In this document: positions 1 to 59,262 of the stretch, piece after piece
How positions within the stretch are numbered: the stretch's first letter is position 1
Layout: each line of letters begins with the position of its first letter
The notes under the pieces: generated by a model
What the model was told of the DNA's origin: nothing
The model's input: only the letters and a program-made list of their open reading frames with translations
Database searches by the model: none
Assembly: GCA_000997385.1 (NCBI GenBank)
Contig: LCBT01000005.1
Location: 1-59,262, forward strand
Origin: Candidatus Daviesbacteria bacterium GW2011_GWA1_41_61
GTDB lineage: Bacteria > Patescibacteriota > Microgenomatia > Daviesbacterales > UBA10151
Reading direction: 5' to 3'
DNA: 59,262 bases
Made by a program: the position numbers and the translations under genes

Positions 1-231
1 ATTGGGATCCAGTTGCTGGTATAAAGAAGAACCATAATCAAACCTGGTCTCTAAATTTTTAGCCAGAGTATCAATATTGGATCTTCTGACTCCATCCCGA
101 GCAGCTTTTTGAACATTGCCAAACAAAGCTAGGGAGACCACTGCCAAAATAGCTATAATGGCCACTACCACCAAAAGTTCAATTAAGGTAAAACCAGCAG
201 CTTTTGGGGCAGAGCTAGACATACTAGACAT
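1..231 (-). CDS. Type IV pilin-like protein, N-terminal part (gene runs off window start)
   Basis: Reverse-strand translation MSSMSSSAPKAAGFTLIELLVVVAIIAILAVVSLALFGNVQKAARDGVRRSNIDTLAKN... has the class III leader G^FTLIELLVV motif and hydrophobic helix. Confidence 0.88.
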   Translation of the reverse strand, partial: MSSMSSSAPKAAGFTLIELLVVVAIIAILAVVSLALFGNVQKAARDGVRRSNIDTLAKNLETRFDYGSSLYQQLDPN

Positions 232-305
232 AAAAGATAATACTTACTAAAAAGTATAGCATAAAAGGCTGTTGCTTAAGCTTTAAATAATATATAATTT
301 TCTCA

Positions 306-974
306 ATGGACCCAGCTTTTTTATCTTTATCCATAGTTATCCTGCTTTTTTCTGTTATCTTACATGAGGTGATGCACGGCTTTACAGCTTTAAAGTTTGG
401 AGACAGGACTGCCGAGCTTGCCGGAAGACTGACTTTAAATCCCCTGCCTCATATTGATCCTATAGGGACAGTTTTGGTACCCATGTTAGGGTTTTTGCCG
501 GTTTTACTGGGGGGAGGACCGGGGTTTATCATTGGTTGGGCTAAACCAGTCCCGGTTAACCCTTTAAATTTTTCTGATATAAGACGCGGTGAGCTGTTGG
601 TTTCTTTAGCTGGGGTAGCTGCTAATTTTGCTTTAGCTGTTTTAGGAGCTTTCTTATTTCATTTAGCTGTTAACTTCGCTCCAAATACTAATATTAGTTT
701 AATAAATGTACTCAGGTTTACAGTCACTATCAATTTAATATTAGGAGTTTTTAATTTACTGCCTATTCCACCCCTGGATGGGTCAAAAGTAGTTCTATCT
801 TTCCTTCCCTACAAGTTGGCAGCCCGGTATCAATCTTTGGAAAAGTATGGGCTGCTGATTATCTTTGCCCTATGGTTTATCTCCATAGGAGGAGTCTCCT
901 TATTAAGCCTAATCTTAGGCACAGCTGTAGGCATTTTAGGCTCCCTTTTAAATGTCCCCTTAAGGTTGTTTTAA
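306..974 (+). CDS. Site-2 protease family (M50) membrane metalloprotease
   Basis: HEVMHG zinc motif, NLLPIPPLDGSK motif, multiple TM segments. Confidence 0.88.
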   Translation: MDPAFLSLSIVILLFSVILHEVMHGFTALKFGDRTAELAGRLTLNPLPHIDPIGTVLVPMLGFLPVLLGGGPGFIIGWAKPVPVNPLNFSDIRRGELLVSLAGVAANFALAVLGAFLFHLAVNFAPNTNISLINVLRFTVTINLILGVFNLLPIPPLDGSKVVLSFLPYKLAARYQSLEKYGLLIIFALWFISIGGVSLLSLILGTAVGILGSLLNVPLRLF

Positions 975-1006
975 TGCTCAGGCACGCAAGGACCAGCCTT
1001 GTGAGG

Positions 1007-2323
1007 CTAAATTATCCACTTCTTTTTTAGTGAGGTAAATTGTTTATCAATAATTGCTTCCCTGATTGATTTGACAAGGTTTACTATAAAGAAAACGTTA
1101 TGAATGGTGGCTAATCTGTAATACAACAACTCCTTAGCTAAATATAAATGTCTTAGATAAGCTCTGGAGAAGTTTTGGCAGGTGTAGCAGGAACACCCTG
1201 GATCTATAGCTTTTTTATCTTCTTTAAACTCTGACCTGGAGATATTAAGAGTAAATTTGTTACTCTCTTTCCCTCTATTAGCTGGACTGATATATAAACT
1301 ACCGTTTCTAGCCCTTCTCATTGGGGCCACACAATCAAACATATCCAAACCCCTTTCAATGCAGGCAAACAAGTCTCTCACCTCTCCAATTCCTAGAGCA
1401 TGTCTGGGTAATTCCCCTGGTAACAAGGGAATTACCCATTCCATAGTTTTGTCAATAGCTTTGGCAGCTGCCCAGTCAACTCCCAAAACCCCAGAATCAA
1501 CAAGGTCTCCCTCCTTCGCCAAGGCTTCGGAGGGCAAAGCAAAAGATCCTCCAATGGAAATTCCAGAAAAATCTTGCTGAACCACCCATCTGGCTTCATG
1601 TTTCCTTATCTCCTCATCAAAAACACCTTGTAATATCCCAAAAAGCTGGGATCGAGGATTTAAGGATTTTCCTACATGCTTTTGAAAATACTCTTTACTT
1701 CTTAGTTCCCAGCGGTGAGTCCTTTCTAAAGACTGCCTGACATACTCCACAGAATGAAGCGGTGATAACAACTCATCTAAAACTAAACAGATGTCTGAGC
1801 CTAAATCCAGCTGGATTTCCATAGATTTTTCCGGGGTTAAAAGGTGCTTGCTGCCATCTAAATGGGATACAAATTGTACTCCATTTTCAGTGATTTTACT
1901 TACCAAAGGCCCCCTTGTCAAACTCTCATCTCGATTCTTCTTTCCTTGTGGCGGGTCCTGCCGCTGCAGTATCCCGTCGTCTCGCCCGCTTTGAATTTTC
2001 TTTACTCCATGCTCAATCATGGCTCCCAGGGAAAAGGCCTGGAAGCCCCCTGAATCGGTCAGAATTGGTCCTTCCCACCCCATGAACTGATGAAGTCCCC
2101 CTAATTTTTTGATTAATTTATTTCCCGGCCTAAGATAAAGATGATAGGTATTACCCAGAATAATTTGAGCCCCTAAGATTTCCAAATCATCTGGACTTAA
2201 AGCTTTAACCGTCCCCTGTGTCCCTACAGGCATAAACACCGGAGTTTGGACCTCTCCATGGGCTGTTTTTAAAACTCCTGCCCTGGCTTTTTTATCTGTA
2301 GCAATGATTTTGAAATTAGACAT
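1007..2323 (-). CDS. tgt: tRNA-guanine (queuine) transglycosylase with two in-frame insertions
   Basis: GNTYHLYLRPG, TDSGGFQAFSL, FVSHLDGSKHLLTPEKSMEIQ, CxCxxC zinc-site motifs. Confidence 0.93.
   Translation of the reverse strand: MSNFKIIATDKKARAGVLKTAHGEVQTPVFMPVGTQGTVKALSPDDLEILGAQIILGNTYHLYLRPGNKLIKKLGGLHQFMGWEGPILTDSGGFQAFSLGAMIEHGVKKIQSGRDDGILQRQDPPQGKKNRDESLTRGPLVSKITENGVQFVSHLDGSKHLLTPEKSMEIQLDLGSDICLVLDELLSPLHSVEYVRQSLERTHRWELRSKEYFQKHVGKSLNPRSQLFGILQGVFDEEIRKHEARWVVQQDFSGISIGGSFALPSEALAKEGDLVDSGVLGVDWAAAKAIDKTMEWVIPLLPGELPRHALGIGEVRDLFACIERGLDMFDCVAPMRRARNGSLYISPANRGKESNKFTLNISRSEFKEDKKAIDPGCSCYTCQNFSRAYLRHLYLAKELLYYRLATIHNVFFIVNLVKSIREAIIDKQFTSLKKKWII
1509..1534. repeat. Small palindromic insertion in tgt
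   Basis: CCCTCC-TTC-GCC-AA-GGC-TTC-GGAGGG hairpin, located in a segment (FALPSEALAKEGDLVD...) that is extra relative to typical Tgt. Confidence 0.55.
1953..1980. repeat. 28-bp exact repeat (same as 34282-34309) within an in-frame insertion in tgt
   Basis: ACGACGGGATACTGCAGCGGCAGGACCC on the minus strand, identical to the plus strand in rplA. Confidence 0.9.
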
Positions 2324-2390
2324 CGGTAGTATTATATATATTTAGGCAGAAGTTTAGAATATCAAGTACAATATTAATGTCAAGGGTTCT

Positions 2391-2873
2391 ATGCTAAAAT
2401 CAACTGCTGGCTTTACCATTATCGAGCTTTTGGTAGTAATCTCCATCTTAGCTATCTTATCAACCATAGGATTTCTTTCTTACTTTAATACCATCAATAA
2501 AACCACCACCACTATTGTCAAAGCAGACTTTGTTTCTATCTACAAAAGCATCGCCATCGCCAGACTGGCTAAACAAAAAACCTTTGGCCAAATCACCCAG
2601 AACTTCTGTTCTGAATGCGCAAGCTGCCGGGCCAGCCCTAATGTTTCCCTGGATCAGGCTTGTATTGATGATCTGACCGCTTCCTGGCAAACTATCAGCT
2701 CTGATCTTCTTCCCCGCGATCCTTGGGGCAACCCTTATCTTTGGGATGAAAATGAGTTAGAGGGTGGTAATTGTAACCGAGACAGTCTTCGTACCGTGGG
2801 AGCTGACCATCTCTATGGAACAGCTGATGATATAGTTTCTTATGTGCCCCGCTATATTTGCACTCCACCATAA
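2391..2873 (+). CDS. Type II pseudopilin / type IV pilin-like protein
   Basis: AGFTIIELLVVISILAILSTIGFLSYF N-terminus; DPWGNPYLW and GADHLYGTADDI C-terminal motif typical of GspG-like proteins. Confidence 0.88.
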   Translation: MLKSTAGFTIIELLVVISILAILSTIGFLSYFNTINKTTTTIVKADFVSIYKSIAIARLAKQKTFGQITQNFCSECASCRASPNVSLDQACIDDLTASWQTISSDLLPRDPWGNPYLWDENELEGGNCNRDSLRTVGADHLYGTADDIVSYVPRYICTPP

Positions 2874-2966
2874 CTAACAGTTAGCAAAAGAATATTTTTT
2901 TAGGCCTTTACACATTCCTTCCTCTCTTTTTACATTTAATACTCATTTGTTACGTACTATGGGAGC

Positions 2967-5201
2967 ATGAAGCTATCCCTCAACTCTCCTCCTAAAAACA
3001 AGAAACAATCCAAAAGGAAAAACTCTAGGCTAAACTTAAAAAGAAAATTTTTAGCAATTTTTCTAGCCTTAACCTTATTTTTATCTTTAGTACCAATTAT
3101 TACTTATGCCACCTATATCCCTGATTTAGACAGCAAAGAAGAGATTATGAATAAAAGTAGTACCGGGGTGGTTCTTTTCGACCGGAATAATCAACCCTTC
3201 TTTACCTTTTATCAAGGCAGAGAAAGACAAGCTGTACCACTGGACGAAATCTCACCTTACCTGCAGATGGCAACTGTTGCTTCTGAGGACAAAGAATTTT
3301 ACTCCCACTATGGATTTTCCCCTAAAGCTATCGTCAGGGCTTTAATCACTGATATTAAAAGAGGCAATTTTGCTTCGGGAGGCTCCACTATCACCCAACA
3401 GCTGGTCAAAAATGCTTTACTTTCACCTGACAAAAGCATCACCCGTAAAATCCAGGAGATACTTTTGGCTCAAGAGCTGGAAAGAAGGTACAACAAAAAT
3501 GAGATTTTAGAGATGTACTTAAATTCAGTTTATTTTGGAGAAGGAGCTTTTGGGGTAGAAGAAGCAGCCGGCAGGTATTTTGACAAAAAATCTCCAGACT
3601 TAAATCTGGCCGAGGCAGCACTACTGGTAGGCCTGCTGCCAGCCCCTTCAAAGCTCTCACCGCTGTCCAATGATTTGACCGAGATTAAAAAGAGGCAGGA
3701 GTTAATCTTGCAAAAGATGATGGAACAAAAGATGATCTCTGATGAGGATCGCTTAAAAGCAGAGAAAGAAACACTTAAATTTAAGCCCAAAGCAAATGAT
3801 TTAAACACCACAGGTGTTCATTTTGCCATCATGGTTAAAGATGAGTTAATAGCCCATTATGGAGAAGATAAAGTCTCCCGCTCCGGCTTTAAAGTTAAAA
3901 CCACTTTAGACCTCAACTTCCAAACTCAAGCTGAACAGGTAGTCAAACAGCAGCTTAAAATTCTGGCGCCCAATAACGTTTCCAACGCCGCGATAGTCGT
4001 GGAAGATCCTAAAACCGGAGAGATTAAGGCTTTAGTAGGCAGTAAGGATTGGGGAGCCGAGGGGTTTGGCAAAGTTAATGTCGCAGTTATGCCCCGTCAA
4101 CCTGGATCTTCTTTTAAACCAATTGTTTACGCTGCTGCTTTAGAGGAAAAGGTAATCACTCCAGCCACAATCCTCTGGGACCAACCCACTACTTTTGCCA
4201 CCAACTACCGCCCCAAAAACTATGACGGTAAGTTCCGCGGCCCGGTAACTGCCAGACGGGCCCTGGCCAACTCTTTAAATGTTCCTTCAGTAGAAGTACT
4301 GTCTAAATTGGGAGTCTCTTCAGCAGTAGAGATGGCCCAGAGAGTGGGGATTACCACTATTGAAGATCCCCAAAGGTATGGATTATCCTTGGTTTTAGGA
4401 GCTGGAGAGGTCAAACTTTTAGATATCACCAACGCTTATGCTACCTTTGCTAATATGGGGTTGAAAAATGACCCCAGCTTTATTTTAGAGATTAAAGATA
4501 AATACGATCAGGTCATCTACACCCACCAAGCTAAACCTAAAAAGGTCTTAAACTCCGAAGTCGCCTTTTTAATCTCCTCAATTCTTTCCGATAGCGGTGC
4601 CCGAGCTGAAATTTTTGGGACGGTTCTAAATATCTCCCGAAAGGTAGCGGTTAAAACCGGCACTAGTGAAAGCTACCGGGATTCTTTAACCATAGGCTAC
4701 ACTCCCTCACTGGCTATTGGGGTATGGGTAGGCAATAATGACGGCCGGCCGATGAACAGTGTGGCTGGATCTTTGGGGGCAGCCCCTATTTGGAAACAGC
4801 TGATGGAGAAGTTTTTACAAGGCACCCCCAAAGAACAGTTTATTCAGCCCGAAGGGATTGTTACTTATACCTGCAGGAGAGAATATTTTATTAAGGGAAC
4901 AGAACCAACTGCAGGGTGTGCTTCCTCTACACCCTCACCTACGGTCACTATCAGTCCCACTCCTCCTCAAGAAGGTAAAAAATCAGCTTTAAATCAACCT
5001 TTTCTGCTACTTTTAGGAAGGAATTTTAACTTGACAAAAGCCGCGTTCCTTTGCTATGATGATTATGCCCAACAGGACCATGTACCGGCTGGTACATGGC
5101 AGGGCAAAGTAGATGGTTCTTTATCTGAAGAACCCAACCTGCTTGGCACGTTTGAAAATTTAGGGAATATTTTCCTCCATCGTTGGTGTACAACGGGTTG
5201 A
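2967..5201 (+). CDS. Penicillin-binding protein 1A family (GT51 transglycosylase + transpeptidase)
   Basis: ASEDKEFYSHYGF, GGSTITQQLVKN, PGSSFKP, KTGTSESYRD motifs; the last ~45 aa overlap a candidate ncRNA and may be a non-conserved tail. Confidence 0.93.
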   Translation: MKLSLNSPPKNKKQSKRKNSRLNLKRKFLAIFLALTLFLSLVPIITYATYIPDLDSKEEIMNKSSTGVVLFDRNNQPFFTFYQGRERQAVPLDEISPYLQMATVASEDKEFYSHYGFSPKAIVRALITDIKRGNFASGGSTITQQLVKNALLSPDKSITRKIQEILLAQELERRYNKNEILEMYLNSVYFGEGAFGVEEAAGRYFDKKSPDLNLAEAALLVGLLPAPSKLSPLSNDLTEIKKRQELILQKMMEQKMISDEDRLKAEKETLKFKPKANDLNTTGVHFAIMVKDELIAHYGEDKVSRSGFKVKTTLDLNFQTQAEQVVKQQLKILAPNNVSNAAIVVEDPKTGEIKALVGSKDWGAEGFGKVNVAVMPRQPGSSFKPIVYAAALEEKVITPATILWDQPTTFATNYRPKNYDGKFRGPVTARRALANSLNVPSVEVLSKLGVSSAVEMAQRVGITTIEDPQRYGLSLVLGAGEVKLLDITNAYATFANMGLKNDPSFILEIKDKYDQVIYTHQAKPKKVLNSEVAFLISSILSDSGARAEIFGTVLNISRKVAVKTGTSESYRDSLTIGYTPSLAIGVWVGNNDGRPMNSVAGSLGAAPIWKQLMEKFLQGTPKEQFIQPEGIVTYTCRREYFIKGTEPTAGCASSTPSPTVTISPTPPQEGKKSALNQPFLLLLGRNFNLTKAAFLCYDDYAQQDHVPAGTWQGKVDGSLSEEPNLLGTFENLGNIFLHRWCTTG
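5031..5060 (+). promoter_or_regulatory. Sigma70-like promoter TTGACA-N18-TATGAT
   Basis: TTGACA at 5031-5036 and TATGAT at 5055-5060. Confidence 0.65.
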
Positions 5202-5325
5202 TCTGGGTGGAGATACTGTTATGGTATTTCCTAAGATCCCCACTTTAAAGTCCAGGGGAAAAATCCTTAAAAACACGGTCAAGTAGGCGGTATTATTCTC
5301 CCCCGATCCTTCGGGGGATTTTTTA
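5067..5325 (+). ncRNA. Candidate structured ncRNA of unknown family
   Basis: Downstream of the promoter; hairpins CCATGTACC-GGCT-GGTACATGG (5078-5099) and GGTTCTT-TATCTG-AAGAACC (5115-5134); intrinsic terminator at the end; no recognised SRP, RNase P or tmRNA signature. Confidence 0.5.
5297..5325 (+). terminator. Intrinsic terminator
   Basis: TCTCCCCCGATCCTTCGGGGGATTTTTTATTTT hairpin plus T-tract. Confidence 0.85.
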
Positions 5326-5392
5326 TTTTAAAATCATTTTATCTCCTGGTTCAAATTCACTCCTAGATTTGGTAAAATTAATTGTCCCTATT

Positions 5393-5467
5393 GCCGGGGT
5401 AACTCAGTGGTAGAGTAGCTGTTTTGTAAACAGCAAGTCGCGGGTTCGAATCCCGCCTCCGGCTCCA
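5393..5467 (+). tRNA. tRNA-Thr(TGT), attachment site of element 1
   Basis: Cloverleaf: acceptor GCCGGGG/CTCCGGC, anticodon arm GCTGT-TTTGTAA-ACAGC, T arm GCGGG-TTCGAAT-CCCGC, CCA encoded. Confidence 0.93.
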
Positions 5468-7050
5468 AAGTGGATTGAAGGGTCGTATTCTGCCTGATTA
5501 GATTGATGTGACGGCCCTTTCTTTAGTCCGACCAAACCGTTTTCTTCAGAAAGCTCATTTTGCTTATTTCTAAGGAACATAAATACCGATTTAGCCTCTA
5601 GGTAAAGCTTTTTGTCTTTTAATTTCAAGTCCGACCCAAGTATTTGTAAAACCATCCTTTTAGTATAGTCGTCTCCGGTGTTAAATAATTCGAGAATATT
5701 CCCGGCAAACTCTAAGGTATTATCAATCATCTGCTCCCAGTAGGAAATTCTATCCGAATTAAGCTGCTCCTTAATATCTGCTTCTTCTTTTAGGATAGCC
5801 GCTTTTTTCTGTTTATACTCATCTTCAGAGTAGAGACCGTCAATTTTCATACTAAATAACTTTTCTTTACTACCATCAATTTCGTGTAATCTTTTAGTTA
5901 GAACTTCCTTATTTTTATGCTCAAATTCAAACTCATCTCGATTTCTTCTTTTGAGCACTTTCCTGACCCAATCAATAAACCTTGGGTTAAGTTCTAAATT
6001 ACTAATGAAAGTCCTAACCTGGCCTTCTAAATCATCAGCCGGTGTATAAGATCTTTGGGTACAGACACCTTTATTTTTCTTACATCTATACCAGAAATAC
6101 TCTCGTGACGTGCCATTTTTATATGTTTTAGTTTTTCTTTCCGAAGTAATAGTTGAGCTACATTCACCACATTTTATAAAGCCAGACAAAGGTAGTGTGC
6201 GTATTTCAGTTCTATCTATATACCGACCGCTAAACTTACCAGTAATGATTTTTTGAGCCTTATTGAATTCCTCCAAGGTGACCACTGGTTCTTGAATACC
6301 CTTGTGAACCTCACCTTGGAAATTAAAATATCCAGCATAAAATACGTTATGAAATAGACTAAATGAGGCAGTCCGAGATACTGGATTACCCCGCCTATCT
6401 CTTAAACCGAGCTTTGTAATTGCAGCTAAGGACTCATCAACAGTATATTGGCCAGTTAGTATCATCTGCCACCACCTCTTTACTAAATCAAACCTTTCTG
6501 GATCGTTAGTAACAGTTTTCTCTCCTTTAACCTCCCCAACATTGAGATAGCCAATTGGGGCTAGTCCTGGCTTGATTCCTTTAGCTACTTTGGATTCCAA
6601 GCCCCTTTTGACGTCTTTAGAGAGCTTTAGACTGAAGTCTGTGGACATACCAAACTCTATTAAGAGCATGAACCAGTTGGACAAATCATATTGAGTGTAG
6701 GGAGTAATAATCCTAAGACCTTTGTGCTGAACTAGGTCAATTATTTCGCTACCATCAATCATATTACGTGCGAGGCGGTTAGCATTCCAGCAAACGACAA
6801 CTTTAGCTTTACCAGCCTTAAGAAGATTGAGCATCCTGTAAAATTCAGTTCTAACTCCGGCTTTTCGACCGCTTTTTTCTTCTTTAAAGTGAGGTACTAT
6901 TAAATTAAGGCTATAATCCTTGATAAGTTTATTACATTCATTTACTTGGTCATTAAGGGATAGAACTTGACGCTTCTTATCTTCTTCGGATTTTCTACAG
7001 TAGGCTAGGGCAATATTACTCATATCATTTTCATTTTTATCTCTATTCAT
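5404..7050 (-). CDS. Large serine recombinase/integrase; C-terminus reads antisense through tRNA-Thr
   Basis: Resolvase domain (ALAYCRKSEEDKKRQVLSLNDQV, NRLARN), recombinase domain, zinc ribbon CGECSS...YRCKKNKGVC, coiled coil; C-terminal GGGIRTRDLLFTKQLLYH is tRNA antisense. Confidence 0.93.
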   Translation of the reverse strand: MNRDKNENDMSNIALAYCRKSEEDKKRQVLSLNDQVNECNKLIKDYSLNLIVPHFKEEKSGRKAGVRTEFYRMLNLLKAGKAKVVVCWNANRLARNMIDGSEIIDLVQHKGLRIITPYTQYDLSNWFMLLIEFGMSTDFSLKLSKDVKRGLESKVAKGIKPGLAPIGYLNVGEVKGEKTVTNDPERFDLVKRWWQMILTGQYTVDESLAAITKLGLRDRRGNPVSRTASFSLFHNVFYAGYFNFQGEVHKGIQEPVVTLEEFNKAQKIITGKFSGRYIDRTEIRTLPLSGFIKCGECSSTITSERKTKTYKNGTSREYFWYRCKKNKGVCTQRSYTPADDLEGQVRTFISNLELNPRFIDWVRKVLKRRNRDEFEFEHKNKEVLTKRLHEIDGSKEKLFSMKIDGLYSEDEYKQKKAAILKEEADIKEQLNSDRISYWEQMIDNTLEFAGNILELFNTGDDYTKRMVLQILGSDLKLKDKKLYLEAKSVFMFLRNKQNELSEENGLVGLKKGPSHQSNQAEYDPSIHFGAGGGIRTRDLLFTKQLLYH

Positions 7051-7325
7051 GTTGTACCATCTTCCAGCTCTTTTTTAAAGTCGGACTTCTTATTTTGTAT
7101 CTGTAGTTCAAATAATTGTATTAACCTTGAGCCTTGATCTCTGGCTACTTCATCGCTCAACTCAATCTGGTAAACTTCCTTAACCAACTTCTTGAATTCT
7201 TGAACTTCCTCCGGCTCCAAACAGGGATAAGTCTTATTTTTAGGAGCTCTAAATGTGGCATCCTGGCTGCTACAGACCTCACAAGGGCATTCACCAGATT
7301 CCACCATCTCGTCAACTGTGATCAT
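7047..7325 (-). CDS. Hypothetical protein with Cys cluster
   Basis: ORF overlapping neighbours by 4 nt; CPCEVC motif. Confidence 0.7.
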   Translation of the reverse strand: MITVDEMVESGECPCEVCSSQDATFRAPKNKTYPCLEPEEVQEFKKLVKEVYQIELSDEVARDQGSRLIQLFELQIQNKKSDFKKELEDGTT

Positions 7326-8785
7326 GCCTTACCTCTTTCAGATTCATTAGCCCAACGAGTTCCTTCGCCAAATATTTCTTTACCTAAATCCAGTGACACT
7401 TGTGACTCATGTGACTCTGTTTCTGGTATACCGCTGTCTACTGAAGGGGCTGCTTTATCTGTGCTAGGTATATCTGTTTCAGTGTCAGAAGTGTCATTAG
7501 AGACATTGAAACCATAATTGAGCTTCAATTTCTCTATTAACTCTAGGTTGTAGTAAATTCCTCGTTTGTCTGCCGTCCTTTTCTTTTCAAACCCCAACCC
7601 CTTCAAAATTTTCCCAATGGTATCTTCTGGAAGAGCAAATTTATCTTCCTTACCTTTATTAAACTCTCTAGTAATAGTCTCTACGGATAGGAATCCACCA
7701 TCAACCTGGTTCTCTATGGCTATTACTATCTCAATGATTTTTGCCTCTAGTGTATCTGTAGCATCATCTTTTTTTCGTGACTCAACTGTTTTTAGAAACT
7801 TAAAAAACGATTCTTTTTTGTTGGGGAAAAAGGTAAGCACAATCTTATGAAGGGAGCTTACAATGTCTCCGAGCCTACCTGAAGCTGGTTTGTCCGCCTC
7901 CATTAGTTCATCTTTGTAATGTAAGATCCTAAAAGCTGCGAGCTTACATTTAAGATCAAAGGCACTCTCTGATACAACCGGATTATTAAACCTCCGGCTT
8001 GTTGGTTTCATATCAATTGAGATAGAGCGCGATTCTAAAATGTCATCAACTGGCCTATTAGTAGCAATAATGGTTGGTCCGAAAAGATTAAAAGTTTTAG
8101 TATCTCTAAAAGCTCCTTTTTCAGGCCATAAAGTTCTTGAGGATACAGATCCTTTTTCAAACCTTGCTAAAATAAGATCATCACAATTAGCGCGTTCAAA
8201 CTTTTTAGGAGCATTTTTAACATCAAACCCCAAAGCTGCTTGATGATCGTTACCCCATCTAATTATATCGGCCTCTCTAACAGTTTCTGTCCAAACTCCA
8301 CGCCTGGATACAAAGATTAAACCCTTCCCAGTTCTTGACTTACCACGTTCCTTAACTGCATATAGATACAGAATAGGTGAAAAGTGTATCTTGTCGATTA
8401 GATAGGTGTGAATATCCCATAAAACCAAAAGATCATAGTAAACTTCGTGTGGAAGCTCCGAGATGTTTTGATGGTAGGCAATAAGCTCCTCATATAAATC
8501 TAAAGCATGATGAGGGTTCTCCCTATATTCTTCTAAATATCCCAAAACCTTCTCAGCATCAGCAATTAAATATGGTATCGAGTTAAGAGGTGGCGGTACG
8601 AAGAGTTCATCATTATGTTTTACTGAATCTATCAATTCTAAATTTTCTGTGAGGTAAACTAGCTTTCCTTTACTACTTAAAACATCAATAGTGTTTGGAG
8701 CATCCAGGGAGTATGTTATTTTGTCTTCTTTATTGCTATCTTTTTTGGTTTTTATCTTTTCGTCAATATCGTCAAAATTATCCAT
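7322..8785 (-). CDS. P-loop ATPase/helicase-like protein paired with prim-pol
   Basis: Walker A-like GKSRTGKGLIF; follows prim-pol gene with overlapping ends. Confidence 0.6.
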   Translation of the reverse strand: MDNFDDIDEKIKTKKDSNKEDKITYSLDAPNTIDVLSSKGKLVYLTENLELIDSVKHNDELFVPPPLNSIPYLIADAEKVLGYLEEYRENPHHALDLYEELIAYHQNISELPHEVYYDLLVLWDIHTYLIDKIHFSPILYLYAVKERGKSRTGKGLIFVSRRGVWTETVREADIIRWGNDHQAALGFDVKNAPKKFERANCDDLILARFEKGSVSSRTLWPEKGAFRDTKTFNLFGPTIIATNRPVDDILESRSISIDMKPTSRRFNNPVVSESAFDLKCKLAAFRILHYKDELMEADKPASGRLGDIVSSLHKIVLTFFPNKKESFFKFLKTVESRKKDDATDTLEAKIIEIVIAIENQVDGGFLSVETITREFNKGKEDKFALPEDTIGKILKGLGFEKKRTADKRGIYYNLELIEKLKLNYGFNVSNDTSDTETDIPSTDKAAPSVDSGIPETESHESQVSLDLGKEIFGEGTRWANESERGKA

Positions 8786-9527
8786 TTTTTGTCCTTTCCC
8801 TGGTCAGGAAATTGACTGCACTTTCAAATTTCTGATTGACTTCTTTAGTTACTAGTGGAGGCTGGAAGGTGGAGTTTATAAAGAGCAGGAACTGATAGAC
8901 TAATTTTGATGGGATACCACGAGCCAGTAGGCTACAAGCAGCTCTGTAGAGATTAATATCTCTAGCTCCTTCTGTTTGTCCTAGAATTGACTTCCAATCC
9001 AAATTAGTTGAACCTTTGTTTGTACCCTGAAGATCAATTATCCATTGAGGCATTTCCTGAAATTCATTAACAAATGGTGGAGTGATCCAAATATATTTAT
9101 TGCCTGAGGCGTGAACTGATGGTGGAAGGATTACATAACCGCCATCAGATTTTAGATCAAATCCTTCTTTAACCCCATTCTGGCTATGAATATTAGGGCT
9201 ATATTTATAGAAATGATGTGAACCACCGCCCCCAGTTTGTGATTTAACTGTATCTGTTAGATTATTGGTATTACCACCATGTCTTGGATCAATATCAATC
9301 ACACTAACACCAGATAATTTGCCTGTCACAAGGCCAATATTTGCCCAGGGCCATTTAGTCCACCAATCCGTAACTTCTTCAATTGTAGGTAGTCTTTTTT
9401 GGTATTCAAGCCAAGATTCTAGGCACGGTTTTTTAGAAGATGGACTGATAGGAATTATTGACCAACCTTTTGAAAGGTATTTAAGTGCTGCATTTAATAA
9501 ATCTTTATTTTTATCTTGATTATTCAT
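8778..9527 (-). CDS. Bifunctional DNA primase/polymerase (prim-pol) N-terminal domain protein
   Basis: GWSIIPISPSSKKP, NIGLVTGKLSGVSVIDIDPRHGG, TGGGGSHHFY, GFDLKSDGGYVILPPSVHASGNKYIW. Confidence 0.87.
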   Translation of the reverse strand: MNNQDKNKDLLNAALKYLSKGWSIIPISPSSKKPCLESWLEYQKRLPTIEEVTDWWTKWPWANIGLVTGKLSGVSVIDIDPRHGGNTNNLTDTVKSQTGGGGSHHFYKYSPNIHSQNGVKEGFDLKSDGGYVILPPSVHASGNKYIWITPPFVNEFQEMPQWIIDLQGTNKGSTNLDWKSILGQTEGARDINLYRAACSLLARGIPSKLVYQFLLFINSTFQPPLVTKEVNQKFESAVNFLTRERTKNG

Positions 9528-9529
9528 AT

Positions 9530-9781
9530 TTAACCTCCATAAATTCTACTTTTTAAGAACCTAATTGCCTCCCAAAAAGCATTGGGTTCTGTGCGTAAAC
9601 TCTTTTTCCAGAAATCTTGGATGACTTGATCTAAACCAGGGTTATTAGAACGATCAAATATAAAAACTGACTTTCCGTCTGGGTTTTTAACAACGGAATC
9701 AAGGGAAATTCCAGAGCAAATAATTGCACCAGCTAGGGGTAAACTTGACGTTTCAAATAATGAAGTAACATCTTTTCTCAT
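9530..9781 (-). CDS. Small protein, DUF5659-like
   Basis: Resembles 19561-19791: central VFIFDR and C-terminal AIRFLKSRIYGG versus AIRTLKDRIFASK. Confidence 0.5.
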   Translation of the reverse strand: MRKDVTSLFETSSLPLAGAIICSGISLDSVVKNPDGKSVFIFDRSNNPGLDQVIQDFWKKSLRTEPNAFWEAIRFLKSRIYGG

Positions 9782-9917
9782 ATCATTTAATTTTTATAAT
9801 CCGTTACATTGGCTAAGAGCCAAATTCGATATATTTCTAGTTAAATTTTACTAAAGGGATTGTGTATTGTATGTGGCAATGTGGGTATCTATGAAAGTGC
9901 TACACTTTGAATTGATA

Positions 9918-10655
9918 TTATTTCTCCCAGCCTAGATTTCTTAAAATTGAAGAAATATTTGAATACTTTCTATCAATCTCTCTATCAGCTTCTGCATATG
10001 TAATACCAAATTCAGCGGAAATTTTCTCGTAGGTCTTTTTAGAAGTAAGCCCAGTAATTCTTTTGTAACGATATATAGATGCAAAAATCTCAACTTCTCT
10101 CATAGATATATCCTTAATAGTTTCAGGCGCTGGGTCTGATTTTTCGTAATCCTTCATTGCTTCCTCGATTTCGTCCCACTTATCTGATATATACTTGCGT
10201 AGCTCACTTTTGCTGAGCCGTTTGTTAAGTTGAATGATGGGAAGAGCTGGGGTAATGCCTTTGTCTACCAAAGCACGTTTATTTCCTTCATACCATGAAT
10301 CCCAAAACATTTTGTCCTGCAGCCTAGTTGGTGGTGGGACAAGTTTATCATAGTGAAGAAAGCTTCTATTAAGCTGATGTCGTATTCCAAAAATTTGTAT
10401 AGGTTGGTAAACAGAGAAGATTTTCCCAAATTGAATGTATTCCTCCAGTGGGCGGACAAATTTAATGGGAATATGATATTTTTGAAGTAGTGGGATTAAG
10501 GTATCAGGAAATAGTTGTATCTTTTTAGCTTCAAACTGCTTTTTTAAGTCTTCAATTTCGGCTGCGAAATCTTCATAAAATTCTAACAAAAGTAGGTATT
10601 TACGTTCATCCTCACTCAGGTATTTTGCTGCATCGTCACTTATTTTAATCCTCAT
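9918..10655 (-). CDS. Hypothetical protein, possible DNA-binding C-terminus
   Basis: 245-aa ORF; HTH-like TSKKTYEKISAEFGITYAEADREIDRKYSNI. Confidence 0.65.
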   Translation of the reverse strand: MRIKISDDAAKYLSEDERKYLLLLEFYEDFAAEIEDLKKQFEAKKIQLFPDTLIPLLQKYHIPIKFVRPLEEYIQFGKIFSVYQPIQIFGIRHQLNRSFLHYDKLVPPPTRLQDKMFWDSWYEGNKRALVDKGITPALPIIQLNKRLSKSELRKYISDKWDEIEEAMKDYEKSDPAPETIKDISMREVEIFASIYRYKRITGLTSKKTYEKISAEFGITYAEADREIDRKYSNISSILRNLGWEK

Positions 10656-10732
10656 TTTTATATTAATTTATGGCTAATTATACTCTTTATTAGGGTGGTG
10701 GAAAACTCTTAAATTAGCTTCAAAAATGCTAA

Positions 10733-11479
10733 TTACTGGTATTTAAACTGGAAAGGTTGAACGAGAGGTTCTGAGAAAGGAATAGTTATGCTTACAGCAG
10801 GTACAGATAAGGAAACGAAATCCGTCTCAGCGCAAACCACTGTCTCAGACGAAGGTTCCCACCGAAGTATACTAGTTATGTCTCTTTCGCTTGGAGTCTC
10901 AGTCGGGGAGGTAGTGTAGTAATCTCCGAATTTAGAAGATTGAACATAATCAGACTTAGGCGTAAGATATGGCGTACCGGTACAGTCAGAAGTAGTGAAC
11001 CCGAGACTTGCTTTTGCAACTTCCCAGTGTTGAATATCTATAAATTTGTTGATACTGGGGACAAAGATTGTATTATTACCTTCCGATCCTTTATCTACTA
11101 AAATCCCCAGTTCGTTATTATGGGCATCAAGGACCATTATTGATTTAGACGATTGTACAGGGATATTCTCTAGCTTGTTATTTAAATCGATAATCTCTGC
11201 TGTCTGAGTTGCTACAATTGACTCTAAGTCTCTAACTTTATCATTCGTAGCTAATAAACCTTGGTCTAGTTCTGCTACTTTATCAAACAGATAGCAATTA
11301 ATAGCGTCTGATCTAGATACATTTCTTCTTAAACAATTACGCTGATAATATTCAGTCGCTTTCTGTAAAAATGTACTACTTACTGCTAAGACTGTGGGGC
11401 TCAAAACTACTAATACAAACAATGGTAGTAAAAATAGAGGTAGAATCTTAATTTTAATTCTCATTATATCTGCTTTCAA
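10733..11479 (-). CDS. Secreted/anchored coiled-coil protein
   Basis: N-terminal hydrophobic signal, heptad-rich segment. Confidence 0.65.
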   Translation of the reverse strand: MKADIMRIKIKILPLFLLPLFVLVVLSPTVLAVSSTFLQKATEYYQRNCLRRNVSRSDAINCYLFDKVAELDQGLLATNDKVRDLESIVATQTAEIIDLNNKLENIPVQSSKSIMVLDAHNNELGILVDKGSEGNNTIFVPSINKFIDIQHWEVAKASLGFTTSDCTGTPYLTPKSDYVQSSKFGDYYTTSPTETPSERDITSILRWEPSSETVVCAETDFVSLSVPAVSITIPFSEPLVQPFQFKYQ

Positions 11480-11611
11480 AAATTTTACTTTTCAGAAAGC
11501 CTTAATCTGATCAACATCATAAAACTTTTTGCTATAGGGGACAAGTAGTTTTTATGTACATCTATATTATCTCAAGCCTTACCTGATCTAAATTCCTATC
11601 TGCTTTTTTAA

Positions 11612-12307
11612 TTAAACTTTTGTTTCATCATTACTTACAGGTATAGGGGGAGCAAAAAGCTCAGGAAGTGCGGGGAAATCATAGTTTTCTTCAGAGCATT
11701 TGGATGATGGAACCTGTACAAAACTGTATATCCAGTCCGATCTTCCTTTTTCTCTTTCCCAAACACTATCATATTTATCTTCTGCTTCCTTGCTTCTTGC
11801 AACTGCTTCCATTACCCTATTGCTTAACTCTCGTTGTTCATCAGGATCTTTTTCTTTGTATTCTGTAGACAAAAAGACTGAAGACTCATAATCTGCCTTA
11901 TACATTTCATATTGATATTGACCCGCCTCCTTGATATATGAATGTATTAATAAGTTAAAGGCTTTGCTATCTAAATATATTCTTTGTTTATCAAGCCACA
12001 ACTTTTCTTCTTTTTGGTAAACATCACTTGCTTGCATGTATTTATCCAGAGCAGCATGATATTCTTCCGCAGTAGCTGTATCACTTCCTGCTTTTAATAT
12101 TAAATTGTATTGATCCAAATATTTATTTTTTCTATCAATTATTAAAGGATTAATTTTTATACAATGCTCATCTGCTAAATAGGATCCCTCGTTAATCAAT
12201 TGTTGATATTTGTATATATAACCTACAAATAACCCAAGACCTAATATTATTGAAATAATGAGAAGCTTCTTTTTAATAGCTTTATTCATTTTCAGGAAGT
12301 AGCTCAT
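11612..12307 (-). CDS. Single-pass membrane protein, hypothetical
   Basis: N-terminal TM KKKLLIISIILGLGLFVGYIY. Confidence 0.65.
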   Translation of the reverse strand: MSYFLKMNKAIKKKLLIISIILGLGLFVGYIYKYQQLINEGSYLADEHCIKINPLIIDRKNKYLDQYNLILKAGSDTATAEEYHAALDKYMQASDVYQKEEKLWLDKQRIYLDSKAFNLLIHSYIKEAGQYQYEMYKADYESSVFLSTEYKEKDPDEQRELSNRVMEAVARSKEAEDKYDSVWEREKGRSDWIYSFVQVPSSKCSEENYDFPALPELFAPPIPVSNDETKV

Positions 12308-12956
12308 ATAATGCAGGAGTAATTACAACAAATATATGGCCAGGTATTCCAAACACAGGTGTTTTATCATAGGTATACGAAACCTCAACATTTTTCCCAT
12401 TAATTATTTTTTGGTGTCGTGTTCCTGAGGTACTCTCAAATTCCAAAGATTGTTCTATAAACCAACTTGTAATATCTTTGTCTACAGTGTCCGTCAGTTG
12501 GAACATTTGCCGTAACGTATCATTATTTTTTTCTCCATCAGCATAAAGATCGCCAGTAAAACTGATTTGCGTTAAATTCTTCCCCGGCTGCCCTATTAGA
12601 TAAACTGTGACCGTATCAACCTCTCCTCTTTCTACATCCTGACTTTTATCTTCAGGATAATATTTATCAATATCCGAATTAAAAACTACACCTATATTTT
12701 GGGACTGTAACCTATCCTTTAAGGATTGCATTGTAATGCTTAAATCTAGAGTTTTAGTAGCGACTTGAGGTGAAGATAGAGGAGTCTGAGCCTGAGTATC
12801 GATCTGCTGTAAGATAGTTGAGCTTTGAGGTGAAGGTTCAGATCTCACTAAATAATATACTCCAATTATGATCGCGAATATAATAATGACTAATATAGGA
12901 ACAATTCTTTTTTGATCGCGAAACGTTTTTCTATTCATTTTATTTACTTCTTCCAT
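12282..12956 (-). CDS. Single-pass membrane protein, hypothetical
   Basis: N-terminal TM RIVPILVIIIFAIIIGVYYLV; overlaps next gene. Confidence 0.65.
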   Translation of the reverse strand: MEEVNKMNRKTFRDQKRIVPILVIIIFAIIIGVYYLVRSEPSPQSSTILQQIDTQAQTPLSSPQVATKTLDLSITMQSLKDRLQSQNIGVVFNSDIDKYYPEDKSQDVERGEVDTVTVYLIGQPGKNLTQISFTGDLYADGEKNNDTLRQMFQLTDTVDKDITSWFIEQSLEFESTSGTRHQKIINGKNVEVSYTYDKTPVFGIPGHIFVVITPALYELLPENE

Positions 12957-12977
12957 ATCATTTATTTTCCCCCTTTT

Positions 12978-13610
12978 CTATAAGCTAGAACAGAATGGTT
13001 TACTACAAAAATTATTAGGTTTAGAACAATACTGATATTTTCTTCCCTCTAATAAACAATTGTTATATTCTCCAAGTTCAGTATTGTATTTACCTATACA
13101 AGAATTATATTCAGTCATTTCCTTCTGACATTCCTGTTGTTCTTCCGACCTTCTTCGTTGTCTATCTTGTTCAAAGGTATCAGTTGTTGTACCTGTTTGT
13201 TGCTCATAATAGCTATTTTGAATTGGCTGTCCTTCTTGTGCCATGATTTTTTGCACACGAGCTTCTTGGTCAGCCATAAGGGCTGGATCTGCATCTAACT
13301 TGAACGCCATTAACCTGATGAATTCCACATTAGTCATATCTACATTTCCCAATCTCTTTTTTGCCTCTATCAATACATCTTTAGAGGTTCTGGCAACTCC
13401 AAAAGCGACTATTTTTAAGGCTTTTCCAGATGGTTGGTTTTGGTTATCTGTAGGCACATTTGTATCTGGGCTGACAATAGACTCATTAACTTCAGATTTA
13501 GTAGGAACCACACCACTAGACATATCTTCCGAGGATTCACTATATCCTCCAAGATATATACCAGTGAGAACAACTACTCCTATAATTACCAAAACTGGAG
13601 TCATTTTCAT
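12978..13610 (-). CDS. Membrane-anchored protein with Cys-rich C-terminus
   Basis: N-terminal TM, terminal CQKEMTEYNSCIGKYNTELGEYNNCLLEGRKYQYCSKPNNFCSKPFC. Confidence 0.65.
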   Translation of the reverse strand: MKMTPVLVIIGVVVLTGIYLGGYSESSEDMSSGVVPTKSEVNESIVSPDTNVPTDNQNQPSGKALKIVAFGVARTSKDVLIEAKKRLGNVDMTNVEFIRLMAFKLDADPALMADQEARVQKIMAQEGQPIQNSYYEQQTGTTTDTFEQDRQRRRSEEQQECQKEMTEYNSCIGKYNTELGEYNNCLLEGRKYQYCSKPNNFCSKPFCSSL

Positions 13611-13940
13611 TTAATTTCCTTTCATAAGGTCTGTAATATCCTTTTTAAGCTGTGTTAATTGTTCTTCAGTGAGATTATCTTCTGTCTCTTTTATTATATC
13701 CTGAGTTTCTTCATCCTTAACTTTAAGTTTCCTTTGAAGACTGATTAACTTAACCTCGTTACTGACATGAAATACTCTAATTAATTTTCTAAGAAAGTTT
13801 ACAGCTACATCAATCTTAAAGACGATTAACAGATAGGCATAAATTAAGAAGATTTTTAGATCCCAGTTAATTAGAATAATTGCGATTATTAACTCTAAAA
13901 GATAGTTCCACCATGATTTTTTTAAAATTTCGCCAAACAT
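13611..13940 (-). CDS. Small membrane protein
   Basis: Hydrophobic LLELIIAIILINWDLKIFLIYAYLLIVFK; directly abuts the next gene. Confidence 0.6.
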   Translation of the reverse strand: MFGEILKKSWWNYLLELIIAIILINWDLKIFLIYAYLLIVFKIDVAVNFLRKLIRVFHVSNEVKLISLQRKLKVKDEETQDIIKETEDNLTEEQLTQLKKDITDLMKGN

Positions 13941-14043
13941 AATTATATTTCCATCTCTAAATCTAATTGCATTCTATACCTGATCAATAAAGATGACAAG
14001 GAGTCTGTCGAGATGATACTGATGGTCTCTTATAGTGTGAGTT

Positions 14044-14271
14044 ATGGGAAAAGCTATTACTCACAAACAAGTATTAGAGAAATTTGGACAGAAGATGCAG
14101 AAGGTGCGTCAATCCTCTGGGGTAACACAAGAAGAATTAGCGGCTAGGTTAGGGATGCATAGAACCTATATTGGCCTTATAGAACGAGGCGAGAGAAACC
14201 CAACTATAAGAACTTTATATAAGATTGCAAAAGCCCTTAAAGTTCCAGCTTCAGATTTGCTACCTTTTTAA
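14044..14271 (+). CDS. XRE-family HTH transcriptional regulator
   Basis: RQSSGVTQEELAARLGMHRTYIGLIERGERNPTIRTLYKIAKAL. Confidence 0.93.
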   Translation: MGKAITHKQVLEKFGQKMQKVRQSSGVTQEELAARLGMHRTYIGLIERGERNPTIRTLYKIAKALKVPASDLLPF

Positions 14272-14961
14272 CTAATAGGAACCCCCAGGTATTAATGTTG
14301 GTATTTGTTCTCGTTTTACCCTGATTCGTTTGACTGTTGAGGCACTTACCCTCTTCATACTCCTATGTGTCCTTAAAACAACCCCAAACTTGCTTAGAGC
14401 CTTGCATTCTTGGTCAATATTAATCTTGTATGATTTAACTTCTGGCCATAACTGTGCAACTATGTAGTTATTTTGGAGTGGATCTATATTCCCTACTATC
14501 CAAACCGAAGCGATATTAGGCTTTACAGCCTCAATTTGTTTATTTAAATCGCTTAAGTCCTTTATTGCTTCATCTCTGTTAATCAATCCTACTAAACTTG
14601 TCTTCGGATCATAGACCTTATCTTTTAACTTACGTTTGACAGTATCTGCAATACTTTCTTTTTTGCGATCTTCTATCCGGTATACCTCAACTAACTGAAT
14701 GTTTTTAACTCCAACCTGTTTACTGTTAAGAGACATCGTAGCAGCTAATATATCAGGTGGATCTTCATCTGGCACCTGCAACCACCACATTCTGCCCTCG
14801 TAATGTTTCACACCCAATAAAGCTATTCCTGTTATATAAGCTTCAAGCCCCTTCTTTTTATTAAATGCTTTTTCAACCCCAATCTGTTGAATCAGTTGCT
14901 TGAAGTTATATATTGCGTAGCAAGGTGAGTACCAAATATTTTTTGTTATATCAATATCCAT
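14272..14961 (-). CDS. Hypothetical protein
   Basis: 229-aa ORF, no recognised family. Confidence 0.6.
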   Translation of the reverse strand: MDIDITKNIWYSPCYAIYNFKQLIQQIGVEKAFNKKKGLEAYITGIALLGVKHYEGRMWWLQVPDEDPPDILAATMSLNSKQVGVKNIQLVEVYRIEDRKKESIADTVKRKLKDKVYDPKTSLVGLINRDEAIKDLSDLNKQIEAVKPNIASVWIVGNIDPLQNNYIVAQLWPEVKSYKINIDQECKALSKFGVVLRTHRSMKRVSASTVKRIRVKREQIPTLIPGGSY

Positions 14962-15014
14962 AATTAAATTTTGGAAGTGAAGTATTTGAACACGCGCTAT
15001 ATAAGGGGATTATA

Positions 15015-15380
15015 TCAAAGGGTTTCAATCATACCTTTAAATCTTTGCTTTCTGTATTTTAGTTTTAGACAATTCCTACATCCCAAAATATTTTGTAACG
15101 GGTGTTTATAAAGCGTCCCTACCTTTATTTGGCATATCGGGCACAAGAACCAGAATCTATCGCCATTAAATCTGGTTTTAGAGGTGGTAAGGCTCACCTC
15201 AATCCCTAGAGCCTCAATTTTGGCTCGTAGAAGCCTTATTTTGAGCTCTTTCTTAACGCGGTCTACTAATTCATCGATATTGATTCTCATGGCGTTATCT
15301 GCCAACTGAGAATCTCCTAAATCGTATGGGTTTATTAAATTATTCATGGCTGTTTGCTTGTACCATTTGGTTTTGGCCAA
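15015..15380 (-). CDS. Zinc-ribbon protein
   Basis: CPICQIKVGTLYKHPLQNILGCRNC; overlaps upstream gene. Confidence 0.6.
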   Translation of the reverse strand: MAKTKWYKQTAMNNLINPYDLGDSQLADNAMRINIDELVDRVKKELKIRLLRAKIEALGIEVSLTTSKTRFNGDRFWFLCPICQIKVGTLYKHPLQNILGCRNCLKLKYRKQRFKGMIETL

Positions 15381-15930
15381 TAATAGCTGTGTCTGTTTTG
15401 ATATTTAATTGCATAGGTATTTGTTTCATGGCTTTTAGTGCCTGAATTGAGGTTAAATACTGCCTGTTTGCCCGATCCAGCTCCTTGCTCAAAAAGGCTA
15501 GGAATCTTATACCCATATCTGTAATTGAAGCCGGTGCTAAGTATCTATTAATCCGGCTTTGAATCTCTAAAGTTCGGATATAATTGACTGTGGCTAGTTC
15601 AGCCGTAGCTTTCTCGCTGGTAGTTTCACAAAGATACTCTTTTTGTAACTGCCTCATCATATCTACTCCAAAAGTTTTATAACTCTCTGATATAATTTTA
15701 GTCATCAGAATTCCGTTTTCGAACTCAAAAAGCGTTAATGCCTGAAATGCGTTATCTATATCGATTGTAGCTAATTTATTACTTTTATTATTTATAGACT
15801 CTTCATATACTTTTTGTAGAACAGTGTCTGGATCATTCCAAATTTTACATTTACTGAAAGCATCTCTAAGTTCCTCTGAAGTTTTTGTTTTAACAATCGT
15901 TTTACTGTTTATTTTAGGCTTAGTAGGCAT
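15340..15930 (-). CDS. Hypothetical protein (would lie directly downstream of the integrase in the excised circle)
   Basis: 196-aa ORF; its ATG overlaps the stop of the displaced integrase tail by about 11 nt. Confidence 0.65.
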   Translation of the reverse strand: MPTKPKINSKTIVKTKTSEELRDAFSKCKIWNDPDTVLQKVYEESINNKSNKLATIDIDNAFQALTLFEFENGILMTKIISESYKTFGVDMMRQLQKEYLCETTSEKATAELATVNYIRTLEIQSRINRYLAPASITDMGIRFLAFLSKELDRANRQYLTSIQALKAMKQIPMQLNIKTDTAIIGQNQMVQANSHE

Positions 15931-16051
15931 AACCAGCTTCCTTTAAGCTAGTAACGTTTATGTGGTTTCTAAGAAGTTCTAATTGTGCTGCTAGAGTTTT
16001 TGCTTCCTCTGAGGTATCATTTAGAAGGTTTTGGAGTCCGACTCGAATCCC
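15920..16051 (-). pseudogene. Displaced native C-terminal tail of the element 1 integrase
   Basis: In frame with the integrase through shared GGGATTCGA (G-I-R): VGLQNLLNDTSEEAKTLAAQLELLRNHINVTSLKEAGYAY*. Confidence 0.75.
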
Positions 16052-16080
16052 CTCTCCCGCTCTGGTAAAATATTAAACAT

Positions 16081-16152
16081 GCCGAAGTAGCTCAGTGGCA
16101 GAGCACGTTCTTGGTAAGAACGGGGTCACGGGTCCGATCCCCGTCTTCGGCT
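16081..16152 (+). tRNA. tRNA-Thr(GGT)
   Basis: Acceptor GCCGAAG/CTTCGGC, anticodon arm CGTTC-TTGGTAA-GAACG, T arm ACGGG-TCCGATC-CCCGT. Confidence 0.93.
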
Positions 16153-16201
16153 CAGGTTAAAACCTTGCATCTCTTCCCCACCTAATATATAATCCCAAGG
16201 T

Positions 16202-16372
16202 ATGGCTAAAAAAGGAAACAGGCAAATATTTCATTTAGAGTGCTCTGCTTGCAAAAGCAGAAATTATGTAGTGCAAAAAAATGTTATTAATACTAAAGAT
16301 AAGTTAGCTTTTAAAAAATACTGTAAAAAGTGCCGAAAAATCACCCTCCACAACGAGACTAAGATTAAATAA
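16202..16372 (+). CDS. rpmG: 50S ribosomal protein L33
   Basis: Not in the ORF track (too short); MAKKGNRQIFHLECSACKSRNYVVQKNVINTKDKLAFKKYCKKCRKITLHNETKIK*. Confidence 0.9.
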   Translation: MAKKGNRQIFHLECSACKSRNYVVQKNVINTKDKLAFKKYCKKCRKITLHNETKIK

Positions 16373-16580
16373 TCACCTTCCTGGCTGGTCTAAACTGTTC
16401 CCAAAATCTACGATGTCCATACACGCCTGGTGTTCAAAACATCCATCCCCAAAGATTAAAAGGGCTATTGATTTATCTTCCCCAACTCTCGGGAGGAGAC
16501 CAAGTTGATCCACACTCATATCTTGGATATACAAGGCAGTTTTGAACAAGGGGTGTTTTTAGGTTATACTACACATACTT

Positions 16581-16654
16581 AGGGGCGTCGGTCAGTGGTA
16601 GGCCTGGAGTCTCCAAAACTCCTAACGAGGGTTCGATTCCTTCCGCCCCTGCCA
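16581..16654 (+). tRNA. tRNA-Trp(CCA), attachment site of element 2
   Basis: Acceptor AGGGGCG/CGCCCCT, anticodon arm GGAGT-CTCCAAA-ACTCC, T loop TTCGATT, discriminator G and CCA encoded. Confidence 0.92.
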
Positions 16655-18148
16655 ATTCTCACTTTCAGCATACTTGGCTACTATGCTGAATGGTAGTTTG
16701 AGGCTAAAATCAACCTTTTTATCCTTCAAAATAAGGTTCGAGACGACAAATCTCAGCAACTCCCTTTGTAACTCAGGTCTCGAACTGGCAAATAACTTCG
16801 GAGCCATATTGCAGAAGGTCAGAAATCCTTCTATTTCCTGCTTATATACCCTATCTGCAGTCTTGTGCTTCATTATTTCAGCATTTACGAGTTCGGTTTC
16901 CTTGTTGACCTCTGTTGATTTTGAATTGTAGGCTTCGTCTTTGATCTTTCCTTTGAGATATAAGTCCAACAGCTTTGAGGATTGCTCCTGTAGGTCTTTG
17001 TACTGACTGTTGAGAGCATCCAGCGAGTCTTGAAGGTATTCAGTTTCGTCTGCCAAGCTCACACTCATAATGTCTTTTATAGTTTTCAACTTTTTTAGAT
17101 CAAGCGAGGCTGCTTTGATTACCTTTGCTAATTGTTCTGTTATAACTTCCTCCCTCACATACTTCTGATGGCAGAATTGAGCCCCTCTGGGCTTGGTACA
17201 GTGATAATAAACATGACCCTTCTGCAATTCAGCAGTAACTCCGTTATGGCACTCACCACATTCCATAAGTCCAACAAATGAGAAATCGTGTTTATACCCT
17301 TTCTTCTTTTTCGGAGACAAGACCTCCTGCACTTTATCAAATAAGTCCTTTTCAATAATTGGTTCATGTTTTCCTGGTTTCACTTCGCCTTTCCATTCAA
17401 AAAATCCATAGTAAAAATGGGTGTGAAGAATCTTACCTATGGCTGACTTTCCAACTCGATTACCTTTTCGACTTCTGAAACCCTCATCAAAAAGCATCAA
17501 TCCGATTTTCCTTTCCGAGTATTCACCTGTAGCACAGAGCTCAAAGATTCTTTTGATAAAAGGTGCAACTACTGGATCAGGTACTGCTACATGGTCATCC
17601 AGCTTCGTTTTATAACCAATCGGAGGTATGTGGGGGTAGAAACCATCATCCACCAAAATATCATAAGCTTTTTTGACTTCATCAGAGAGATTGTTTAGAT
17701 AGAACCTGGCAAAACCATTTTGGATATCAAACTGTAGCTTTTGGAAACTCTTGGCGTTCTTGTTATAAACCAAAGATTCTTTGATGAAATGTATTTCTCT
17801 GCCTTCATTGTTCACCATATCCTCAATAATCACCCTATCTTTGAGATTGCCTCTCAAAAGTCTGTCCACTTTCTCACACAAGATTCCGAGGATGTTTTTG
17901 TTAGCCTGGATATAAGCCACCATTTCAGAAAACTTTTTTCGACCTTCTTTTTTTGCACTTTCATCAATATCAAACTCTTTGATTACTTCAAAATTATTTC
18001 GCTTGGCATAATCAAGGATTAGCTTCCTTTGGGCTTCAATGGAGACACCTTCTTCACGCTGGCGTTTACTGGAGACTCGATAATAAGCAACAAATTGATT
18101 TGCATTTTCCATATTCATCTTATCTGATTTTAGTAGATTAGTTGTCAT
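16622..18148 (-). CDS. Large serine recombinase/integrase; C-terminus ends antisense in tRNA-Trp
   Basis: FVAYYRVSSKRQREEGVSIEAQRKLILDYAKR, CEKVDRLLR, CGECHNGVTAE zinc ribbon; ends NWQGRKESNPR (tRNA antisense). Confidence 0.93.
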   Translation of the reverse strand: MTTNLLKSDKMNMENANQFVAYYRVSSKRQREEGVSIEAQRKLILDYAKRNNFEVIKEFDIDESAKKEGRKKFSEMVAYIQANKNILGILCEKVDRLLRGNLKDRVIIEDMVNNEGREIHFIKESLVYNKNAKSFQKLQFDIQNGFARFYLNNLSDEVKKAYDILVDDGFYPHIPPIGYKTKLDDHVAVPDPVVAPFIKRIFELCATGEYSERKIGLMLFDEGFRSRKGNRVGKSAIGKILHTHFYYGFFEWKGEVKPGKHEPIIEKDLFDKVQEVLSPKKKKGYKHDFSFVGLMECGECHNGVTAELQKGHVYYHCTKPRGAQFCHQKYVREEVITEQLAKVIKAASLDLKKLKTIKDIMSVSLADETEYLQDSLDALNSQYKDLQEQSSKLLDLYLKGKIKDEAYNSKSTEVNKETELVNAEIMKHKTADRVYKQEIEGFLTFCNMAPKLFASSRPELQRELLRFVVSNLILKDKKVDFSLKLPFSIVAKYAESENWQGRKESNPR

Positions 18149-18151
18149 AGT

Positions 18152-18691
18152 TCAAGGCGACTTCTTTATATCTCGAAACAAATCTTTTCTCATTGCTTTC
18201 CATGCATCAGACTTGACTAAATCACCATACTTTTTCCCTATCTCTTGGAGAATGTGCATCCAATAATTCGAATGCATCTCCTCATCCTTGAATACTTCAA
18301 AACGATCAAGATTCAGAGCTCCTTTTGCTTCCCTGTCGAGCTCTGCTATCTGTTCCTTGATTTTTTGTGTGCTTTCAAGCAGTTTGAAAGCTGAATCAGG
18401 ATCAAACTTCTCGGCTTCCACACCAAAAATCTGTCCAAACATATCGTTATAAAAAGTAATTGCGGTATCAGCTCGAATGATGATATAGCCTGAATACAGC
18501 ATTAGTTTTCGGAGGAATAAAGAAATAAGCTTATCAACTTCTTTCTTTGTCTCATTTGGCAGTTGCCTCCTCATCTCTTCAACCAAATCGAAATTACCTT
18601 GAGAAAACGCTTCTACAGCAGCCCTGAAAGCTTCATCAGCAGTCATATTTGCGAATGGTTCATTTAGATTCATTTTTGATTTTGTATGCAT
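18152..18691 (-). CDS. Hypothetical protein
   Basis: 179-aa ORF overlapping the next ORF. Confidence 0.6.
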   Translation of the reverse strand: MHTKSKMNLNEPFANMTADEAFRAAVEAFSQGNFDLVEEMRRQLPNETKKEVDKLISLFLRKLMLYSGYIIIRADTAITFYNDMFGQIFGVEAEKFDPDSAFKLLESTQKIKEQIAELDREAKGALNLDRFEVFKDEEMHSNYWMHILQEIGKKYGDLVKSDAWKAMRKDLFRDIKKSP

Positions 18692-19031
18692 ATTCCAATA
18701 CCTCCAATCTTTTTGCTAAATCACTCTGCTCAATAGTTTTGAGTGCGATACCCGATAAGTAACCTATTGCAGTTGCCAGTTTAGTGCTGGTTTTATTTCT
18801 TCGTAGGTCGTTTATGGTCTGTTCTATCAGTTTCAATACATCTTGCGTATTTGAGATTGCTATTTCATCATCCCTTCCATAGCTTCGTTTGGGGCTTTTA
18901 CCACCATCATGTACTGCTTGGGTTCGTTTCTCTCGCATCTTTTCAGAATGCCAGAAACAAAAGCTATCAGCTTGGATCGCCTTGGCTTTGCACCGCTTTT
19001 TATCTGTTTTTATAAAGTTGCATTGATTCAT
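18660..19031 (-). CDS. Small zinc-binding mobile-element protein
   Basis: MNQCNFIKTDKKRCKAKAIQADSFCFWHSEKMREKR (C-x8-C-x9-C-x2-H). Confidence 0.7.
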   Translation of the reverse strand: MNQCNFIKTDKKRCKAKAIQADSFCFWHSEKMREKRTQAVHDGGKSPKRSYGRDDEIAISNTQDVLKLIEQTINDLRRNKTSTKLATAIGYLSGIALKTIEQSDLAKRLEVLEYAYKIKNESK

Positions 19032-19290
19032 AGTTACATAAGCTAATGGGTGTACCTCCTAATAACTGCTTGTTGAGATAGCCCACCCTTCCTAAAGGTT
19101 TCATCCGCACATGTTTCCGTTTTCTCTCGGTATGCGTTAGCTCATTACCTGTTCCAAACTGCTCCTTTCGGTCAGAAGGGAGGCTCTCGTAATGCGTCAA
19201 GAATAACCCCCACATTTTTCTGTGTCTGCTTTATAGAGACCATTGTTTCCATAGCTCAATGGTAAGCAGTACACCCAAACAGTTAGTTAT

Positions 19291-19548
19291 TTAGCCTCGC
19301 TCCTGTTTATTCCCACGAGTTTTCAATAATTGAGATATTCTATCTTTATAAGCCAATCGTTTTTGGAATGCCTCTTTGGTGTAAATAGCCACCTCCCAAT
19401 CACCAAGTAATTGACTAAATTGCTTTATAAGTACAAAGCCATTGATTTCTTTTTCCTGGTACTGATTTTTTGGGTCAAAAAAGGACAGGAGAAATAATCG
19501 TCTAATCTTATTTAGCCAATTTTGGCTGTGAGTATGTTTCATTTTCAT
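19291..19548 (-). CDS. Hypothetical protein
   Basis: 85-aa ORF in the element gene string. Confidence 0.45.
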   Translation of the reverse strand: MKMKHTHSQNWLNKIRRLFLLSFFDPKNQYQEKEINGFVLIKQFSQLLGDWEVAIYTKEAFQKRLAYKDRISQLLKTRGNKQERG

Positions 19549-19560
19549 ATCAATTTTTTG

Positions 19561-19791
19561 TTATTTGCTGGCAAATATCCTGTCTTTCAAGGTACGAATT
19601 GCATCTGCATATTCCCTGGCTTTGACAGTCAAAGTATTAGACCAGTAGTCATTAGATATTTTGCGACAGGCTGTCTCACTTTCAAATACAAACCAATAGA
19701 AACCAGAATCAGCTTCCAATCCAGCAATTGTGAGATTCGCAGCTACCAAAGCAGATGCTTCGTAAATGTCTTTGGTTTTATACCTTTCCAT
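19561..19791 (-). CDS. Small protein, DUF5659-like
   Basis: YKTKDIYEASALVAA...FVFES...AIRTLKDRIFASK; similar to 9530-9781 in element 1. Confidence 0.55.
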   Translation of the reverse strand: MERYKTKDIYEASALVAANLTIAGLEADSGFYWFVFESETACRKISNDYWSNTLTVKAREYADAIRTLKDRIFASK

Positions 19792-19960
19792 AAGTCACAG
19801 CCTCCTTTTTCATTTTGTTGAGAACTTTTAGAAATCCAGACAAGTTGAAGTATGCTTCAAAAGCTTGAGAGTCAGTCAAAGGCTGCTTCGAAAGAAGTTC
19901 GAGTTCTTTTTGGAGATTTTCCTTACATCTTTGGCTCAATTTCCGATCCATATGAGCCAA
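19778..19960 (-). CDS. Hypothetical small protein
   Basis: 60-aa ORF overlapping 19561-19791. Confidence 0.4.
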   Translation of the reverse strand: MAHMDRKLSQRCKENLQKELELLSKQPLTDSQAFEAYFNLSGFLKVLNKMKKEAVTYGKV

Positions 19961-20000
19961 GTGTAGAAAAATAGGGGTTGAGAAACGAAGGAGAGAAAAA

Positions 20001-20618
20001 CTACCCTTTTTTATCCCTGGACATGTGGAGTTTCTTTTTCACTAACCTACATCGCTTACTGATTTCAGTCTCATCAAATGGTCTGTTTCCGTAAATCGTT
20101 TCTCCGATTTCTCGCATACTTTTTCCCTGGTTATAAAGTTCTATCATCCGAATATCTGTGTCAGAGATTTCAATGGGCTCAAAATCTTTCAACCATCTGG
20201 ACTGCAATTCTTTTATCAGATTCCAATCTGCTCTTTCTAAATCTTTGGCAGTAGTTTTTCTAAAAATCTGAATAAAAAGCTCCCATTTTTGTTTTTCGAA
20301 GTTGTATGAAAGTATTGGTTGTAAGGAAGAAATCGCTGGCAATTGCAATTTACCTGATTTCAGAAGATTGCGAATTGGCTCCTCCCAGTTCGCGGGCAAA
20401 TTACATTCATTTACAATTCGCTTCGGTTCATGAATAAGTAATCTTTCTTTGACACCAAAATTACGAATCACCATTTTCTTATCTTTAGTTACAATCACTT
20501 CTGATTCATATTTCTGAATCTTTTTCAGAACCTTTTTACACTCTGATAATAATCTCTCGCTGTGCTCAAGAATAAAATGGGTTTTTATTTCGGTAACTGA
20601 ACTTTTTGCATTTTTCAT
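20001..20618 (-). CDS. Hypothetical protein with possible HTH C-terminus
   Basis: IRMIELYNQGKSMREIGETIYGNRPFDETEISKRCRLVKKKL. Confidence 0.6.
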   Translation of the reverse strand: MKNAKSSVTEIKTHFILEHSERLLSECKKVLKKIQKYESEVIVTKDKKMVIRNFGVKERLLIHEPKRIVNECNLPANWEEPIRNLLKSGKLQLPAISSLQPILSYNFEKQKWELFIQIFRKTTAKDLERADWNLIKELQSRWLKDFEPIEISDTDIRMIELYNQGKSMREIGETIYGNRPFDETEISKRCRLVKKKLHMSRDKKG

Positions 20619-20720
20619 ATCAATCTACATCTGTGCTCAATTGTACCAAAAAGAAGCCATAAACCTATAACTTTGGTCTGGTAATTGAGTTATAATAAGG
20701 CTGAAATTGAGATGTAAATT

Positions 20721-22343
20721 ATGACGAACAACACAGATAAACAAAAGGACAATACTACTTCCTCATCTCCTGTTATTACCGAAACTAACCTTGCACAGTT
20801 AGCCAGAGGATTGCTTCTGATGAATATCCAAAAGGAAATGGATGAACCAGGATACACTCCAATTGATAGAATCACGAAAAACCGCAAAGTTGTACAAAGA
20901 CGACAAGAGTACTGTAGCGATATTGAGCGGGTAATTAGCGAGGCGAAGCTTACAATCCATCTCCAATTAGAAGTTCAGAATGAAGTAAAAGTTGGTGAAA
21001 AGTCATACCAACCAGAGGAAATAATAAGTTACTATAATGGGATTTTCCTTGACCAAGTTCATCAGTTGAAAGATAAGCTTTTCAGAATGATTGCACTCCT
21101 GCTTTTAGTACCTGAAACAGCACAAGACAATCAAAAGAAAGACCCTAAAAAGATCGAATATCAGCCATTTCTAACTAAAAACGAAGTGAAACTGAAAGAG
21201 ATTGGTATTTACGACTTACTATCTCAATGGGGCTCTGGCAATCTTGCAAAGGCATTAGATAAGAGAACCTATCATCATCATTTTGTAAGTACATTACGAC
21301 TAAATAGTGACTTCCAAAACATAAAAATGTCCAGGATGATGCTCAACCCACTAACTTCAAATCAGTTGAGCGAATATGGTAAGAAGAGAATGGCGGAGAT
21401 TGGTGAAGAATCTTATAGAAAATGGAGAAAAGAACTCGTAGATAAGCAGCAAGAAATAATCGGTGAAATAGAACAAAACATTGAAGAGATTTCAGAAAAA
21501 CTTATCACCCATTTCAAAGTCCCTGCAACTCCTGTTGAATCTGCACCCATAATCAGTAAGTACATGGAGTTTTTGGCCTCTATGGACATACATAATGAAG
21601 CAAGTATAACCAAGATTCCTACTGACCTGAAACCATTGATAGACGGATTCCTCGAAATTGCTGAAAAAGAAATTGGTGGCACACTTCATCTTCCGTATTC
21701 AGTTTATCTTGTTGGAAGCTGTGCACGAGGAGAGTATATTCCTGGCTGCTCTGACATAAACCTTTATTTTATTTTCGATGCTGATACAAATACGAATCTT
21801 TCAAAGAGCAATCCACTCGTAAATCTTGTTTTTCTATCAAAGAAACAATATCAGTCTAACGCCCACAAAAAGGATCGTTTCATTTGTTGGTCTGATGGTG
21901 TCCTACTCCATGGCAATGGTTTCAAAATGGGAAAGAAGGACTTTCCTAAACCAGGATCACTGCTGTGCCTACTCCTGAACAAGGGGTTTATCGAAAAGCT
22001 TGAGCAGATCAGGAAAGAAGTTGCAGCATTGAAGAATCAAGACCCTGATACTTTGAGGCAGTACAGTGTAAAAATGGTCAAAATTATGCTGGATTTTGAT
22101 TTTGGGGTTGCAATGTCTAATAAACCTTTCTACACCGCAAGCAGGAAAGGTAAAATCGCCTACACCAAGGAATCATGGCCGAATGAACGCAGAACAAACA
22201 CTTTTGAGCAGATTTACTATAAAGGAATCATTCGGCAAGAGGATTTTCCAATGGTAATTGACACCTTCCTTGAAAATGCGAAGAAAAACTATCAGAAACT
22301 ACTTGATGTTGAGGCAGATATTATCAAAAATCCAGCTCGATAA
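20721..22343 (+). CDS. Nucleotidyltransferase-fold protein
   Basis: YLVGSCARGEYIPGCSDINLYFIF matches GS-x-R-G-x-SD-x-(D) motif with the second acidic residue replaced by Asn. Confidence 0.65.
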   Translation: MTNNTDKQKDNTTSSSPVITETNLAQLARGLLLMNIQKEMDEPGYTPIDRITKNRKVVQRRQEYCSDIERVISEAKLTIHLQLEVQNEVKVGEKSYQPEEIISYYNGIFLDQVHQLKDKLFRMIALLLLVPETAQDNQKKDPKKIEYQPFLTKNEVKLKEIGIYDLLSQWGSGNLAKALDKRTYHHHFVSTLRLNSDFQNIKMSRMMLNPLTSNQLSEYGKKRMAEIGEESYRKWRKELVDKQQEIIGEIEQNIEEISEKLITHFKVPATPVESAPIISKYMEFLASMDIHNEASITKIPTDLKPLIDGFLEIAEKEIGGTLHLPYSVYLVGSCARGEYIPGCSDINLYFIFDADTNTNLSKSNPLVNLVFLSKKQYQSNAHKKDRFICWSDGVLLHGNGFKMGKKDFPKPGSLLCLLLNKGFIEKLEQIRKEVAALKNQDPDTLRQYSVKMVKIMLDFDFGVAMSNKPFYTASRKGKIAYTKESWPNERRTNTFEQIYYKGIIRQEDFPMVIDTFLENAKKNYQKLLDVEADIIKNPAR

Positions 22344-22345
22344 TC

Positions 22346-22861
22346 TTACTTTTTGACTCTGTAGTGTAATTCAACAATTCCATCGTCAATTTTCTCAACT
22401 TTCATCAATTCCAGCTTGAGCTCGAAATCAGAAAGACTGAATACTGGGATTCCTTCCCCTAAAATTGAGGGGTTCACATCAAATATAACCTCGTTTATCA
22501 AACCTCTTTTTGCAAACTCGCTGTTCAGGGTTGACCCGCCTGTAATAATTGCCTCGTTGAAACCTTCTGATTCGAGAGTTTCAAGAGCTTGTTCTGGTGA
22601 GTTTGCCAATGTAAAACCATTTTTGAGATCAAGATTAGAGGTTGAAACTATAATCTTCTTCACACCTTCAAGTTCAGTGAGATAATCTCCTTCCCACTTG
22701 ATAACTGCCTCATAGGTCTTTCTACCCCAAATAAAACAACCAATCCTTTTAGCCAAACTTACGAATTGTATCCAGTTTGTATGTGACAAGAAATCTTCAC
22801 TACCAGATTTAGAAGCAATAATTCCATTCGCTGAAACTGCCATAGTTAGAATAATTTTCAT
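22346..22861 (-). CDS. Dihydrofolate reductase / RibD C-terminal-like reductase
   Basis: MKIILTMAVSANGIIA, FIWGRKTYEAV, EAIITGGSTLNSEFAKRGLINEVIFDVNPSILGEGIPVF. Confidence 0.87.
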   Translation of the reverse strand: MKIILTMAVSANGIIASKSGSEDFLSHTNWIQFVSLAKRIGCFIWGRKTYEAVIKWEGDYLTELEGVKKIIVSTSNLDLKNGFTLANSPEQALETLESEGFNEAIITGGSTLNSEFAKRGLINEVIFDVNPSILGEGIPVFSLSDFELKLELMKVEKIDDGIVELHYRVKK

Positions 22862-23187
22862 AATTCTTCTTCTGAAATAAGAGGGTAAATGTCAAAAGCC
22901 ACTTCTTCATAAGGATGGACTTTCCTAATTGCTGCGATAACTGCCTTTGCTTTTTTTTGATCGCTAACACATTCAATCCGTTCTTCTTGTACTTGTTCAA
23001 ACTTACCAATTTCGCCAATAGCTGGATGAGCACCTTCCATTGGCTTATATCTGCCTATTCCATCAACTGAATAGCTACAGTGACTGTAAAGCCCAATTTT
23101 CCCTGCCCCTGCGCCTCCTATTGCCTGACGAACTATATCAGTATGAGTTTTAGGTACAAAAACAACAATTTTTACAGTTTTATTCAT
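22858..23187 (-). CDS. Stand-alone NIF3/YqfO insert-like (PII-like fold) protein
   Basis: FVPKTHTDIVRQAIGGAGAGKIGLYSHCSYSVDGIGRYKPMEGAHPAIGEIG...HPYEEVAFDIYPL. Confidence 0.78.
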   Translation of the reverse strand: MNKTVKIVVFVPKTHTDIVRQAIGGAGAGKIGLYSHCSYSVDGIGRYKPMEGAHPAIGEIGKFEQVQEERIECVSDQKKAKAVIAAIRKVHPYEEVAFDIYPLISEEEL

Positions 23188-23567
23188 TTTTCCTCTATCA
23201 CTTGCTTCAATTTCTCTAAAATATCGGTAGTGAATGGCTCCTGTAATTCACCATTTTCCATCCACTCGTAATACTCAAAGTTCGTAGAATTATCGCTAAT
23301 TGGAGTCAGTGTATATTTGACATGATAATTTCCGTCTTTTTGAACCATTGTAAAACTATTATTTTTCAATTCAGTAAGTGTATATTCATTCCAAGTGCCA
23401 TTTTGACTCTGATTCCTGTAGATTGATCCGACTTTTACAGGCCATTCACTCGTTTCTTCTTTCACTAATGAACCAATCCATAAAGGTGTATTTTTCGGAT
23501 TTAGGACAAAGGAGATTATTTCACTTACTGGCTTGTCAATCTGGATCGTCAATCGCTTATCTTTCAT
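23184..23567 (-). CDS. SRPBCC/START-like domain protein
   Basis: IDKPVSEIISFVLNPKNTPLWIGSLVKEE...GSIYRN, size and pattern of polyketide-cyclase-like family. Confidence 0.65.
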   Translation of the reverse strand: MKDKRLTIQIDKPVSEIISFVLNPKNTPLWIGSLVKEETSEWPVKVGSIYRNQSQNGTWNEYTLTELKNNSFTMVQKDGNYHVKYTLTPISDNSTNFEYYEWMENGELQEPFTTDILEKLKQVIEEK

Positions 23568-23636
23568 AATTCATATTGTATCAAAACCTAAAGACTTGAG
23601 CGAGACTTTATTGACAATAATTGATACAATCAAATC

Positions 23637-23978
23637 ATGAGTGCAACACCATTTTCTCCCAGTGTAACTAAAGGCAATTTTGTCTTTACATCTGGCCAAA
23701 TCCATCTAAAAGAAGGAAAACTTCTTGAGGGGACAATCGAAGAAAAGACACATCAAGTAATGAAGAACCTTCAGGGAATACTTGAAAAGGCTGGCGTGAC
23801 TTTCAACGATGTTGTCAAAACGACCATTTACACCACAGACTTATCATTATATGGAAAAGTAAATGAGGTTTATTCGACATACTTTACCGACTCTTTTCCT
23901 GCAAGAGAAATGGTTTGCGTAAAAGAACTTCCTCTTGGAGCTGTATTAGAGATCAGCATGGTCGCCTTCAAATCCTAA
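23637..23978 (+). CDS. RidA family deaminase-like protein
   Basis: PFSPSVTKGNFVFTSGQIHLKEGKLLEGTIEEKTHQVMKNLQGILEKAGVTFNDVVKTTIYTTDL. Confidence 0.9.
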   Translation: MSATPFSPSVTKGNFVFTSGQIHLKEGKLLEGTIEEKTHQVMKNLQGILEKAGVTFNDVVKTTIYTTDLSLYGKVNEVYSTYFTDSFPAREMVCVKELPLGAVLEISMVAFKS

Positions 23979-24084
23979 AAGCTAACGCTTGTGGAGGATT
24001 GAGAAATTGTTGAAGTCTCTGAAGATCAAACTGGCTGATTTTGTGCCAAATTGTTCGAAGGTCATGCACTAATGCCTGCCAATT
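23968..24084 (-). pseudogene. Displaced native C-terminal tail of the element 2 integrase
   Basis: In frame with the integrase through AATTGGCAG (N-W-Q): ALVHDLRTIWHKISQFDLQRLQQFLNPPQALAFRI*. Confidence 0.75.
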
Positions 24085-24793
24085 AAAAAAGCCCGCCGGG
24101 ACATGATGAATGAAACTGGATAAAAAGGTTTCTCACTTCACCTCCCAAATCCGAGGCTCTAATCTTTTGTACCAGGCGCTGAAATATTTTCTTATCCGCC
24201 TGGGTATCACCCAAGTAAACCAAAGACCTTTCCTGATGTAATTTTTCAAACAAACGCATACGTTTCCCTAGCTTGAGTCTTACCAACTCAGTCCACTTAA
24301 AAAGAGGAAAAATAACTGCTTCGAGTCCCTGGGGATAAAGAATGTCGCCCCGAAAGATCCCCACTTCCTGAAGCTGATTTAAGAGCAAAGTCTCTCTTTG
24401 ATCTTCAGGAAGAGACAGGGAGTTTACCACCCTACCCATTACTCCCCCTGGCATGTTCAAAAACTGAGCATAAGCACCACATAAAGGTCTTGAAGAATAG
24501 ATGAAAACATTGTTTAATTCATCCTCATGCAGTCTTTCCAAAAATGCGTTCTCCTGCCCGGACAACTCGCCTACCGACAATCCAATCCTGAAACCTCGAG
24601 GTTTCAGGATTGGCCCATCAAGGTCAACAATAATGTCGCGTGGTCCGGGTATTTGGTCAATTGCCGCCTCTGAATTTTTCAAGGCGCCGGAATGAGGAAG
24701 CTGGGTGAGGTCAAGGCGCCCGCAGGAGACAGTTCTCCCTTGACTGGTTTGAATATCCCAAGGAATAATTTCGATGCAGCGATTATACACCAC
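24083..24793 (-). CDS. HAD-like hydrolase-related protein with palindromic insertion
   Basis: DIIVDLDGPIL motif, LVYLGDTQADKKIF. Confidence 0.6.
   Translation of the reverse strand: MVYNRCIEIIPWDIQTSQGRTVSCGRLDLTQLPHSGALKNSEAAIDQIPGPRDIIVDLDGPILKPRGFRIGLSVGELSGQENAFLERLHEDELNNVFIYSSRPLCGAYAQFLNMPGGVMGRVVNSLSLPEDQRETLLLNQLQEVGIFRGDILYPQGLEAVIFPLFKWTELVRLKLGKRMRLFEKLHQERSLVYLGDTQADKKIFQRLVQKIRASDLGGEVRNLFIQFHSSCPGGLF
24582..24613. repeat. Perfect 32-bp palindrome in frame in the HAD-like gene
   Basis: CCAATCCTGAAACCTCGAGGTTTCAGGATTGG, self-reverse-complementary. Confidence 0.95.
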
Positions 24794-24837
24794 TGAAGCT
24801 ATACAAGCAAAAACTTTCGGAAACCAAGAAATGTAGA

Positions 24838-25554
24838 CTAAAAATTTACCTTAATCCTGGCATTTTGAATGCCTGCCTCATAACCGGTGTTAGTTTTTAA
24901 CTGAAGTTTATAAATTTTTTTACCTGAAGTTAAGATAAAACCTTGAGAATTTACCCAGGAATAACTTTCAGTAGTTACTGAGACCTCAGATGGCAGCAGA
25001 GCCAACTTATCATCGCTGTTATAGATCCTGGCATAAGCTTTACCATTTCCCTGAAAAACCCGCAATGACACCTCAAGCTGCATGCTTTTGTATCCCGGAT
25101 AATCAGCCGGGTCTAAAGTAATCTGCAGAGCATCGACAGCAGTCCAATCTAAAGCACTGGAGGCCCCTCCTGTACCTAAAGGGATATACAAAGGGGCCTT
25201 AGTAGTGGAAACAGTATCTTTAGGTTCTTTTAAATCATTGACCTGAAGCTGTAAATCAGCCACCGTTCTCTCTAAACTCCTCACCTGGGTCTGCAAAGTT
25301 TTCAAACTAAGATCTTGACTGTCAATTTTAGAAGGAGTGGGGCTAGGTTTTTCCTTCCCGGAAGAAGAAGCAGGGCTGATAACTGCTGGCAGATTCTCGG
25401 GGGTCGGAGAAGCCTGAGTTAACTGAAAGGTCTCAGTTAAAGTAGTCAAAGGATCAATTGGGGAACTTTTATCTGCAACTCTATAAATTCTGACATAAGC
25501 TAACACTCCCATCATCAAAGAGATCAGCAGTACCAAAGGCAGAAACTTCACCAT
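24838..25554 (-). CDS. Membrane-anchored hypothetical protein with coiled coil and C-terminal beta domain
   Basis: N-terminal TM VKFLPLVLLISLMMGVLAYVRIY, coiled coil LQTQVRSLERTVADLQLQVNDLK. Confidence 0.65.
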   Translation of the reverse strand: MVKFLPLVLLISLMMGVLAYVRIYRVADKSSPIDPLTTLTETFQLTQASPTPENLPAVISPASSSGKEKPSPTPSKIDSQDLSLKTLQTQVRSLERTVADLQLQVNDLKEPKDTVSTTKAPLYIPLGTGGASSALDWTAVDALQITLDPADYPGYKSMQLEVSLRVFQGNGKAYARIYNSDDKLALLPSEVSVTTESYSWVNSQGFILTSGKKIYKLQLKTNTGYEAGIQNARIKVNF

Positions 25555-25623
25555 AGATTTATCATAACATGTTCATTCTAATTTATTATTAAATTCTAAG
25601 TTTTGATATAATTTCTTGATTAT

Positions 25624-26517
25624 ATGAAAATAATAGTACACAAAGAACAAGAAATCGGGATTCAAGACAGCCTAAACCTAGAACAGCAAAACGGCTCTCG
25701 AAGAAGGGTAAATTATAGCCTTGTTAATGCGGTGGTTAACAGTCGGGTTCTCGAGTTAAGACGATTAGATCAAGATTTAACAGTTACTACCCTCTCTGAA
25801 GAGGCCCAAGCAGCAATCCGAGAACATCGGCAAGAGGTCTTAGGAGATATTATTGACTGCAATATGGGGCTTATTGTTTCTATTGCTAAACAATATGCGG
25901 AAAAAGTAGAGTTGGAAGATCTAAAAGGTGTCGGTATTGTTACCCTGTTAGAAGCAATACCCCATTTTAAAATAGGAAGGGCTAAATTCTCCACCTTTGT
26001 CTTTCCCAGGATAAGAAAGGCTATCCATTGTTACGCCATAGAACAAAGATCTCCCATTAAAGAGACGGATTACCATTACAGAAAAGTCAAAAAAGCAGGA
26101 GGGTCTTCTGCAGCTCAAACTTATACAATCTTCAGTCTTTCTAAAGGCCTTAACCAAACTAATGCCGAAAGTGACCCGATTGAGAATATTCTGCCCAATG
26201 ATTTTATCGGAGATGTCGAACAAGAGGCTTTGTCTCCTCTCACTTTAATAGACTTGATGAATCTTGCTCAAGAAGCCGGGTTAGATTTCCGGCAGCAACG
26301 AATATTATGGCTGAGGGCAGTAATGTCTTCTGATGTATACAGAAGTTTCCCCCTAAGCCTAAGGGATATTGGTAAACTTTTGGTCCCTCCTGTTACTGGC
26401 GCAAGGGTAAAACAAATTGAAGATAAGATAAAAAGTAAGCTTTGCACACCAGCCTTTTTGCCCCGTTTGAGACAAATCCTTTCTCAAGGCACCCGGATCG
26501 ACGACTACTTAGCTTAA
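25624..26517 (+). CDS. RNA polymerase sigma-70-like factor
   Basis: CNMGLIVSIAKQYAEKVELEDLKGVGIVTLLEAIPHFKIGRAKFSTFVFPRIRKAI (region 2) and LSLRDIGKLLVPPVTGARVKQIEDKIKSKL (region 4). Confidence 0.83.
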   Translation: MKIIVHKEQEIGIQDSLNLEQQNGSRRRVNYSLVNAVVNSRVLELRRLDQDLTVTTLSEEAQAAIREHRQEVLGDIIDCNMGLIVSIAKQYAEKVELEDLKGVGIVTLLEAIPHFKIGRAKFSTFVFPRIRKAIHCYAIEQRSPIKETDYHYRKVKKAGGSSAAQTYTIFSLSKGLNQTNAESDPIENILPNDFIGDVEQEALSPLTLIDLMNLAQEAGLDFRQQRILWLRAVMSSDVYRSFPLSLRDIGKLLVPPVTGARVKQIEDKIKSKLCTPAFLPRLRQILSQGTRIDDYLA

Positions 26518-26551
26518 AAACTTAACTTTATGTTATGCTAAATATTAGTTT

Positions 26552-27835
26552 ATGGCTGATCAGGCCTCTCATCATAAACATGACCATGCTACCCTAACTT
26601 TCCCGGAAGGTTTTTTATGGGGAACTGCTACCTCTGCCCATCAGGTAGAGGGAGGAAACAGCAATAACGATTGGTGGCAGTGGGAACAAACAAGACCACA
26701 GCAGTTTTGGTCAGGGCCCTCTTGTGACCATTACCATAAATATGAAGAGGACTTCGATTTAGCTAAAAACTTAGGCCACAACGCTCACAGGCTATCTATT
26801 GAATGGTCCAGGATTGAACCCGAAGAGGGTAAGTTTGATTTAAGGGAGATTGAACATTACCAGAATGTTTTAAAAGCTTTAAAGGACAGGGGGCTGAAGG
26901 TGATGTTAACCCTGCACCATTTTACTAACCCTGCCTGGTTTGCCCAAAAAGGGGGCTGGGAGAACAGAAAATCAGCTTTTTATTTTGAAAGGTTTGTCAA
27001 AACCATTGTCCCAGAAATTAAAGATTATGTTGATTTTTGGATCACCATTAATGAACCGGGGGTTTTGGTCTGGGGAAGCTATATTGCCGCCATTTGGCCT
27101 CCCCAAAAAAAAAGTAGGTGGAAAGCTTTAAAAGCGATGTGGAATATCATCCGAGCCCATAAAAAGGCTTACAAAGCCATCCATAAGTTAGTTCCTAAAA
27201 CAGAAGTTGGCCTAGCCCAAAATGTCCAGTCTTACACAGCCTATCATAAACATTCTTTAATAGAACAATTTGGGGTAATCTTTTCTGATTTGGCTTCCAA
27301 CCATATCTTTTATTTTTTAACCAAAGGTTATCATGACTTTTATGGTTTAAATTATTACTTCCATTATCGTTTAAAAGAGCATGGCTTAGGAGTAGAGATT
27401 ACTGATGTGACCCACTTTTCCAAAGATATTTCTGACATGGGGTGGGAAATCTTTCCCGAGGGTATTTTTAATGTCCTAACTGACCTTTCCAACCACATAC
27501 CCATTTATCTCACTGAGTGCGGGATAGCCACCAGTAATGATGACCGGAGGATCAGGTTTTTAATGCAGTATCTACAGGAAGTTTACAGGGCTATCCAGGC
27601 TGGAGTAAATGTTAAGGGTTTTTTCTACTGGAGCCTGCTGGATAACTTTGAATGGGCTGATGGATATGAACCTAAGTTTGGCCTGATTGAAGTAGATTTT
27701 AAAACCCAAAAAAGGACTATTAAACCCTCAAGTTTACTTTATCAAGATATCATCAAACACAATGGCATCAGACATAAGCTAATGAAATTCCTAGGCCACA
27801 GGGTTTCTGTCAAAGAGGTTTTAGAAGAAAAATAG
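26552..27835 (+). CDS. Glycoside hydrolase family 1 (beta-glucosidase-like)
   Basis: FPEGFLWGTATSAHQVEGGNSNNDWWQWE, TINEPGV, YLTECGIA, GFFYWSLLDNFEWADGYEPKFGLIEVD. Confidence 0.95.
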   Translation: MADQASHHKHDHATLTFPEGFLWGTATSAHQVEGGNSNNDWWQWEQTRPQQFWSGPSCDHYHKYEEDFDLAKNLGHNAHRLSIEWSRIEPEEGKFDLREIEHYQNVLKALKDRGLKVMLTLHHFTNPAWFAQKGGWENRKSAFYFERFVKTIVPEIKDYVDFWITINEPGVLVWGSYIAAIWPPQKKSRWKALKAMWNIIRAHKKAYKAIHKLVPKTEVGLAQNVQSYTAYHKHSLIEQFGVIFSDLASNHIFYFLTKGYHDFYGLNYYFHYRLKEHGLGVEITDVTHFSKDISDMGWEIFPEGIFNVLTDLSNHIPIYLTECGIATSNDDRRIRFLMQYLQEVYRAIQAGVNVKGFFYWSLLDNFEWADGYEPKFGLIEVDFKTQKRTIKPSSLLYQDIIKHNGIRHKLMKFLGHRVSVKEVLEEK

Positions 27836-27906
27836 CACATATAAAGAGTTGATTAATATCCTCTTCTGTCTTGTCTTAAAGCTTCATTTTGTTATATGGT
27901 TAAAGT

Positions 27907-28812
27907 ATGAGTTTTCTGCCCATAGCAGTTTTAGCCTATGCTTTAAGTGGAGGAGCTATTATCATTGATAAGATCCTCCTTAAAACCTCTCTTCCCAACC
28001 CCCTAACTTATGCTTTCTATATAAGTTTATTGCAGTTGTTAGTCCTACTGCTTATTCCCTTTGGTTTTAGCCTAAATTTGGGAACACCTGCCTATTTAGC
28101 TATCATTTCAGGTATATTTTATGTCTTTGCCCTTTATACCTTTTTTGCCAGCTTAAAGAAAAATGAGGCTTCCGTTGTAGGACCTTTGGTAGGCATGCTC
28201 AATCCCTTTTTTACCATCCTTTTGGGAAGCTTATTTTTAAGCCAAACACTTACCCCTATCCAAAATTTTGCAGTCTTCATCTTAATCTTGGGAGCTTTAA
28301 TATTAACCTTAAATATCTGGAGGAACAAACTTCAGTTCAACCGGAGGATCCTTTGGATCATCACTTCAGGTCTGCTGTTTGCTTTATCTTACCTACTTTT
28401 AAGGGAGGCCTTTTTTACCCTCTCTTTTTTAGACGGATTGATTGTCAGCCGGACTTCCTCAGGATTGTTTGTTTTAACGTTTTTAATTTTCCCCCATATA
28501 AAAAAACAAATTTTCACCTCCAACAAATCCCAACAGACCGTCAGTTCAAAATCTACGCTTATTTTACTGGCGTCAGGACAAACCATGGGGGCTCTCTCAG
28601 GATTACTGATTGCCTATGGTGTAAAACTGGCCAATCCGGCTCTGGTGAATTCTCTTTTCGGGATTCAATATTTGGTCATTTTAACAACTGCCATCTTTTT
28701 GGCTAAAAATAGGCCTCAGCTTCTGGATGAAACACTGAGTAAGGCTGTTATTACCCAAAAAGTGGTTGGGGCAGCAGTCTTAAGTTTGGGACTTTATCTT
28801 TTAGCTGTATGA
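27907..28812 (+). CDS. EamA/DMT-family transporter
   Basis: 10-TM-like hydrophobic pattern; EASVVGPLVGMLNPFFTILLGSLFLSQTLTPIQ. Confidence 0.82.
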   Translation: MSFLPIAVLAYALSGGAIIIDKILLKTSLPNPLTYAFYISLLQLLVLLLIPFGFSLNLGTPAYLAIISGIFYVFALYTFFASLKKNEASVVGPLVGMLNPFFTILLGSLFLSQTLTPIQNFAVFILILGALILTLNIWRNKLQFNRRILWIITSGLLFALSYLLLREAFFTLSFLDGLIVSRTSSGLFVLTFLIFPHIKKQIFTSNKSQQTVSSKSTLILLASGQTMGALSGLLIAYGVKLANPALVNSLFGIQYLVILTTAIFLAKNRPQLLDETLSKAVITQKVVGAAVLSLGLYLLAV

Positions 28813-29888
28813 AAAAACATCACCAATCTAAAATCAACCAAGGACACCGGCACCTACAAATTTTTGTATTAGTTGTCTTCATATTGCTTTCTTTAATTTT
28901 TATCCAAGCCAACAGGGTAATTGACCAAGAAAATATCTCCCAAACCATTCCTTTAGGGGTCTCATTTTCTCCCCGATATGCCCAGGATTTAGGACAAGAT
29001 CCCCAAGTTGTCTACAGACAAATCTTAAAAGATCTGGATGTTAAAAACTTACGCTTAAGTGCCTCTTGGGACGAGATTGAACCCAAACCTGGAAAATTTA
29101 ATTTTGATAATCTTGATTATTACTTAAGTCAAGCTGAGGCAGCTCAAGCTCAGGTTTTACTGGCAGTAGGTTTTAAACTGCCCCGCTGGCCGGAGTGCCG
29201 GTCTCCTTATTGGTTAGATTATAAAAATACCCAGCTTCGCCAGGAACGCCAACTGCTGATGGTCAAAGAGGTGGTCAAACGCTATAATCAAAACCCCACA
29301 GTTTTTGCCTTTCAGGTAGAAAATGAACCGCTTTTATCCTTTGATTTTGGTATTTGCCCTACCGCTGATGAAAAGTTTTTGCAGCAGGAAGTGGCTTTAA
29401 TCCGGTCTTTGACTAAAAAACCTTTAATTTTAACGGACTCGGGGGAACTCGGGTGGTGGACTAAACCGATGCAGCTTTCAGATTATATGGGGACAACTTT
29501 ATACCGGATTGTCCACAACAATTACTTGGGGCTGGTTCCCTATTATTTTCAGCCTTGGTATTACCGTTTGAAATTTGGATTAATCAGCACTCTTTTAGCC
29601 CCTCAAAATAAAGGCACCATCGTAGTCGAGCTTCAAGGGGAACCTTGGGCTAATACTGCCCTGACTGAGGTTTCTTTAAATCAACAGCTTCAGAGCTTTC
29701 CTTTAAGCCAATTTAAAACCAATGTCAACTTTGCTAAAAAAGTTGGAGCCAAGCAGATTTACCTGTGGGGAGCAGAATGGTGGTACTACATTAAATCCCA
29801 AGGCCATCCGGAGTATTGGGAATATGCCAAAGGGATATTCAAAGGCATAAATTTCTTTGCTTATCTCTATTTATCTACTGCTTTCTAA
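28809..29888 (+). CDS. Cellulase-like (GH5-like clan A) glycoside hydrolase, membrane anchored
   Basis: RLSASWDEIEPKPGKFNFDNLDYYL, VFAFQVENEPLL, QIYLWGAEWW. Confidence 0.72.
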   Translation: MKKHHQSKINQGHRHLQIFVLVVFILLSLIFIQANRVIDQENISQTIPLGVSFSPRYAQDLGQDPQVVYRQILKDLDVKNLRLSASWDEIEPKPGKFNFDNLDYYLSQAEAAQAQVLLAVGFKLPRWPECRSPYWLDYKNTQLRQERQLLMVKEVVKRYNQNPTVFAFQVENEPLLSFDFGICPTADEKFLQQEVALIRSLTKKPLILTDSGELGWWTKPMQLSDYMGTTLYRIVHNNYLGLVPYYFQPWYYRLKFGLISTLLAPQNKGTIVVELQGEPWANTALTEVSLNQQLQSFPLSQFKTNVNFAKKVGAKQIYLWGAEWWYYIKSQGHPEYWEYAKGIFKGINFFAYLYLSTAF

Positions 29889-30009
29889 ATTGACCTATAT
29901 TGATTTAATAAGACCTATTTAGTAGAGCTTTATTTTCCTAAATTCCGAGATTACAATGAGCGTGGAGAGACCCTTATGTGAAGCTGATGATACAGTTTAG
30001 ATATATTAC

Positions 30010-32325
30010 ATGAGCAGGCTGCCGCGTAAATGCCCTACCGGTAAGAAAAAAATCCTCTTTTCAAAACTCTCTTATGTCCCAAAAAAAATTTATCCTGTAA
30101 CCCATTCCTTAAAACTTTTTTTACTCCTTTTAGCTTTTATCCTCATCAAGATTGGAACCTGGACACAACTGTTAATTAAAATTTTGATTTTAAATAGTCT
30201 GAAAACATTTGGTTATCTTCAAAGCACCTTGGTCAGTAACTGTAAATCTCTCTTGCCACTTATCCCGTATTACTTATCCTGTATCACTAAAAAACACTAC
30301 CTCCTTCCTAAAGGAGCCCGGGTTAGAATTTTAGTCTTCTTAATCATCTTGGCTTTTTTTACTTATTCCCAAGTGATTGTTAAACTGGCTGCCCAAATCC
30401 CCTCTCCTCACCAGTTAACTTCCACCCAGCGCCCTTTAACCACGGAAGTTTATGCCCGGGATGGCAAACTTTTATACCAAATTTATGAAGGCAGAAACAG
30501 GAAATTAATTAAACTGGAAGATCTGCCCCAATATTTAATTAATGCCACCATTGCCATTGAAGACCAACACTTCTTTACTCATCCGGGGGTTGATCCTTTG
30601 GGAATTATCAGAGCCTTAAAAGTTAACTTAAGAGAAGGACAGGTGGAAGGAGCTTCAACTATCACCCAACAGCTGATTAAAAATATCATCCTAACTCCCG
30701 AAAAAACCTATCAAAGAAAGATCAAAGAGATTCTTCTAGCCTTTTGGGCAGAGAGGATCTATTCCAAAAGGCAGATCCTGCAGATGTACTTTAATGAAGC
30801 CCCTTATGGCGGCCCGGCTTGGGGCATCGAAGCAGCTGCAGAAACCTACTTTGACAAATCAGCTCACAATTTAACCCTGGCAGAAAGCGCTTACCTGGCA
30901 GGATTACCAGCTTCTCCCACTGAATTTTCTCCCTATGGCACACACCCGGAAAAGGGTTTACAAAGACAGCAGGAGGTACTAAGGAGAATGGTGGAAGACG
31001 GTTATATTACCCAAGCTCAAGCCCAACAAGTTTTGGAGGCAAAACTTTCCTTTAAACCTCCCCGTCAGGAGATTAAAGCCCCCCATTTTGTAATGTATGT
31101 CCGTGCACTTTTGGCTTCCCAGTATGGAGAAAGGACCGTTTCCCAAGGCGGGCTGAAAGTGACTACCTCTTTAGATTTAGATATCCAGCAGATGGCTGAA
31201 GCGGTGGTAGAAGAGCAGGTAGATAAATTAGCTGGACTGAGGGTAGGAAATGGAGCAGCCATGATTACCAAAGCTCAAACCGGGGAAATTTTAGCCATGG
31301 TCGGCTCAAAAGACTATTTTGATAAAAACGGAGGCAACTTTAATGTCACCCTCTCCCTTCGCCAGCCGGGCTCCTCCATCAAACCGATCACTTATTCATC
31401 TGCCTTTAAGTTGGGTTACTCTCCAGGAACGATTCTACTAGATACTCCCACCACCTTCCCCAACCCCTGGGGCCAAGCTTACTCCCCCAAAAACTATGAC
31501 GGCAGATTTCATGGAGCTGTCAGTATCAGAGTAGCCCTGGGTTCTTCCTATAATATCCCGGCTGTTAAGATGCTGGCTGTAGTTGGTATCCCTGCCATGC
31601 TACAAACTGCCAAGGAGATGGGAATTACCACTTTAAACAAACCACAAGACTACGGCCTTTCTTTAACTTTAGGGGGAGGAGCTGTCAAGATGCTGGAGAT
31701 GATGTCGGTTTATGGCAGTTTGGCTTCAGAGGGGGTCAAACACCCTTCCTTAGCTATTTTAAAGGTAACAGATTCTTATGGTAATGTCTTGGAAGATCAT
31801 CAGGAGATTGAAGGAGAGAGGGTTTTAACAGAAGAGGTGGCCTACCTCATTTCCCATATCTTGGCTGATAATAAGGCCCGGACTCCGGCTTTTGGACCAA
31901 ACTCCTTACTAAAAATTCCTGGCAGGACAGTAGCAGTTAAAACCGGAACCTCTGATGATAAGAGGGATAATTGGACCTTTGGTTACACTCCGGAGTTTGT
32001 GGTAGGGGCTTGGGTAGGCAACAATGACAACTCCCCCATGGATCCCAAGCTTACTTCAGGCATTACCGGGGCAACCCCTATCTGGCATGATATTATGAGC
32101 AATCTAACCTTTCAAAGGGCTGATATCGCCTTTAAAAAACCCAAAGGGATTATGGAGATCGATAATGCCTGGGGAAAAGATTTAGCCATCTCCGGTCAAA
32201 CTCCCAAAACAGTGGTCGGTTACAAAAAAGTCAAACAGATTGATGAGGCCACCGGCAGTGAGAGAGAGGTTATTACCTACACTGATCCCTTTTCTATCTA
32301 CACTCCAGATAAAACCACCCAGTAA
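30010..32325 (+). CDS. Penicillin-binding protein 1A family
   Basis: AIEDQHFFTHPGVDPLGIIRAL, GASTITQQLIKN, PGSSIKPITY, KTGTSDDKRDNWTFGYTP. Confidence 0.95.
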   Translation: MSRLPRKCPTGKKKILFSKLSYVPKKIYPVTHSLKLFLLLLAFILIKIGTWTQLLIKILILNSLKTFGYLQSTLVSNCKSLLPLIPYYLSCITKKHYLLPKGARVRILVFLIILAFFTYSQVIVKLAAQIPSPHQLTSTQRPLTTEVYARDGKLLYQIYEGRNRKLIKLEDLPQYLINATIAIEDQHFFTHPGVDPLGIIRALKVNLREGQVEGASTITQQLIKNIILTPEKTYQRKIKEILLAFWAERIYSKRQILQMYFNEAPYGGPAWGIEAAAETYFDKSAHNLTLAESAYLAGLPASPTEFSPYGTHPEKGLQRQQEVLRRMVEDGYITQAQAQQVLEAKLSFKPPRQEIKAPHFVMYVRALLASQYGERTVSQGGLKVTTSLDLDIQQMAEAVVEEQVDKLAGLRVGNGAAMITKAQTGEILAMVGSKDYFDKNGGNFNVTLSLRQPGSSIKPITYSSAFKLGYSPGTILLDTPTTFPNPWGQAYSPKNYDGRFHGAVSIRVALGSSYNIPAVKMLAVVGIPAMLQTAKEMGITTLNKPQDYGLSLTLGGGAVKMLEMMSVYGSLASEGVKHPSLAILKVTDSYGNVLEDHQEIEGERVLTEEVAYLISHILADNKARTPAFGPNSLLKIPGRTVAVKTGTSDDKRDNWTFGYTPEFVVGAWVGNNDNSPMDPKLTSGITGATPIWHDIMSNLTFQRADIAFKKPKGIMEIDNAWGKDLAISGQTPKTVVGYKKVKQIDEATGSEREVITYTDPFSIYTPDKTTQ

Positions 32326-32333
32326 AAAATGAA

Positions 32334-32741
32334 TTACTCCAGCACTACCCAGCCTCTTAAATCTTTCTTTTTATATTTGATAGGCGAGGTAATGAACCTT
32401 TCCGACTTAGAGATAAAAATTAGTGTCCCAAAGACACTTCCCTGTTTTAAAGCTTGATATTTTTTGTCCTCTCCTTTGTTCCCGACAGTAATCTGTTTGC
32501 CATAATCTCTAAAAATTTTTTCTATATCCGGCTGCTCCATGCCTTCAAAAAAGAGTGCCTTTTTAACCTTTAATTGTCCTATAATCTCTTTCCCCGGTAA
32601 TTTCATAAAAACAATGTCCCCCACTGATACCTGGCCATAAGGAGCAATCCGGTGTTTACTAAAACGGGTCTCAATAGTCTTAACCCCACACAAAATAGCC
32701 TCAATAGCTGATTTGTGCATGATAGCCAAGTGCTTCTTCAC
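32334..32741 (-). CDS. ASCH domain protein
   Basis: AIEAILCGVKTIETRFSKHRIAPYGQVSVGDIVFMKLPGKEIIGQLKVKK. Confidence 0.78.
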   Translation of the reverse strand: MKKHLAIMHKSAIEAILCGVKTIETRFSKHRIAPYGQVSVGDIVFMKLPGKEIIGQLKVKKALFFEGMEQPDIEKIFRDYGKQITVGNKGEDKKYQALKQGSVFGTLIFISKSERFITSPIKYKKKDLRGWVVLE

Positions 32742-32805
32742 ACCCAGAATATACTCTCTAGAGTCCGAACATTCAATATGTTAAACTTAATGGGCAAAAC
32801 TTATC

Positions 32806-32988
32806 ATGAGCAAAATCCTTGACTTTTTAACTGAAGTTAGAGTAGAATTATCCAAAGTTGTTTGGCCGACACCCAATCAAGCTATTAGGCTTACAGTAAT
32901 TGTTATTATGGTTACAATTACCGTAGGCTTTTTTATTGGAGCGGTTGACTACTTACTAACCAAAGCTCTTGAACTTGTATTAAAATGA
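32806..32988 (+). CDS. secE: Preprotein translocase subunit SecE
   Basis: FLTEVRVELSKVVWPTPNQAIRLTVIVIMV; followed by nusG. Confidence 0.93.
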   Translation: MSKILDFLTEVRVELSKVVWPTPNQAIRLTVIVIMVTITVGFFIGAVDYLLTKALELVLK

Positions 32989-32999
32989 TGACAGCGACA

Positions 33000-33026
33000 A
33001 GAGTCCGAACTAAGTGAGGACTCATT
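33000..33026. repeat. Small palindrome between secE and nusG
   Basis: GAGTCC-GAACTAAGTGA-GGACTC; CGAACTAAGTGAGGA resembles CGAACGTTAGTGAGGA in the rplA insertion; AGAGTCCGAAC also occurs at 32760-32770. Confidence 0.5.
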
Positions 33027-33649
33027 GGAGGAATCATAAAAAGATGAGTAATGACGATCAAAACATAACCAAAACTAATGATGATCAGCCTCAGACTCCT
33101 ACTCCTATGGTTGAGACTGGTCCCAGACCCAGGTGGTATGTAGTCCATACCTACTCCGGACATGAGAACAAAGTGGCTACTGCTTTAAAACAAAGGGTAG
33201 AATCAGAACATTTGGAAAAAAAGATTTTAGATGTTTTAGTCCCTACTCAGGACAAAATTGAGATCAGGGGCGGGAAAAAGGAGACTGTCAAAGAGAAGAT
33301 CTTCCCAGGCTATATCTTGGTTAGAATATTACTCGATGATACTTCCTGGCTGGCTGTCAAAACCACTCAAGGAGTAACTTCCTTTATTGGTACCTCTGGT
33401 AAACCTACTCCTATTGCTGATAGTGAGGTAGAGTCTATTGTTAACTTTATGCAGCAGGGTGGACAGCCTACTTACAAACAGGTCTTTATAGAAGGAGATA
33501 CTGTTAAAATTATTGATGGACCGTTTACAGAATTTATCGGTAAGGTAGAAACAGTTGATAAGGAAAAGGGCAAAGTTAGGATTTTAGTTTCTATCTTTGG
33601 CCGGGAAACACCGGTAGAACTGGATTTTCTTCAAATTGCAAAGCTGTAA
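33014..33649 (+). CDS. nusG: Transcription termination/antitermination protein NusG
   Basis: RWYVVHTYSGHENKVATALKQR, FPGYILVRI, GDTVKIIDGPFTEFIGKVE; true start may be ATG at 33044. Confidence 0.95.
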   Translation: MRTHWRNHKKMSNDDQNITKTNDDQPQTPTPMVETGPRPRWYVVHTYSGHENKVATALKQRVESEHLEKKILDVLVPTQDKIEIRGGKKETVKEKIFPGYILVRILLDDTSWLAVKTTQGVTSFIGTSGKPTPIADSEVESIVNFMQQGGQPTYKQVFIEGDTVKIIDGPFTEFIGKVETVDKEKGKVRILVSIFGRETPVELDFLQIAKL

Positions 33650-33670
33650 GGAACCTAAGTAACTTAAACT

Positions 33671-34099
33671 ATGGCTAAAAAAATTAAAACATATATTAAA
33701 CTAAACATTCCGGCCGGATCTGCTACGGCTGCACCTCCAGTGGGTCCGGCTTTAGGCCAACATGGTTTGCCTATCATGGAGTTTGTTAAAGCTTTTAATG
33801 AGAAGACCAAGGAGAAATCCGGCAATATTTTGCCAGTAGTTATTACGGTTTTCGAAGACAGAACTTTTTCCTTTATTACTAAGGAACCACCGATTGCGGA
33901 GATGATTAAAAAGGCTTTAAAGGTGGAAAAAGGCTCAGGAAAAGCTGGAAAAGAGACTGCTGGAACCTTAACTAAAGATCAGGTCAAAACTATTGCTGAA
34001 GCTAAAATGCCCGATTTAAATACTAAGAAGCTAGAATCAGCCATGAGAACTGTGGAGGGTGTAGCCAGAAGTATGGGAGTAAAGGTACAGAAAGGATAA
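33671..34099 (+). CDS. rplK: 50S ribosomal protein L11
   Basis: [38 protein letters not shown]. Confidence 0.97.
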
Positions 34100-34105
34100 T
34101 CTACC

Positions 34106-34981
34106 GTGGGAAAAACTAAAATCAAAACAATAGATGACTCTGTTAAAGAGGAAAAAAAAACTAAAAAGTCAGAAAAACCTTCTAAGGTGGAGTCAGTTGA
34201 AAAAACTATAGAGCAAGTGAGGGGTGACGCGGAAGAGGGCTCCCGTCGACTCGCCCGCACGAACGTTAGTGAGGAGGACGGACGACGGGATACTGCAGCG
34301 GCAGGACCCCGAACGGAAGCAGACAACAAACAAGCAAAACAAAATAAGAAATCCCATGGTAAAAAATACCAGGAGAAAACCCAGATGGTAGATCAAAACC
34401 AAACTTATCCTTTGGAAGAAGCTATTGAATTAGCTCAACAAACTTCTTATACCAAGTTTCCTGGTTCTTTAGAGCTTCACATTAACACCCAATTTAAAAA
34501 TATCAAAGGTACTGTCTCCCTACCTTATACTGTAGGTAAACAACTGACTATCTTAGCTTTTGGTAATCATACTAAAGAAGCTGGAGCAGACATTGTAGGA
34601 ACCGATGAGACCATTGACCAAATTGCCAAAGGCAAAATTAACTTTGATGCTGTCGTAGCTACTCCAGAGTGGATGCCCAAACTGGCTAAAATAGCTAAAG
34701 TTTTAGGCCCAAGGGGACTAATGCCTTCTCCTAAAAATGAGACTGTAACAGAGAACTTAACTAAAGCTGTCTCAGAGCTTAGAGGAGGTAAAACTGAATA
34801 TAAGACTGAAGCCAATGGCCAAGTTATCCATCTGCTAATAGGAAAAGTTAATCAGCCCAAAGAGGAGGTTAAAGCTAATATTAAAGTGCTTTATAACAAT
34901 ATTGGCAGATCTAAAATTAAAAAGATCACCCTCTCTCCTACCATGGGACCAGGGATTAAAGTTAACCCTGCCTCTATCTAA
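34106..34981 (+). CDS. rplA: 50S ribosomal protein L1 with N-terminal extension and inserted element
   Basis: YPLEEAIELAQQTSYTKFPGSLELH, LGPRGLMPSPKNETVTENL; insertion RGDAEEGSRRLARTNVSEEDGRRDTAAAGPRTEADNK. Confidence 0.95.
   Translation: MGKTKIKTIDDSVKEEKKTKKSEKPSKVESVEKTIEQVRGDAEEGSRRLARTNVSEEDGRRDTAAAGPRTEADNKQAKQNKKSHGKKYQEKTQMVDQNQTYPLEEAIELAQQTSYTKFPGSLELHINTQFKNIKGTVSLPYTVGKQLTILAFGNHTKEAGADIVGTDETIDQIAKGKINFDAVVATPEWMPKLAKIAKVLGPRGLMPSPKNETVTENLTKAVSELRGGKTEYKTEANGQVIHLLIGKVNQPKEEVKANIKVLYNNIGRSKIKKITLSPTMGPGIKVNPASI
34222..34315. repeat. Palindromic insertion element in rplA
   Basis: TCCCGTCG (34241-34248) / CGACGGGA (34283-34290) inverted repeat; 28-bp exact match 34282-34309 to tgt; ends resemble the GT4 insertion. 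Confidence 0.8.
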
Positions 34982-34990
34982 ATTTAAAGG

Positions 34991-35986
34991 TTACTGCCGG
35001 CGGAATTTTTTCCAGACTAAATTCAGATCAAATTTAAGCAGGTAAAGAGAGGAGATCCCAGCGATCAACAGCAGCACCACGGTTAAAATATGGAATAAAA
35101 CTGCAACTGCCGAAACTAAATTATTACTTATGCCAATGATCCCTCCAAAGACAGCCAAAATAGCTGCTTCAGCTGAACCTACATAACCCGGGGCAGCTGG
35201 AATGAGAAAGGTTAGAGCCGCCAGAGAGGTTCCCAAAATAACTTTGGGCAAAGCTACTTCCACTCCTAAAGAGTTAAAAAGCGCCAACCAGATAAAGCTG
35301 TCCGAGATCAAGGCCAAAAAAGTTAAGGCAATCAAAGCCCCAATCTCTAGAGGTTGACGGCGTAAAATGGCAAATCCTTCAATCAAAGTGTGGGTGAGTT
35401 TTAAAAAACCATCCCTCAACCTTTTAATACCGAAGAAGCTGCTCGCCACTGTAGTAATTTTTTTGCTCCAAGACTGACTTTTTAGAACTAGAAAAAAAGC
35501 TAAAGTAACAAGACCAAAGATTGCAAAAATTGTCTGGGTCAGTTTTAAAGGCAGGGCGGTAGGCACAAAAACCAGCAAAACAGCGATCAAAAGCAGCACT
35601 CCCCAAAAGTCCAAAAACCTGTCTACTAAAACCCAGATAACAGTTTTACCTAAGGGAAGGTTATATTGAGAGGTGAGATAAACACTTTTGGCTACCTCCC
35701 CTACCCTAATAGGGATCATAAAAGATAGAAACTGGCTCAAAAGGTTTAACATGGTCACATCTTTAAAGGGAATTTTATAAGCCGATAGAAGCAGCTTTAA
35801 ACGAAGAGCCCGCAAAATGGTGCTGATAATGAAGAAAGCTATAAACAAAAAAACCACTTTAAAATCAGCAGTTTTTATGATCTGTAAAACTTCTCCCGGG
35901 TTGACAAACTTTAACCACACCCCAATTAAAATTACTCCCAATAAAGAGTTGCCTAAAATTCTCAGCCACACACCCCTGTTAAACAT
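34991..35986 (-). CDS. Lysylphosphatidylglycerol synthetase TM region / flippase-like (UPF0104) protein
   Basis: RALRLKLLLSAYKIPFKDVTMLNLLSQFLSFMIPIRVGEVAKSVYL, PAAPGYVGSAEAAILAVF. Confidence 0.87.
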   Translation of the reverse strand: MFNRGVWLRILGNSLLGVILIGVWLKFVNPGEVLQIIKTADFKVVFLFIAFFIISTILRALRLKLLLSAYKIPFKDVTMLNLLSQFLSFMIPIRVGEVAKSVYLTSQYNLPLGKTVIWVLVDRFLDFWGVLLLIAVLLVFVPTALPLKLTQTIFAIFGLVTLAFFLVLKSQSWSKKITTVASSFFGIKRLRDGFLKLTHTLIEGFAILRRQPLEIGALIALTFLALISDSFIWLALFNSLGVEVALPKVILGTSLAALTFLIPAAPGYVGSAEAAILAVFGGIIGISNNLVSAVAVLFHILTVVLLLIAGISSLYLLKFDLNLVWKKFRRQ

Positions 35987-36029
35987 AAATTTAATTATAT
36001 AGCTAAATATGGTATGTTGGTAGTAGAAG

Positions 36030-36911
36030 ATGGAATATCTAGCTCAAAAATTAAACCTGACCAAGCAACAGCTTATAACCTTTTCCCTTTTTGCTTTGCT
36101 GATTATCAGTTTGCCCGTTACTCTATATTTAACTAGGCTATTTTTTAAAGCCCCTTTACCCCAGTCTCAGATAAGCAGGAAAGTCCCGGTTAACCCTCCT
36201 TCTGAGTCTTTTGCCCAAGGTCCAGAAAGTTCTTTAGAAAAACAGATTAAACAATCTCTTTCCCCCACCCCTACTGAGGAACCTACTCCAGACGAGACAG
36301 CTAATGCCAGTGTCAGCTTTGGACCCACTTTAAACTTCAAAGTGACCATTGAAGGCAGGCGTAAAGGTAGTTTTGCCACCCAGGCTTTTGTGGGTATAGC
36401 CTCGGGCAGTGTAAATAAAAGACCCAAATACCTACTCAGCTTTACAATTAACATTCCCAAATCAGGAGTTTTTAATGGATTAAGTTTAGCGGGACTGGAA
36501 ACAGGCTCTACCTATACCGCTTACATTAAAGGGTCTGCCCAGATAGATTCTGCCGCCACCCTTACTTTAAGCCCTACCACCAACCGTTTAAATGGAGGCA
36601 CCCCTTTAAATTTAATCTCAGGAGATTTAAATGAGGATAATATTATTGATAATACCGACTACAACCTCGCCAAGAGCCTTTATGGAACCACCTCTTCCTC
36701 TTCAGGATGGAACGAAAGAGCTGATTTTAACTTAGATGGGACTATCAACAACTTTGATCTAAGTATTATCAGTAAAAACCTAGGAAAAATAGGGGCTTCA
36801 GGAATCTGGTATTCCAAAGCTTCCGGTTCCCCCGGACTTTTAGGAATAGAGGCCAGCCAAACAGCTTCATCCTCAGGAGGTTATTGGATCTGGATCCCCC
36901 CTACAGATTAA
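36030..36911 (+). CDS. Dockerin type I-like domain membrane-anchored protein
   Basis: GDLNEDNIIDNTDYNLAKSLYG and ADFNLDGTINNFDLSIISKNLGK duplicated Ca-binding segments. Confidence 0.78.
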   Translation: MEYLAQKLNLTKQQLITFSLFALLIISLPVTLYLTRLFFKAPLPQSQISRKVPVNPPSESFAQGPESSLEKQIKQSLSPTPTEEPTPDETANASVSFGPTLNFKVTIEGRRKGSFATQAFVGIASGSVNKRPKYLLSFTINIPKSGVFNGLSLAGLETGSTYTAYIKGSAQIDSAATLTLSPTTNRLNGGTPLNLISGDLNEDNIIDNTDYNLAKSLYGTTSSSSGWNERADFNLDGTINNFDLSIISKNLGKIGASGIWYSKASGSPGLLGIEASQTASSSGGYWIWIPPTD

Positions 36912-36949
36912 CATTGACAAGAAGCAATTTTCCCGGTAGAATACTAATG

Positions 36950-37100
36950 CTTGAGACAGTGAGTCCTTCGACTCCGCCCGCCTTTGGTGTGGCTACGCTC
37001 AGGATTAATAACCCGAGCGGAGTTGATCGTAAATCTCGCCGAGGTGTTAATAGATAGCTGTCAGACAAATATTTGACGACTAACGGCCTCGCGAAAGCGG
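36950..37100 (+). promoter_or_regulatory. Candidate ribosomal protein L10 leader RNA upstream of rplJ
   Basis: Directly upstream of rplJ; GACAG...CTGTC closing pairing, CGACTCCGC/GCGGAGTTG stem, CCTCGCGAAAGCGGGG hairpin. Confidence 0.5.
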
Positions 37101-37109
37101 GGATTTTAT

Positions 37110-37640
37110 ATGGCTAAAACTAGAAAACAAAAAGAAGAAGCAGTAGTTATTTTAACCGACAAACTTCGCCGGGCTAAATCGGTAGTCTTTACCGATTACC
37201 AAGGCCTGACCATGAACAAGTTGTCAGATCTTCGAAATAAACTCTCTGACCAAGAAGCGGAGTTTGCTATCACTAAAAACACCTTAGTTGAGCTGGCTTT
37301 AAAAGACGCTCATTACTCCAAAGTCAGTGATGATATTAAAACTGGACCTACGGCTACCCTTTTTGCCTATGGTGACGAGATTTCCCCCCTCAAAATTTTA
37401 GCGAAAGCTTTAAAAGATGCTCAAATTGGTAAAATTAAAGGTGGATTTTTAAATCAAGAATTTCTAGATGCCATCTCTTTGGGGAGGCTGGCTAGCCTGC
37501 CCACTAAACAAGAACTTCAAGGTAGGGTGGTAGGAGTACTGGTGGCTCCTCTTTCCGGAATGGTCAATGTTTTACAAGGTAATTTAAGAAACTTGGTATA
37601 CGCTTTGGATCAAATACGTATTCAAAAAGGAGGTGAGTAA
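37110..37640 (+). CDS. rplJ: 50S ribosomal protein L10
   Basis: VFTDYQGLTMNKLSDLRNKL, AITKNTLVELAL. Confidence 0.95.
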   Translation: MAKTRKQKEEAVVILTDKLRRAKSVVFTDYQGLTMNKLSDLRNKLSDQEAEFAITKNTLVELALKDAHYSKVSDDIKTGPTATLFAYGDEISPLKILAKALKDAQIGKIKGGFLNQEFLDAISLGRLASLPTKQELQGRVVGVLVAPLSGMVNVLQGNLRNLVYALDQIRIQKGGE

Positions 37641-37643
37641 TAA

Positions 37644-37671
37644 GTGTGAAGTGTGAAGTGTGAAGTGTGAA
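37644..37671. repeat. Heptanucleotide repeat (GTGTGAA)x4 between rplJ and rplL
   Basis: Four exact copies. Confidence 0.95.
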
Positions 37672-37714
37672 GTTTTAACTTCCCTCTTTACCCTTTCCGC
37701 TTTACCATAACTAT

Positions 37715-38122
37715 ATGGCAGACGATACAAATAAGTCTGTTTCAGCTAACTTAGAAAAGATCATTGAATCTATTGAAAAGCTTTCTGTTTTAGAACTGGC
37801 AGATTTAGTAAAAGCTTTGGAAGACAGATTCGGTGTCACAGCAGCCCCTGTAGCTGTAGCTGCTGCCGGAGCTGTTCCCGCTGCTGCTTCCGAACCAGTT
37901 GAAGAGAAAACCACCTTCAACGTAGTGTTAACTAGCGGTGGAGCCAACAAGATTGCTGTTATTAAAGCAGTCCGAGAACTCGTCCAGACTTTAGGCTTAA
38001 AAGAAGCCAAAGATTTGGTCGATGGAGCCCCCAAACCAGTGTTGGAGGGAGTAAACAAGGCTACATCTGAAGAAGCCAAACAGAAGTTAATTGCTGCAGG
38101 TGGCACAGTAGAATTACAATAA
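37715..38122 (+). CDS. rplL: 50S ribosomal protein L7/L12
   Basis: [50 protein letters not shown]. Confidence 0.97.
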
Positions 38123-38133
38123 TGGGATTAATC

Positions 38134-41100
38134 TCAGGGGGAAGGCGGAGGCGTCGATTCAGTTGATGTGCTGGGAGCAGGTGTAGGCTCACTTGACGAA
38201 GATGTAGTAGTTGTTGAAGTTGAGGGAGCAGGTGTAGGCTCAGTAGAGGTTGATCCCCCGCTGGTGGTGGTAGAACTGCTTCCCCCATCAGCCATACACC
38301 AACCGCCGCTGTCCGACATCCAATGGTAACCGGAAGGACAGGAACCTGAAGATGACCCGCTTGAAGTAGTACTTCCGCCAGAAGAAGTAGTGCCTTCAGA
38401 GGTTGTCGACTGACGGCAGGTACAAGCAGCAGAATCAAAGTACCAGCCGCTTCCGCAACTGGACGCTGACACATTATAACACCCGTCTGATGAAGCTGTT
38501 TTACAAGAACATGAACCAGAATCAAACCAACCGCTACCGCACCCGCCGGCTGGCGGGGAACAACTGGAACTACCAGTAGATGTAGTACTACTAGAGGAAG
38601 AATATTTGCAGCTGCAAGTTGAATAGTCCAAGTAAGATCCTCCGCTACAACTTATACCTTGACAATAATTAGTTGATGAGGGACCACTGCCTCCATAATA
38701 ACTACTGGAGCTTCGGCAAGAACAGGTCCCATAGTCCCAATAGGAATCAGAACCACAGCCGCTTGATGGAGGAGTACAAGTTGAGCCGGACCATCCGGAG
38801 TAGTAACTACCGGAGTAAGAGCTGGAGCTTCCTGAATAAGTTGGAATACAACCTCTCCCATCCCAATAATATCCCGGGCCACAGCTTGATTGGGTTAAGT
38901 TAGGAGAGTAATAATTATAACCACCCGGAGGCGGAGTACTACTTGTAGCAGTCCCGCTGGGAACATAGGTATTACCATCAGCCATACACCACCCACCGCT
39001 GTCAGACATCCAGTGGAAACCGGAAGGACACTGCCCCGGGGCGGTAGGTTTAGGCCCGCTGCCAGGCACTGTCCCCGCCGGCGGTGTAGTAGTGTAATAA
39101 GTTGGCGCCACGCCATAATAATTTGGCGGACTATAGGAATAAGAAGATGACGGATAACTGTTGGGAATACAATTGCCCCTCCCGCCGTCACTATCATATC
39201 CATAAGGACAGCCGTCATTGGGGCTATTATCACCCACCGGATATCCCGAGGTGGCAGGAGGAGCACCGGGGGCGGTGTAGTAAGGAGTGTAAGGTGTATA
39301 GCCGGGAGTAGCTGGACCAGATGGTGTATACGAACTAAAACTATAAGAGGAACTGTAATTACCGCTGTTACTCATACACCACCCGCCGCTGTCATACATC
39401 CAGTGAAACTCACTAGGACAAACACCGGCAGATTTGGAAGCTGGTCCTTGACCGTAAACCAAGGGCTTTCCATCCTTATCCACAGAGGCACCCTGGAACC
39501 CATAACCTCCACTTGCTCCATACCAACCACTCTGGGAAGAACCCCCATAAACCGGGCCTGAAGAAGTCAAAGAGGCAACAGGAATAGCTGCCCCCGGAGG
39601 CGGACAAGGGGTGTTAGCAGGGAAAAGAGGTGTTGGCAGATAACATGGTCCAGCCTCCCATCTGACCCCCAAGTTAAAAGAAAGCGCTTCAATTCTAGCA
39701 AGTTCTAAAGGTAAGGCAGCGTTAGGATTTTTCTTCCTAAACTCCTCTATCTTTTGGATAGCCTCTTTAGTCGGTTTAAACTCTTCCTGCAAAGCAGCTA
39801 CTGCTAAGACGATATCCTTGCGGTTTTGAAAGTCTTCCAGCCGGACAATATCCGGTCTGATGGTTTGAGTTATTTCTTCGATTCTGGTAAACCGTACATA
39901 CGGTCTGATCTCTGCCGGTACCTCTTTACCTGGCTCAAAATTCTTTTGGAAATCTGCCAGTTTTTCAACAATTCCTTCATTCTTTTCTACTGTTTTTTCA
40001 ATCTTCTCCTTTTGATCGCTGATAGTGGCCATCTCTTCAAGTTTTTTGAGTTCTTCAACTTTCCACTGTGTTCCCTGATCCACCTGGCTAAAATCTTCAT
40101 TTAAGAAGGATGTGTCAGTTGGGGTTAATCCTCCTTTGGCTACTAACTCCCCCAGCTTCAACCTCGCCTCTACCCTGGAACTTGCCTGAAGCATCTTCTT
40201 TTTATCCTCTTCGGAGATCATCTGCTCTGGCAAAGCCTCAATTTTGGCTTTAACCTCGTCGGGGATTGGTGGCTCACTGGCAAGATCAGCTGCTTTATCT
40301 ACCCCTAAAATAATAGAGGAAGAGGCTGCACTAATAGCCGCAGCGGACTCATTAGTGGCCACAACTTCAATCTTTTGCAGAATTAGGTTCTGTTCAACTG
40401 CTTCCTTAACTAACCTTTGGCTAATAGCTTTTTTGGCATCCTCAGATAAAGATCCTTCAGAGAGGTCATTGAACATCTCCTGCATCTTGGCAGTGTAGGA
40501 CGCAAGAGCCTGGGCAAAATTTTCCTTCTGACCCTTTTCTAAAGCGGCGTACCCTTCAGCCAATCTTTCCCTGGCTTGAGAGATTCTCACCTCTTGCCTG
40601 GCCTCCGGGGTAAAAGCCGTAGCGAATCGGATAGTCTCACCCAACTGTTTTAAAGGGTACAAGGGACTTCCTGGGGTAGCAAAAGTTGGCCTGAACTCGA
40701 AAGTAGTAACCTTCGAAGCTCCTGACTGATCCTGGTTAAATGGCTCCACCGCGGGGATACATTTACTCTCAGACCAACTCCAATAGTCTCCTGACTCCTT
40801 ACAAGCAGGTGTAGTGTCCTTAGGATAGGGCTCACCAACTTTTGGGGAACGGATACATTTTTGTTCTTCAAAAGAGTAATACTGTCCCCTGGTGCAACGG
40901 TATTGGGAAGAGTCATAGATCGGCTTTCCATCCTTATCCCAAACACAACCATTAGGTATCTTATAGGAAGATCCCTCCGGACAACTCTTTGACCTTTCTT
41001 CAAATTCTTTATCATCTTTAGGTTCCGGCTCAGGCTTGGGGATAGGCAAAGGCAGAGGGCCTCCACCGGTAAATGCCTGACAACTTTGAGTTTCCCAGGC

Positions 41101-43452
41101 CCAAGTATACCCCACAGGACAAATTGGTTGGGCATCATCTTGAAATCCTTTACCCGGTTCATAGGCGACACATTGCCTGGCAGCAAAGGAATAGTATTGC
41201 CTGGGGCCCTCGCATCTGTATTGGTCATAGTCGTTAAGTTTTCTGCCGGTGTCTGCCCAAACACAGCCTTCAAACTGTTTAAAAATCGCTCCTGCCGGAC
41301 AAGCGCTGAGTACGGCATCCTGCGCCCTGGGAGAGGTAGCAGCAGATGGTGTAGCGTCAGGTTTCACCTCAGGCCCAAACTGACCACCATTTATCGGCCG
41401 GGGGGAAGCTACTAATTTCTGATAGGTTTTCGCCAAGTCTTCCCTGCCTCCCAAATCTTCCGGCTTAATAAATGACGTATCAATAGAACTAAACAGCGCC
41501 GTTTCTCTTTGACCTAACGCTGTAATCGTCGCTTTTAAAGCCGGAGTCCGGGCAAATTCACTCTGGACCGATCTTAAGTTTTGCAACTCCTCTACTTTTC
41601 TCACCTCGACCAGTTGGTTGTAGTCACTAGGTGAGGTTAAAACCTGAGCTTCGTCAAGTTTTTTGGAATCGGCCGGCGGAAATGTGCCAATCTCCACTAA
41701 CTTCCTAATCTTTTTCCGGGCTTCTTCCCGGGAATTGGAGCGGACCAATTCTTCCGCTTCCTCAGGTAAAATCAGTCCCTGGGCTTTCAAGTCACCTAAA
41801 CGGTCAAATAAAGCCGGAGGTAAAGCCGGTCTACCTTGTATATCGGCGCTTCTATCCAAAGCATTCTCGGTTGCCTGAATCGCCTCAGTTATTAACTGAC
41901 CATCTACAGGGACAGGCAACAGCCCCTTTTCCAAAACTATCTCATGCCTAGCTGCCTGACTCTCCAATTTTCCTGCCACCTCTTGAGCCTTTTGGTTATC
42001 TTGGGAGTTTTTAAGGTAGGAGGAGGCCTCTTCCATAGCCTGCTGGTAGCTTTTGATTGCCCCCTCATAAAAAGAAGCTGCTTTAGAATCCAAAGACAGT
42101 GCTTGAGCCTCAGCTAAACGGCGTTCGGCTTGCTGCATCTTCAATCTGGCTTTGTCTGCTGGGTCAAAGGTAAAGGTAAACTGTAAGTTTTCACCTAACT
42201 GCTTAATAAAATAAGTCGTTTGCCCGGGTAAAGCCCCACCCGTTTCTCCAAGATAAGAATCAGCTTTGGGGGGAACAGATGTAGCCACAGAAGGAGTTGC
42301 AGATGCACTCTGGTTAGCTGCAGAAGAGGTGGGCGAAGGGCTGGGGGGAGGTATATAAGTAGGATTGCTCACTACTGCTTGAGGATAAAGCTTAGTTAGT
42401 TGTGATTGTTGGTCCGGGGCAAAGTTTGACAGATCAACCTCTTTGGCTAAATCCTGGGCCCGATTATACCAAAGATATGGTTTGATATCATTTGGTGGTG
42501 GAGTGAGGGGGTTTGTCTGCCATTTTTCTATCTCCTCTAAAATCTTGTCTGAAGGCTGGGGAAGGGTTTGATAAACCTTAATCTCAGCTACCTGCAGATT
42601 AGCTGTCATTGTTTGATGGACATCCGGGTAACTTTTAGCTACTGCAGTGTCTAATTTAATAAGCTCTGAGGCAGGAAACTGACCGGAAGAAGCTAGTTTG
42701 TCTAATTCTTCCCTAACCCCACTTCGGCTATCCAAGCTGTATAATTTATTACTCTCTTCCTCAGAGATTAGTCCCTGTTCTTTTAGTTTCTGGATACTGC
42801 CAGACAGATCAGCCGGCAAAGGAGGTTCACCTCTAACTTCGGCAATCTCATCTAAGACTCTTTGGGCTGTTTGGGAAACCGAATTCCACCCTTCGGCTTG
42901 AACAGGAGGAGAGCTTAAACTTAAGGTTTGAGCAACTACAACCTGAGCAGCAGCTACCTCTTCCACTTTATCAGCTAAAACCTGAAATCCTGGATTATTT
43001 TTCTCAGTCAAACCGGAAAGGTTCTGGGTAACCTCCTGGAAAATATCGCGGTAATCGTCAAAGGCCAAAGAAGCAGCCTCAGTTTTACCCTCCTCCATCA
43101 AAGTCTTGGCTTCAGACATCCTCTCAGAAGCAAATCCCAACCTTAGTTCCTCTCTTTTGACAGGATCAAAAGTAAAGGCAATTTGGATATTTTCAGTAAC
43201 TCTTTCCAAAGGATAGAAAGGGCTTCCGGGCAAAAGGCCGGAAGACTTAGGGGGCACTAGATTGTCCGGGATTTTAGGAACAGGCAAATTTTCTAAAGAT
43301 GAAAAAGAAAAACCTAAAATTTGGGGTTGGTTATAGTAGGGACCAAAATCATAATATTGATTCTTTAAAGCATAAAGGGGCTGGGGTCTAAAACTCCAAG
43401 CGATAAGGGTGAATACAGCAATAACAAGGGCCAGCTTTTTTGCACCAAACAT
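38134..43452 (-). CDS. Giant surface protein with three DUF5667-like modules and Cys/Ser/Gly-rich repeats
   Basis: Three copies of SPxYPL..xEN/ETIxFxxxFxPxxRxExRxxxAxxRLxE; repeats of CPSGYHWMSDSGGWCMADG; N-terminal signal. Confidence 0.85.
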   Translation of the reverse strand: MFGAKKLALVIAVFTLIAWSFRPQPLYALKNQYYDFGPYYNQPQILGFSFSSLENLPVPKIPDNLVPPKSSGLLPGSPFYPLERVTENIQIAFTFDPVKREELRLGFASERMSEAKTLMEEGKTEAASLAFDDYRDIFQEVTQNLSGLTEKNNPGFQVLADKVEEVAAAQVVVAQTLSLSSPPVQAEGWNSVSQTAQRVLDEIAEVRGEPPLPADLSGSIQKLKEQGLISEEESNKLYSLDSRSGVREELDKLASSGQFPASELIKLDTAVAKSYPDVHQTMTANLQVAEIKVYQTLPQPSDKILEEIEKWQTNPLTPPPNDIKPYLWYNRAQDLAKEVDLSNFAPDQQSQLTKLYPQAVVSNPTYIPPPSPSPTSSAANQSASATPSVATSVPPKADSYLGETGGALPGQTTYFIKQLGENLQFTFTFDPADKARLKMQQAERRLAEAQALSLDSKAASFYEGAIKSYQQAMEEASSYLKNSQDNQKAQEVAGKLESQAARHEIVLEKGLLPVPVDGQLITEAIQATENALDRSADIQGRPALPPALFDRLGDLKAQGLILPEEAEELVRSNSREEARKKIRKLVEIGTFPPADSKKLDEAQVLTSPSDYNQLVEVRKVEELQNLRSVQSEFARTPALKATITALGQRETALFSSIDTSFIKPEDLGGREDLAKTYQKLVASPRPINGGQFGPEVKPDATPSAATSPRAQDAVLSACPAGAIFKQFEGCVWADTGRKLNDYDQYRCEGPRQYYSFAARQCVAYEPGKGFQDDAQPICPVGYTWAWETQSCQAFTGGGPLPLPIPKPEPEPKDDKEFEERSKSCPEGSSYKIPNGCVWDKDGKPIYDSSQYRCTRGQYYSFEEQKCIRSPKVGEPYPKDTTPACKESGDYWSWSESKCIPAVEPFNQDQSGASKVTTFEFRPTFATPGSPLYPLKQLGETIRFATAFTPEARQEVRISQARERLAEGYAALEKGQKENFAQALASYTAKMQEMFNDLSEGSLSEDAKKAISQRLVKEAVEQNLILQKIEVVATNESAAAISAASSSIILGVDKAADLASEPPIPDEVKAKIEALPEQMISEEDKKKMLQASSRVEARLKLGELVAKGGLTPTDTSFLNEDFSQVDQGTQWKVEELKKLEEMATISDQKEKIEKTVEKNEGIVEKLADFQKNFEPGKEVPAEIRPYVRFTRIEEITQTIRPDIVRLEDFQNRKDIVLAVAALQEEFKPTKEAIQKIEEFRKKNPNAALPLELARIEALSFNLGVRWEAGPCYLPTPLFPANTPCPPPGAAIPVASLTSSGPVYGGSSQSGWYGASGGYGFQGASVDKDGKPLVYGQGPASKSAGVCPSEFHWMYDSGGWCMSNSGNYSSSYSFSSYTPSGPATPGYTPYTPYYTAPGAPPATSGYPVGDNSPNDGCPYGYDSDGGRGNCIPNSYPSSSYSYSPPNYYGVAPTYYTTTPPAGTVPGSGPKPTAPGQCPSGFHWMSDSGGWCMADGNTYVPSGTATSSTPPPGGYNYYSPNLTQSSCGPGYYWDGRGCIPTYSGSSSSYSGSYYSGWSGSTCTPPSSGCGSDSYWDYGTCSCRSSSSYYGGSGPSSTNYCQGISCSGGSYLDYSTCSCKYSSSSSTTSTGSSSCSPPAGGCGSGWFDSGSCSCKTASSDGCYNVSASSCGSGWYFDSAACTCRQSTTSEGTTSSGGSTTSSGSSSGSCPSGYHWMSDSGGWCMADGGSSSTTTSGGSTSTEPTPAPSTSTTTTSSSSEPTPAPSTSTESTPPPSP

Positions 43453-43514
43453 TTAAGTTGCCCGTCTGCTAACTTTAGCTTAAGATACATCTTTTCCTGT
43501 TGTCAAGAGGTTGT

Positions 43515-44108
43515 TTATTCTTCTTTGCTTTCAAAGGAAGCTTCTCTTTTGGTGGTAAGGATATTGGCGTTATCAGAGTTTCTAAAGATGGCTGAGTCTC
43601 CTAAAGTTAGGTTAACTAACCCTGCAGCTTGAGCTTTAAAGATAATTTCTGCCATGATTATTCCTTCCTCCCCTGCCTGGGTTTTAACCCCCGGGCTGGG
43701 GACTCCTCCTATTAAAGTAATTGTCCCTTTACTGTTATCAAAAGACTGTGAAGCCCAGTTGGTAATAAAACTCCTATCTGTTTTGAAACCTTCCACCTTT
43801 AAAAGGTCTGCCGGGAATTTAATTTTGGCAGCAAAAAGGTTGGAAGGGTCACTGTCGGAGTGGATATAAACCACTACCGCTGCTTCCTGCCCTGCTTGAA
43901 CCTCCTGAGGAGCTTTTAAAGATAAGCTGGTCTCTGACCCAGAAATAATTACTGGCTGAACAATACTTTCATAAGCTTTAGGTTGAAAAATCTGCCTTTG
44001 CCCCACCAGATAAACCGCTAAGACCAGCCCCAATAAAACCCCTGTTAAAATCACCAAAGTTAAGACACCTTTTCTATTAAGCTTTAAACCAGTTAATAAC
44101 TCTTCCAT
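43515..44108 (-). CDS. Cohesin domain-like membrane-anchored protein
   Basis: VQAGQEAAVVVYIHSDSDPSNLFAAKIKFPADLLKVEGF...GIIMAEIIFKAQ. Confidence 0.7.
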   Translation of the reverse strand: MEELLTGLKLNRKGVLTLVILTGVLLGLVLAVYLVGQRQIFQPKAYESIVQPVIISGSETSLSLKAPQEVQAGQEAAVVVYIHSDSDPSNLFAAKIKFPADLLKVEGFKTDRSFITNWASQSFDNSKGTITLIGGVPSPGVKTQAGEEGIIMAEIIFKAQAAGLVNLTLGDSAIFRNSDNANILTTKREASFESKEE

Positions 44109-44126
44109 GATCTATTTAAGATAATA

Positions 44127-45023
44127 TCACAATTTTAACTCTCCGCTCTGGGAACTTTCTTCTATAACCTCTTTTTCCAGTAAAATCTTCACTAAAATTG
44201 AAAAATCTATGGAGTTAACATGGCTATCCAAGTTAAGATCAGCTCTCTCCCCTGGGGAAGTTTGTCCAAAACGGCTCAAGAGGGCACTTAAATCTATCAA
44301 ATCCACTATCCCGTCCCCATTAATATCACCTTTGATAGTGAAGATTGGAGTTGGGACAGCCCCGCCGATGGTTAAAGCCAGCTCCTGCTTGGTAACTAAA
44401 ATATTAGCATTATCTAAATTCCTATAGATTGCCGAGGTATCATCAAAAGAGATGGCAGCTGAGCCAGTCTTTTTGGCCTTAAAAAGGATCTGGGCCATCA
44501 AAGCCCCCTCACCCCCCAGAAGAGTTTTAAACCCCGGATCAGGCACTCCTCCTACCAAAGACACTGAACCATCGCTGTTGTCAAAAAAATTTTCCACCCA
44601 GTTGGCAATAAACCAATCAGAGATAAAACCATCCCCTCCGGTAGGTTTAAGATTGATACTGGAAACTTCCAAGATATCTGTAGGGAATTTTAACCTAGCT
44701 ACAAATAAATTGGCTTCTTCTGTTTCTGATTTAACCACCACTGAAACATTGAACTCACTGCCCGCCGGAATAGCTGAACTGGTAGCCAATAAAATATAGC
44801 TGGCCGAAGAAGAAGGGGGAGCCGTTACCACCACAGGTTCCTCTTGGGACCTAAATAAATTCCCTGCCAGAGGAGCTAAAACAACTGCTAACCCCAGCAA
44901 AACCGCTAAGATGCCTCCTCCTATTAAGATCTTTTTGCTTTTTTCTAACATATTACCTTCTATCTTAGGTAGTTGAAGATTTTGGTCATCCATGTCTTTA
45001 AGTATCCAGGAGTCTAAAGTCAT
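44127..45023 (-). CDS. Cohesin-like plus dockerin type I protein
   Basis: IPAGSEFNVSVVVKSETEEANLFVARLKFPTDILEV (cohesin-like) followed by GDINGDGIVDLIDLSALLSRFGQTSPGERADLNLDSHVNSIDFSILVKILL (dockerin). Confidence 0.82.
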   Translation of the reverse strand: MTLDSWILKDMDDQNLQLPKIEGNMLEKSKKILIGGGILAVLLGLAVVLAPLAGNLFRSQEEPVVVTAPPSSSASYILLATSSAIPAGSEFNVSVVVKSETEEANLFVARLKFPTDILEVSSINLKPTGGDGFISDWFIANWVENFFDNSDGSVSLVGGVPDPGFKTLLGGEGALMAQILFKAKKTGSAAISFDDTSAIYRNLDNANILVTKQELALTIGGAVPTPIFTIKGDINGDGIVDLIDLSALLSRFGQTSPGERADLNLDSHVNSIDFSILVKILLEKEVIEESSQSGELKL

Positions 45024-45180
45024 TTGTCAATCAGAAAACTTTATGATGGACATCAGTTTACTGTCGTCCATGAGGCCTACTTTGAGGTGTAAAAGGCCTT
45101 GACAACTTCTGAAGGTTTGTGATATATATTGCAATAGAAGAAACAAAGAAGATCCACTTCGATGTTTTAAGGAAGGTATT

Positions 45181-45396
45181 ATGAGTAGTAAGGTGTCTTT
45201 AGAAAATCTCCCTGATTTGTTAACAGTCAAAGAAGTAGCTGAAGTCTTGCGTGTCTCCCCCTTAACTATAAAGCGATGGGGCAAAAGAGGTAAGCTCCCA
45301 GCTATTAGAATCAACTCCCGGGGGGACCGTCGCTATAAGAAGGAAGCAGTCTTATGGCTTCTGGGCATTACCCAGAAATCAGCCTCTATTGTCTAA
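45181..45396 (+). CDS. MerR/excisionase-type HTH (BldC-like) DNA-binding protein
   Basis: LLTVKEVAEVLRVSPLTIKRWGKRGKLPAIRINSRGDRRYKKEAVLWLL; upstream TTGACA and TATATT. Confidence 0.85.
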   Translation: MSSKVSLENLPDLLTVKEVAEVLRVSPLTIKRWGKRGKLPAIRINSRGDRRYKKEAVLWLLGITQKSASIV

Positions 45397-45481
45397 ACAA
45401 ACCTCATCAACTCTTTTATCACTTAGGATAATCTATTGCTAACCTCTAGTGATTAGATTGTCCTAAGGCTTTAATCATTAT

Positions 45482-45991
45482 TTAAAGTGTAGATATCTGC
45501 GGGTGGATATTATAGTTGGGGTTGGCCTCAAAACCAATCTCTCCTTTTTTATCAATTATATAATAAGCAAAACCATGTTTTTGTTTAACCGGCTCAAAGT
45601 TATGAACTTTAGGATCATTGGGAGAGTTATCAATGGTTACCAAATATGTCTTGCCAACATTTATTAAACAGTGTCCATAGCCCACCGGAATCTCTATTAC
45701 TGAACCTGACCTTACCCCCACCACTTTAAACTCTTTGGCCTCTCCCTCCTCATCATTGCGCTGCATCACTAGCACTCCCTGTCCGTAAACTATATGATAG
45801 ATCTCTATGCCTTGGTAAGTGTGAAAGTGGCCATAAGTCTTATTGAATTCATTACCATTTTTACCGGGAGTTAGAATAGTTACATTTTGTCCGGCCTCAC
45901 CCCTAATCACAAAATATGGCTCCTTAATCCCCTCCCCTTGGGGATCCATCAGCACTTCTTTGACTTGTTGTCTAGTTCTGGTTTGAATCAT
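45482..45991 (-). CDS. Cupin-type glucose-6-phosphate isomerase-like protein
   Basis: KTYGHFHTYQGIEIYHIVYGQGVLVMQ, IPVGYGHCLINVG. Confidence 0.8.
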   Translation of the reverse strand: MIQTRTRQQVKEVLMDPQGEGIKEPYFVIRGEAGQNVTILTPGKNGNEFNKTYGHFHTYQGIEIYHIVYGQGVLVMQRNDEEGEAKEFKVVGVRSGSVIEIPVGYGHCLINVGKTYLVTIDNSPNDPKVHNFEPVKQKHGFAYYIIDKKGEIGFEANPNYNIHPQISTL

Positions 45992-46832
45992 CGGCTAACT
46001 TGGCTCCTCCATAAACTCCACTCATCTCATCCAGTTTAGCATAAACAACTTCCACCTCGTCAACCGCCCCCTTCATCCCCACTTTCTTCATAGTATCAAC
46101 AGCCTCAGTTAAAAAATCCCGTCTCTTGTGACCCGGGACTTGATGTTTTAACTTACCTCCCCCTAAAATAATCATTTGAGGGTTAAAAATGTCCACAATA
46201 TTAGCCAAACCATAACCCAAAAATTTAGCCATCTCGAGCCAACTTTTAGAGGCATTAATTAAAGCTTCCAGACAGCCATGATGACCTAGCCCACAAGTAG
46301 GTAAATTTTGAATTTTGAATTTTGAATTTTGAATTTCTAGAAAGGCGTGCCCTATCTCTCCAGCCTTTCCCGACTTTCCATGATCAATCCTTCCCTCTAT
46401 CATAATAGCTCCTCCTATTCCTGAGCCTAAAGTTAACATCACTACATCCTTCATCCCTCTTCCTACCCCCTGCCAAACCTCTCCCAAAAGAGCTAAATTG
46501 GTATCGCGGTCTAAAAATATAGGAGCTTTAAACTCACTTTGGAATTGGTCTCTCAGATCTATCGGTTGGAGATTGCCAATATTAGAAGAAGGCAGCAACC
46601 AGCCATGTTTTAAATCTAACGGGCCGGGAGTACCTAACCCAATAGCCTTAGGGTAAAAACGTTTCTCCGGGATTAGCATATTCAACTGGTCAAGTGTTAA
46701 CTCAGCCAACTGGTTAGGGTGGTCTTTTAAGGGAGAGGCGGTTTGAGAAGCAGCTATAATCTCCCCCTCTAAGTTAAAGATCCCTACCCTCAGGTTAGTT
46801 GCCCCACAGTCCACCCCCACATAGACTTTCAT
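45972..46832 (-). CDS. ROK family sugar kinase (glucokinase-like)
   Basis: YVGVDCGATNLRVGIFN, LGSGIGGAIMIEGRIDHGKSGKAGEIGH, CGLGHHGCLEAL. Confidence 0.9.
   Translation of the reverse strand: MKVYVGVDCGATNLRVGIFNLEGEIIAASQTASPLKDHPNQLAELTLDQLNMLIPEKRFYPKAIGLGTPGPLDLKHGWLLPSSNIGNLQPIDLRDQFQSEFKAPIFLDRDTNLALLGEVWQGVGRGMKDVVMLTLGSGIGGAIMIEGRIDHGKSGKAGEIGHAFLEIQNSKFKIQNLPTCGLGHHGCLEALINASKSWLEMAKFLGYGLANIVDIFNPQMIILGGGKLKHQVPGHKRRDFLTEAVDTMKKVGMKGAVDEVEVVYAKLDEMSGVYGGAKLADDSNQN
46304..46336. repeat. Heptanucleotide repeat (AATTTTG)x4.7 inside the ROK kinase ORF
   Basis: Tandem AATTTTG; encodes EIQNSKFKIQN in the kinase. Confidence 0.95.
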
Positions 46833-46886
46833 ATCTTCAGTCTATCACAATATTTGCTGCAATGGCCACCACTCACCAGGATAACA

Positions 46887-48035
46887 TTAAAACAAGGCTT
46901 GAGCAATTTTTTCAAAATAATTGTCGCTACCTAAAGCGAGAAAGGTATGTTTAATGGGAAAAATATCTTTATTTCCTTTCTCTCCTTGAACCTTTATCTC
47001 TATACAAGTGTAACTTTTCTTGTAATCCTCTATTATCAAATCCACTTCCTTGCCTCCATATTCTCTGTAAAAATACAGATTAACTTTTATATTAGCTATT
47101 TTTCGTTGTTTGGTAATCTCCGACAAAATAAAGTTTTCCCAAACCCCGCCTTTGTCCGGACGAAGGTCAAGAGGCCGGAAATCCCGCACTAAAATATTGC
47201 GTATTCCCAAATCATAAAAGTAAAGTTTTCTATTTTCCGATACGGCACGCCTGATATTGGTTTTAAACGAAGGCAAGGGAATCAAAATATAGTTTTTGAT
47301 AAAAATTTCAATGTAATTTGCAACGGTGGTGACATTTGCTCCCAAACTACCGGCTATTTCTCTTATTGATACTTCCGATCCCAGCTGAAGAGCTATTTTA
47401 GTAAGAATATCCTTGGCAAGCTTAGTATTTTTCAGTTCATAAATGTTAATAATATCTTTTAAGATATAAGTATCCAGGATATTCTGCAAAAGATCGATCC
47501 GCTCCGATTCTGATAATTGATCTTGAGTATATATTTCCGGATAGGCACCAAATATCTGCAGTTTTTCTGCCAAACTACGCTCAAAGATTGGTCTTTCAGA
47601 CCCTCTTGTCTTTTTATTTTCGGCAATCTCGAAAATAGACAGCGGTAAACAGTATGTTTCAAAAAAGCGCCCGGTCATGGTATCAAAATCTTTAGATTGC
47701 TGACGAAGTTCGCTGCTGCCGCTAGCAATCACCTTTACCTTAAACTCATCATGAAGAAGTTTGAGCATCACTGTTGCTTCAGGATAATTTTGGACCTCAT
47801 CGATTAAGATGACCTTATTCTCTTTAACAATTTTTTCCAGGACTTCTTTGCGGGGAGCAAATTTTTCTCTGTCTGATTCAAGATCAAAGTTAAACCTGAC
47901 TACACTTAACTCTTTTGCCAGTTTGGAAAGTAAGGTTGTTTTACCGGAACGCCGGGGTCCCCAGATATACAATATTTTATAATTGTCATCTTTTAAGTAT
48001 TGATTTATGGTTTTTTCAATCGCCCGTTTTAACAT
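46887..48035 (-). CDS. AAA ATPase with DUF4143 domain
   Basis: ILYIWGPRRSGKTTLLSKLAKEL, VILIDEVQNYPEA, C-terminal LYFYREYGGKEVDLIIED. Confidence 0.9.
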   Translation of the reverse strand: MLKRAIEKTINQYLKDDNYKILYIWGPRRSGKTTLLSKLAKELSVVRFNFDLESDREKFAPRKEVLEKIVKENKVILIDEVQNYPEATVMLKLLHDEFKVKVIASGSSELRQQSKDFDTMTGRFFETYCLPLSIFEIAENKKTRGSERPIFERSLAEKLQIFGAYPEIYTQDQLSESERIDLLQNILDTYILKDIINIYELKNTKLAKDILTKIALQLGSEVSIREIAGSLGANVTTVANYIEIFIKNYILIPLPSFKTNIRRAVSENRKLYFYDLGIRNILVRDFRPLDLRPDKGGVWENFILSEITKQRKIANIKVNLYFYREYGGKEVDLIIEDYKKSYTCIEIKVQGEKGNKDIFPIKHTFLALGSDNYFEKIAQALF

Positions 48036-48113
48036 GAGTTTACTATATCATTTTACTACTAATTTGTATATTGTCAATATATAATTTAATAATAATTTGT
48101 ATAAAAAGGTGGA

Positions 48114-49206
48114 TTAGGGAATACAACCGTTGCCACCATTATACAAATTACTAATTTCAGGGCCAGAAAGAGCCCGGTTATAGACTCTCAAATCATCAAT
48201 TTTGCCTGCGAATAATCCATATCCATCATTGTGTATACCGATAACCAAAGGAACAACACCTAATGGATTCGATACTGATGAATATACTCCGCTAGTTTGT
48301 TCATTTGCGGGATTTCCACCATCAAGATAGAGTCTTAAAAAAGAGCTTCCTTTAAAAGTTGCTGCAACATAATGCCATACACCGGCTGAAACAGAACCTA
48401 TTGGTACCTGCGCTGAATTTCCAGACGTATCAACTCCTGAAGAAACCCAAATCACAAAATTAGCACCCCCATAACTTCTGCCAAAGTAAACACCATAGTC
48501 AATATCACCAACCTCCCGACGCCATTTGGAAAGTATCAGCTCCATATCCTGAGCAGGAAGACCAGTATTCTTCCATGAAGAAACATAAAACCATCCTGAA
48601 ATAGTAAACTCATTAGTAAATAAAGCATTGCTCACTGTACTAATATAATCATTACTTCCATCAAAATTTCCGGCATTTTTAAAAACACCTGTAGGATCTG
48701 GTGTATGCTGCGTTATATTGGCTCCACCATAAGCTGTGCCGTTATTACCATTCCCTGAACTGTCCCTCACTTCTCCAGGGGTACTATTCCAGTTAGTAGT
48801 TTCATCCATCTTCCAATAACCAACCAAACCATCATCTAAAGTACCGTTGGGATCACAAGAAGGAGGATGATAGGTACCATTATAGACTCCAATGGCTGTT
48901 AAATCTCCTCTCATGGAACTTTTACAAAAACAGGTTTGGGAGGGTGAGTTACAAGACCTTAAGGGATGGTTATCTAAAGCAGCACACAGTTGAAAAGAGG
49001 AGGTGGCAGATTGAGGTACACCAAAATAGCTTGATCCGTCCGGATCTTTAGGGATTACTCCTTCCGAAAAATCATTGGGATCCAGCTGCTGGTATAAAGA
49101 AGAACCATAATCAAACCTGGTCTCTAAATTTTTAGCCAGAGTATCAATATTAGACCTTCAAGGTAAAACCTGAGGATATCTCTTTAAGTCTAGGCAAGTT
49201 AGGCAT
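48114..49206 (-). pseudogene. Type IV pilin fused to LamG-like domain, lacking the pilin TM helix and frame-broken
   Basis: Start MPNLPRLKEISSGFTL is followed by a junction straight to RSNIDTLAKNLETRFDYGSSLYQQLDPND..., ~98 bp missing relative to the pilin at 1-231; LamG-like DGLVGYWKMDETTNW...FDGSNDYISTV...IDDLRVYNRALSGPEI. Confidence 0.8.
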
Positions 49207-49259
49207 GATAGGAAAGGATGTACATCCATGATAACACTGACAGAAGGTAAACTTCAAGA

Positions 49260-50063
49260 TTAAACTCGAGGAGAAACCAGTATTAAAAAAACAAACTTCA
49301 CCAAGGCTTTAAACCTGGTAATTCTCCAAGGCTGGAGGATCAGTCTAAATAACCACTTAAAACCTAAATTCCAAATCCACCCCGGAGCTGACATTACTTC
49401 CCCGGAGATTTCATCAAAAGAACCCCCCACTCCCATAGCTACTTTTACTGGCAGATGAGGTAAATTTTTGGCAATCCACTTTTCTTGCTTCACCTGCCCA
49501 AAAGCCACAAAGAGAATATCAGTGTGACCGCTGGAATGGACCGAACCCGCCACTTCGTTTCCATCTAGATTCACTACCGGTCCATCTTCAGCTATTGTTA
49601 GCTTCAACCCCGGGTATTTCTTCTGAAGCTTTTGAGCTGCTTTTTTGACCACCCCCTCTTTCCCTCCCAAAAATCCCACACTAAAACCTTCTTGAGCTGC
49701 CCTCTGACAAAGCTTTTCCAAAAGATATACCCCTCCCACCACTGGGAAATGAGGCTTAGGCAAAAGTACTGGAAAAAGGAAAAAAGGCCAAAAGATGATC
49801 TTTTTTAACAAACTTTTTTGATTAAGCTCAAAGTTAGCCCAGCCTAATCTTAGGCTATCAGGAACAGCCAGGTCAGCGTTGTTTAGCACCTCCTTAAAAC
49901 GAGAGTCTTTTTGAGCCTTCATAATAAACTCCACATTGGTGGTCACGACATAATGTTTGTTCCGACCTTTAAGCCAGGTCATTATCTGCTCCGCTGCCTG
50001 ATGCAAATTGACCCTATCTATCCGAACTCCAAGGATATAGACTGGCTCCAATTTATCGTTCAT
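49260..50063 (-). CDS. WecB/TagA/CpsF family glycosyltransferase
   Basis: NVEFIMKAQKDSRFKEVLNNADLAVPDSLRLGWA, VGFLGGKEGVVKKAAQKL, GVGGSFDEISGEVMSAP. Confidence 0.92.
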   Translation of the reverse strand: MNDKLEPVYILGVRIDRVNLHQAAEQIMTWLKGRNKHYVVTTNVEFIMKAQKDSRFKEVLNNADLAVPDSLRLGWANFELNQKSLLKKIIFWPFFLFPVLLPKPHFPVVGGVYLLEKLCQRAAQEGFSVGFLGGKEGVVKKAAQKLQKKYPGLKLTIAEDGPVVNLDGNEVAGSVHSSGHTDILFVAFGQVKQEKWIAKNLPHLPVKVAMGVGGSFDEISGEVMSAPGWIWNLGFKWLFRLILQPWRITRFKALVKFVFLILVSPRV

Positions 50064-50180
50064 ATAACCTAGTTTATCATGGAGAAGATGTTGGATGTTA
50101 TCTGACTTCCGATTAAGATCTACTTTGATGTCTTTAATAGAACTTGTGATAGGGTTTTGGTTAAAGTATAGTGGCAGTGA

Positions 50181-51197
50181 ATGTTTAACTTTGGCAAACG
50201 CATCGGTATCGATTTAGGTACTGCTAACTCCCTAGTATATGTGGCTGGGGAAGGGATCATTTTAGATGAACCGACGGTCGTGGCAGTTGGTACTGATGAC
50301 AACCGGGTTTTAGCTGTTGGTAATGAAGCTAAAGAGATGTTGGGCCGGACTCCCGGCAATATTGCTGCTTCCCGACCCCTAAGAGATGGGGTCATTGCTG
50401 ACTATGTCATTACTGAAGCCATGTTGAGGTACTTTATTGACAAAGCCTGCGGCCGGTCCCGTCTGTTTAAACCCGAAGTGATGATCTGTGTCCCTGCCGG
50501 AGTAACCTCAGTAGAAAGAAGAGCTGTTTTAGACGCTACTCTTTCCGCTGGCGCCAAGACTGCTTATTTAATTGATGAGCCACTGGCTGCGGCTATTGGG
50601 GCTAAAATTCCCATTGCCAATCCTTCCGGCAATATGATTGTGGATATTGGCGGAGGAACCACTGGGGCAGCAGTGATCTGTTTGGGGGGAGTGGTGGTTC
50701 ACAATTCAGTTAGAGTGGGAGGTAATAAATTAGATGAAGCTATTCAATCTGGAGTCAAAAAACAGTACGGCCTCATTATTGGCGAAAATCAAGCTGAAGA
50801 GGTCAAAATTAGGATTGGCTCAGCCATCCCGGTTAAAGAAACCCACAATAAAACCATGCAAATCCGGGGGAGGGATACCGTCACTGGCCTGCCTAAAACC
50901 TTTGAGCTAACCACTAACGAAGTAGCAGAGATGCTTCAACCGGTCATCCAGAAGATTGTCTCGGCTGTCAAAGGAGTTCTGGAGCAGACCCCTCCGGAGT
51001 TGGCGTCTGACATTATTGATAAGGGTATTGTTTTTAGTGGCGGAACTTCCCAACTGAACAACTTAGACAAGTTAATGACTGAAGAGACAGGAGTCCCCTG
51101 CCATGTTGCCGAGAACCCTTTAATGTGCGTGGCCTTAGGTACAGGCCTAGCCCTGGAGAATTTGGATTTGTATAAAAGGAGTGTTAGTAAAAGATAG
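50181..51197 (+). CDS. mreB: Rod shape-determining protein MreB
   Basis: RIGIDLGTANSLVYVAGEGIILDEPTVVAV, MIVDIGGGTTGAAVICLGG. Confidence 0.96.
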   Translation: MFNFGKRIGIDLGTANSLVYVAGEGIILDEPTVVAVGTDDNRVLAVGNEAKEMLGRTPGNIAASRPLRDGVIADYVITEAMLRYFIDKACGRSRLFKPEVMICVPAGVTSVERRAVLDATLSAGAKTAYLIDEPLAAAIGAKIPIANPSGNMIVDIGGGTTGAAVICLGGVVVHNSVRVGGNKLDEAIQSGVKKQYGLIIGENQAEEVKIRIGSAIPVKETHNKTMQIRGRDTVTGLPKTFELTTNEVAEMLQPVIQKIVSAVKGVLEQTPPELASDIIDKGIVFSGGTSQLNNLDKLMTEETGVPCHVAENPLMCVALGTGLALENLDLYKRSVSKR

Positions 51198-52425
51198 GAT
51201 GAATATCGGATTTGATGCTTCCAGAAGCTTTATAGGCAAACGTACTGGCACTGAAAATTATTCCTATCAGGTTTTAAAACACCTGGCCCAGTTAGATCAT
51301 ACTAACAACTACTATATCTATCTAAGACCAGGAGCTGGTTTAGCCTTGCAAGGACAGACCCTGCAAGACTGGCCTGTAAATTTTAAATTTATTATCATCC
51401 CCTATCCCAGGCTTTGGACCCAGTTTGGTTTGGCTCTGCAAACTTTTAAAGATCCTTTGGATATTCTTTTTATTCCTGCCCATACCCTCCCTTTAATTAG
51501 AAAACCAGGGCTCAAAACAGTAGTTACTGTCCATGATTTAGGAGCCGAGTATCTCCCTCAAACTCATCAAATAAAACAAAGGCTCTATCTTTCCCTGATG
51601 ACTCACCACCAACTTAAATCCGCTACCCACCTCATTGCTGTCTCAGAGTCCACTAAAAAAGATCTCATCGCTAAGATCAAAATCCCGGAAAAAAAGATCT
51701 CAGTAATCTATGAAGGTTTCAACCAAGAGCTGTTTGCGCTCGTCAAAGATGATGTATTAAATAATGTTTTGAGAGAGTACGATCTGGTAAAAAATAGTTA
51801 CTTGTTATTTGTTGGGACTATCCAACCCAGGAAAAATTTGGAAAGATTAATTAGAGCCTACAAGGGTTACCTTGTGGGTGGCGCACAGGAGAGATCTCAG
51901 GTGTCGACCGCATCCCGACGTACGTCGGGAGAGGACGCACCTGAGATACCGAAGCGACAGGACCCGCAAGTTAAAAGTCTAAATCTTGTCTTAGCTGGCT
52001 CCAAAGGTTGGCTCTCTGATGAAATTTATCAGCTTCCTACAAAACTGGGGATAGAAGATGATGTTAAATTCCTAGGCTATGTCCCTGATAAACACCTTCC
52101 AGCTCTTTACTCCGGGGCCAAAGCCTTTCTCTACCCTTCCCTTTTTGAAGGTTTTGGACTGCCGATTTTGGAGGCCTTCTCCTGTGGTTGTCCAGTTTTA
52201 ACCTCCACTACCTCCTCCACCCCAGAGGTAGCAGGAGATGCAGCTATTTTAGTAAACCCTTACTCAGTGGATGATATCACCAGGGGTATCAAACAAATTA
52301 CCAACGATGAAAAACTTACCAATCAACTTGTAGCCAAAGGATTTGAACAAGTTAAAAAATTCAGTTGGGAAAAAGCAGCTAAGGAAACTCTCCAGATATT
52401 AATTGACACCGTTAAAAATTCCTAG
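51181..52425 (+). CDS. GT4 family glycosyltransferase with palindromic insertion
   Basis: LFVGTIQPRKNLERLIRAY, SLFEGFGLPILEAFSCGCPVLTSTTSSTPEVAGDAAILVNP. Confidence 0.93.
   Translation: MLVKDRMNIGFDASRSFIGKRTGTENYSYQVLKHLAQLDHTNNYYIYLRPGAGLALQGQTLQDWPVNFKFIIIPYPRLWTQFGLALQTFKDPLDILFIPAHTLPLIRKPGLKTVVTVHDLGAEYLPQTHQIKQRLYLSLMTHHQLKSATHLIAVSESTKKDLIAKIKIPEKKISVIYEGFNQELFALVKDDVLNNVLREYDLVKNSYLLFVGTIQPRKNLERLIRAYKGYLVGGAQERSQVSTASRRTSGEDAPEIPKRQDPQVKSLNLVLAGSKGWLSDEIYQLPTKLGIEDDVKFLGYVPDKHLPALYSGAKAFLYPSLFEGFGLPILEAFSCGCPVLTSTTSSTPEVAGDAAILVNPYSVDDITRGIKQITNDEKLTNQLVAKGFEQVKKFSWEKAAKETLQILIDTVKNS
51876..51970. repeat. Palindromic insertion element in the GT4 gene
   Basis: ATCTCAGGTG (51894-51903)/CACCTGAGAT (51938-51947) inverted repeat around TCCCGACGTACGTCGGGA (51913-51930); right end GATACCGAAGCGACAGGACCCGC resembles GATACTGCAGCGGCAGGACCCGC in tgt. 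Confidence 0.82.
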
Positions 52426-52482
52426 GAATTACGCTTATTTTATATTTGACAACAATATAGAAAGATGTCATTGTAAAAGTAA

Positions 52483-55400
52483 GGTGAAAAAACTGTCCAT
52501 TGGCCAGCTGCCCACTATTTAGGGGTCTCCCCGGATACTTTAAGAAACTGGGAAAAAATAAGAAAAATATTCCCCCAAAGAAATGAGGGAGGAATTAGAA
52601 GATATAGTATAGCTGCGTTAAAAAGGCTACAGCAAACCCATCCCTCTTCCCCCCACCCTGGTTTAATGGAAGAGCTTGAAGAAAACAGCCAAAAGGTAGA
52701 GGAAATTATCTTCAAACAACCAAAAACAAACATTTCCAGCTTAGTTTATCTCAGTAGTGAGGAGGTCGATCCGGAAGTTAGTTATCAACAAAGCAAAAAG
52801 GGTTATTTTGGCCAGCTTAAAAAAATATTTTTTATTACCTCCTCGGCGGTAGTTATCTGCTTTTTAATTTTAGCTACTGTGGCTCACACCCCGGATGGCG
52901 GCCCTGAGCGAAGTCAAAGGGACTCCTCCGGGGTGAATAAAGCTGCTGTTTTAGCAGAGTCCACTACCAGGCAATATCTGGAGATTAACTCGGATGTATT
53001 TTTAGGTGGGGATTTAGTAGTAGGCAGGACTATCAATGGGGTTAACTTTGAAGCCTTAGAAGGAGGAGGAATTCAGATCTCGGATCTGTTAGGGACTACC
53101 TCTTTAAACATTACCGGTCAAGGTTTAACTTTAGATGAAGAGCTGGCAGCCGGTGGAGCTCCTACTGTGGAAGGGTTAAATTTAACCTCTACTAAAAACC
53201 AGGTTACCTTCTCTACCGGGATAACCGGTGTTTTAACCTGGACACCTGCCTCTTCTTCTAAAACTCTAACTTTACCCAATATCACTGATACCTTAGTTAC
53301 TAAAACCTCCACCGATACCTTATCTAATAAAACCATTAAATCAGGAGATTCCAATACTATCTCCGGATCATTTCCGGATATTACCGGTATCACCTCACTG
53401 GGTACTGTCTCTACCGGTACCTGGAACGGAACTAAGATAGGAACAGGCTATGGAGGAACAGGACTCACTACCTATACCAAAGGTGACGTACTATATTCTT
53501 CTGCCTCAGATACTTTATCTAAACTGACCATCGGCTCCTCAGGACAGGTGCTGGCTGTCTCCTCCGGTCTGCCGTCTTGGACTACCCTGTCCGGTTCGGG
53601 GATTACCGCTGATTCCATTGATTTTACAGAATTAGCTGATTCCATGACCTTGGATGCTGATTTAGCCATCTCCCCTTCTGCCTCTAATTATTCAGTAAGT
53701 ATTGATTCCGGGACACTGTATATTGATACTGCCAACAACAGAATAGGGATCAACGATACTACCCCTTCCTATTCCTTAGATGTGACAGGTGATGCCAACA
53801 TTACCGGGGCTTTAACAATTTCGGGAAATATTATTGGCCCATCCTCCGGTACTTTAGGTTATTGGTCCAAAGCCTCCGGGGTGGTCTATCCTACCACCTC
53901 TGCTACCGATGATGTAGCTATCGGTGGAACTACCTCTTCGGCTCCTTTTTTTGTAGATGGAGCCACAGGTGCTACCACCATAGCTCCTGATACCGGATCA
54001 ACTACTGCTTTAACTTTAAAAGCTGCCCCCTCCGGATCTTCCGATATCTTCCAAGTCCAAAACAACGCCGGGGATACCACCTACTTTGCCATTAACTCCT
54101 CCGGGCAACTTAATGCTTCTGCTTTTCAGCTGACTGATGCTGCCAAAGCCATAGTGGGTACTGCTGTTCCCGGAGCCTGGGCTAATATTGCTTCTGTGGC
54201 TACCAATGATTTTACCTACAGAAGAGCTGTCTCTGTCACAGCTACAGGTGATCTGGCTTCCAACTATGAAGTAACTTTGGATATTACCACAGCCTCTACT
54301 GCTAACCAGATCTATTCCAATACCTATGGACAATCTGATCCATATAAAGACTTCCGGTTATTCTATACCACCGATTCAGGATCAACTTATACAGAAGTGG
54401 GAAGGAATGTGACCAACTTCTCCTCCTCCCGAGTGACTTTAACCTTCCAGTTATCAGCAGCTATCTTAGATGGAGCTACCTCCTCTACCAACTACTACCT
54501 TTTCTACTCTAACTCTGCCTATGCTTCCATGACTACACCTTCTACCTATACCGGAGATATCCAGATAGATTCTTTGGATTCCCAGGCTTCCAACTATACC
54601 TCATCTGATACCACCCAATTCCCCATTTCTGATGAAGCCACAATTTACAGTGAAGGCTCAGGATCTTTAAAGATGCAGGCTACCCAGGATAACATTGGTA
54701 CCTTTTCTACTACTTCCCAGGGACAATTACCTGCTGCCAGAACCAACTTTGGTCTGACTGCCCCAACTTTAGGAGGTACCCAGTATGTTTATGCAGTAGG
54801 TGGATCATCTGATGGCACAGCTGCTAATGCTACTAATACTATTTACTATACTTCTGTTAACTCCTCCACCGGTAATATCGGGACTTTTACTACCAATACC
54901 AATAACTTAACTACTGCTTCCATGGATAACTCTGTAGCCCTAGCTACCCCTCCTTTTGATGGAGGCACAGGAGCAGATGGAACACTGGATCTATCTTTAG
55001 GCTCAGGAGCCGGAGGCTGTAATGGGACAGGACTAACCTGGACATCAGGTACTTCTACCTGTACTATTGCCACCGCTACCAAATCCACCTTTAACTTTAC
55101 TACCATCAATGTCTCTGCAGGTACCACTTTAACCACTGATGGACCAAAAACCACCTCCAACTTTCTCACTATCAAAGCTACAGGAAATGTAACAGTAGCT
55201 GGAACCATTAATTTAGCTGGAAAGGGATATAATGGAGGTTCTGGCTGCAATGCAGGTGATGGTCCTGGCGGTGGACAACAGGTATGTTTATCTCGTAGAG
55301 GTGCTGGTGGTGGAGGTTATGGGGGAGCAGGGGGAGCAGGGGGGTGTACTGGTAGCTATTGCCCAGCTGGCGCTGGAGGAAGCACTTACGTAACGGACGA

Positions 55401-58400
55401 TTCAGGGAGCGGAGGTGGTAGTGGAGCTGGAGGCACCACAGCTGGTGCCGGGGGAGAAGGCATAAAAATCATCAGTAGTGGTGACATTACAGCTAGTGGA
55501 ACAATAACTACCAATGGGGCACAAGGTACAAACACTACAACGCCCCCTGGTCCAGGAGGAGGTAGTGGTGGAAGGCTCTGGCTGCTCGGAAATACTTTAA
55601 CTATTTCAGGAACAATCACAGCAAGTGGAGGCAATGGTGGCAACGTCACGGCTGACTCTACTGATGGATCAGGCGGCGGAGGCGGCGGTGGAAGAATTAC
55701 TCTTGAATATTCAAATTTATCAACTACAGGATCCAACCTCAATACTTGCGCTTCCGACAATAATTGCATTAGCAAAGGAACTGGCGGTGTTAATACAAAC
55801 AACTCCTCCAACAATGGTGTTAATGGTAATGATGGTGTTTATACCACAACCCAATCCAATCCTACCTTCTTTGTCTTAGGAGGTAAAAACACTTCAGGTT
55901 CTGCTACTTCTACTATTTATCAGGCTACTGCTTCTACTACTGATGGGTCTATAGGAGCTTTTTCTACTTCTGCTGTTCCTTTACCTCAAGCTTTGTATGG
56001 ACATTCTTCTAATGTGGTAACTATTAATGGGGCTAATTATCTTTATGTTATTGGTGGTAATAATGGGACTTCGGACCAGACTACTGTCTATCAGGGAACA
56101 TTTTCCGGTTCTGATATCTCTGCTTTTTCTACTTCTGGCCAAACTCAGCTTTCCTCTGGCCTTTCCTACCACTCTACTGTTTTTGGGACTATTTCCAGTA
56201 CTAACTACTTTTGGGTAATAGGAGGATTAAATGGTTCTACTGCCCAATCTACTATCTATAAAGGAACTATTGATTCATCAGGCAATATCACTGCTTTAAC
56301 TACCACAGGCCAGGATAGTTTGCCTCAGGGATTATATGGAGCCCAGGCTTTTATGGGAACTGTGGGATCTACTAATTACCTTTGGGTGATAGGTGGACAT
56401 AATGGAACTTCCAGGCAAACTACAGTTTACAGATGTACCTTAGAAAGTGATGGGGATGTTACTCCTTCTTCTTGTGTAACTTTAGGCCAGACACAATTAT
56501 CTTCCGGTACCTACTTGGGAGGGGCTTTCACCTTTACTGATGACTCTTCCAATACCTATGGATATTTAATTGGAGGGACTAATTCTGCTGTTTCTTCTGC
56601 TGTTTCTAAAGTAACTTATGGGACTGTTGATCAAACTAGCTATTCTGCCTCCAGGACTATTACTTCTACCAGTTTATCCAATAAAAATGATCTGCAGTTT
56701 AAAGTTTATTCAAGTAGAACCGGTTCATATATGAATTTACAGTTTTATGATGCTACCGGTGGCTGGCAAACCTGTACTTTTACTGTTTCTTCTGCTTCTA
56801 CCTGGGAAACTAAAACCTGTGATATTTCCGGAGTATCTTCTGCCAATAAGGATGCTGTGACCAGCCTTAAAATAGCTGTTTCTTCCTCTTCCACCTCTGC
56901 CTGGACAGGATATTTTGATGATATTAATGGTTTAACAGAGGCCACTGGAGCTGATTCCACCTCTGCCGGTTCATCTAATCTAGGTTCAGCTAATTTATCA
57001 CTTAATGCCCAAGGATCAGGGATCGTTCGGATTAACTACTCTGATCCATCAGATCCTACCAACTTTCCCAGCTTAGCAGGATCAGGGGGAATGATTGTCT
57101 ACAACGGTTCTAATACAGCCCTCTTTACTGTAGGATCAACCGGGGCTTTAACTGCTACCGGGGCTGTCTCAGGACTAACTGGTATTTCTTCCTCAGGGAC
57201 TATTACCTTCTCAGGACTAACTGCTTCCAGGGCAATATTCACTGATGCTTCTTCTAATTTAACTGCTACAGCTTTATCCTCAGTACTGGCAACTTCCATC
57301 TCTGATGAACAGGGATCAGGGGCTTTAGTCTTTGCTACCTCCCCCACTTTAACTACCCCTAATATTGGAGCAGCTACAGCTACTAGTATTAATAAAGTAA
57401 CTATGACTGCTCCTGCCACCTCTGCTACTTTAACCATTGCTGACGGCAAAACCTTGACCTCTTCTGCTTCTATCACTTTAACTGGAACTGATAGTTCAGC
57501 TCTATCACTAGCTAACAACTTAACCACCTCTGGAAACTATGCTTTGACTTTAACTACCACAGGCACCACCAATATTACCCTGCCTACCACCGGAACCCTG
57601 GCTACCTTAGCTGGAACTGAAACATTATCCAATAAAACCTTAACTGCTCCTAAATTTGCTGATTTAGGCTATCTAGCCGATTCCTCTGGTAATGAGCTGT
57701 TAATCCTGGACTTAAATGCTTCGGCTGTTAATGAGATCACTTTGGCTAACGCGGCTGCCACTGTTTCCCCTTCCCTTTCGGCTACCGGAGGTGATACCAA
57801 TATCTCCTTGACCTTAAACACCAAGGGCAGCGGTTCTTTGGTAGTGGGGACAACAACTGCCAATGCTGATAAGTTAGCTTTGCTTCCTGCATCCGGTGGA
57901 GCTTCTTCTTTTACCGGTACCTTTACCTCCGCGGATTTAACTGATAACAGAACCTGGACTTTACCTGATTCCACCGGCACTATTACTGTTTTAGGAAATA
58001 CTGTCAGCGGTTCCGGATCAGTAGTCCTGGCTACCTCTCCCACTTTAACTACCCCTAATATTGGTGTAGCTACTGCTACCAGTATCAATAAAGTAGCTAT
58101 TACTGAACCTGCTACCTCGGCCACTTTAACTTTAGCTGAGGGATCATCTTTAATCACCTCCGGAGCTTATGCTTTAACTTTAACCTCCACCGGTACTACT
58201 AACGTGACCTTACCTACCACCGGTACTTTAGCTACTTTGGCCGGATCTGAGACATTAACTAATAAAACCCTGGGAGCTACCAGCTTTTCAGGAAATCTAA
58301 CAGCCTCTAACACTTCGGTAGTTTCCGGTTCTCTGGTGGATGCTCCAGGAACAGGGACCTGTACCTCCCAAACTACCGGTACTACCCAGGCAGTACTGCA

Positions 58401-59262
58401 AACCTCTACTTCAGTGACTTCCTCCCATATTCTGTATAACTCTACCCGAAGTAAACATGCCAGGGTCACCTCTGTAGCTACCTGTACTGATGGAGGGGCT
58501 TTAGTTTATCAGATCATGACCTTAACAGATTCTATTGGTTCACAAGTAGCTACTGATTCGGTGGTAGTCTACAACCCTGTCTCTGATTTAGGTACTTCCT
58601 CGGCTGGATTTATTAATAATATCTATGGTATCAATGGTAAGTTTGTAGCCTCTACTGTCACCGGGGGTTTTGATATAGCTGAGGAGTATCCTACCGCTGA
58701 TAATAGTATTGAGGCAGGAGAGATAGTAGTTGTATCTCAAAACTCAAATCTCAAAACTCAAAACCTAATTCAAAGATCAACGTCTTCTTATCAAAAGGAA
58801 ATCCTTGGGGTTATCTCTACCTCTCCCGGTATTACCTTAGGAGAGGAAAAAGATTCTGCTGTCTCCGGTATCTACTGGAAGAAGGTAGCTTTGATAGGAA
58901 GGGTACCTATCAAGGTTTCTACAGAGTCCGGAGCTATTAAAGCCGGAGATTACCTCACTTCTTCCTCTATTCCGGGGGTAGCCATGAAAGCTACCAGACC
59001 CGGACAAATGATTGGTAAAGCACTCGAGGATTACTCAGGAGAAACTACTGGCAAAAGCTTAGTTTTTGTTAATCCTTCCTTTGCTGATCCTACAGATTTA
59101 CTAGCTAACCTCACCTTAGACCAAAATGGAAATTTGCTTTCCTCTTCATCTTTAGCCCAAGCCAACACCTCGGGGGTGAGCCCTGGCCCGCTTCGCGAGG
59201 CGAGCTCCCCCGAGGTGAACCACCTGAGTGTCAGCACCGCTGGTCCATCACTGCTGGATCTT
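52483..59262 (+). CDS. Giant protein: MerR-like HTH, single TM, very long repetitive ectodomain with Kelch-like repeats (runs off window end; 5' frame disruption)
   Basis: Continuous frame from about 52484: AAHYLGVSPDTLRNWEKIRKIFPQRNEGGIRRYSIAALKRLQ ... FFITSSAVVICFLILATVA ... LPTTGTLATLAGTETLSNKTL ... LYVIGGNNGTSDQTTVY ... FDIAEEYPTADNSIEAGEIVVV. Confidence 0.78.
52887..52935. repeat. Palindromic insertion in the giant ORF
   Basis: CACCCCGGA (52887-52895)/TCCGGGGTG (52927-52935) around CCCTGAGCGAAGTCAAAGGGA. Confidence 0.75.
58736..58763. repeat. Heptanucleotide repeat CTCAAAA x4 (one variant unit) in the giant ORF
   Basis: CTCAAAA CTCAAAT CTCAAAA CTCAAAA, in frame (QNSNLKTQN). Confidence 0.9.
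59166..59217. repeat. Palindromic insertion in the giant ORF
   Basis: CACCTCGGGGG (59166-59176)/CCCCCGAGGTG (59207-59217) perfect 11-bp inverted repeat. Confidence 0.8.

Follow-up and report, generated by a model that had tools for sequence, protein, structure and literature searches.

Attachment sites that lie within a coding gene, so that integration alters the gene, are known from several mobile elements. In the SSV-type "suicidal" integrases of archaea, the attachment site is located inside the gene of a tyrosine recombinase that targets tRNA genes and is split upon integration into inactive N and C parts; such integrases have been stated to occur only in archaea (PMC8371274). In the integration-dependent immunity of mycobacteriophages, which encode a tyrosine-type integrase and also target a tRNA, it is the repressor gene that contains attP, and integration removes a C-terminal extension that is an ssrA-like degradation tag (PMC9262239). 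In pleolipovirus-like haloarchaeal proviruses, a separate small CDS, which starts near the int stop, spans attP in the circle, runs into the next gene and is split in the provirus, with a CxxC protein encoded downstream (PMC7911831). For serine integrases, the direction of which is normally set by a separate factor, engineered fusions to a directionality factor have shown that C-terminal additions can change the reaction direction (PMC5737554). Here we examined a 59,262-nt stretch of DNA (the window; contig LCBT01000005.1, assembly GCA_000997385.1) of a Patescibacteria-like genome, Candidatus Daviesbacteria bacterium GW2011_GWA1_41_61. It contains an integrative element (element 1) whose joining site lies inside its own serine integrase gene, so that insertion into a tRNA gene exchanges the C-terminus of the enzyme. 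The same arrangement recurs in related elements and in a provirus, and this points to a widespread switch, although its functional role remains an inference. The features of the locus are listed in the table.

Features of element 1 and its flanks (positions are those of the window)
Positions	Strand	Feature	Basis
5446-16051		Element 1, ~10.6 kb	Core repeat and empty site
5393-5467	+	tRNA-Thr(TGT), target gene; its 3' end is supplied by the element (attL)	ARAGORN; joining of the flanks
5446-5454		attL core TCGAATCCC (antisense GGGATTCGA)	Only two copies in the window
5404-7050	-	Large serine recombinase (integrase, int), integrated form, 548 aa, ending in FGAGGGIRTRDLLFTKQLLYH; last ~20 residues read from antisense tRNA	ORF; Pfam; active-site motif
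7047-7325	-	92-aa ORF overlapping the int start by 4 nt; int belongs to this minus-strand operon	ORF coordinates
8778-9527	-	Prim-Pol/PriCT primase of the element	Pfam
15015-15380	-	121-aa protein with paired CxxC motifs, third gene of the predicted int-tail operon	ORF; only a sub-threshold DUF4428 match
15340-15930	-	196-aa ORF (ATG at 15930), next gene after int in the circle	ORF; homologue with the same overlap geometry in L176
15920-16051	-	Stranded native integrase tail GIRVGLQNLLNDTSEEAKTLAAQLELLRNHINVTSLKEAGYAY, stop at 15922-15920; predicted two helices (residues 2-10 and 15-38)	Reconstruction; homologues; coding constraint; AlphaFold2
16043-16051		attR core, followed outward by the displaced tRNA 3' end (16043-16062, 85% like the element's copy)	
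16081-16153	+	tRNA-Thr(GGT), chromosomal neighbour beyond the right end	Relatives

When the two ends of element 1 are joined (junction GGAGTCCGACTCGAATCCCGCCTCCGGCTCC), the integrase frame continues beyond the core for 40 codons (GIR-VGLQNLLNDTSEEAKTLAAQLELLRNHINVTSLKEAGYAY, then a stop), giving a protein of 575 aa, while the other two frames close after 9-10 aa. The stop of this extended frame overlaps the ATG of the 196-aa ORF by 11 nt. The first-pass annotation, which had inferred from this geometry that attP lies inside int and that integration both replaces the C-terminus and uncouples int from the downstream genes, is correct in its observation and supported in its central inference. It placed the start of the antisense tRNA after GGGIR, but this start is at GAG of GAGGGIR because the element supplies its own tRNA 3' end. 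The joined chromosomal flanks fold as tRNA-Thr(TGT) with one acceptor mismatch and lie 18 nt from tRNA-Thr(GGT). In six relatives that show the empty site these two tRNA genes are adjacent, 5-146 nt apart, which confirms the right boundary.

By itself, however, the window would not establish this claim. The minus strand of the element is mostly coding, and 29% of random starts on it stay open for 40 codons, so that the open frame is weaker evidence than the perhaps 1 in 10 assumed in the first-pass annotation. The 9-nt core is also close to chance, the longest chance match on the other strand being 8 nt. Element 2, for which the same result had been claimed, does not clearly strengthen the case: it has a 10-nt match at 24084 and 34 codons open in frame, but no homologue, and its right end could not be fixed.

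The comparative evidence carries the case. The closest relative, in G041 (a Daviesbacteria genome by its public record; integrase 69% identical, in tRNA-Gly), has GIRVGLQNFFNDTSEEAKLLAFQLQLLKDHL at its far end, in frame with its integrase, and a third element, in genome G011 (integrase 46-48% identical, in tRNA-Gly), has a further homologue. Between the window element and that of G041, DNA similarity is confined to int (1859 nt), this 91-nt block (79%, 6e-16) and one weak 70-nt match (2.5e-4), whereas the cargo does not match; in the circle, int and the tail are one module. Differences in the tail fall at codon positions 10/5/15, with dN 0.24 and dS 1.37, and over 23 distinct type-1 and 33 distinct type-2 tails the same bias holds (1188/779/2249 and 1698/877/2518), although these tails were found by protein profile and the set thus leans to intact frames. 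A DNA pattern that ignores frame found 22 sites in 17 of 374 genomes, most of which keep the tail frame, and none for the reversed control. The element in genome G006, whose integrase has decayed, keeps the tail at the opposite end, a homologue of the 196-aa ORF and the same 11-nt stop/ATG overlap.

A second integrase subclade (in genomes G031, G242, G051 and G364) reads the tRNA-Gly core one base out of register with the first (GAG CGG GTG AAG), and its own family of tails follows that other register (GAG CTG GTA ACC). For G031, G242 and G364, int and tail lie 38-75 kb apart on one contig and strand, so pairing is likely but not proven; for G051 and G141 they lie on different contigs. An IMG/VR provirus of 58,954 bp has a type-2 tail at 214-315 and an integrase at 57312-58763 beside tRNA-Gly(CCC), with matching frames. 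An AbrB-like gene follows the tail in this provirus and in five relatives. The exact crossover could not be settled: by our reading of the sequences, GG pairs at two positions of the core fit the type-1 elements, but not all type-2 ones. Of 69 related integrases inspected, 50 have an antisense tRNA at the C-terminus and all 50 end inside or past it, 35 of them by at least 24 nt. A few stop only 10-15 nt into the tRNA, and in one of them (L049) the stop lies within the core, so there may be no swap there; the swap is common but not universal. No circular form or intact attP was found in the 374 genomes, none had int contiguous with a tail, and none of the tail-bearing ORFs we recovered contains an integrase. 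One contig ending at the core (G044:C18) showed no terminal overlap. Scans of viral contigs with the tailed integrase and with type-1 tails found no relative, a profile of tailed integrases found one remote fragment, and phage records held only distant serine integrases, of about 25% identity or less in the rows inspected.

We consider it highly likely that attP of element 1 lies inside the 3' part of int, and that in the circle int reads through attP into the conserved tail of ~40 residues and is translationally coupled to the next gene. Recombination with the 3' end of tRNA-Thr(TGT) then replaces this tail by ~15 antisense-tRNA residues and leaves it, without a start codon, at the other end. 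Only the circle can therefore make the tailed enzyme. The integrated copy makes a shorter one that retains all catalytic and DNA-binding domains: Resolvase, Recombinase and Zn_ribbon_recom are all detected above the Pfam cut-off, and the active-site motif YCRKS has Y17, R19 and S21 invariant across three homologues. What is lost is a tail, predicted from a single sequence (mean pLDDT 85) to form two helices. The simplest functional reading is that the tailed form is suited to integration and that loss of the tail keeps the inserted state stable, but this step is only tentative, being slightly less likely than not in our judgment. If correct, this natural family would provide a one-component way to record and lock the integrated state, outside the tyrosine enzymes and outside archaea.

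Other explanations should be considered. It is possible, although rather unlikely, that the swap is real but neutral, since targeting tRNA 3' ends with attP at the end of int makes some C-terminal change unavoidable, and the 3' end of the integrase gene indeed runs into the tRNA in very diverse members with unrelated C-termini. However, the tail itself is under purifying selection, so it does something in the state that encodes it, which is the circle. The main functional alternative, which we regard as somewhat more doubtful still, is that the tail is a destabilizing tag, such that the circle makes a short-lived integrase and integration removes the tag, as for the mycobacteriophage repressor (PMC9262239). 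Many tails end in small or hydrophobic residues (SFAIAS, SSFAFA, ATFAV, GYAY), and the tmRNA tag of the genome itself appears to end in QRVAYA, although this frame was picked by eye and is suggestive at best. On the other hand, the conserved part is a ~25-residue amphipathic helix rather than the last residues, the C-terminal ends vary between relatives and there is no LAA-type end. It is very unlikely that the 40 codons are due to chance or are a DNA-level part of the attachment site, never translated as integrase: att half-sites are conserved as DNA and integrase-less sites keep the tail, but there is protein-level homology in frame in relatives with 48-69% identical integrases, a third-position excess, frames that match in two registers, and conservation over 91 nt where a serine-integrase half-site spans ~25 bp (PMC3783163). 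That the tail belongs to an earlier element stacked at the same site, as arrays elsewhere might suggest, is equally improbable, since the window contains one tail, the core repeat and empty site bound the element, and tail and 196-aa ORF also sit together opposite the decayed integrase of G006.

Surprisingly, tail-bearing sites also occur without an integrase, so the tail may have a role beyond ending int. They are found beside tRNA-Gly in L163, L166 and L171, with one or a few genes, and in arrays (L156, with five sites and one or two genes between neighbors, and L157, L159, L160 and L164). Genome G073, which is 99% complete, has several such sites and no integrase of this family. Tails inside the array of genome G230 still show dN well below dS (for example 0.05 against 1.28), though this may reflect constraint before insertion, and a ~60-nt left flank is shared by three different cassettes in two genomes. 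These sites may be relics of stacked elements or a cassette system. In the latter case, which is speculative and seems unlikely at present, the attachment site would be a portable recombination module: small cassettes carrying one or two genes and the tail would insert at tRNA genes and stack into arrays (five sites in 8 kb in G230), an integron-like system run by serine integrases in which an incoming cassette could supply the missing C-terminus to an integrated integrase and so re-arm it. The sites share half-sites and tails with the serine-integrase elements. The stranded tail is a marker that locates the far ends of elements and proviruses and reveals many small integrase-less cassettes in these poorly studied bacteria.

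In the open-access literature that we searched, subscription papers not being included, no case of an attachment site within the gene of a serine integrase was found. With the SSV-type integrases the element shares the attachment site inside the integrase gene, the change of that gene upon integration, a tRNA target and a compact integration module. The parallel with these integrases drawn in the first-pass annotation holds for geometry only, since element 1 encodes a bacterial serine enzyme that keeps all its domains and exchanges a C-terminal tail. With integration-dependent immunity of mycobacteriophages it shares attP inside a coding gene, a tRNA target and the loss of a C-terminal extension, but attP is inside int and not inside a repressor gene. 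As in the haloarchaeal proviruses, a frame spans attP in the circle and runs into the next gene, and a CxxC protein is encoded downstream (here second after int), but the frame is that of int itself and the enzyme is a serine recombinase. Finally, in contrast to the man-made fusions of a serine integrase with a directionality factor, which favor attL x attR, the tail described here is natural, short and present in the circle.

Cassettes marked by the tail but lacking an integrase, each consisting of one to a few genes, occur next to tRNA genes at the loci L156 (contig C28 of genome G230), L157, L159, L160, L163, L164, L166, and L171, and some of these are organized in head-to-tail arrays. Their genes include a SerA-like gene, a DUF4325/HATPase pair, and a glycosyltransferase. 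A segment of ~60 nt is shared by the left flanks of three different cassettes and could represent a cassette end or a promoter. A 99%-complete genome (L164/G073) possesses several tail sites but no integrase of this family, a situation reminiscent of integrase-less integron arrays (CALINs).

Coordinates of the features discussed in this section
Sequence	Position	Feature
L156 (G230:C28)	1149, 2624, 4076, 4708, 5447	Tail-marked sites
L156	1069-1158 and 5393-5456	Shared ~60-nt segment
L164	10016-10073	Shared ~60-nt segment
Window	15015-15380	CxxC protein
Window	16622-24084	Element 2, up to its best right-end candidate
Window	24084	Best right-end candidate of element 2, AATTGGCAGG
Window	24083-24793	236-aa ORF
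Window	24838-25554	Region whose homologue lies near tRNA-Trp in relatives

For element 2 of the window, the integrase ends in antisense tRNA-Trp. The best candidate for its right end has an in-frame tail of 34 codons, with no homologues. In relatives the homologue of 24838-25554 is located near tRNA-Trp and, consequently, the boundary lies before 24838. The 236-aa ORF has no match beside tRNA-Trp in the empty-site relatives compared, and may be part of element 2 or a separate insertion.

The 5430-bp contig L176 (G006:C93) starts inside the tail and ends at the core; its integrase is reduced to the frameshifted C-terminal part, while the tail and the operon are kept. The 8274-bp contig L039 (G044:C18) ends exactly at the att core of its integrase but shows no terminal overlap, so that its circularity is unproven.

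An AbrB-like gene follows the type-2 tail in a 59-kb provirus and five relatives (L245, i.e., IMGVR_UViG_3300038436_000160, and L218, L219, L220, L173, and L183), a temperate phage group of these bacteria. In element 1, the CxxC protein, which is the second after the tail in the circle, recalls the CxxC gene after the attP-spanning CDS of haloarchaeal proviruses.

Follow-up and report, generated by a model that had tools for sequence, protein, structure and literature searches.

How does a mobile element that enters a tRNA gene come to end its own integrase in tRNA sequence, and what becomes of the C-terminus that the enzyme loses? We asked this of a stretch of 59,262 nucleotides of Candidatus Daviesbacteria bacterium GW2011_GWA1_41_61 (contig LCBT01000005.1 of assembly GCA_000997385.1; hereafter the window), in which a large serine recombinase (LSR) gene runs into tRNA-Trp. 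Other genomes in the comparisons are designated below by G numbers, and contigs or loci by L numbers.

Ends of the element and the integrase C-terminus

The tRNA-Trp gene (CCA anticodon) was located by ARAGORN at 16581-16654 on the forward strand and forms the left half of attB. The integrase gene lies on the reverse strand at 16622-18148, and its product has Resolvase (PF00239), Recombinase (PF07508) and zinc ribbon (Zn_ribbon_recom, PF13408) domains above the Pfam cut-offs; the nearest solved structure is that of the A118 integrase. The protein ends NWQ followed by GRKESNPR and a stop, and these last 8 residues are antisense tRNA-Trp. The 10-bp sequence CCTGCCAATT occurs at 16648-16657 (attL) and 24075-24084 (attR) and nowhere else in the window, and the core shared by nearly all relatives is CTGC at 16649-16652. 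When the element side of the right copy is joined to the integrase gene, the reading frame gives NWQALVHDLRTIWHKISQFDLQRLQQFLNPPQALAFRI and a stop, so that the enzyme carries a 35-aa tail, ALVHDLRTIWHKISQFDLQRLQQFLNPPQALAFRI, encoded on the reverse strand at 23968-24075. The stop codon of this tail (23968-23970) overlaps the end of ridA (23978) on the other strand by 11 nt. The integrase 3' end at 16653-16700 on the reverse strand (ending AKYAESENWQ) is the other half of attP, and is conserved up to the tRNA in L031 (below) and in L091.

The initial annotation had proposed this C-terminal swap, placed the right end of the element at 24084 and the neighboring cargo genes inside it, and held that the repeat and reconstructed tail independently fix that end. 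The repeat alone does not do so, since the same kind of search finds 10 matches of at least 10 bp where 5.3 are expected in shuffled sequence. An independent integration of the same element proves both ends. The contig L031 (genome G291, Ca. Microgenomates, a different family) encodes a 96% identical LSR, again in tRNA-Trp, and although its tRNA-Trp differs in sequence, and gives a different wrong ending (VCQDSNLEQRFWRPP and a stop), nucleotide homology to the window starts exactly at 16648 and ends at 24082. L031 carries two copies of the tail, at 1 and 760, with a RibD/DHFR-like gene between them, and the contig stops within the core; it is an LSR element with one extra gene plus arm outside it. 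The three tails read ALVHDLRTIWHKISQFDLQRLQQFLNP, ALVRDLRTIWSKINAFDIERIQYFLNP and ALVSELRTIWHKISSFDLGKMQQFLIP, each continuing further. No uninterrupted site was found, as the gene just right of the element (24083-24793) has no match in the 42 other family genomes searched. Neither close LSR relatives nor the arm pattern were found in a collection of viral contigs.

The cargo consists of a protein with a nucleotidyltransferase domain (NTP_transf_2; 20721-22343, forward strand), a RibD-C/DHFR-like protein (RibD_C; 22346-22861, reverse), a small protein that the initial annotation called NIF3-like and that has no Pfam match at 0.001 (22858-23187, reverse), an SRPBCC/polyketide cyclase-like protein (Polyketide_cyc2; 23184-23567, reverse) and a RidA/L-PSP protein (Ribonuc_L-PSP; 23637-23978, forward) that reads toward the arm. 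Relatives carrying the same cargo support its placement inside the element: the first two genes are shared with L084 of G046 (1765 bp at 79.6% identity, window 21098-22862), and a protein 76% identical to the NIF3-like one lies beside the arm in G333.

Comparison thus shows that 16649-24079 is an integrated LSR element in tRNA-Trp whose attP lies inside the 3' end of its own integrase gene. In the circle the integrase carries a conserved tail of about 35 aa, and integration at the CTGC core parts the gene from that tail and leaves antisense tRNA codons and an early stop in its place. Excision would restore the tail, with a circle junction of the GTGCATGCACTAATGCCTGCCAATTCTCACTTTC type (CACTAATGCCTGCCAATTCTCACTTTC in the window) and a restored tRNA-Trp followed by AATTAAAAAAGCCCGCCGGG. 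We infer, without excision reads or recombination assays, that the swap makes the circle-encoded enzyme the full, integration-competent form and the integrated one altered or silenced.

Conservation of the tail and its occurrence in other serine integrases

To test whether the tail is a real protein end, we searched 374 genomes of the class for the DNA that encodes its beginning, a conserved arm of attP at 24043-24079 on the reverse strand (GCAGGCATTAGTGCATGACCTTCGAACAATTTGGCAC). A pattern search found it at 19 places in 14 genomes, with 2 hits for the reversed control, and a sequence model found it in about 22 genomes at E below 1e-6. Among 192 genomes of the phylum the only hits were G000 and G048, both of this class. 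Intact tails keep ALVxDLRTIWxKIxxFDxxxxQxFLNP. Over 12 tails, chosen because their frames are open, variation at the three codon positions is 0.33/0.22/0.52, and codons 12-27 have a pN/pS of 0.46 in frame, against 1.17 and 1.22 in the shifted frames, which also hold 12 and 15 stops. In copies without an integrase the frame is often broken while the first ~38 bp persist, as they do in copies with a decayed frame such as L085, L086 and L090, so two constraints overlap, a DNA site and a C-terminus.

A joined form is seen in nature. In G046 (L027/L134) an LSR 3' fragment 65% identical to that of the window continues in frame from KNENWQ into GLVNYVSNFYRENCSSYQWLLTPN and a stop, with no tRNA nearby. 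That tail is of a sister type of arm (type II), and a type II element with its LSR is seen in G135, where the LSR is in tRNA-Trp and the arm 7 kb away.

The initial annotation had suggested a general strategy because a second integrase in the window appeared to have the same architecture, and this holds. Element 1 has an LSR at 5404-7050 on the reverse strand whose C-terminus lies in antisense tRNA-Thr (5393-5467). With its 9-bp core TCGAATCCC at 5446 and 16043, its circle tail is VGLQNLLNDTSEEAKTLAAQLELLRNHINVTSLKEAGYAY and a stop (15920-16042, reverse strand), and this stop overlaps the start of the next gene (15930). Homologs of this LSR in G025 and G014 sit in tRNA-Gly instead, and the arm lies upstream of each, with 74% and 37% amino-acid identity, respectively. 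A search for repeats marking the right ends of 20 other LSR elements gave a clear answer only for L157 (19 bp), a third case of this design; L135 gave 18 bp. In the class, 36 of 47 scorable serine-integrase loci run into antisense tRNA, of ten kinds; for most of these the right end was not determined, and the swap there is inferred.

Tail arms between single genes

The initial annotation did not note that the tail arm is itself a repeated, tRNA-Trp-anchored site between single-gene segments. The arm or its sister type recurs in dozens of genomes, and most arms have no LSR between them and tRNA-Trp, but one gene. Combining both types, which were chosen by similarity so that counts depend on thresholds, 23 of about 33 site-bearing loci have tRNA-Trp or a piece of its 3' end downstream in the same orientation (naive binomial 4e-34, ignoring shared ancestry). 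The 46 segments have a median length of 830 bp and mostly one main ORF. G153 holds about nine sites in 4.2 kb, with a 24-nt piece of the tRNA-Trp 3' end downstream; seven of these agree within 1 nt in 31 (TTGCAGGGGCTAGTAAACTTTGTCAGGAACT), while the genes and flanks are unrelated. Its cargo includes two NUDIX, MazG-like, glyoxalase-like and methyltransferase proteins, and G153 has further sites at its real tRNA-Trp. G048 has four sites and G383 four or five. The same cargo appears in different arrays: a nitrilase-like protein (60% aa identity) in G048 and G279, a lipoprotein in G137, G353 and G258, and the NIF3-like protein in G333 and the window.

We consider the best reading, in which we have good though not complete confidence, to be a serine integrase whose attachment site holds its own C-terminus, swapped on integration, and whose arm probably also serves as an integron-like cassette site. 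In this view, which is inferred, the integrase pairs a site whose conserved half is the tRNA-Trp 3' end with sites whose conserved half is the tail arm, the other half being loosely constrained, so that arm-plus-one-gene units can be stacked beside tRNA-Trp. A bolder form of the idea, which we judge only slightly more likely than not, is that Microgenomates carry an integron-like gene-capture system run by large serine integrases, with the tRNA-Trp 3' end as attI-like platform and the DNA encoding the integrase's own tail as attC-like cassette site; inserting a unit between an integrase and the tRNA would even give the integrase a new tail.

Alternative explanations and related systems

The main rival for the arrays, which remains possible, is accretion and decay: whole LSR elements might insert one after another at tRNA-Trp and lose their integrases, leaving the gene nearest the arm, in which case the tail swap is real but single-gene units never move as such. 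Most arrays have no LSR beside them, LSR 3' remnants lie beside tRNA-Trp in L091 and L127 and a short one in L124, L031 has its extra gene plus arm, and the left ends of cassettes differ and are only weakly alike. Part of the LSR-less segments may thus be decayed elements, and this model explains part of the data. On the other hand, the near-identical G153 sites lie among unrelated genes and flanks with no LSR remnant found in the array, the site survives where the tail has decayed, the units are compact with one gene each, and the same gene is found in different positions. It is unlikely that the tail is a by-product of an attP that merely abuts the integrase stop. LSR att sites may often lie next to the integrase gene, and the integrated gene still encodes the recognized catalytic and DNA-binding domains; however, purifying selection at the protein level extends over codons 12-27, beyond the most conserved DNA stretch, and the element 1 tail is conserved at 74% aa with a stop that overlaps the next start codon. 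A conventional integron is very improbable in spite of the tandem single-ORF cassettes with a repeated site, since no match to the integron integrase IntI (TIGR02249) exceeds the cut-off in 10 array-bearing or element-bearing genomes, three G153 sites and the window arm fold no better than shuffles, the sites encode LSR tails, and the anchor is tRNA-Trp. A chance repeat or assembly artefact, suggested only by the near-chance 10-bp repeat, is refuted by the same ends in an independent genome, and the arm is found in dozens of genomes with a nearly empty reversed-pattern control.

Our searches of a partial literature found no report of serine-integrase cassette arrays or of integrons in these phyla. 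The element works like the archaeal "suicidal" tyrosine integrases (SSV1, pTN3, pT26-2; PMC8371274), in which the att site lies inside the integrase gene, often a tRNA gene, and integration splits that gene so that the integrated integrase may be inactive. Those are tyrosine enzymes with att sites of 40-50 bp within the gene, which the review calls exclusive to archaea, whereas here a bacterial serine integrase loses only a C-terminal tail, which becomes antisense tRNA. In the integration-dependent immunity of mycobacteriophage BPs (PMC4557955), attP also lies inside an ORF and integration changes the C-terminus and so the protein's fate, but there the repressor is cut by 33 residues and loses a degradation tag; here it is the integrase itself. 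The element is a member of neither system. Integrons, including CALIN arrays (PMC8618304), share tandem single-ORF cassettes behind a fixed anchor and arrays without a nearby integrase, but IntI is a tyrosine recombinase and attC acts as a folded strand, while here the sites are unfolded and derived from an LSR arm, and the anchor is the tRNA-Trp 3' end. SCC elements of staphylococci and relatives (PMC4693430) are inserted and excised by recombinases (Ccr), but at the 3' end of rlmH rather than at tRNA-Trp, and their units appear to be far larger than one gene. The phages of tRNA-dependent lysogeny (PMC10865867) share a short core (about 10 bp) at a tRNA gene, but use a tyrosine integrase, and the tRNA is destroyed and replaced there and kept intact here.

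Integration that edits the integrase's own C-terminus had been described, in the review consulted (PMC8371274), only for archaeal tyrosine enzymes. Here it appears in bacterial serine integrases of at least two families, which gives a simple built-in way to couple integrase form to integration state, and offers natural tail variants for a widely used class of genome-engineering enzymes. If the tail arm is also a cassette site, gene-cassette capture evolved a second time with an unrelated enzyme, in reduced-genome bacteria for which the review consulted (PMC8618304) lists no integrons, and it explains how these cells take up single genes such as those for NUDIX, nitrilase, RibD-like and glyoxalase-like proteins.

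Units of the cassette arrays and their ends

Between two arms of locus L089 (genome G048), at 5968-8571, lie a nucleotidyltransferase gene and membrane-protein genes that, judged by eye alone, look like a CBASS-type defence module. Units with different genes at this locus share near-identical left ends (97% over 75 bp, 4978-5052 versus 9828-9902; 92% over 198 bp, 5730-5925 versus 10527-10724), as if gene bodies were exchanged between fixed ends. In addition, a recurring promoter-like motif (AACTCTnnnCCAACTCTTGATATAAT) lies right behind the core at the left ends of several cassettes (loci L085, L081, L031 and L089). Contig L031 ends, at its position 1, exactly at the recombination core next to a tail copy, as expected if integrated and excised or rearranged forms coexist in the sample.

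An element 1 type integrase

The LSR1 homolog at locus L170 (genome G034; G034:C1:264212-265744) is an element 1 type integrase with an 854-aa open frame, whose end runs past tRNA-Gly(CCC) into other coding-like sequence.

Other genes of the window

We also observed a 1772-aa repetitive, secreted-looking protein with a Ser/Thr/Pro-rich C-terminal half at window 38134-43452. Finally, rpmG and tRNA-Trp are about 16 kb from nusG-rplK-rplA in the window (16202-16372 and 33014-34981); since these adjoin in many bacteria, host genes 24083-32741 may be a separate insertion.
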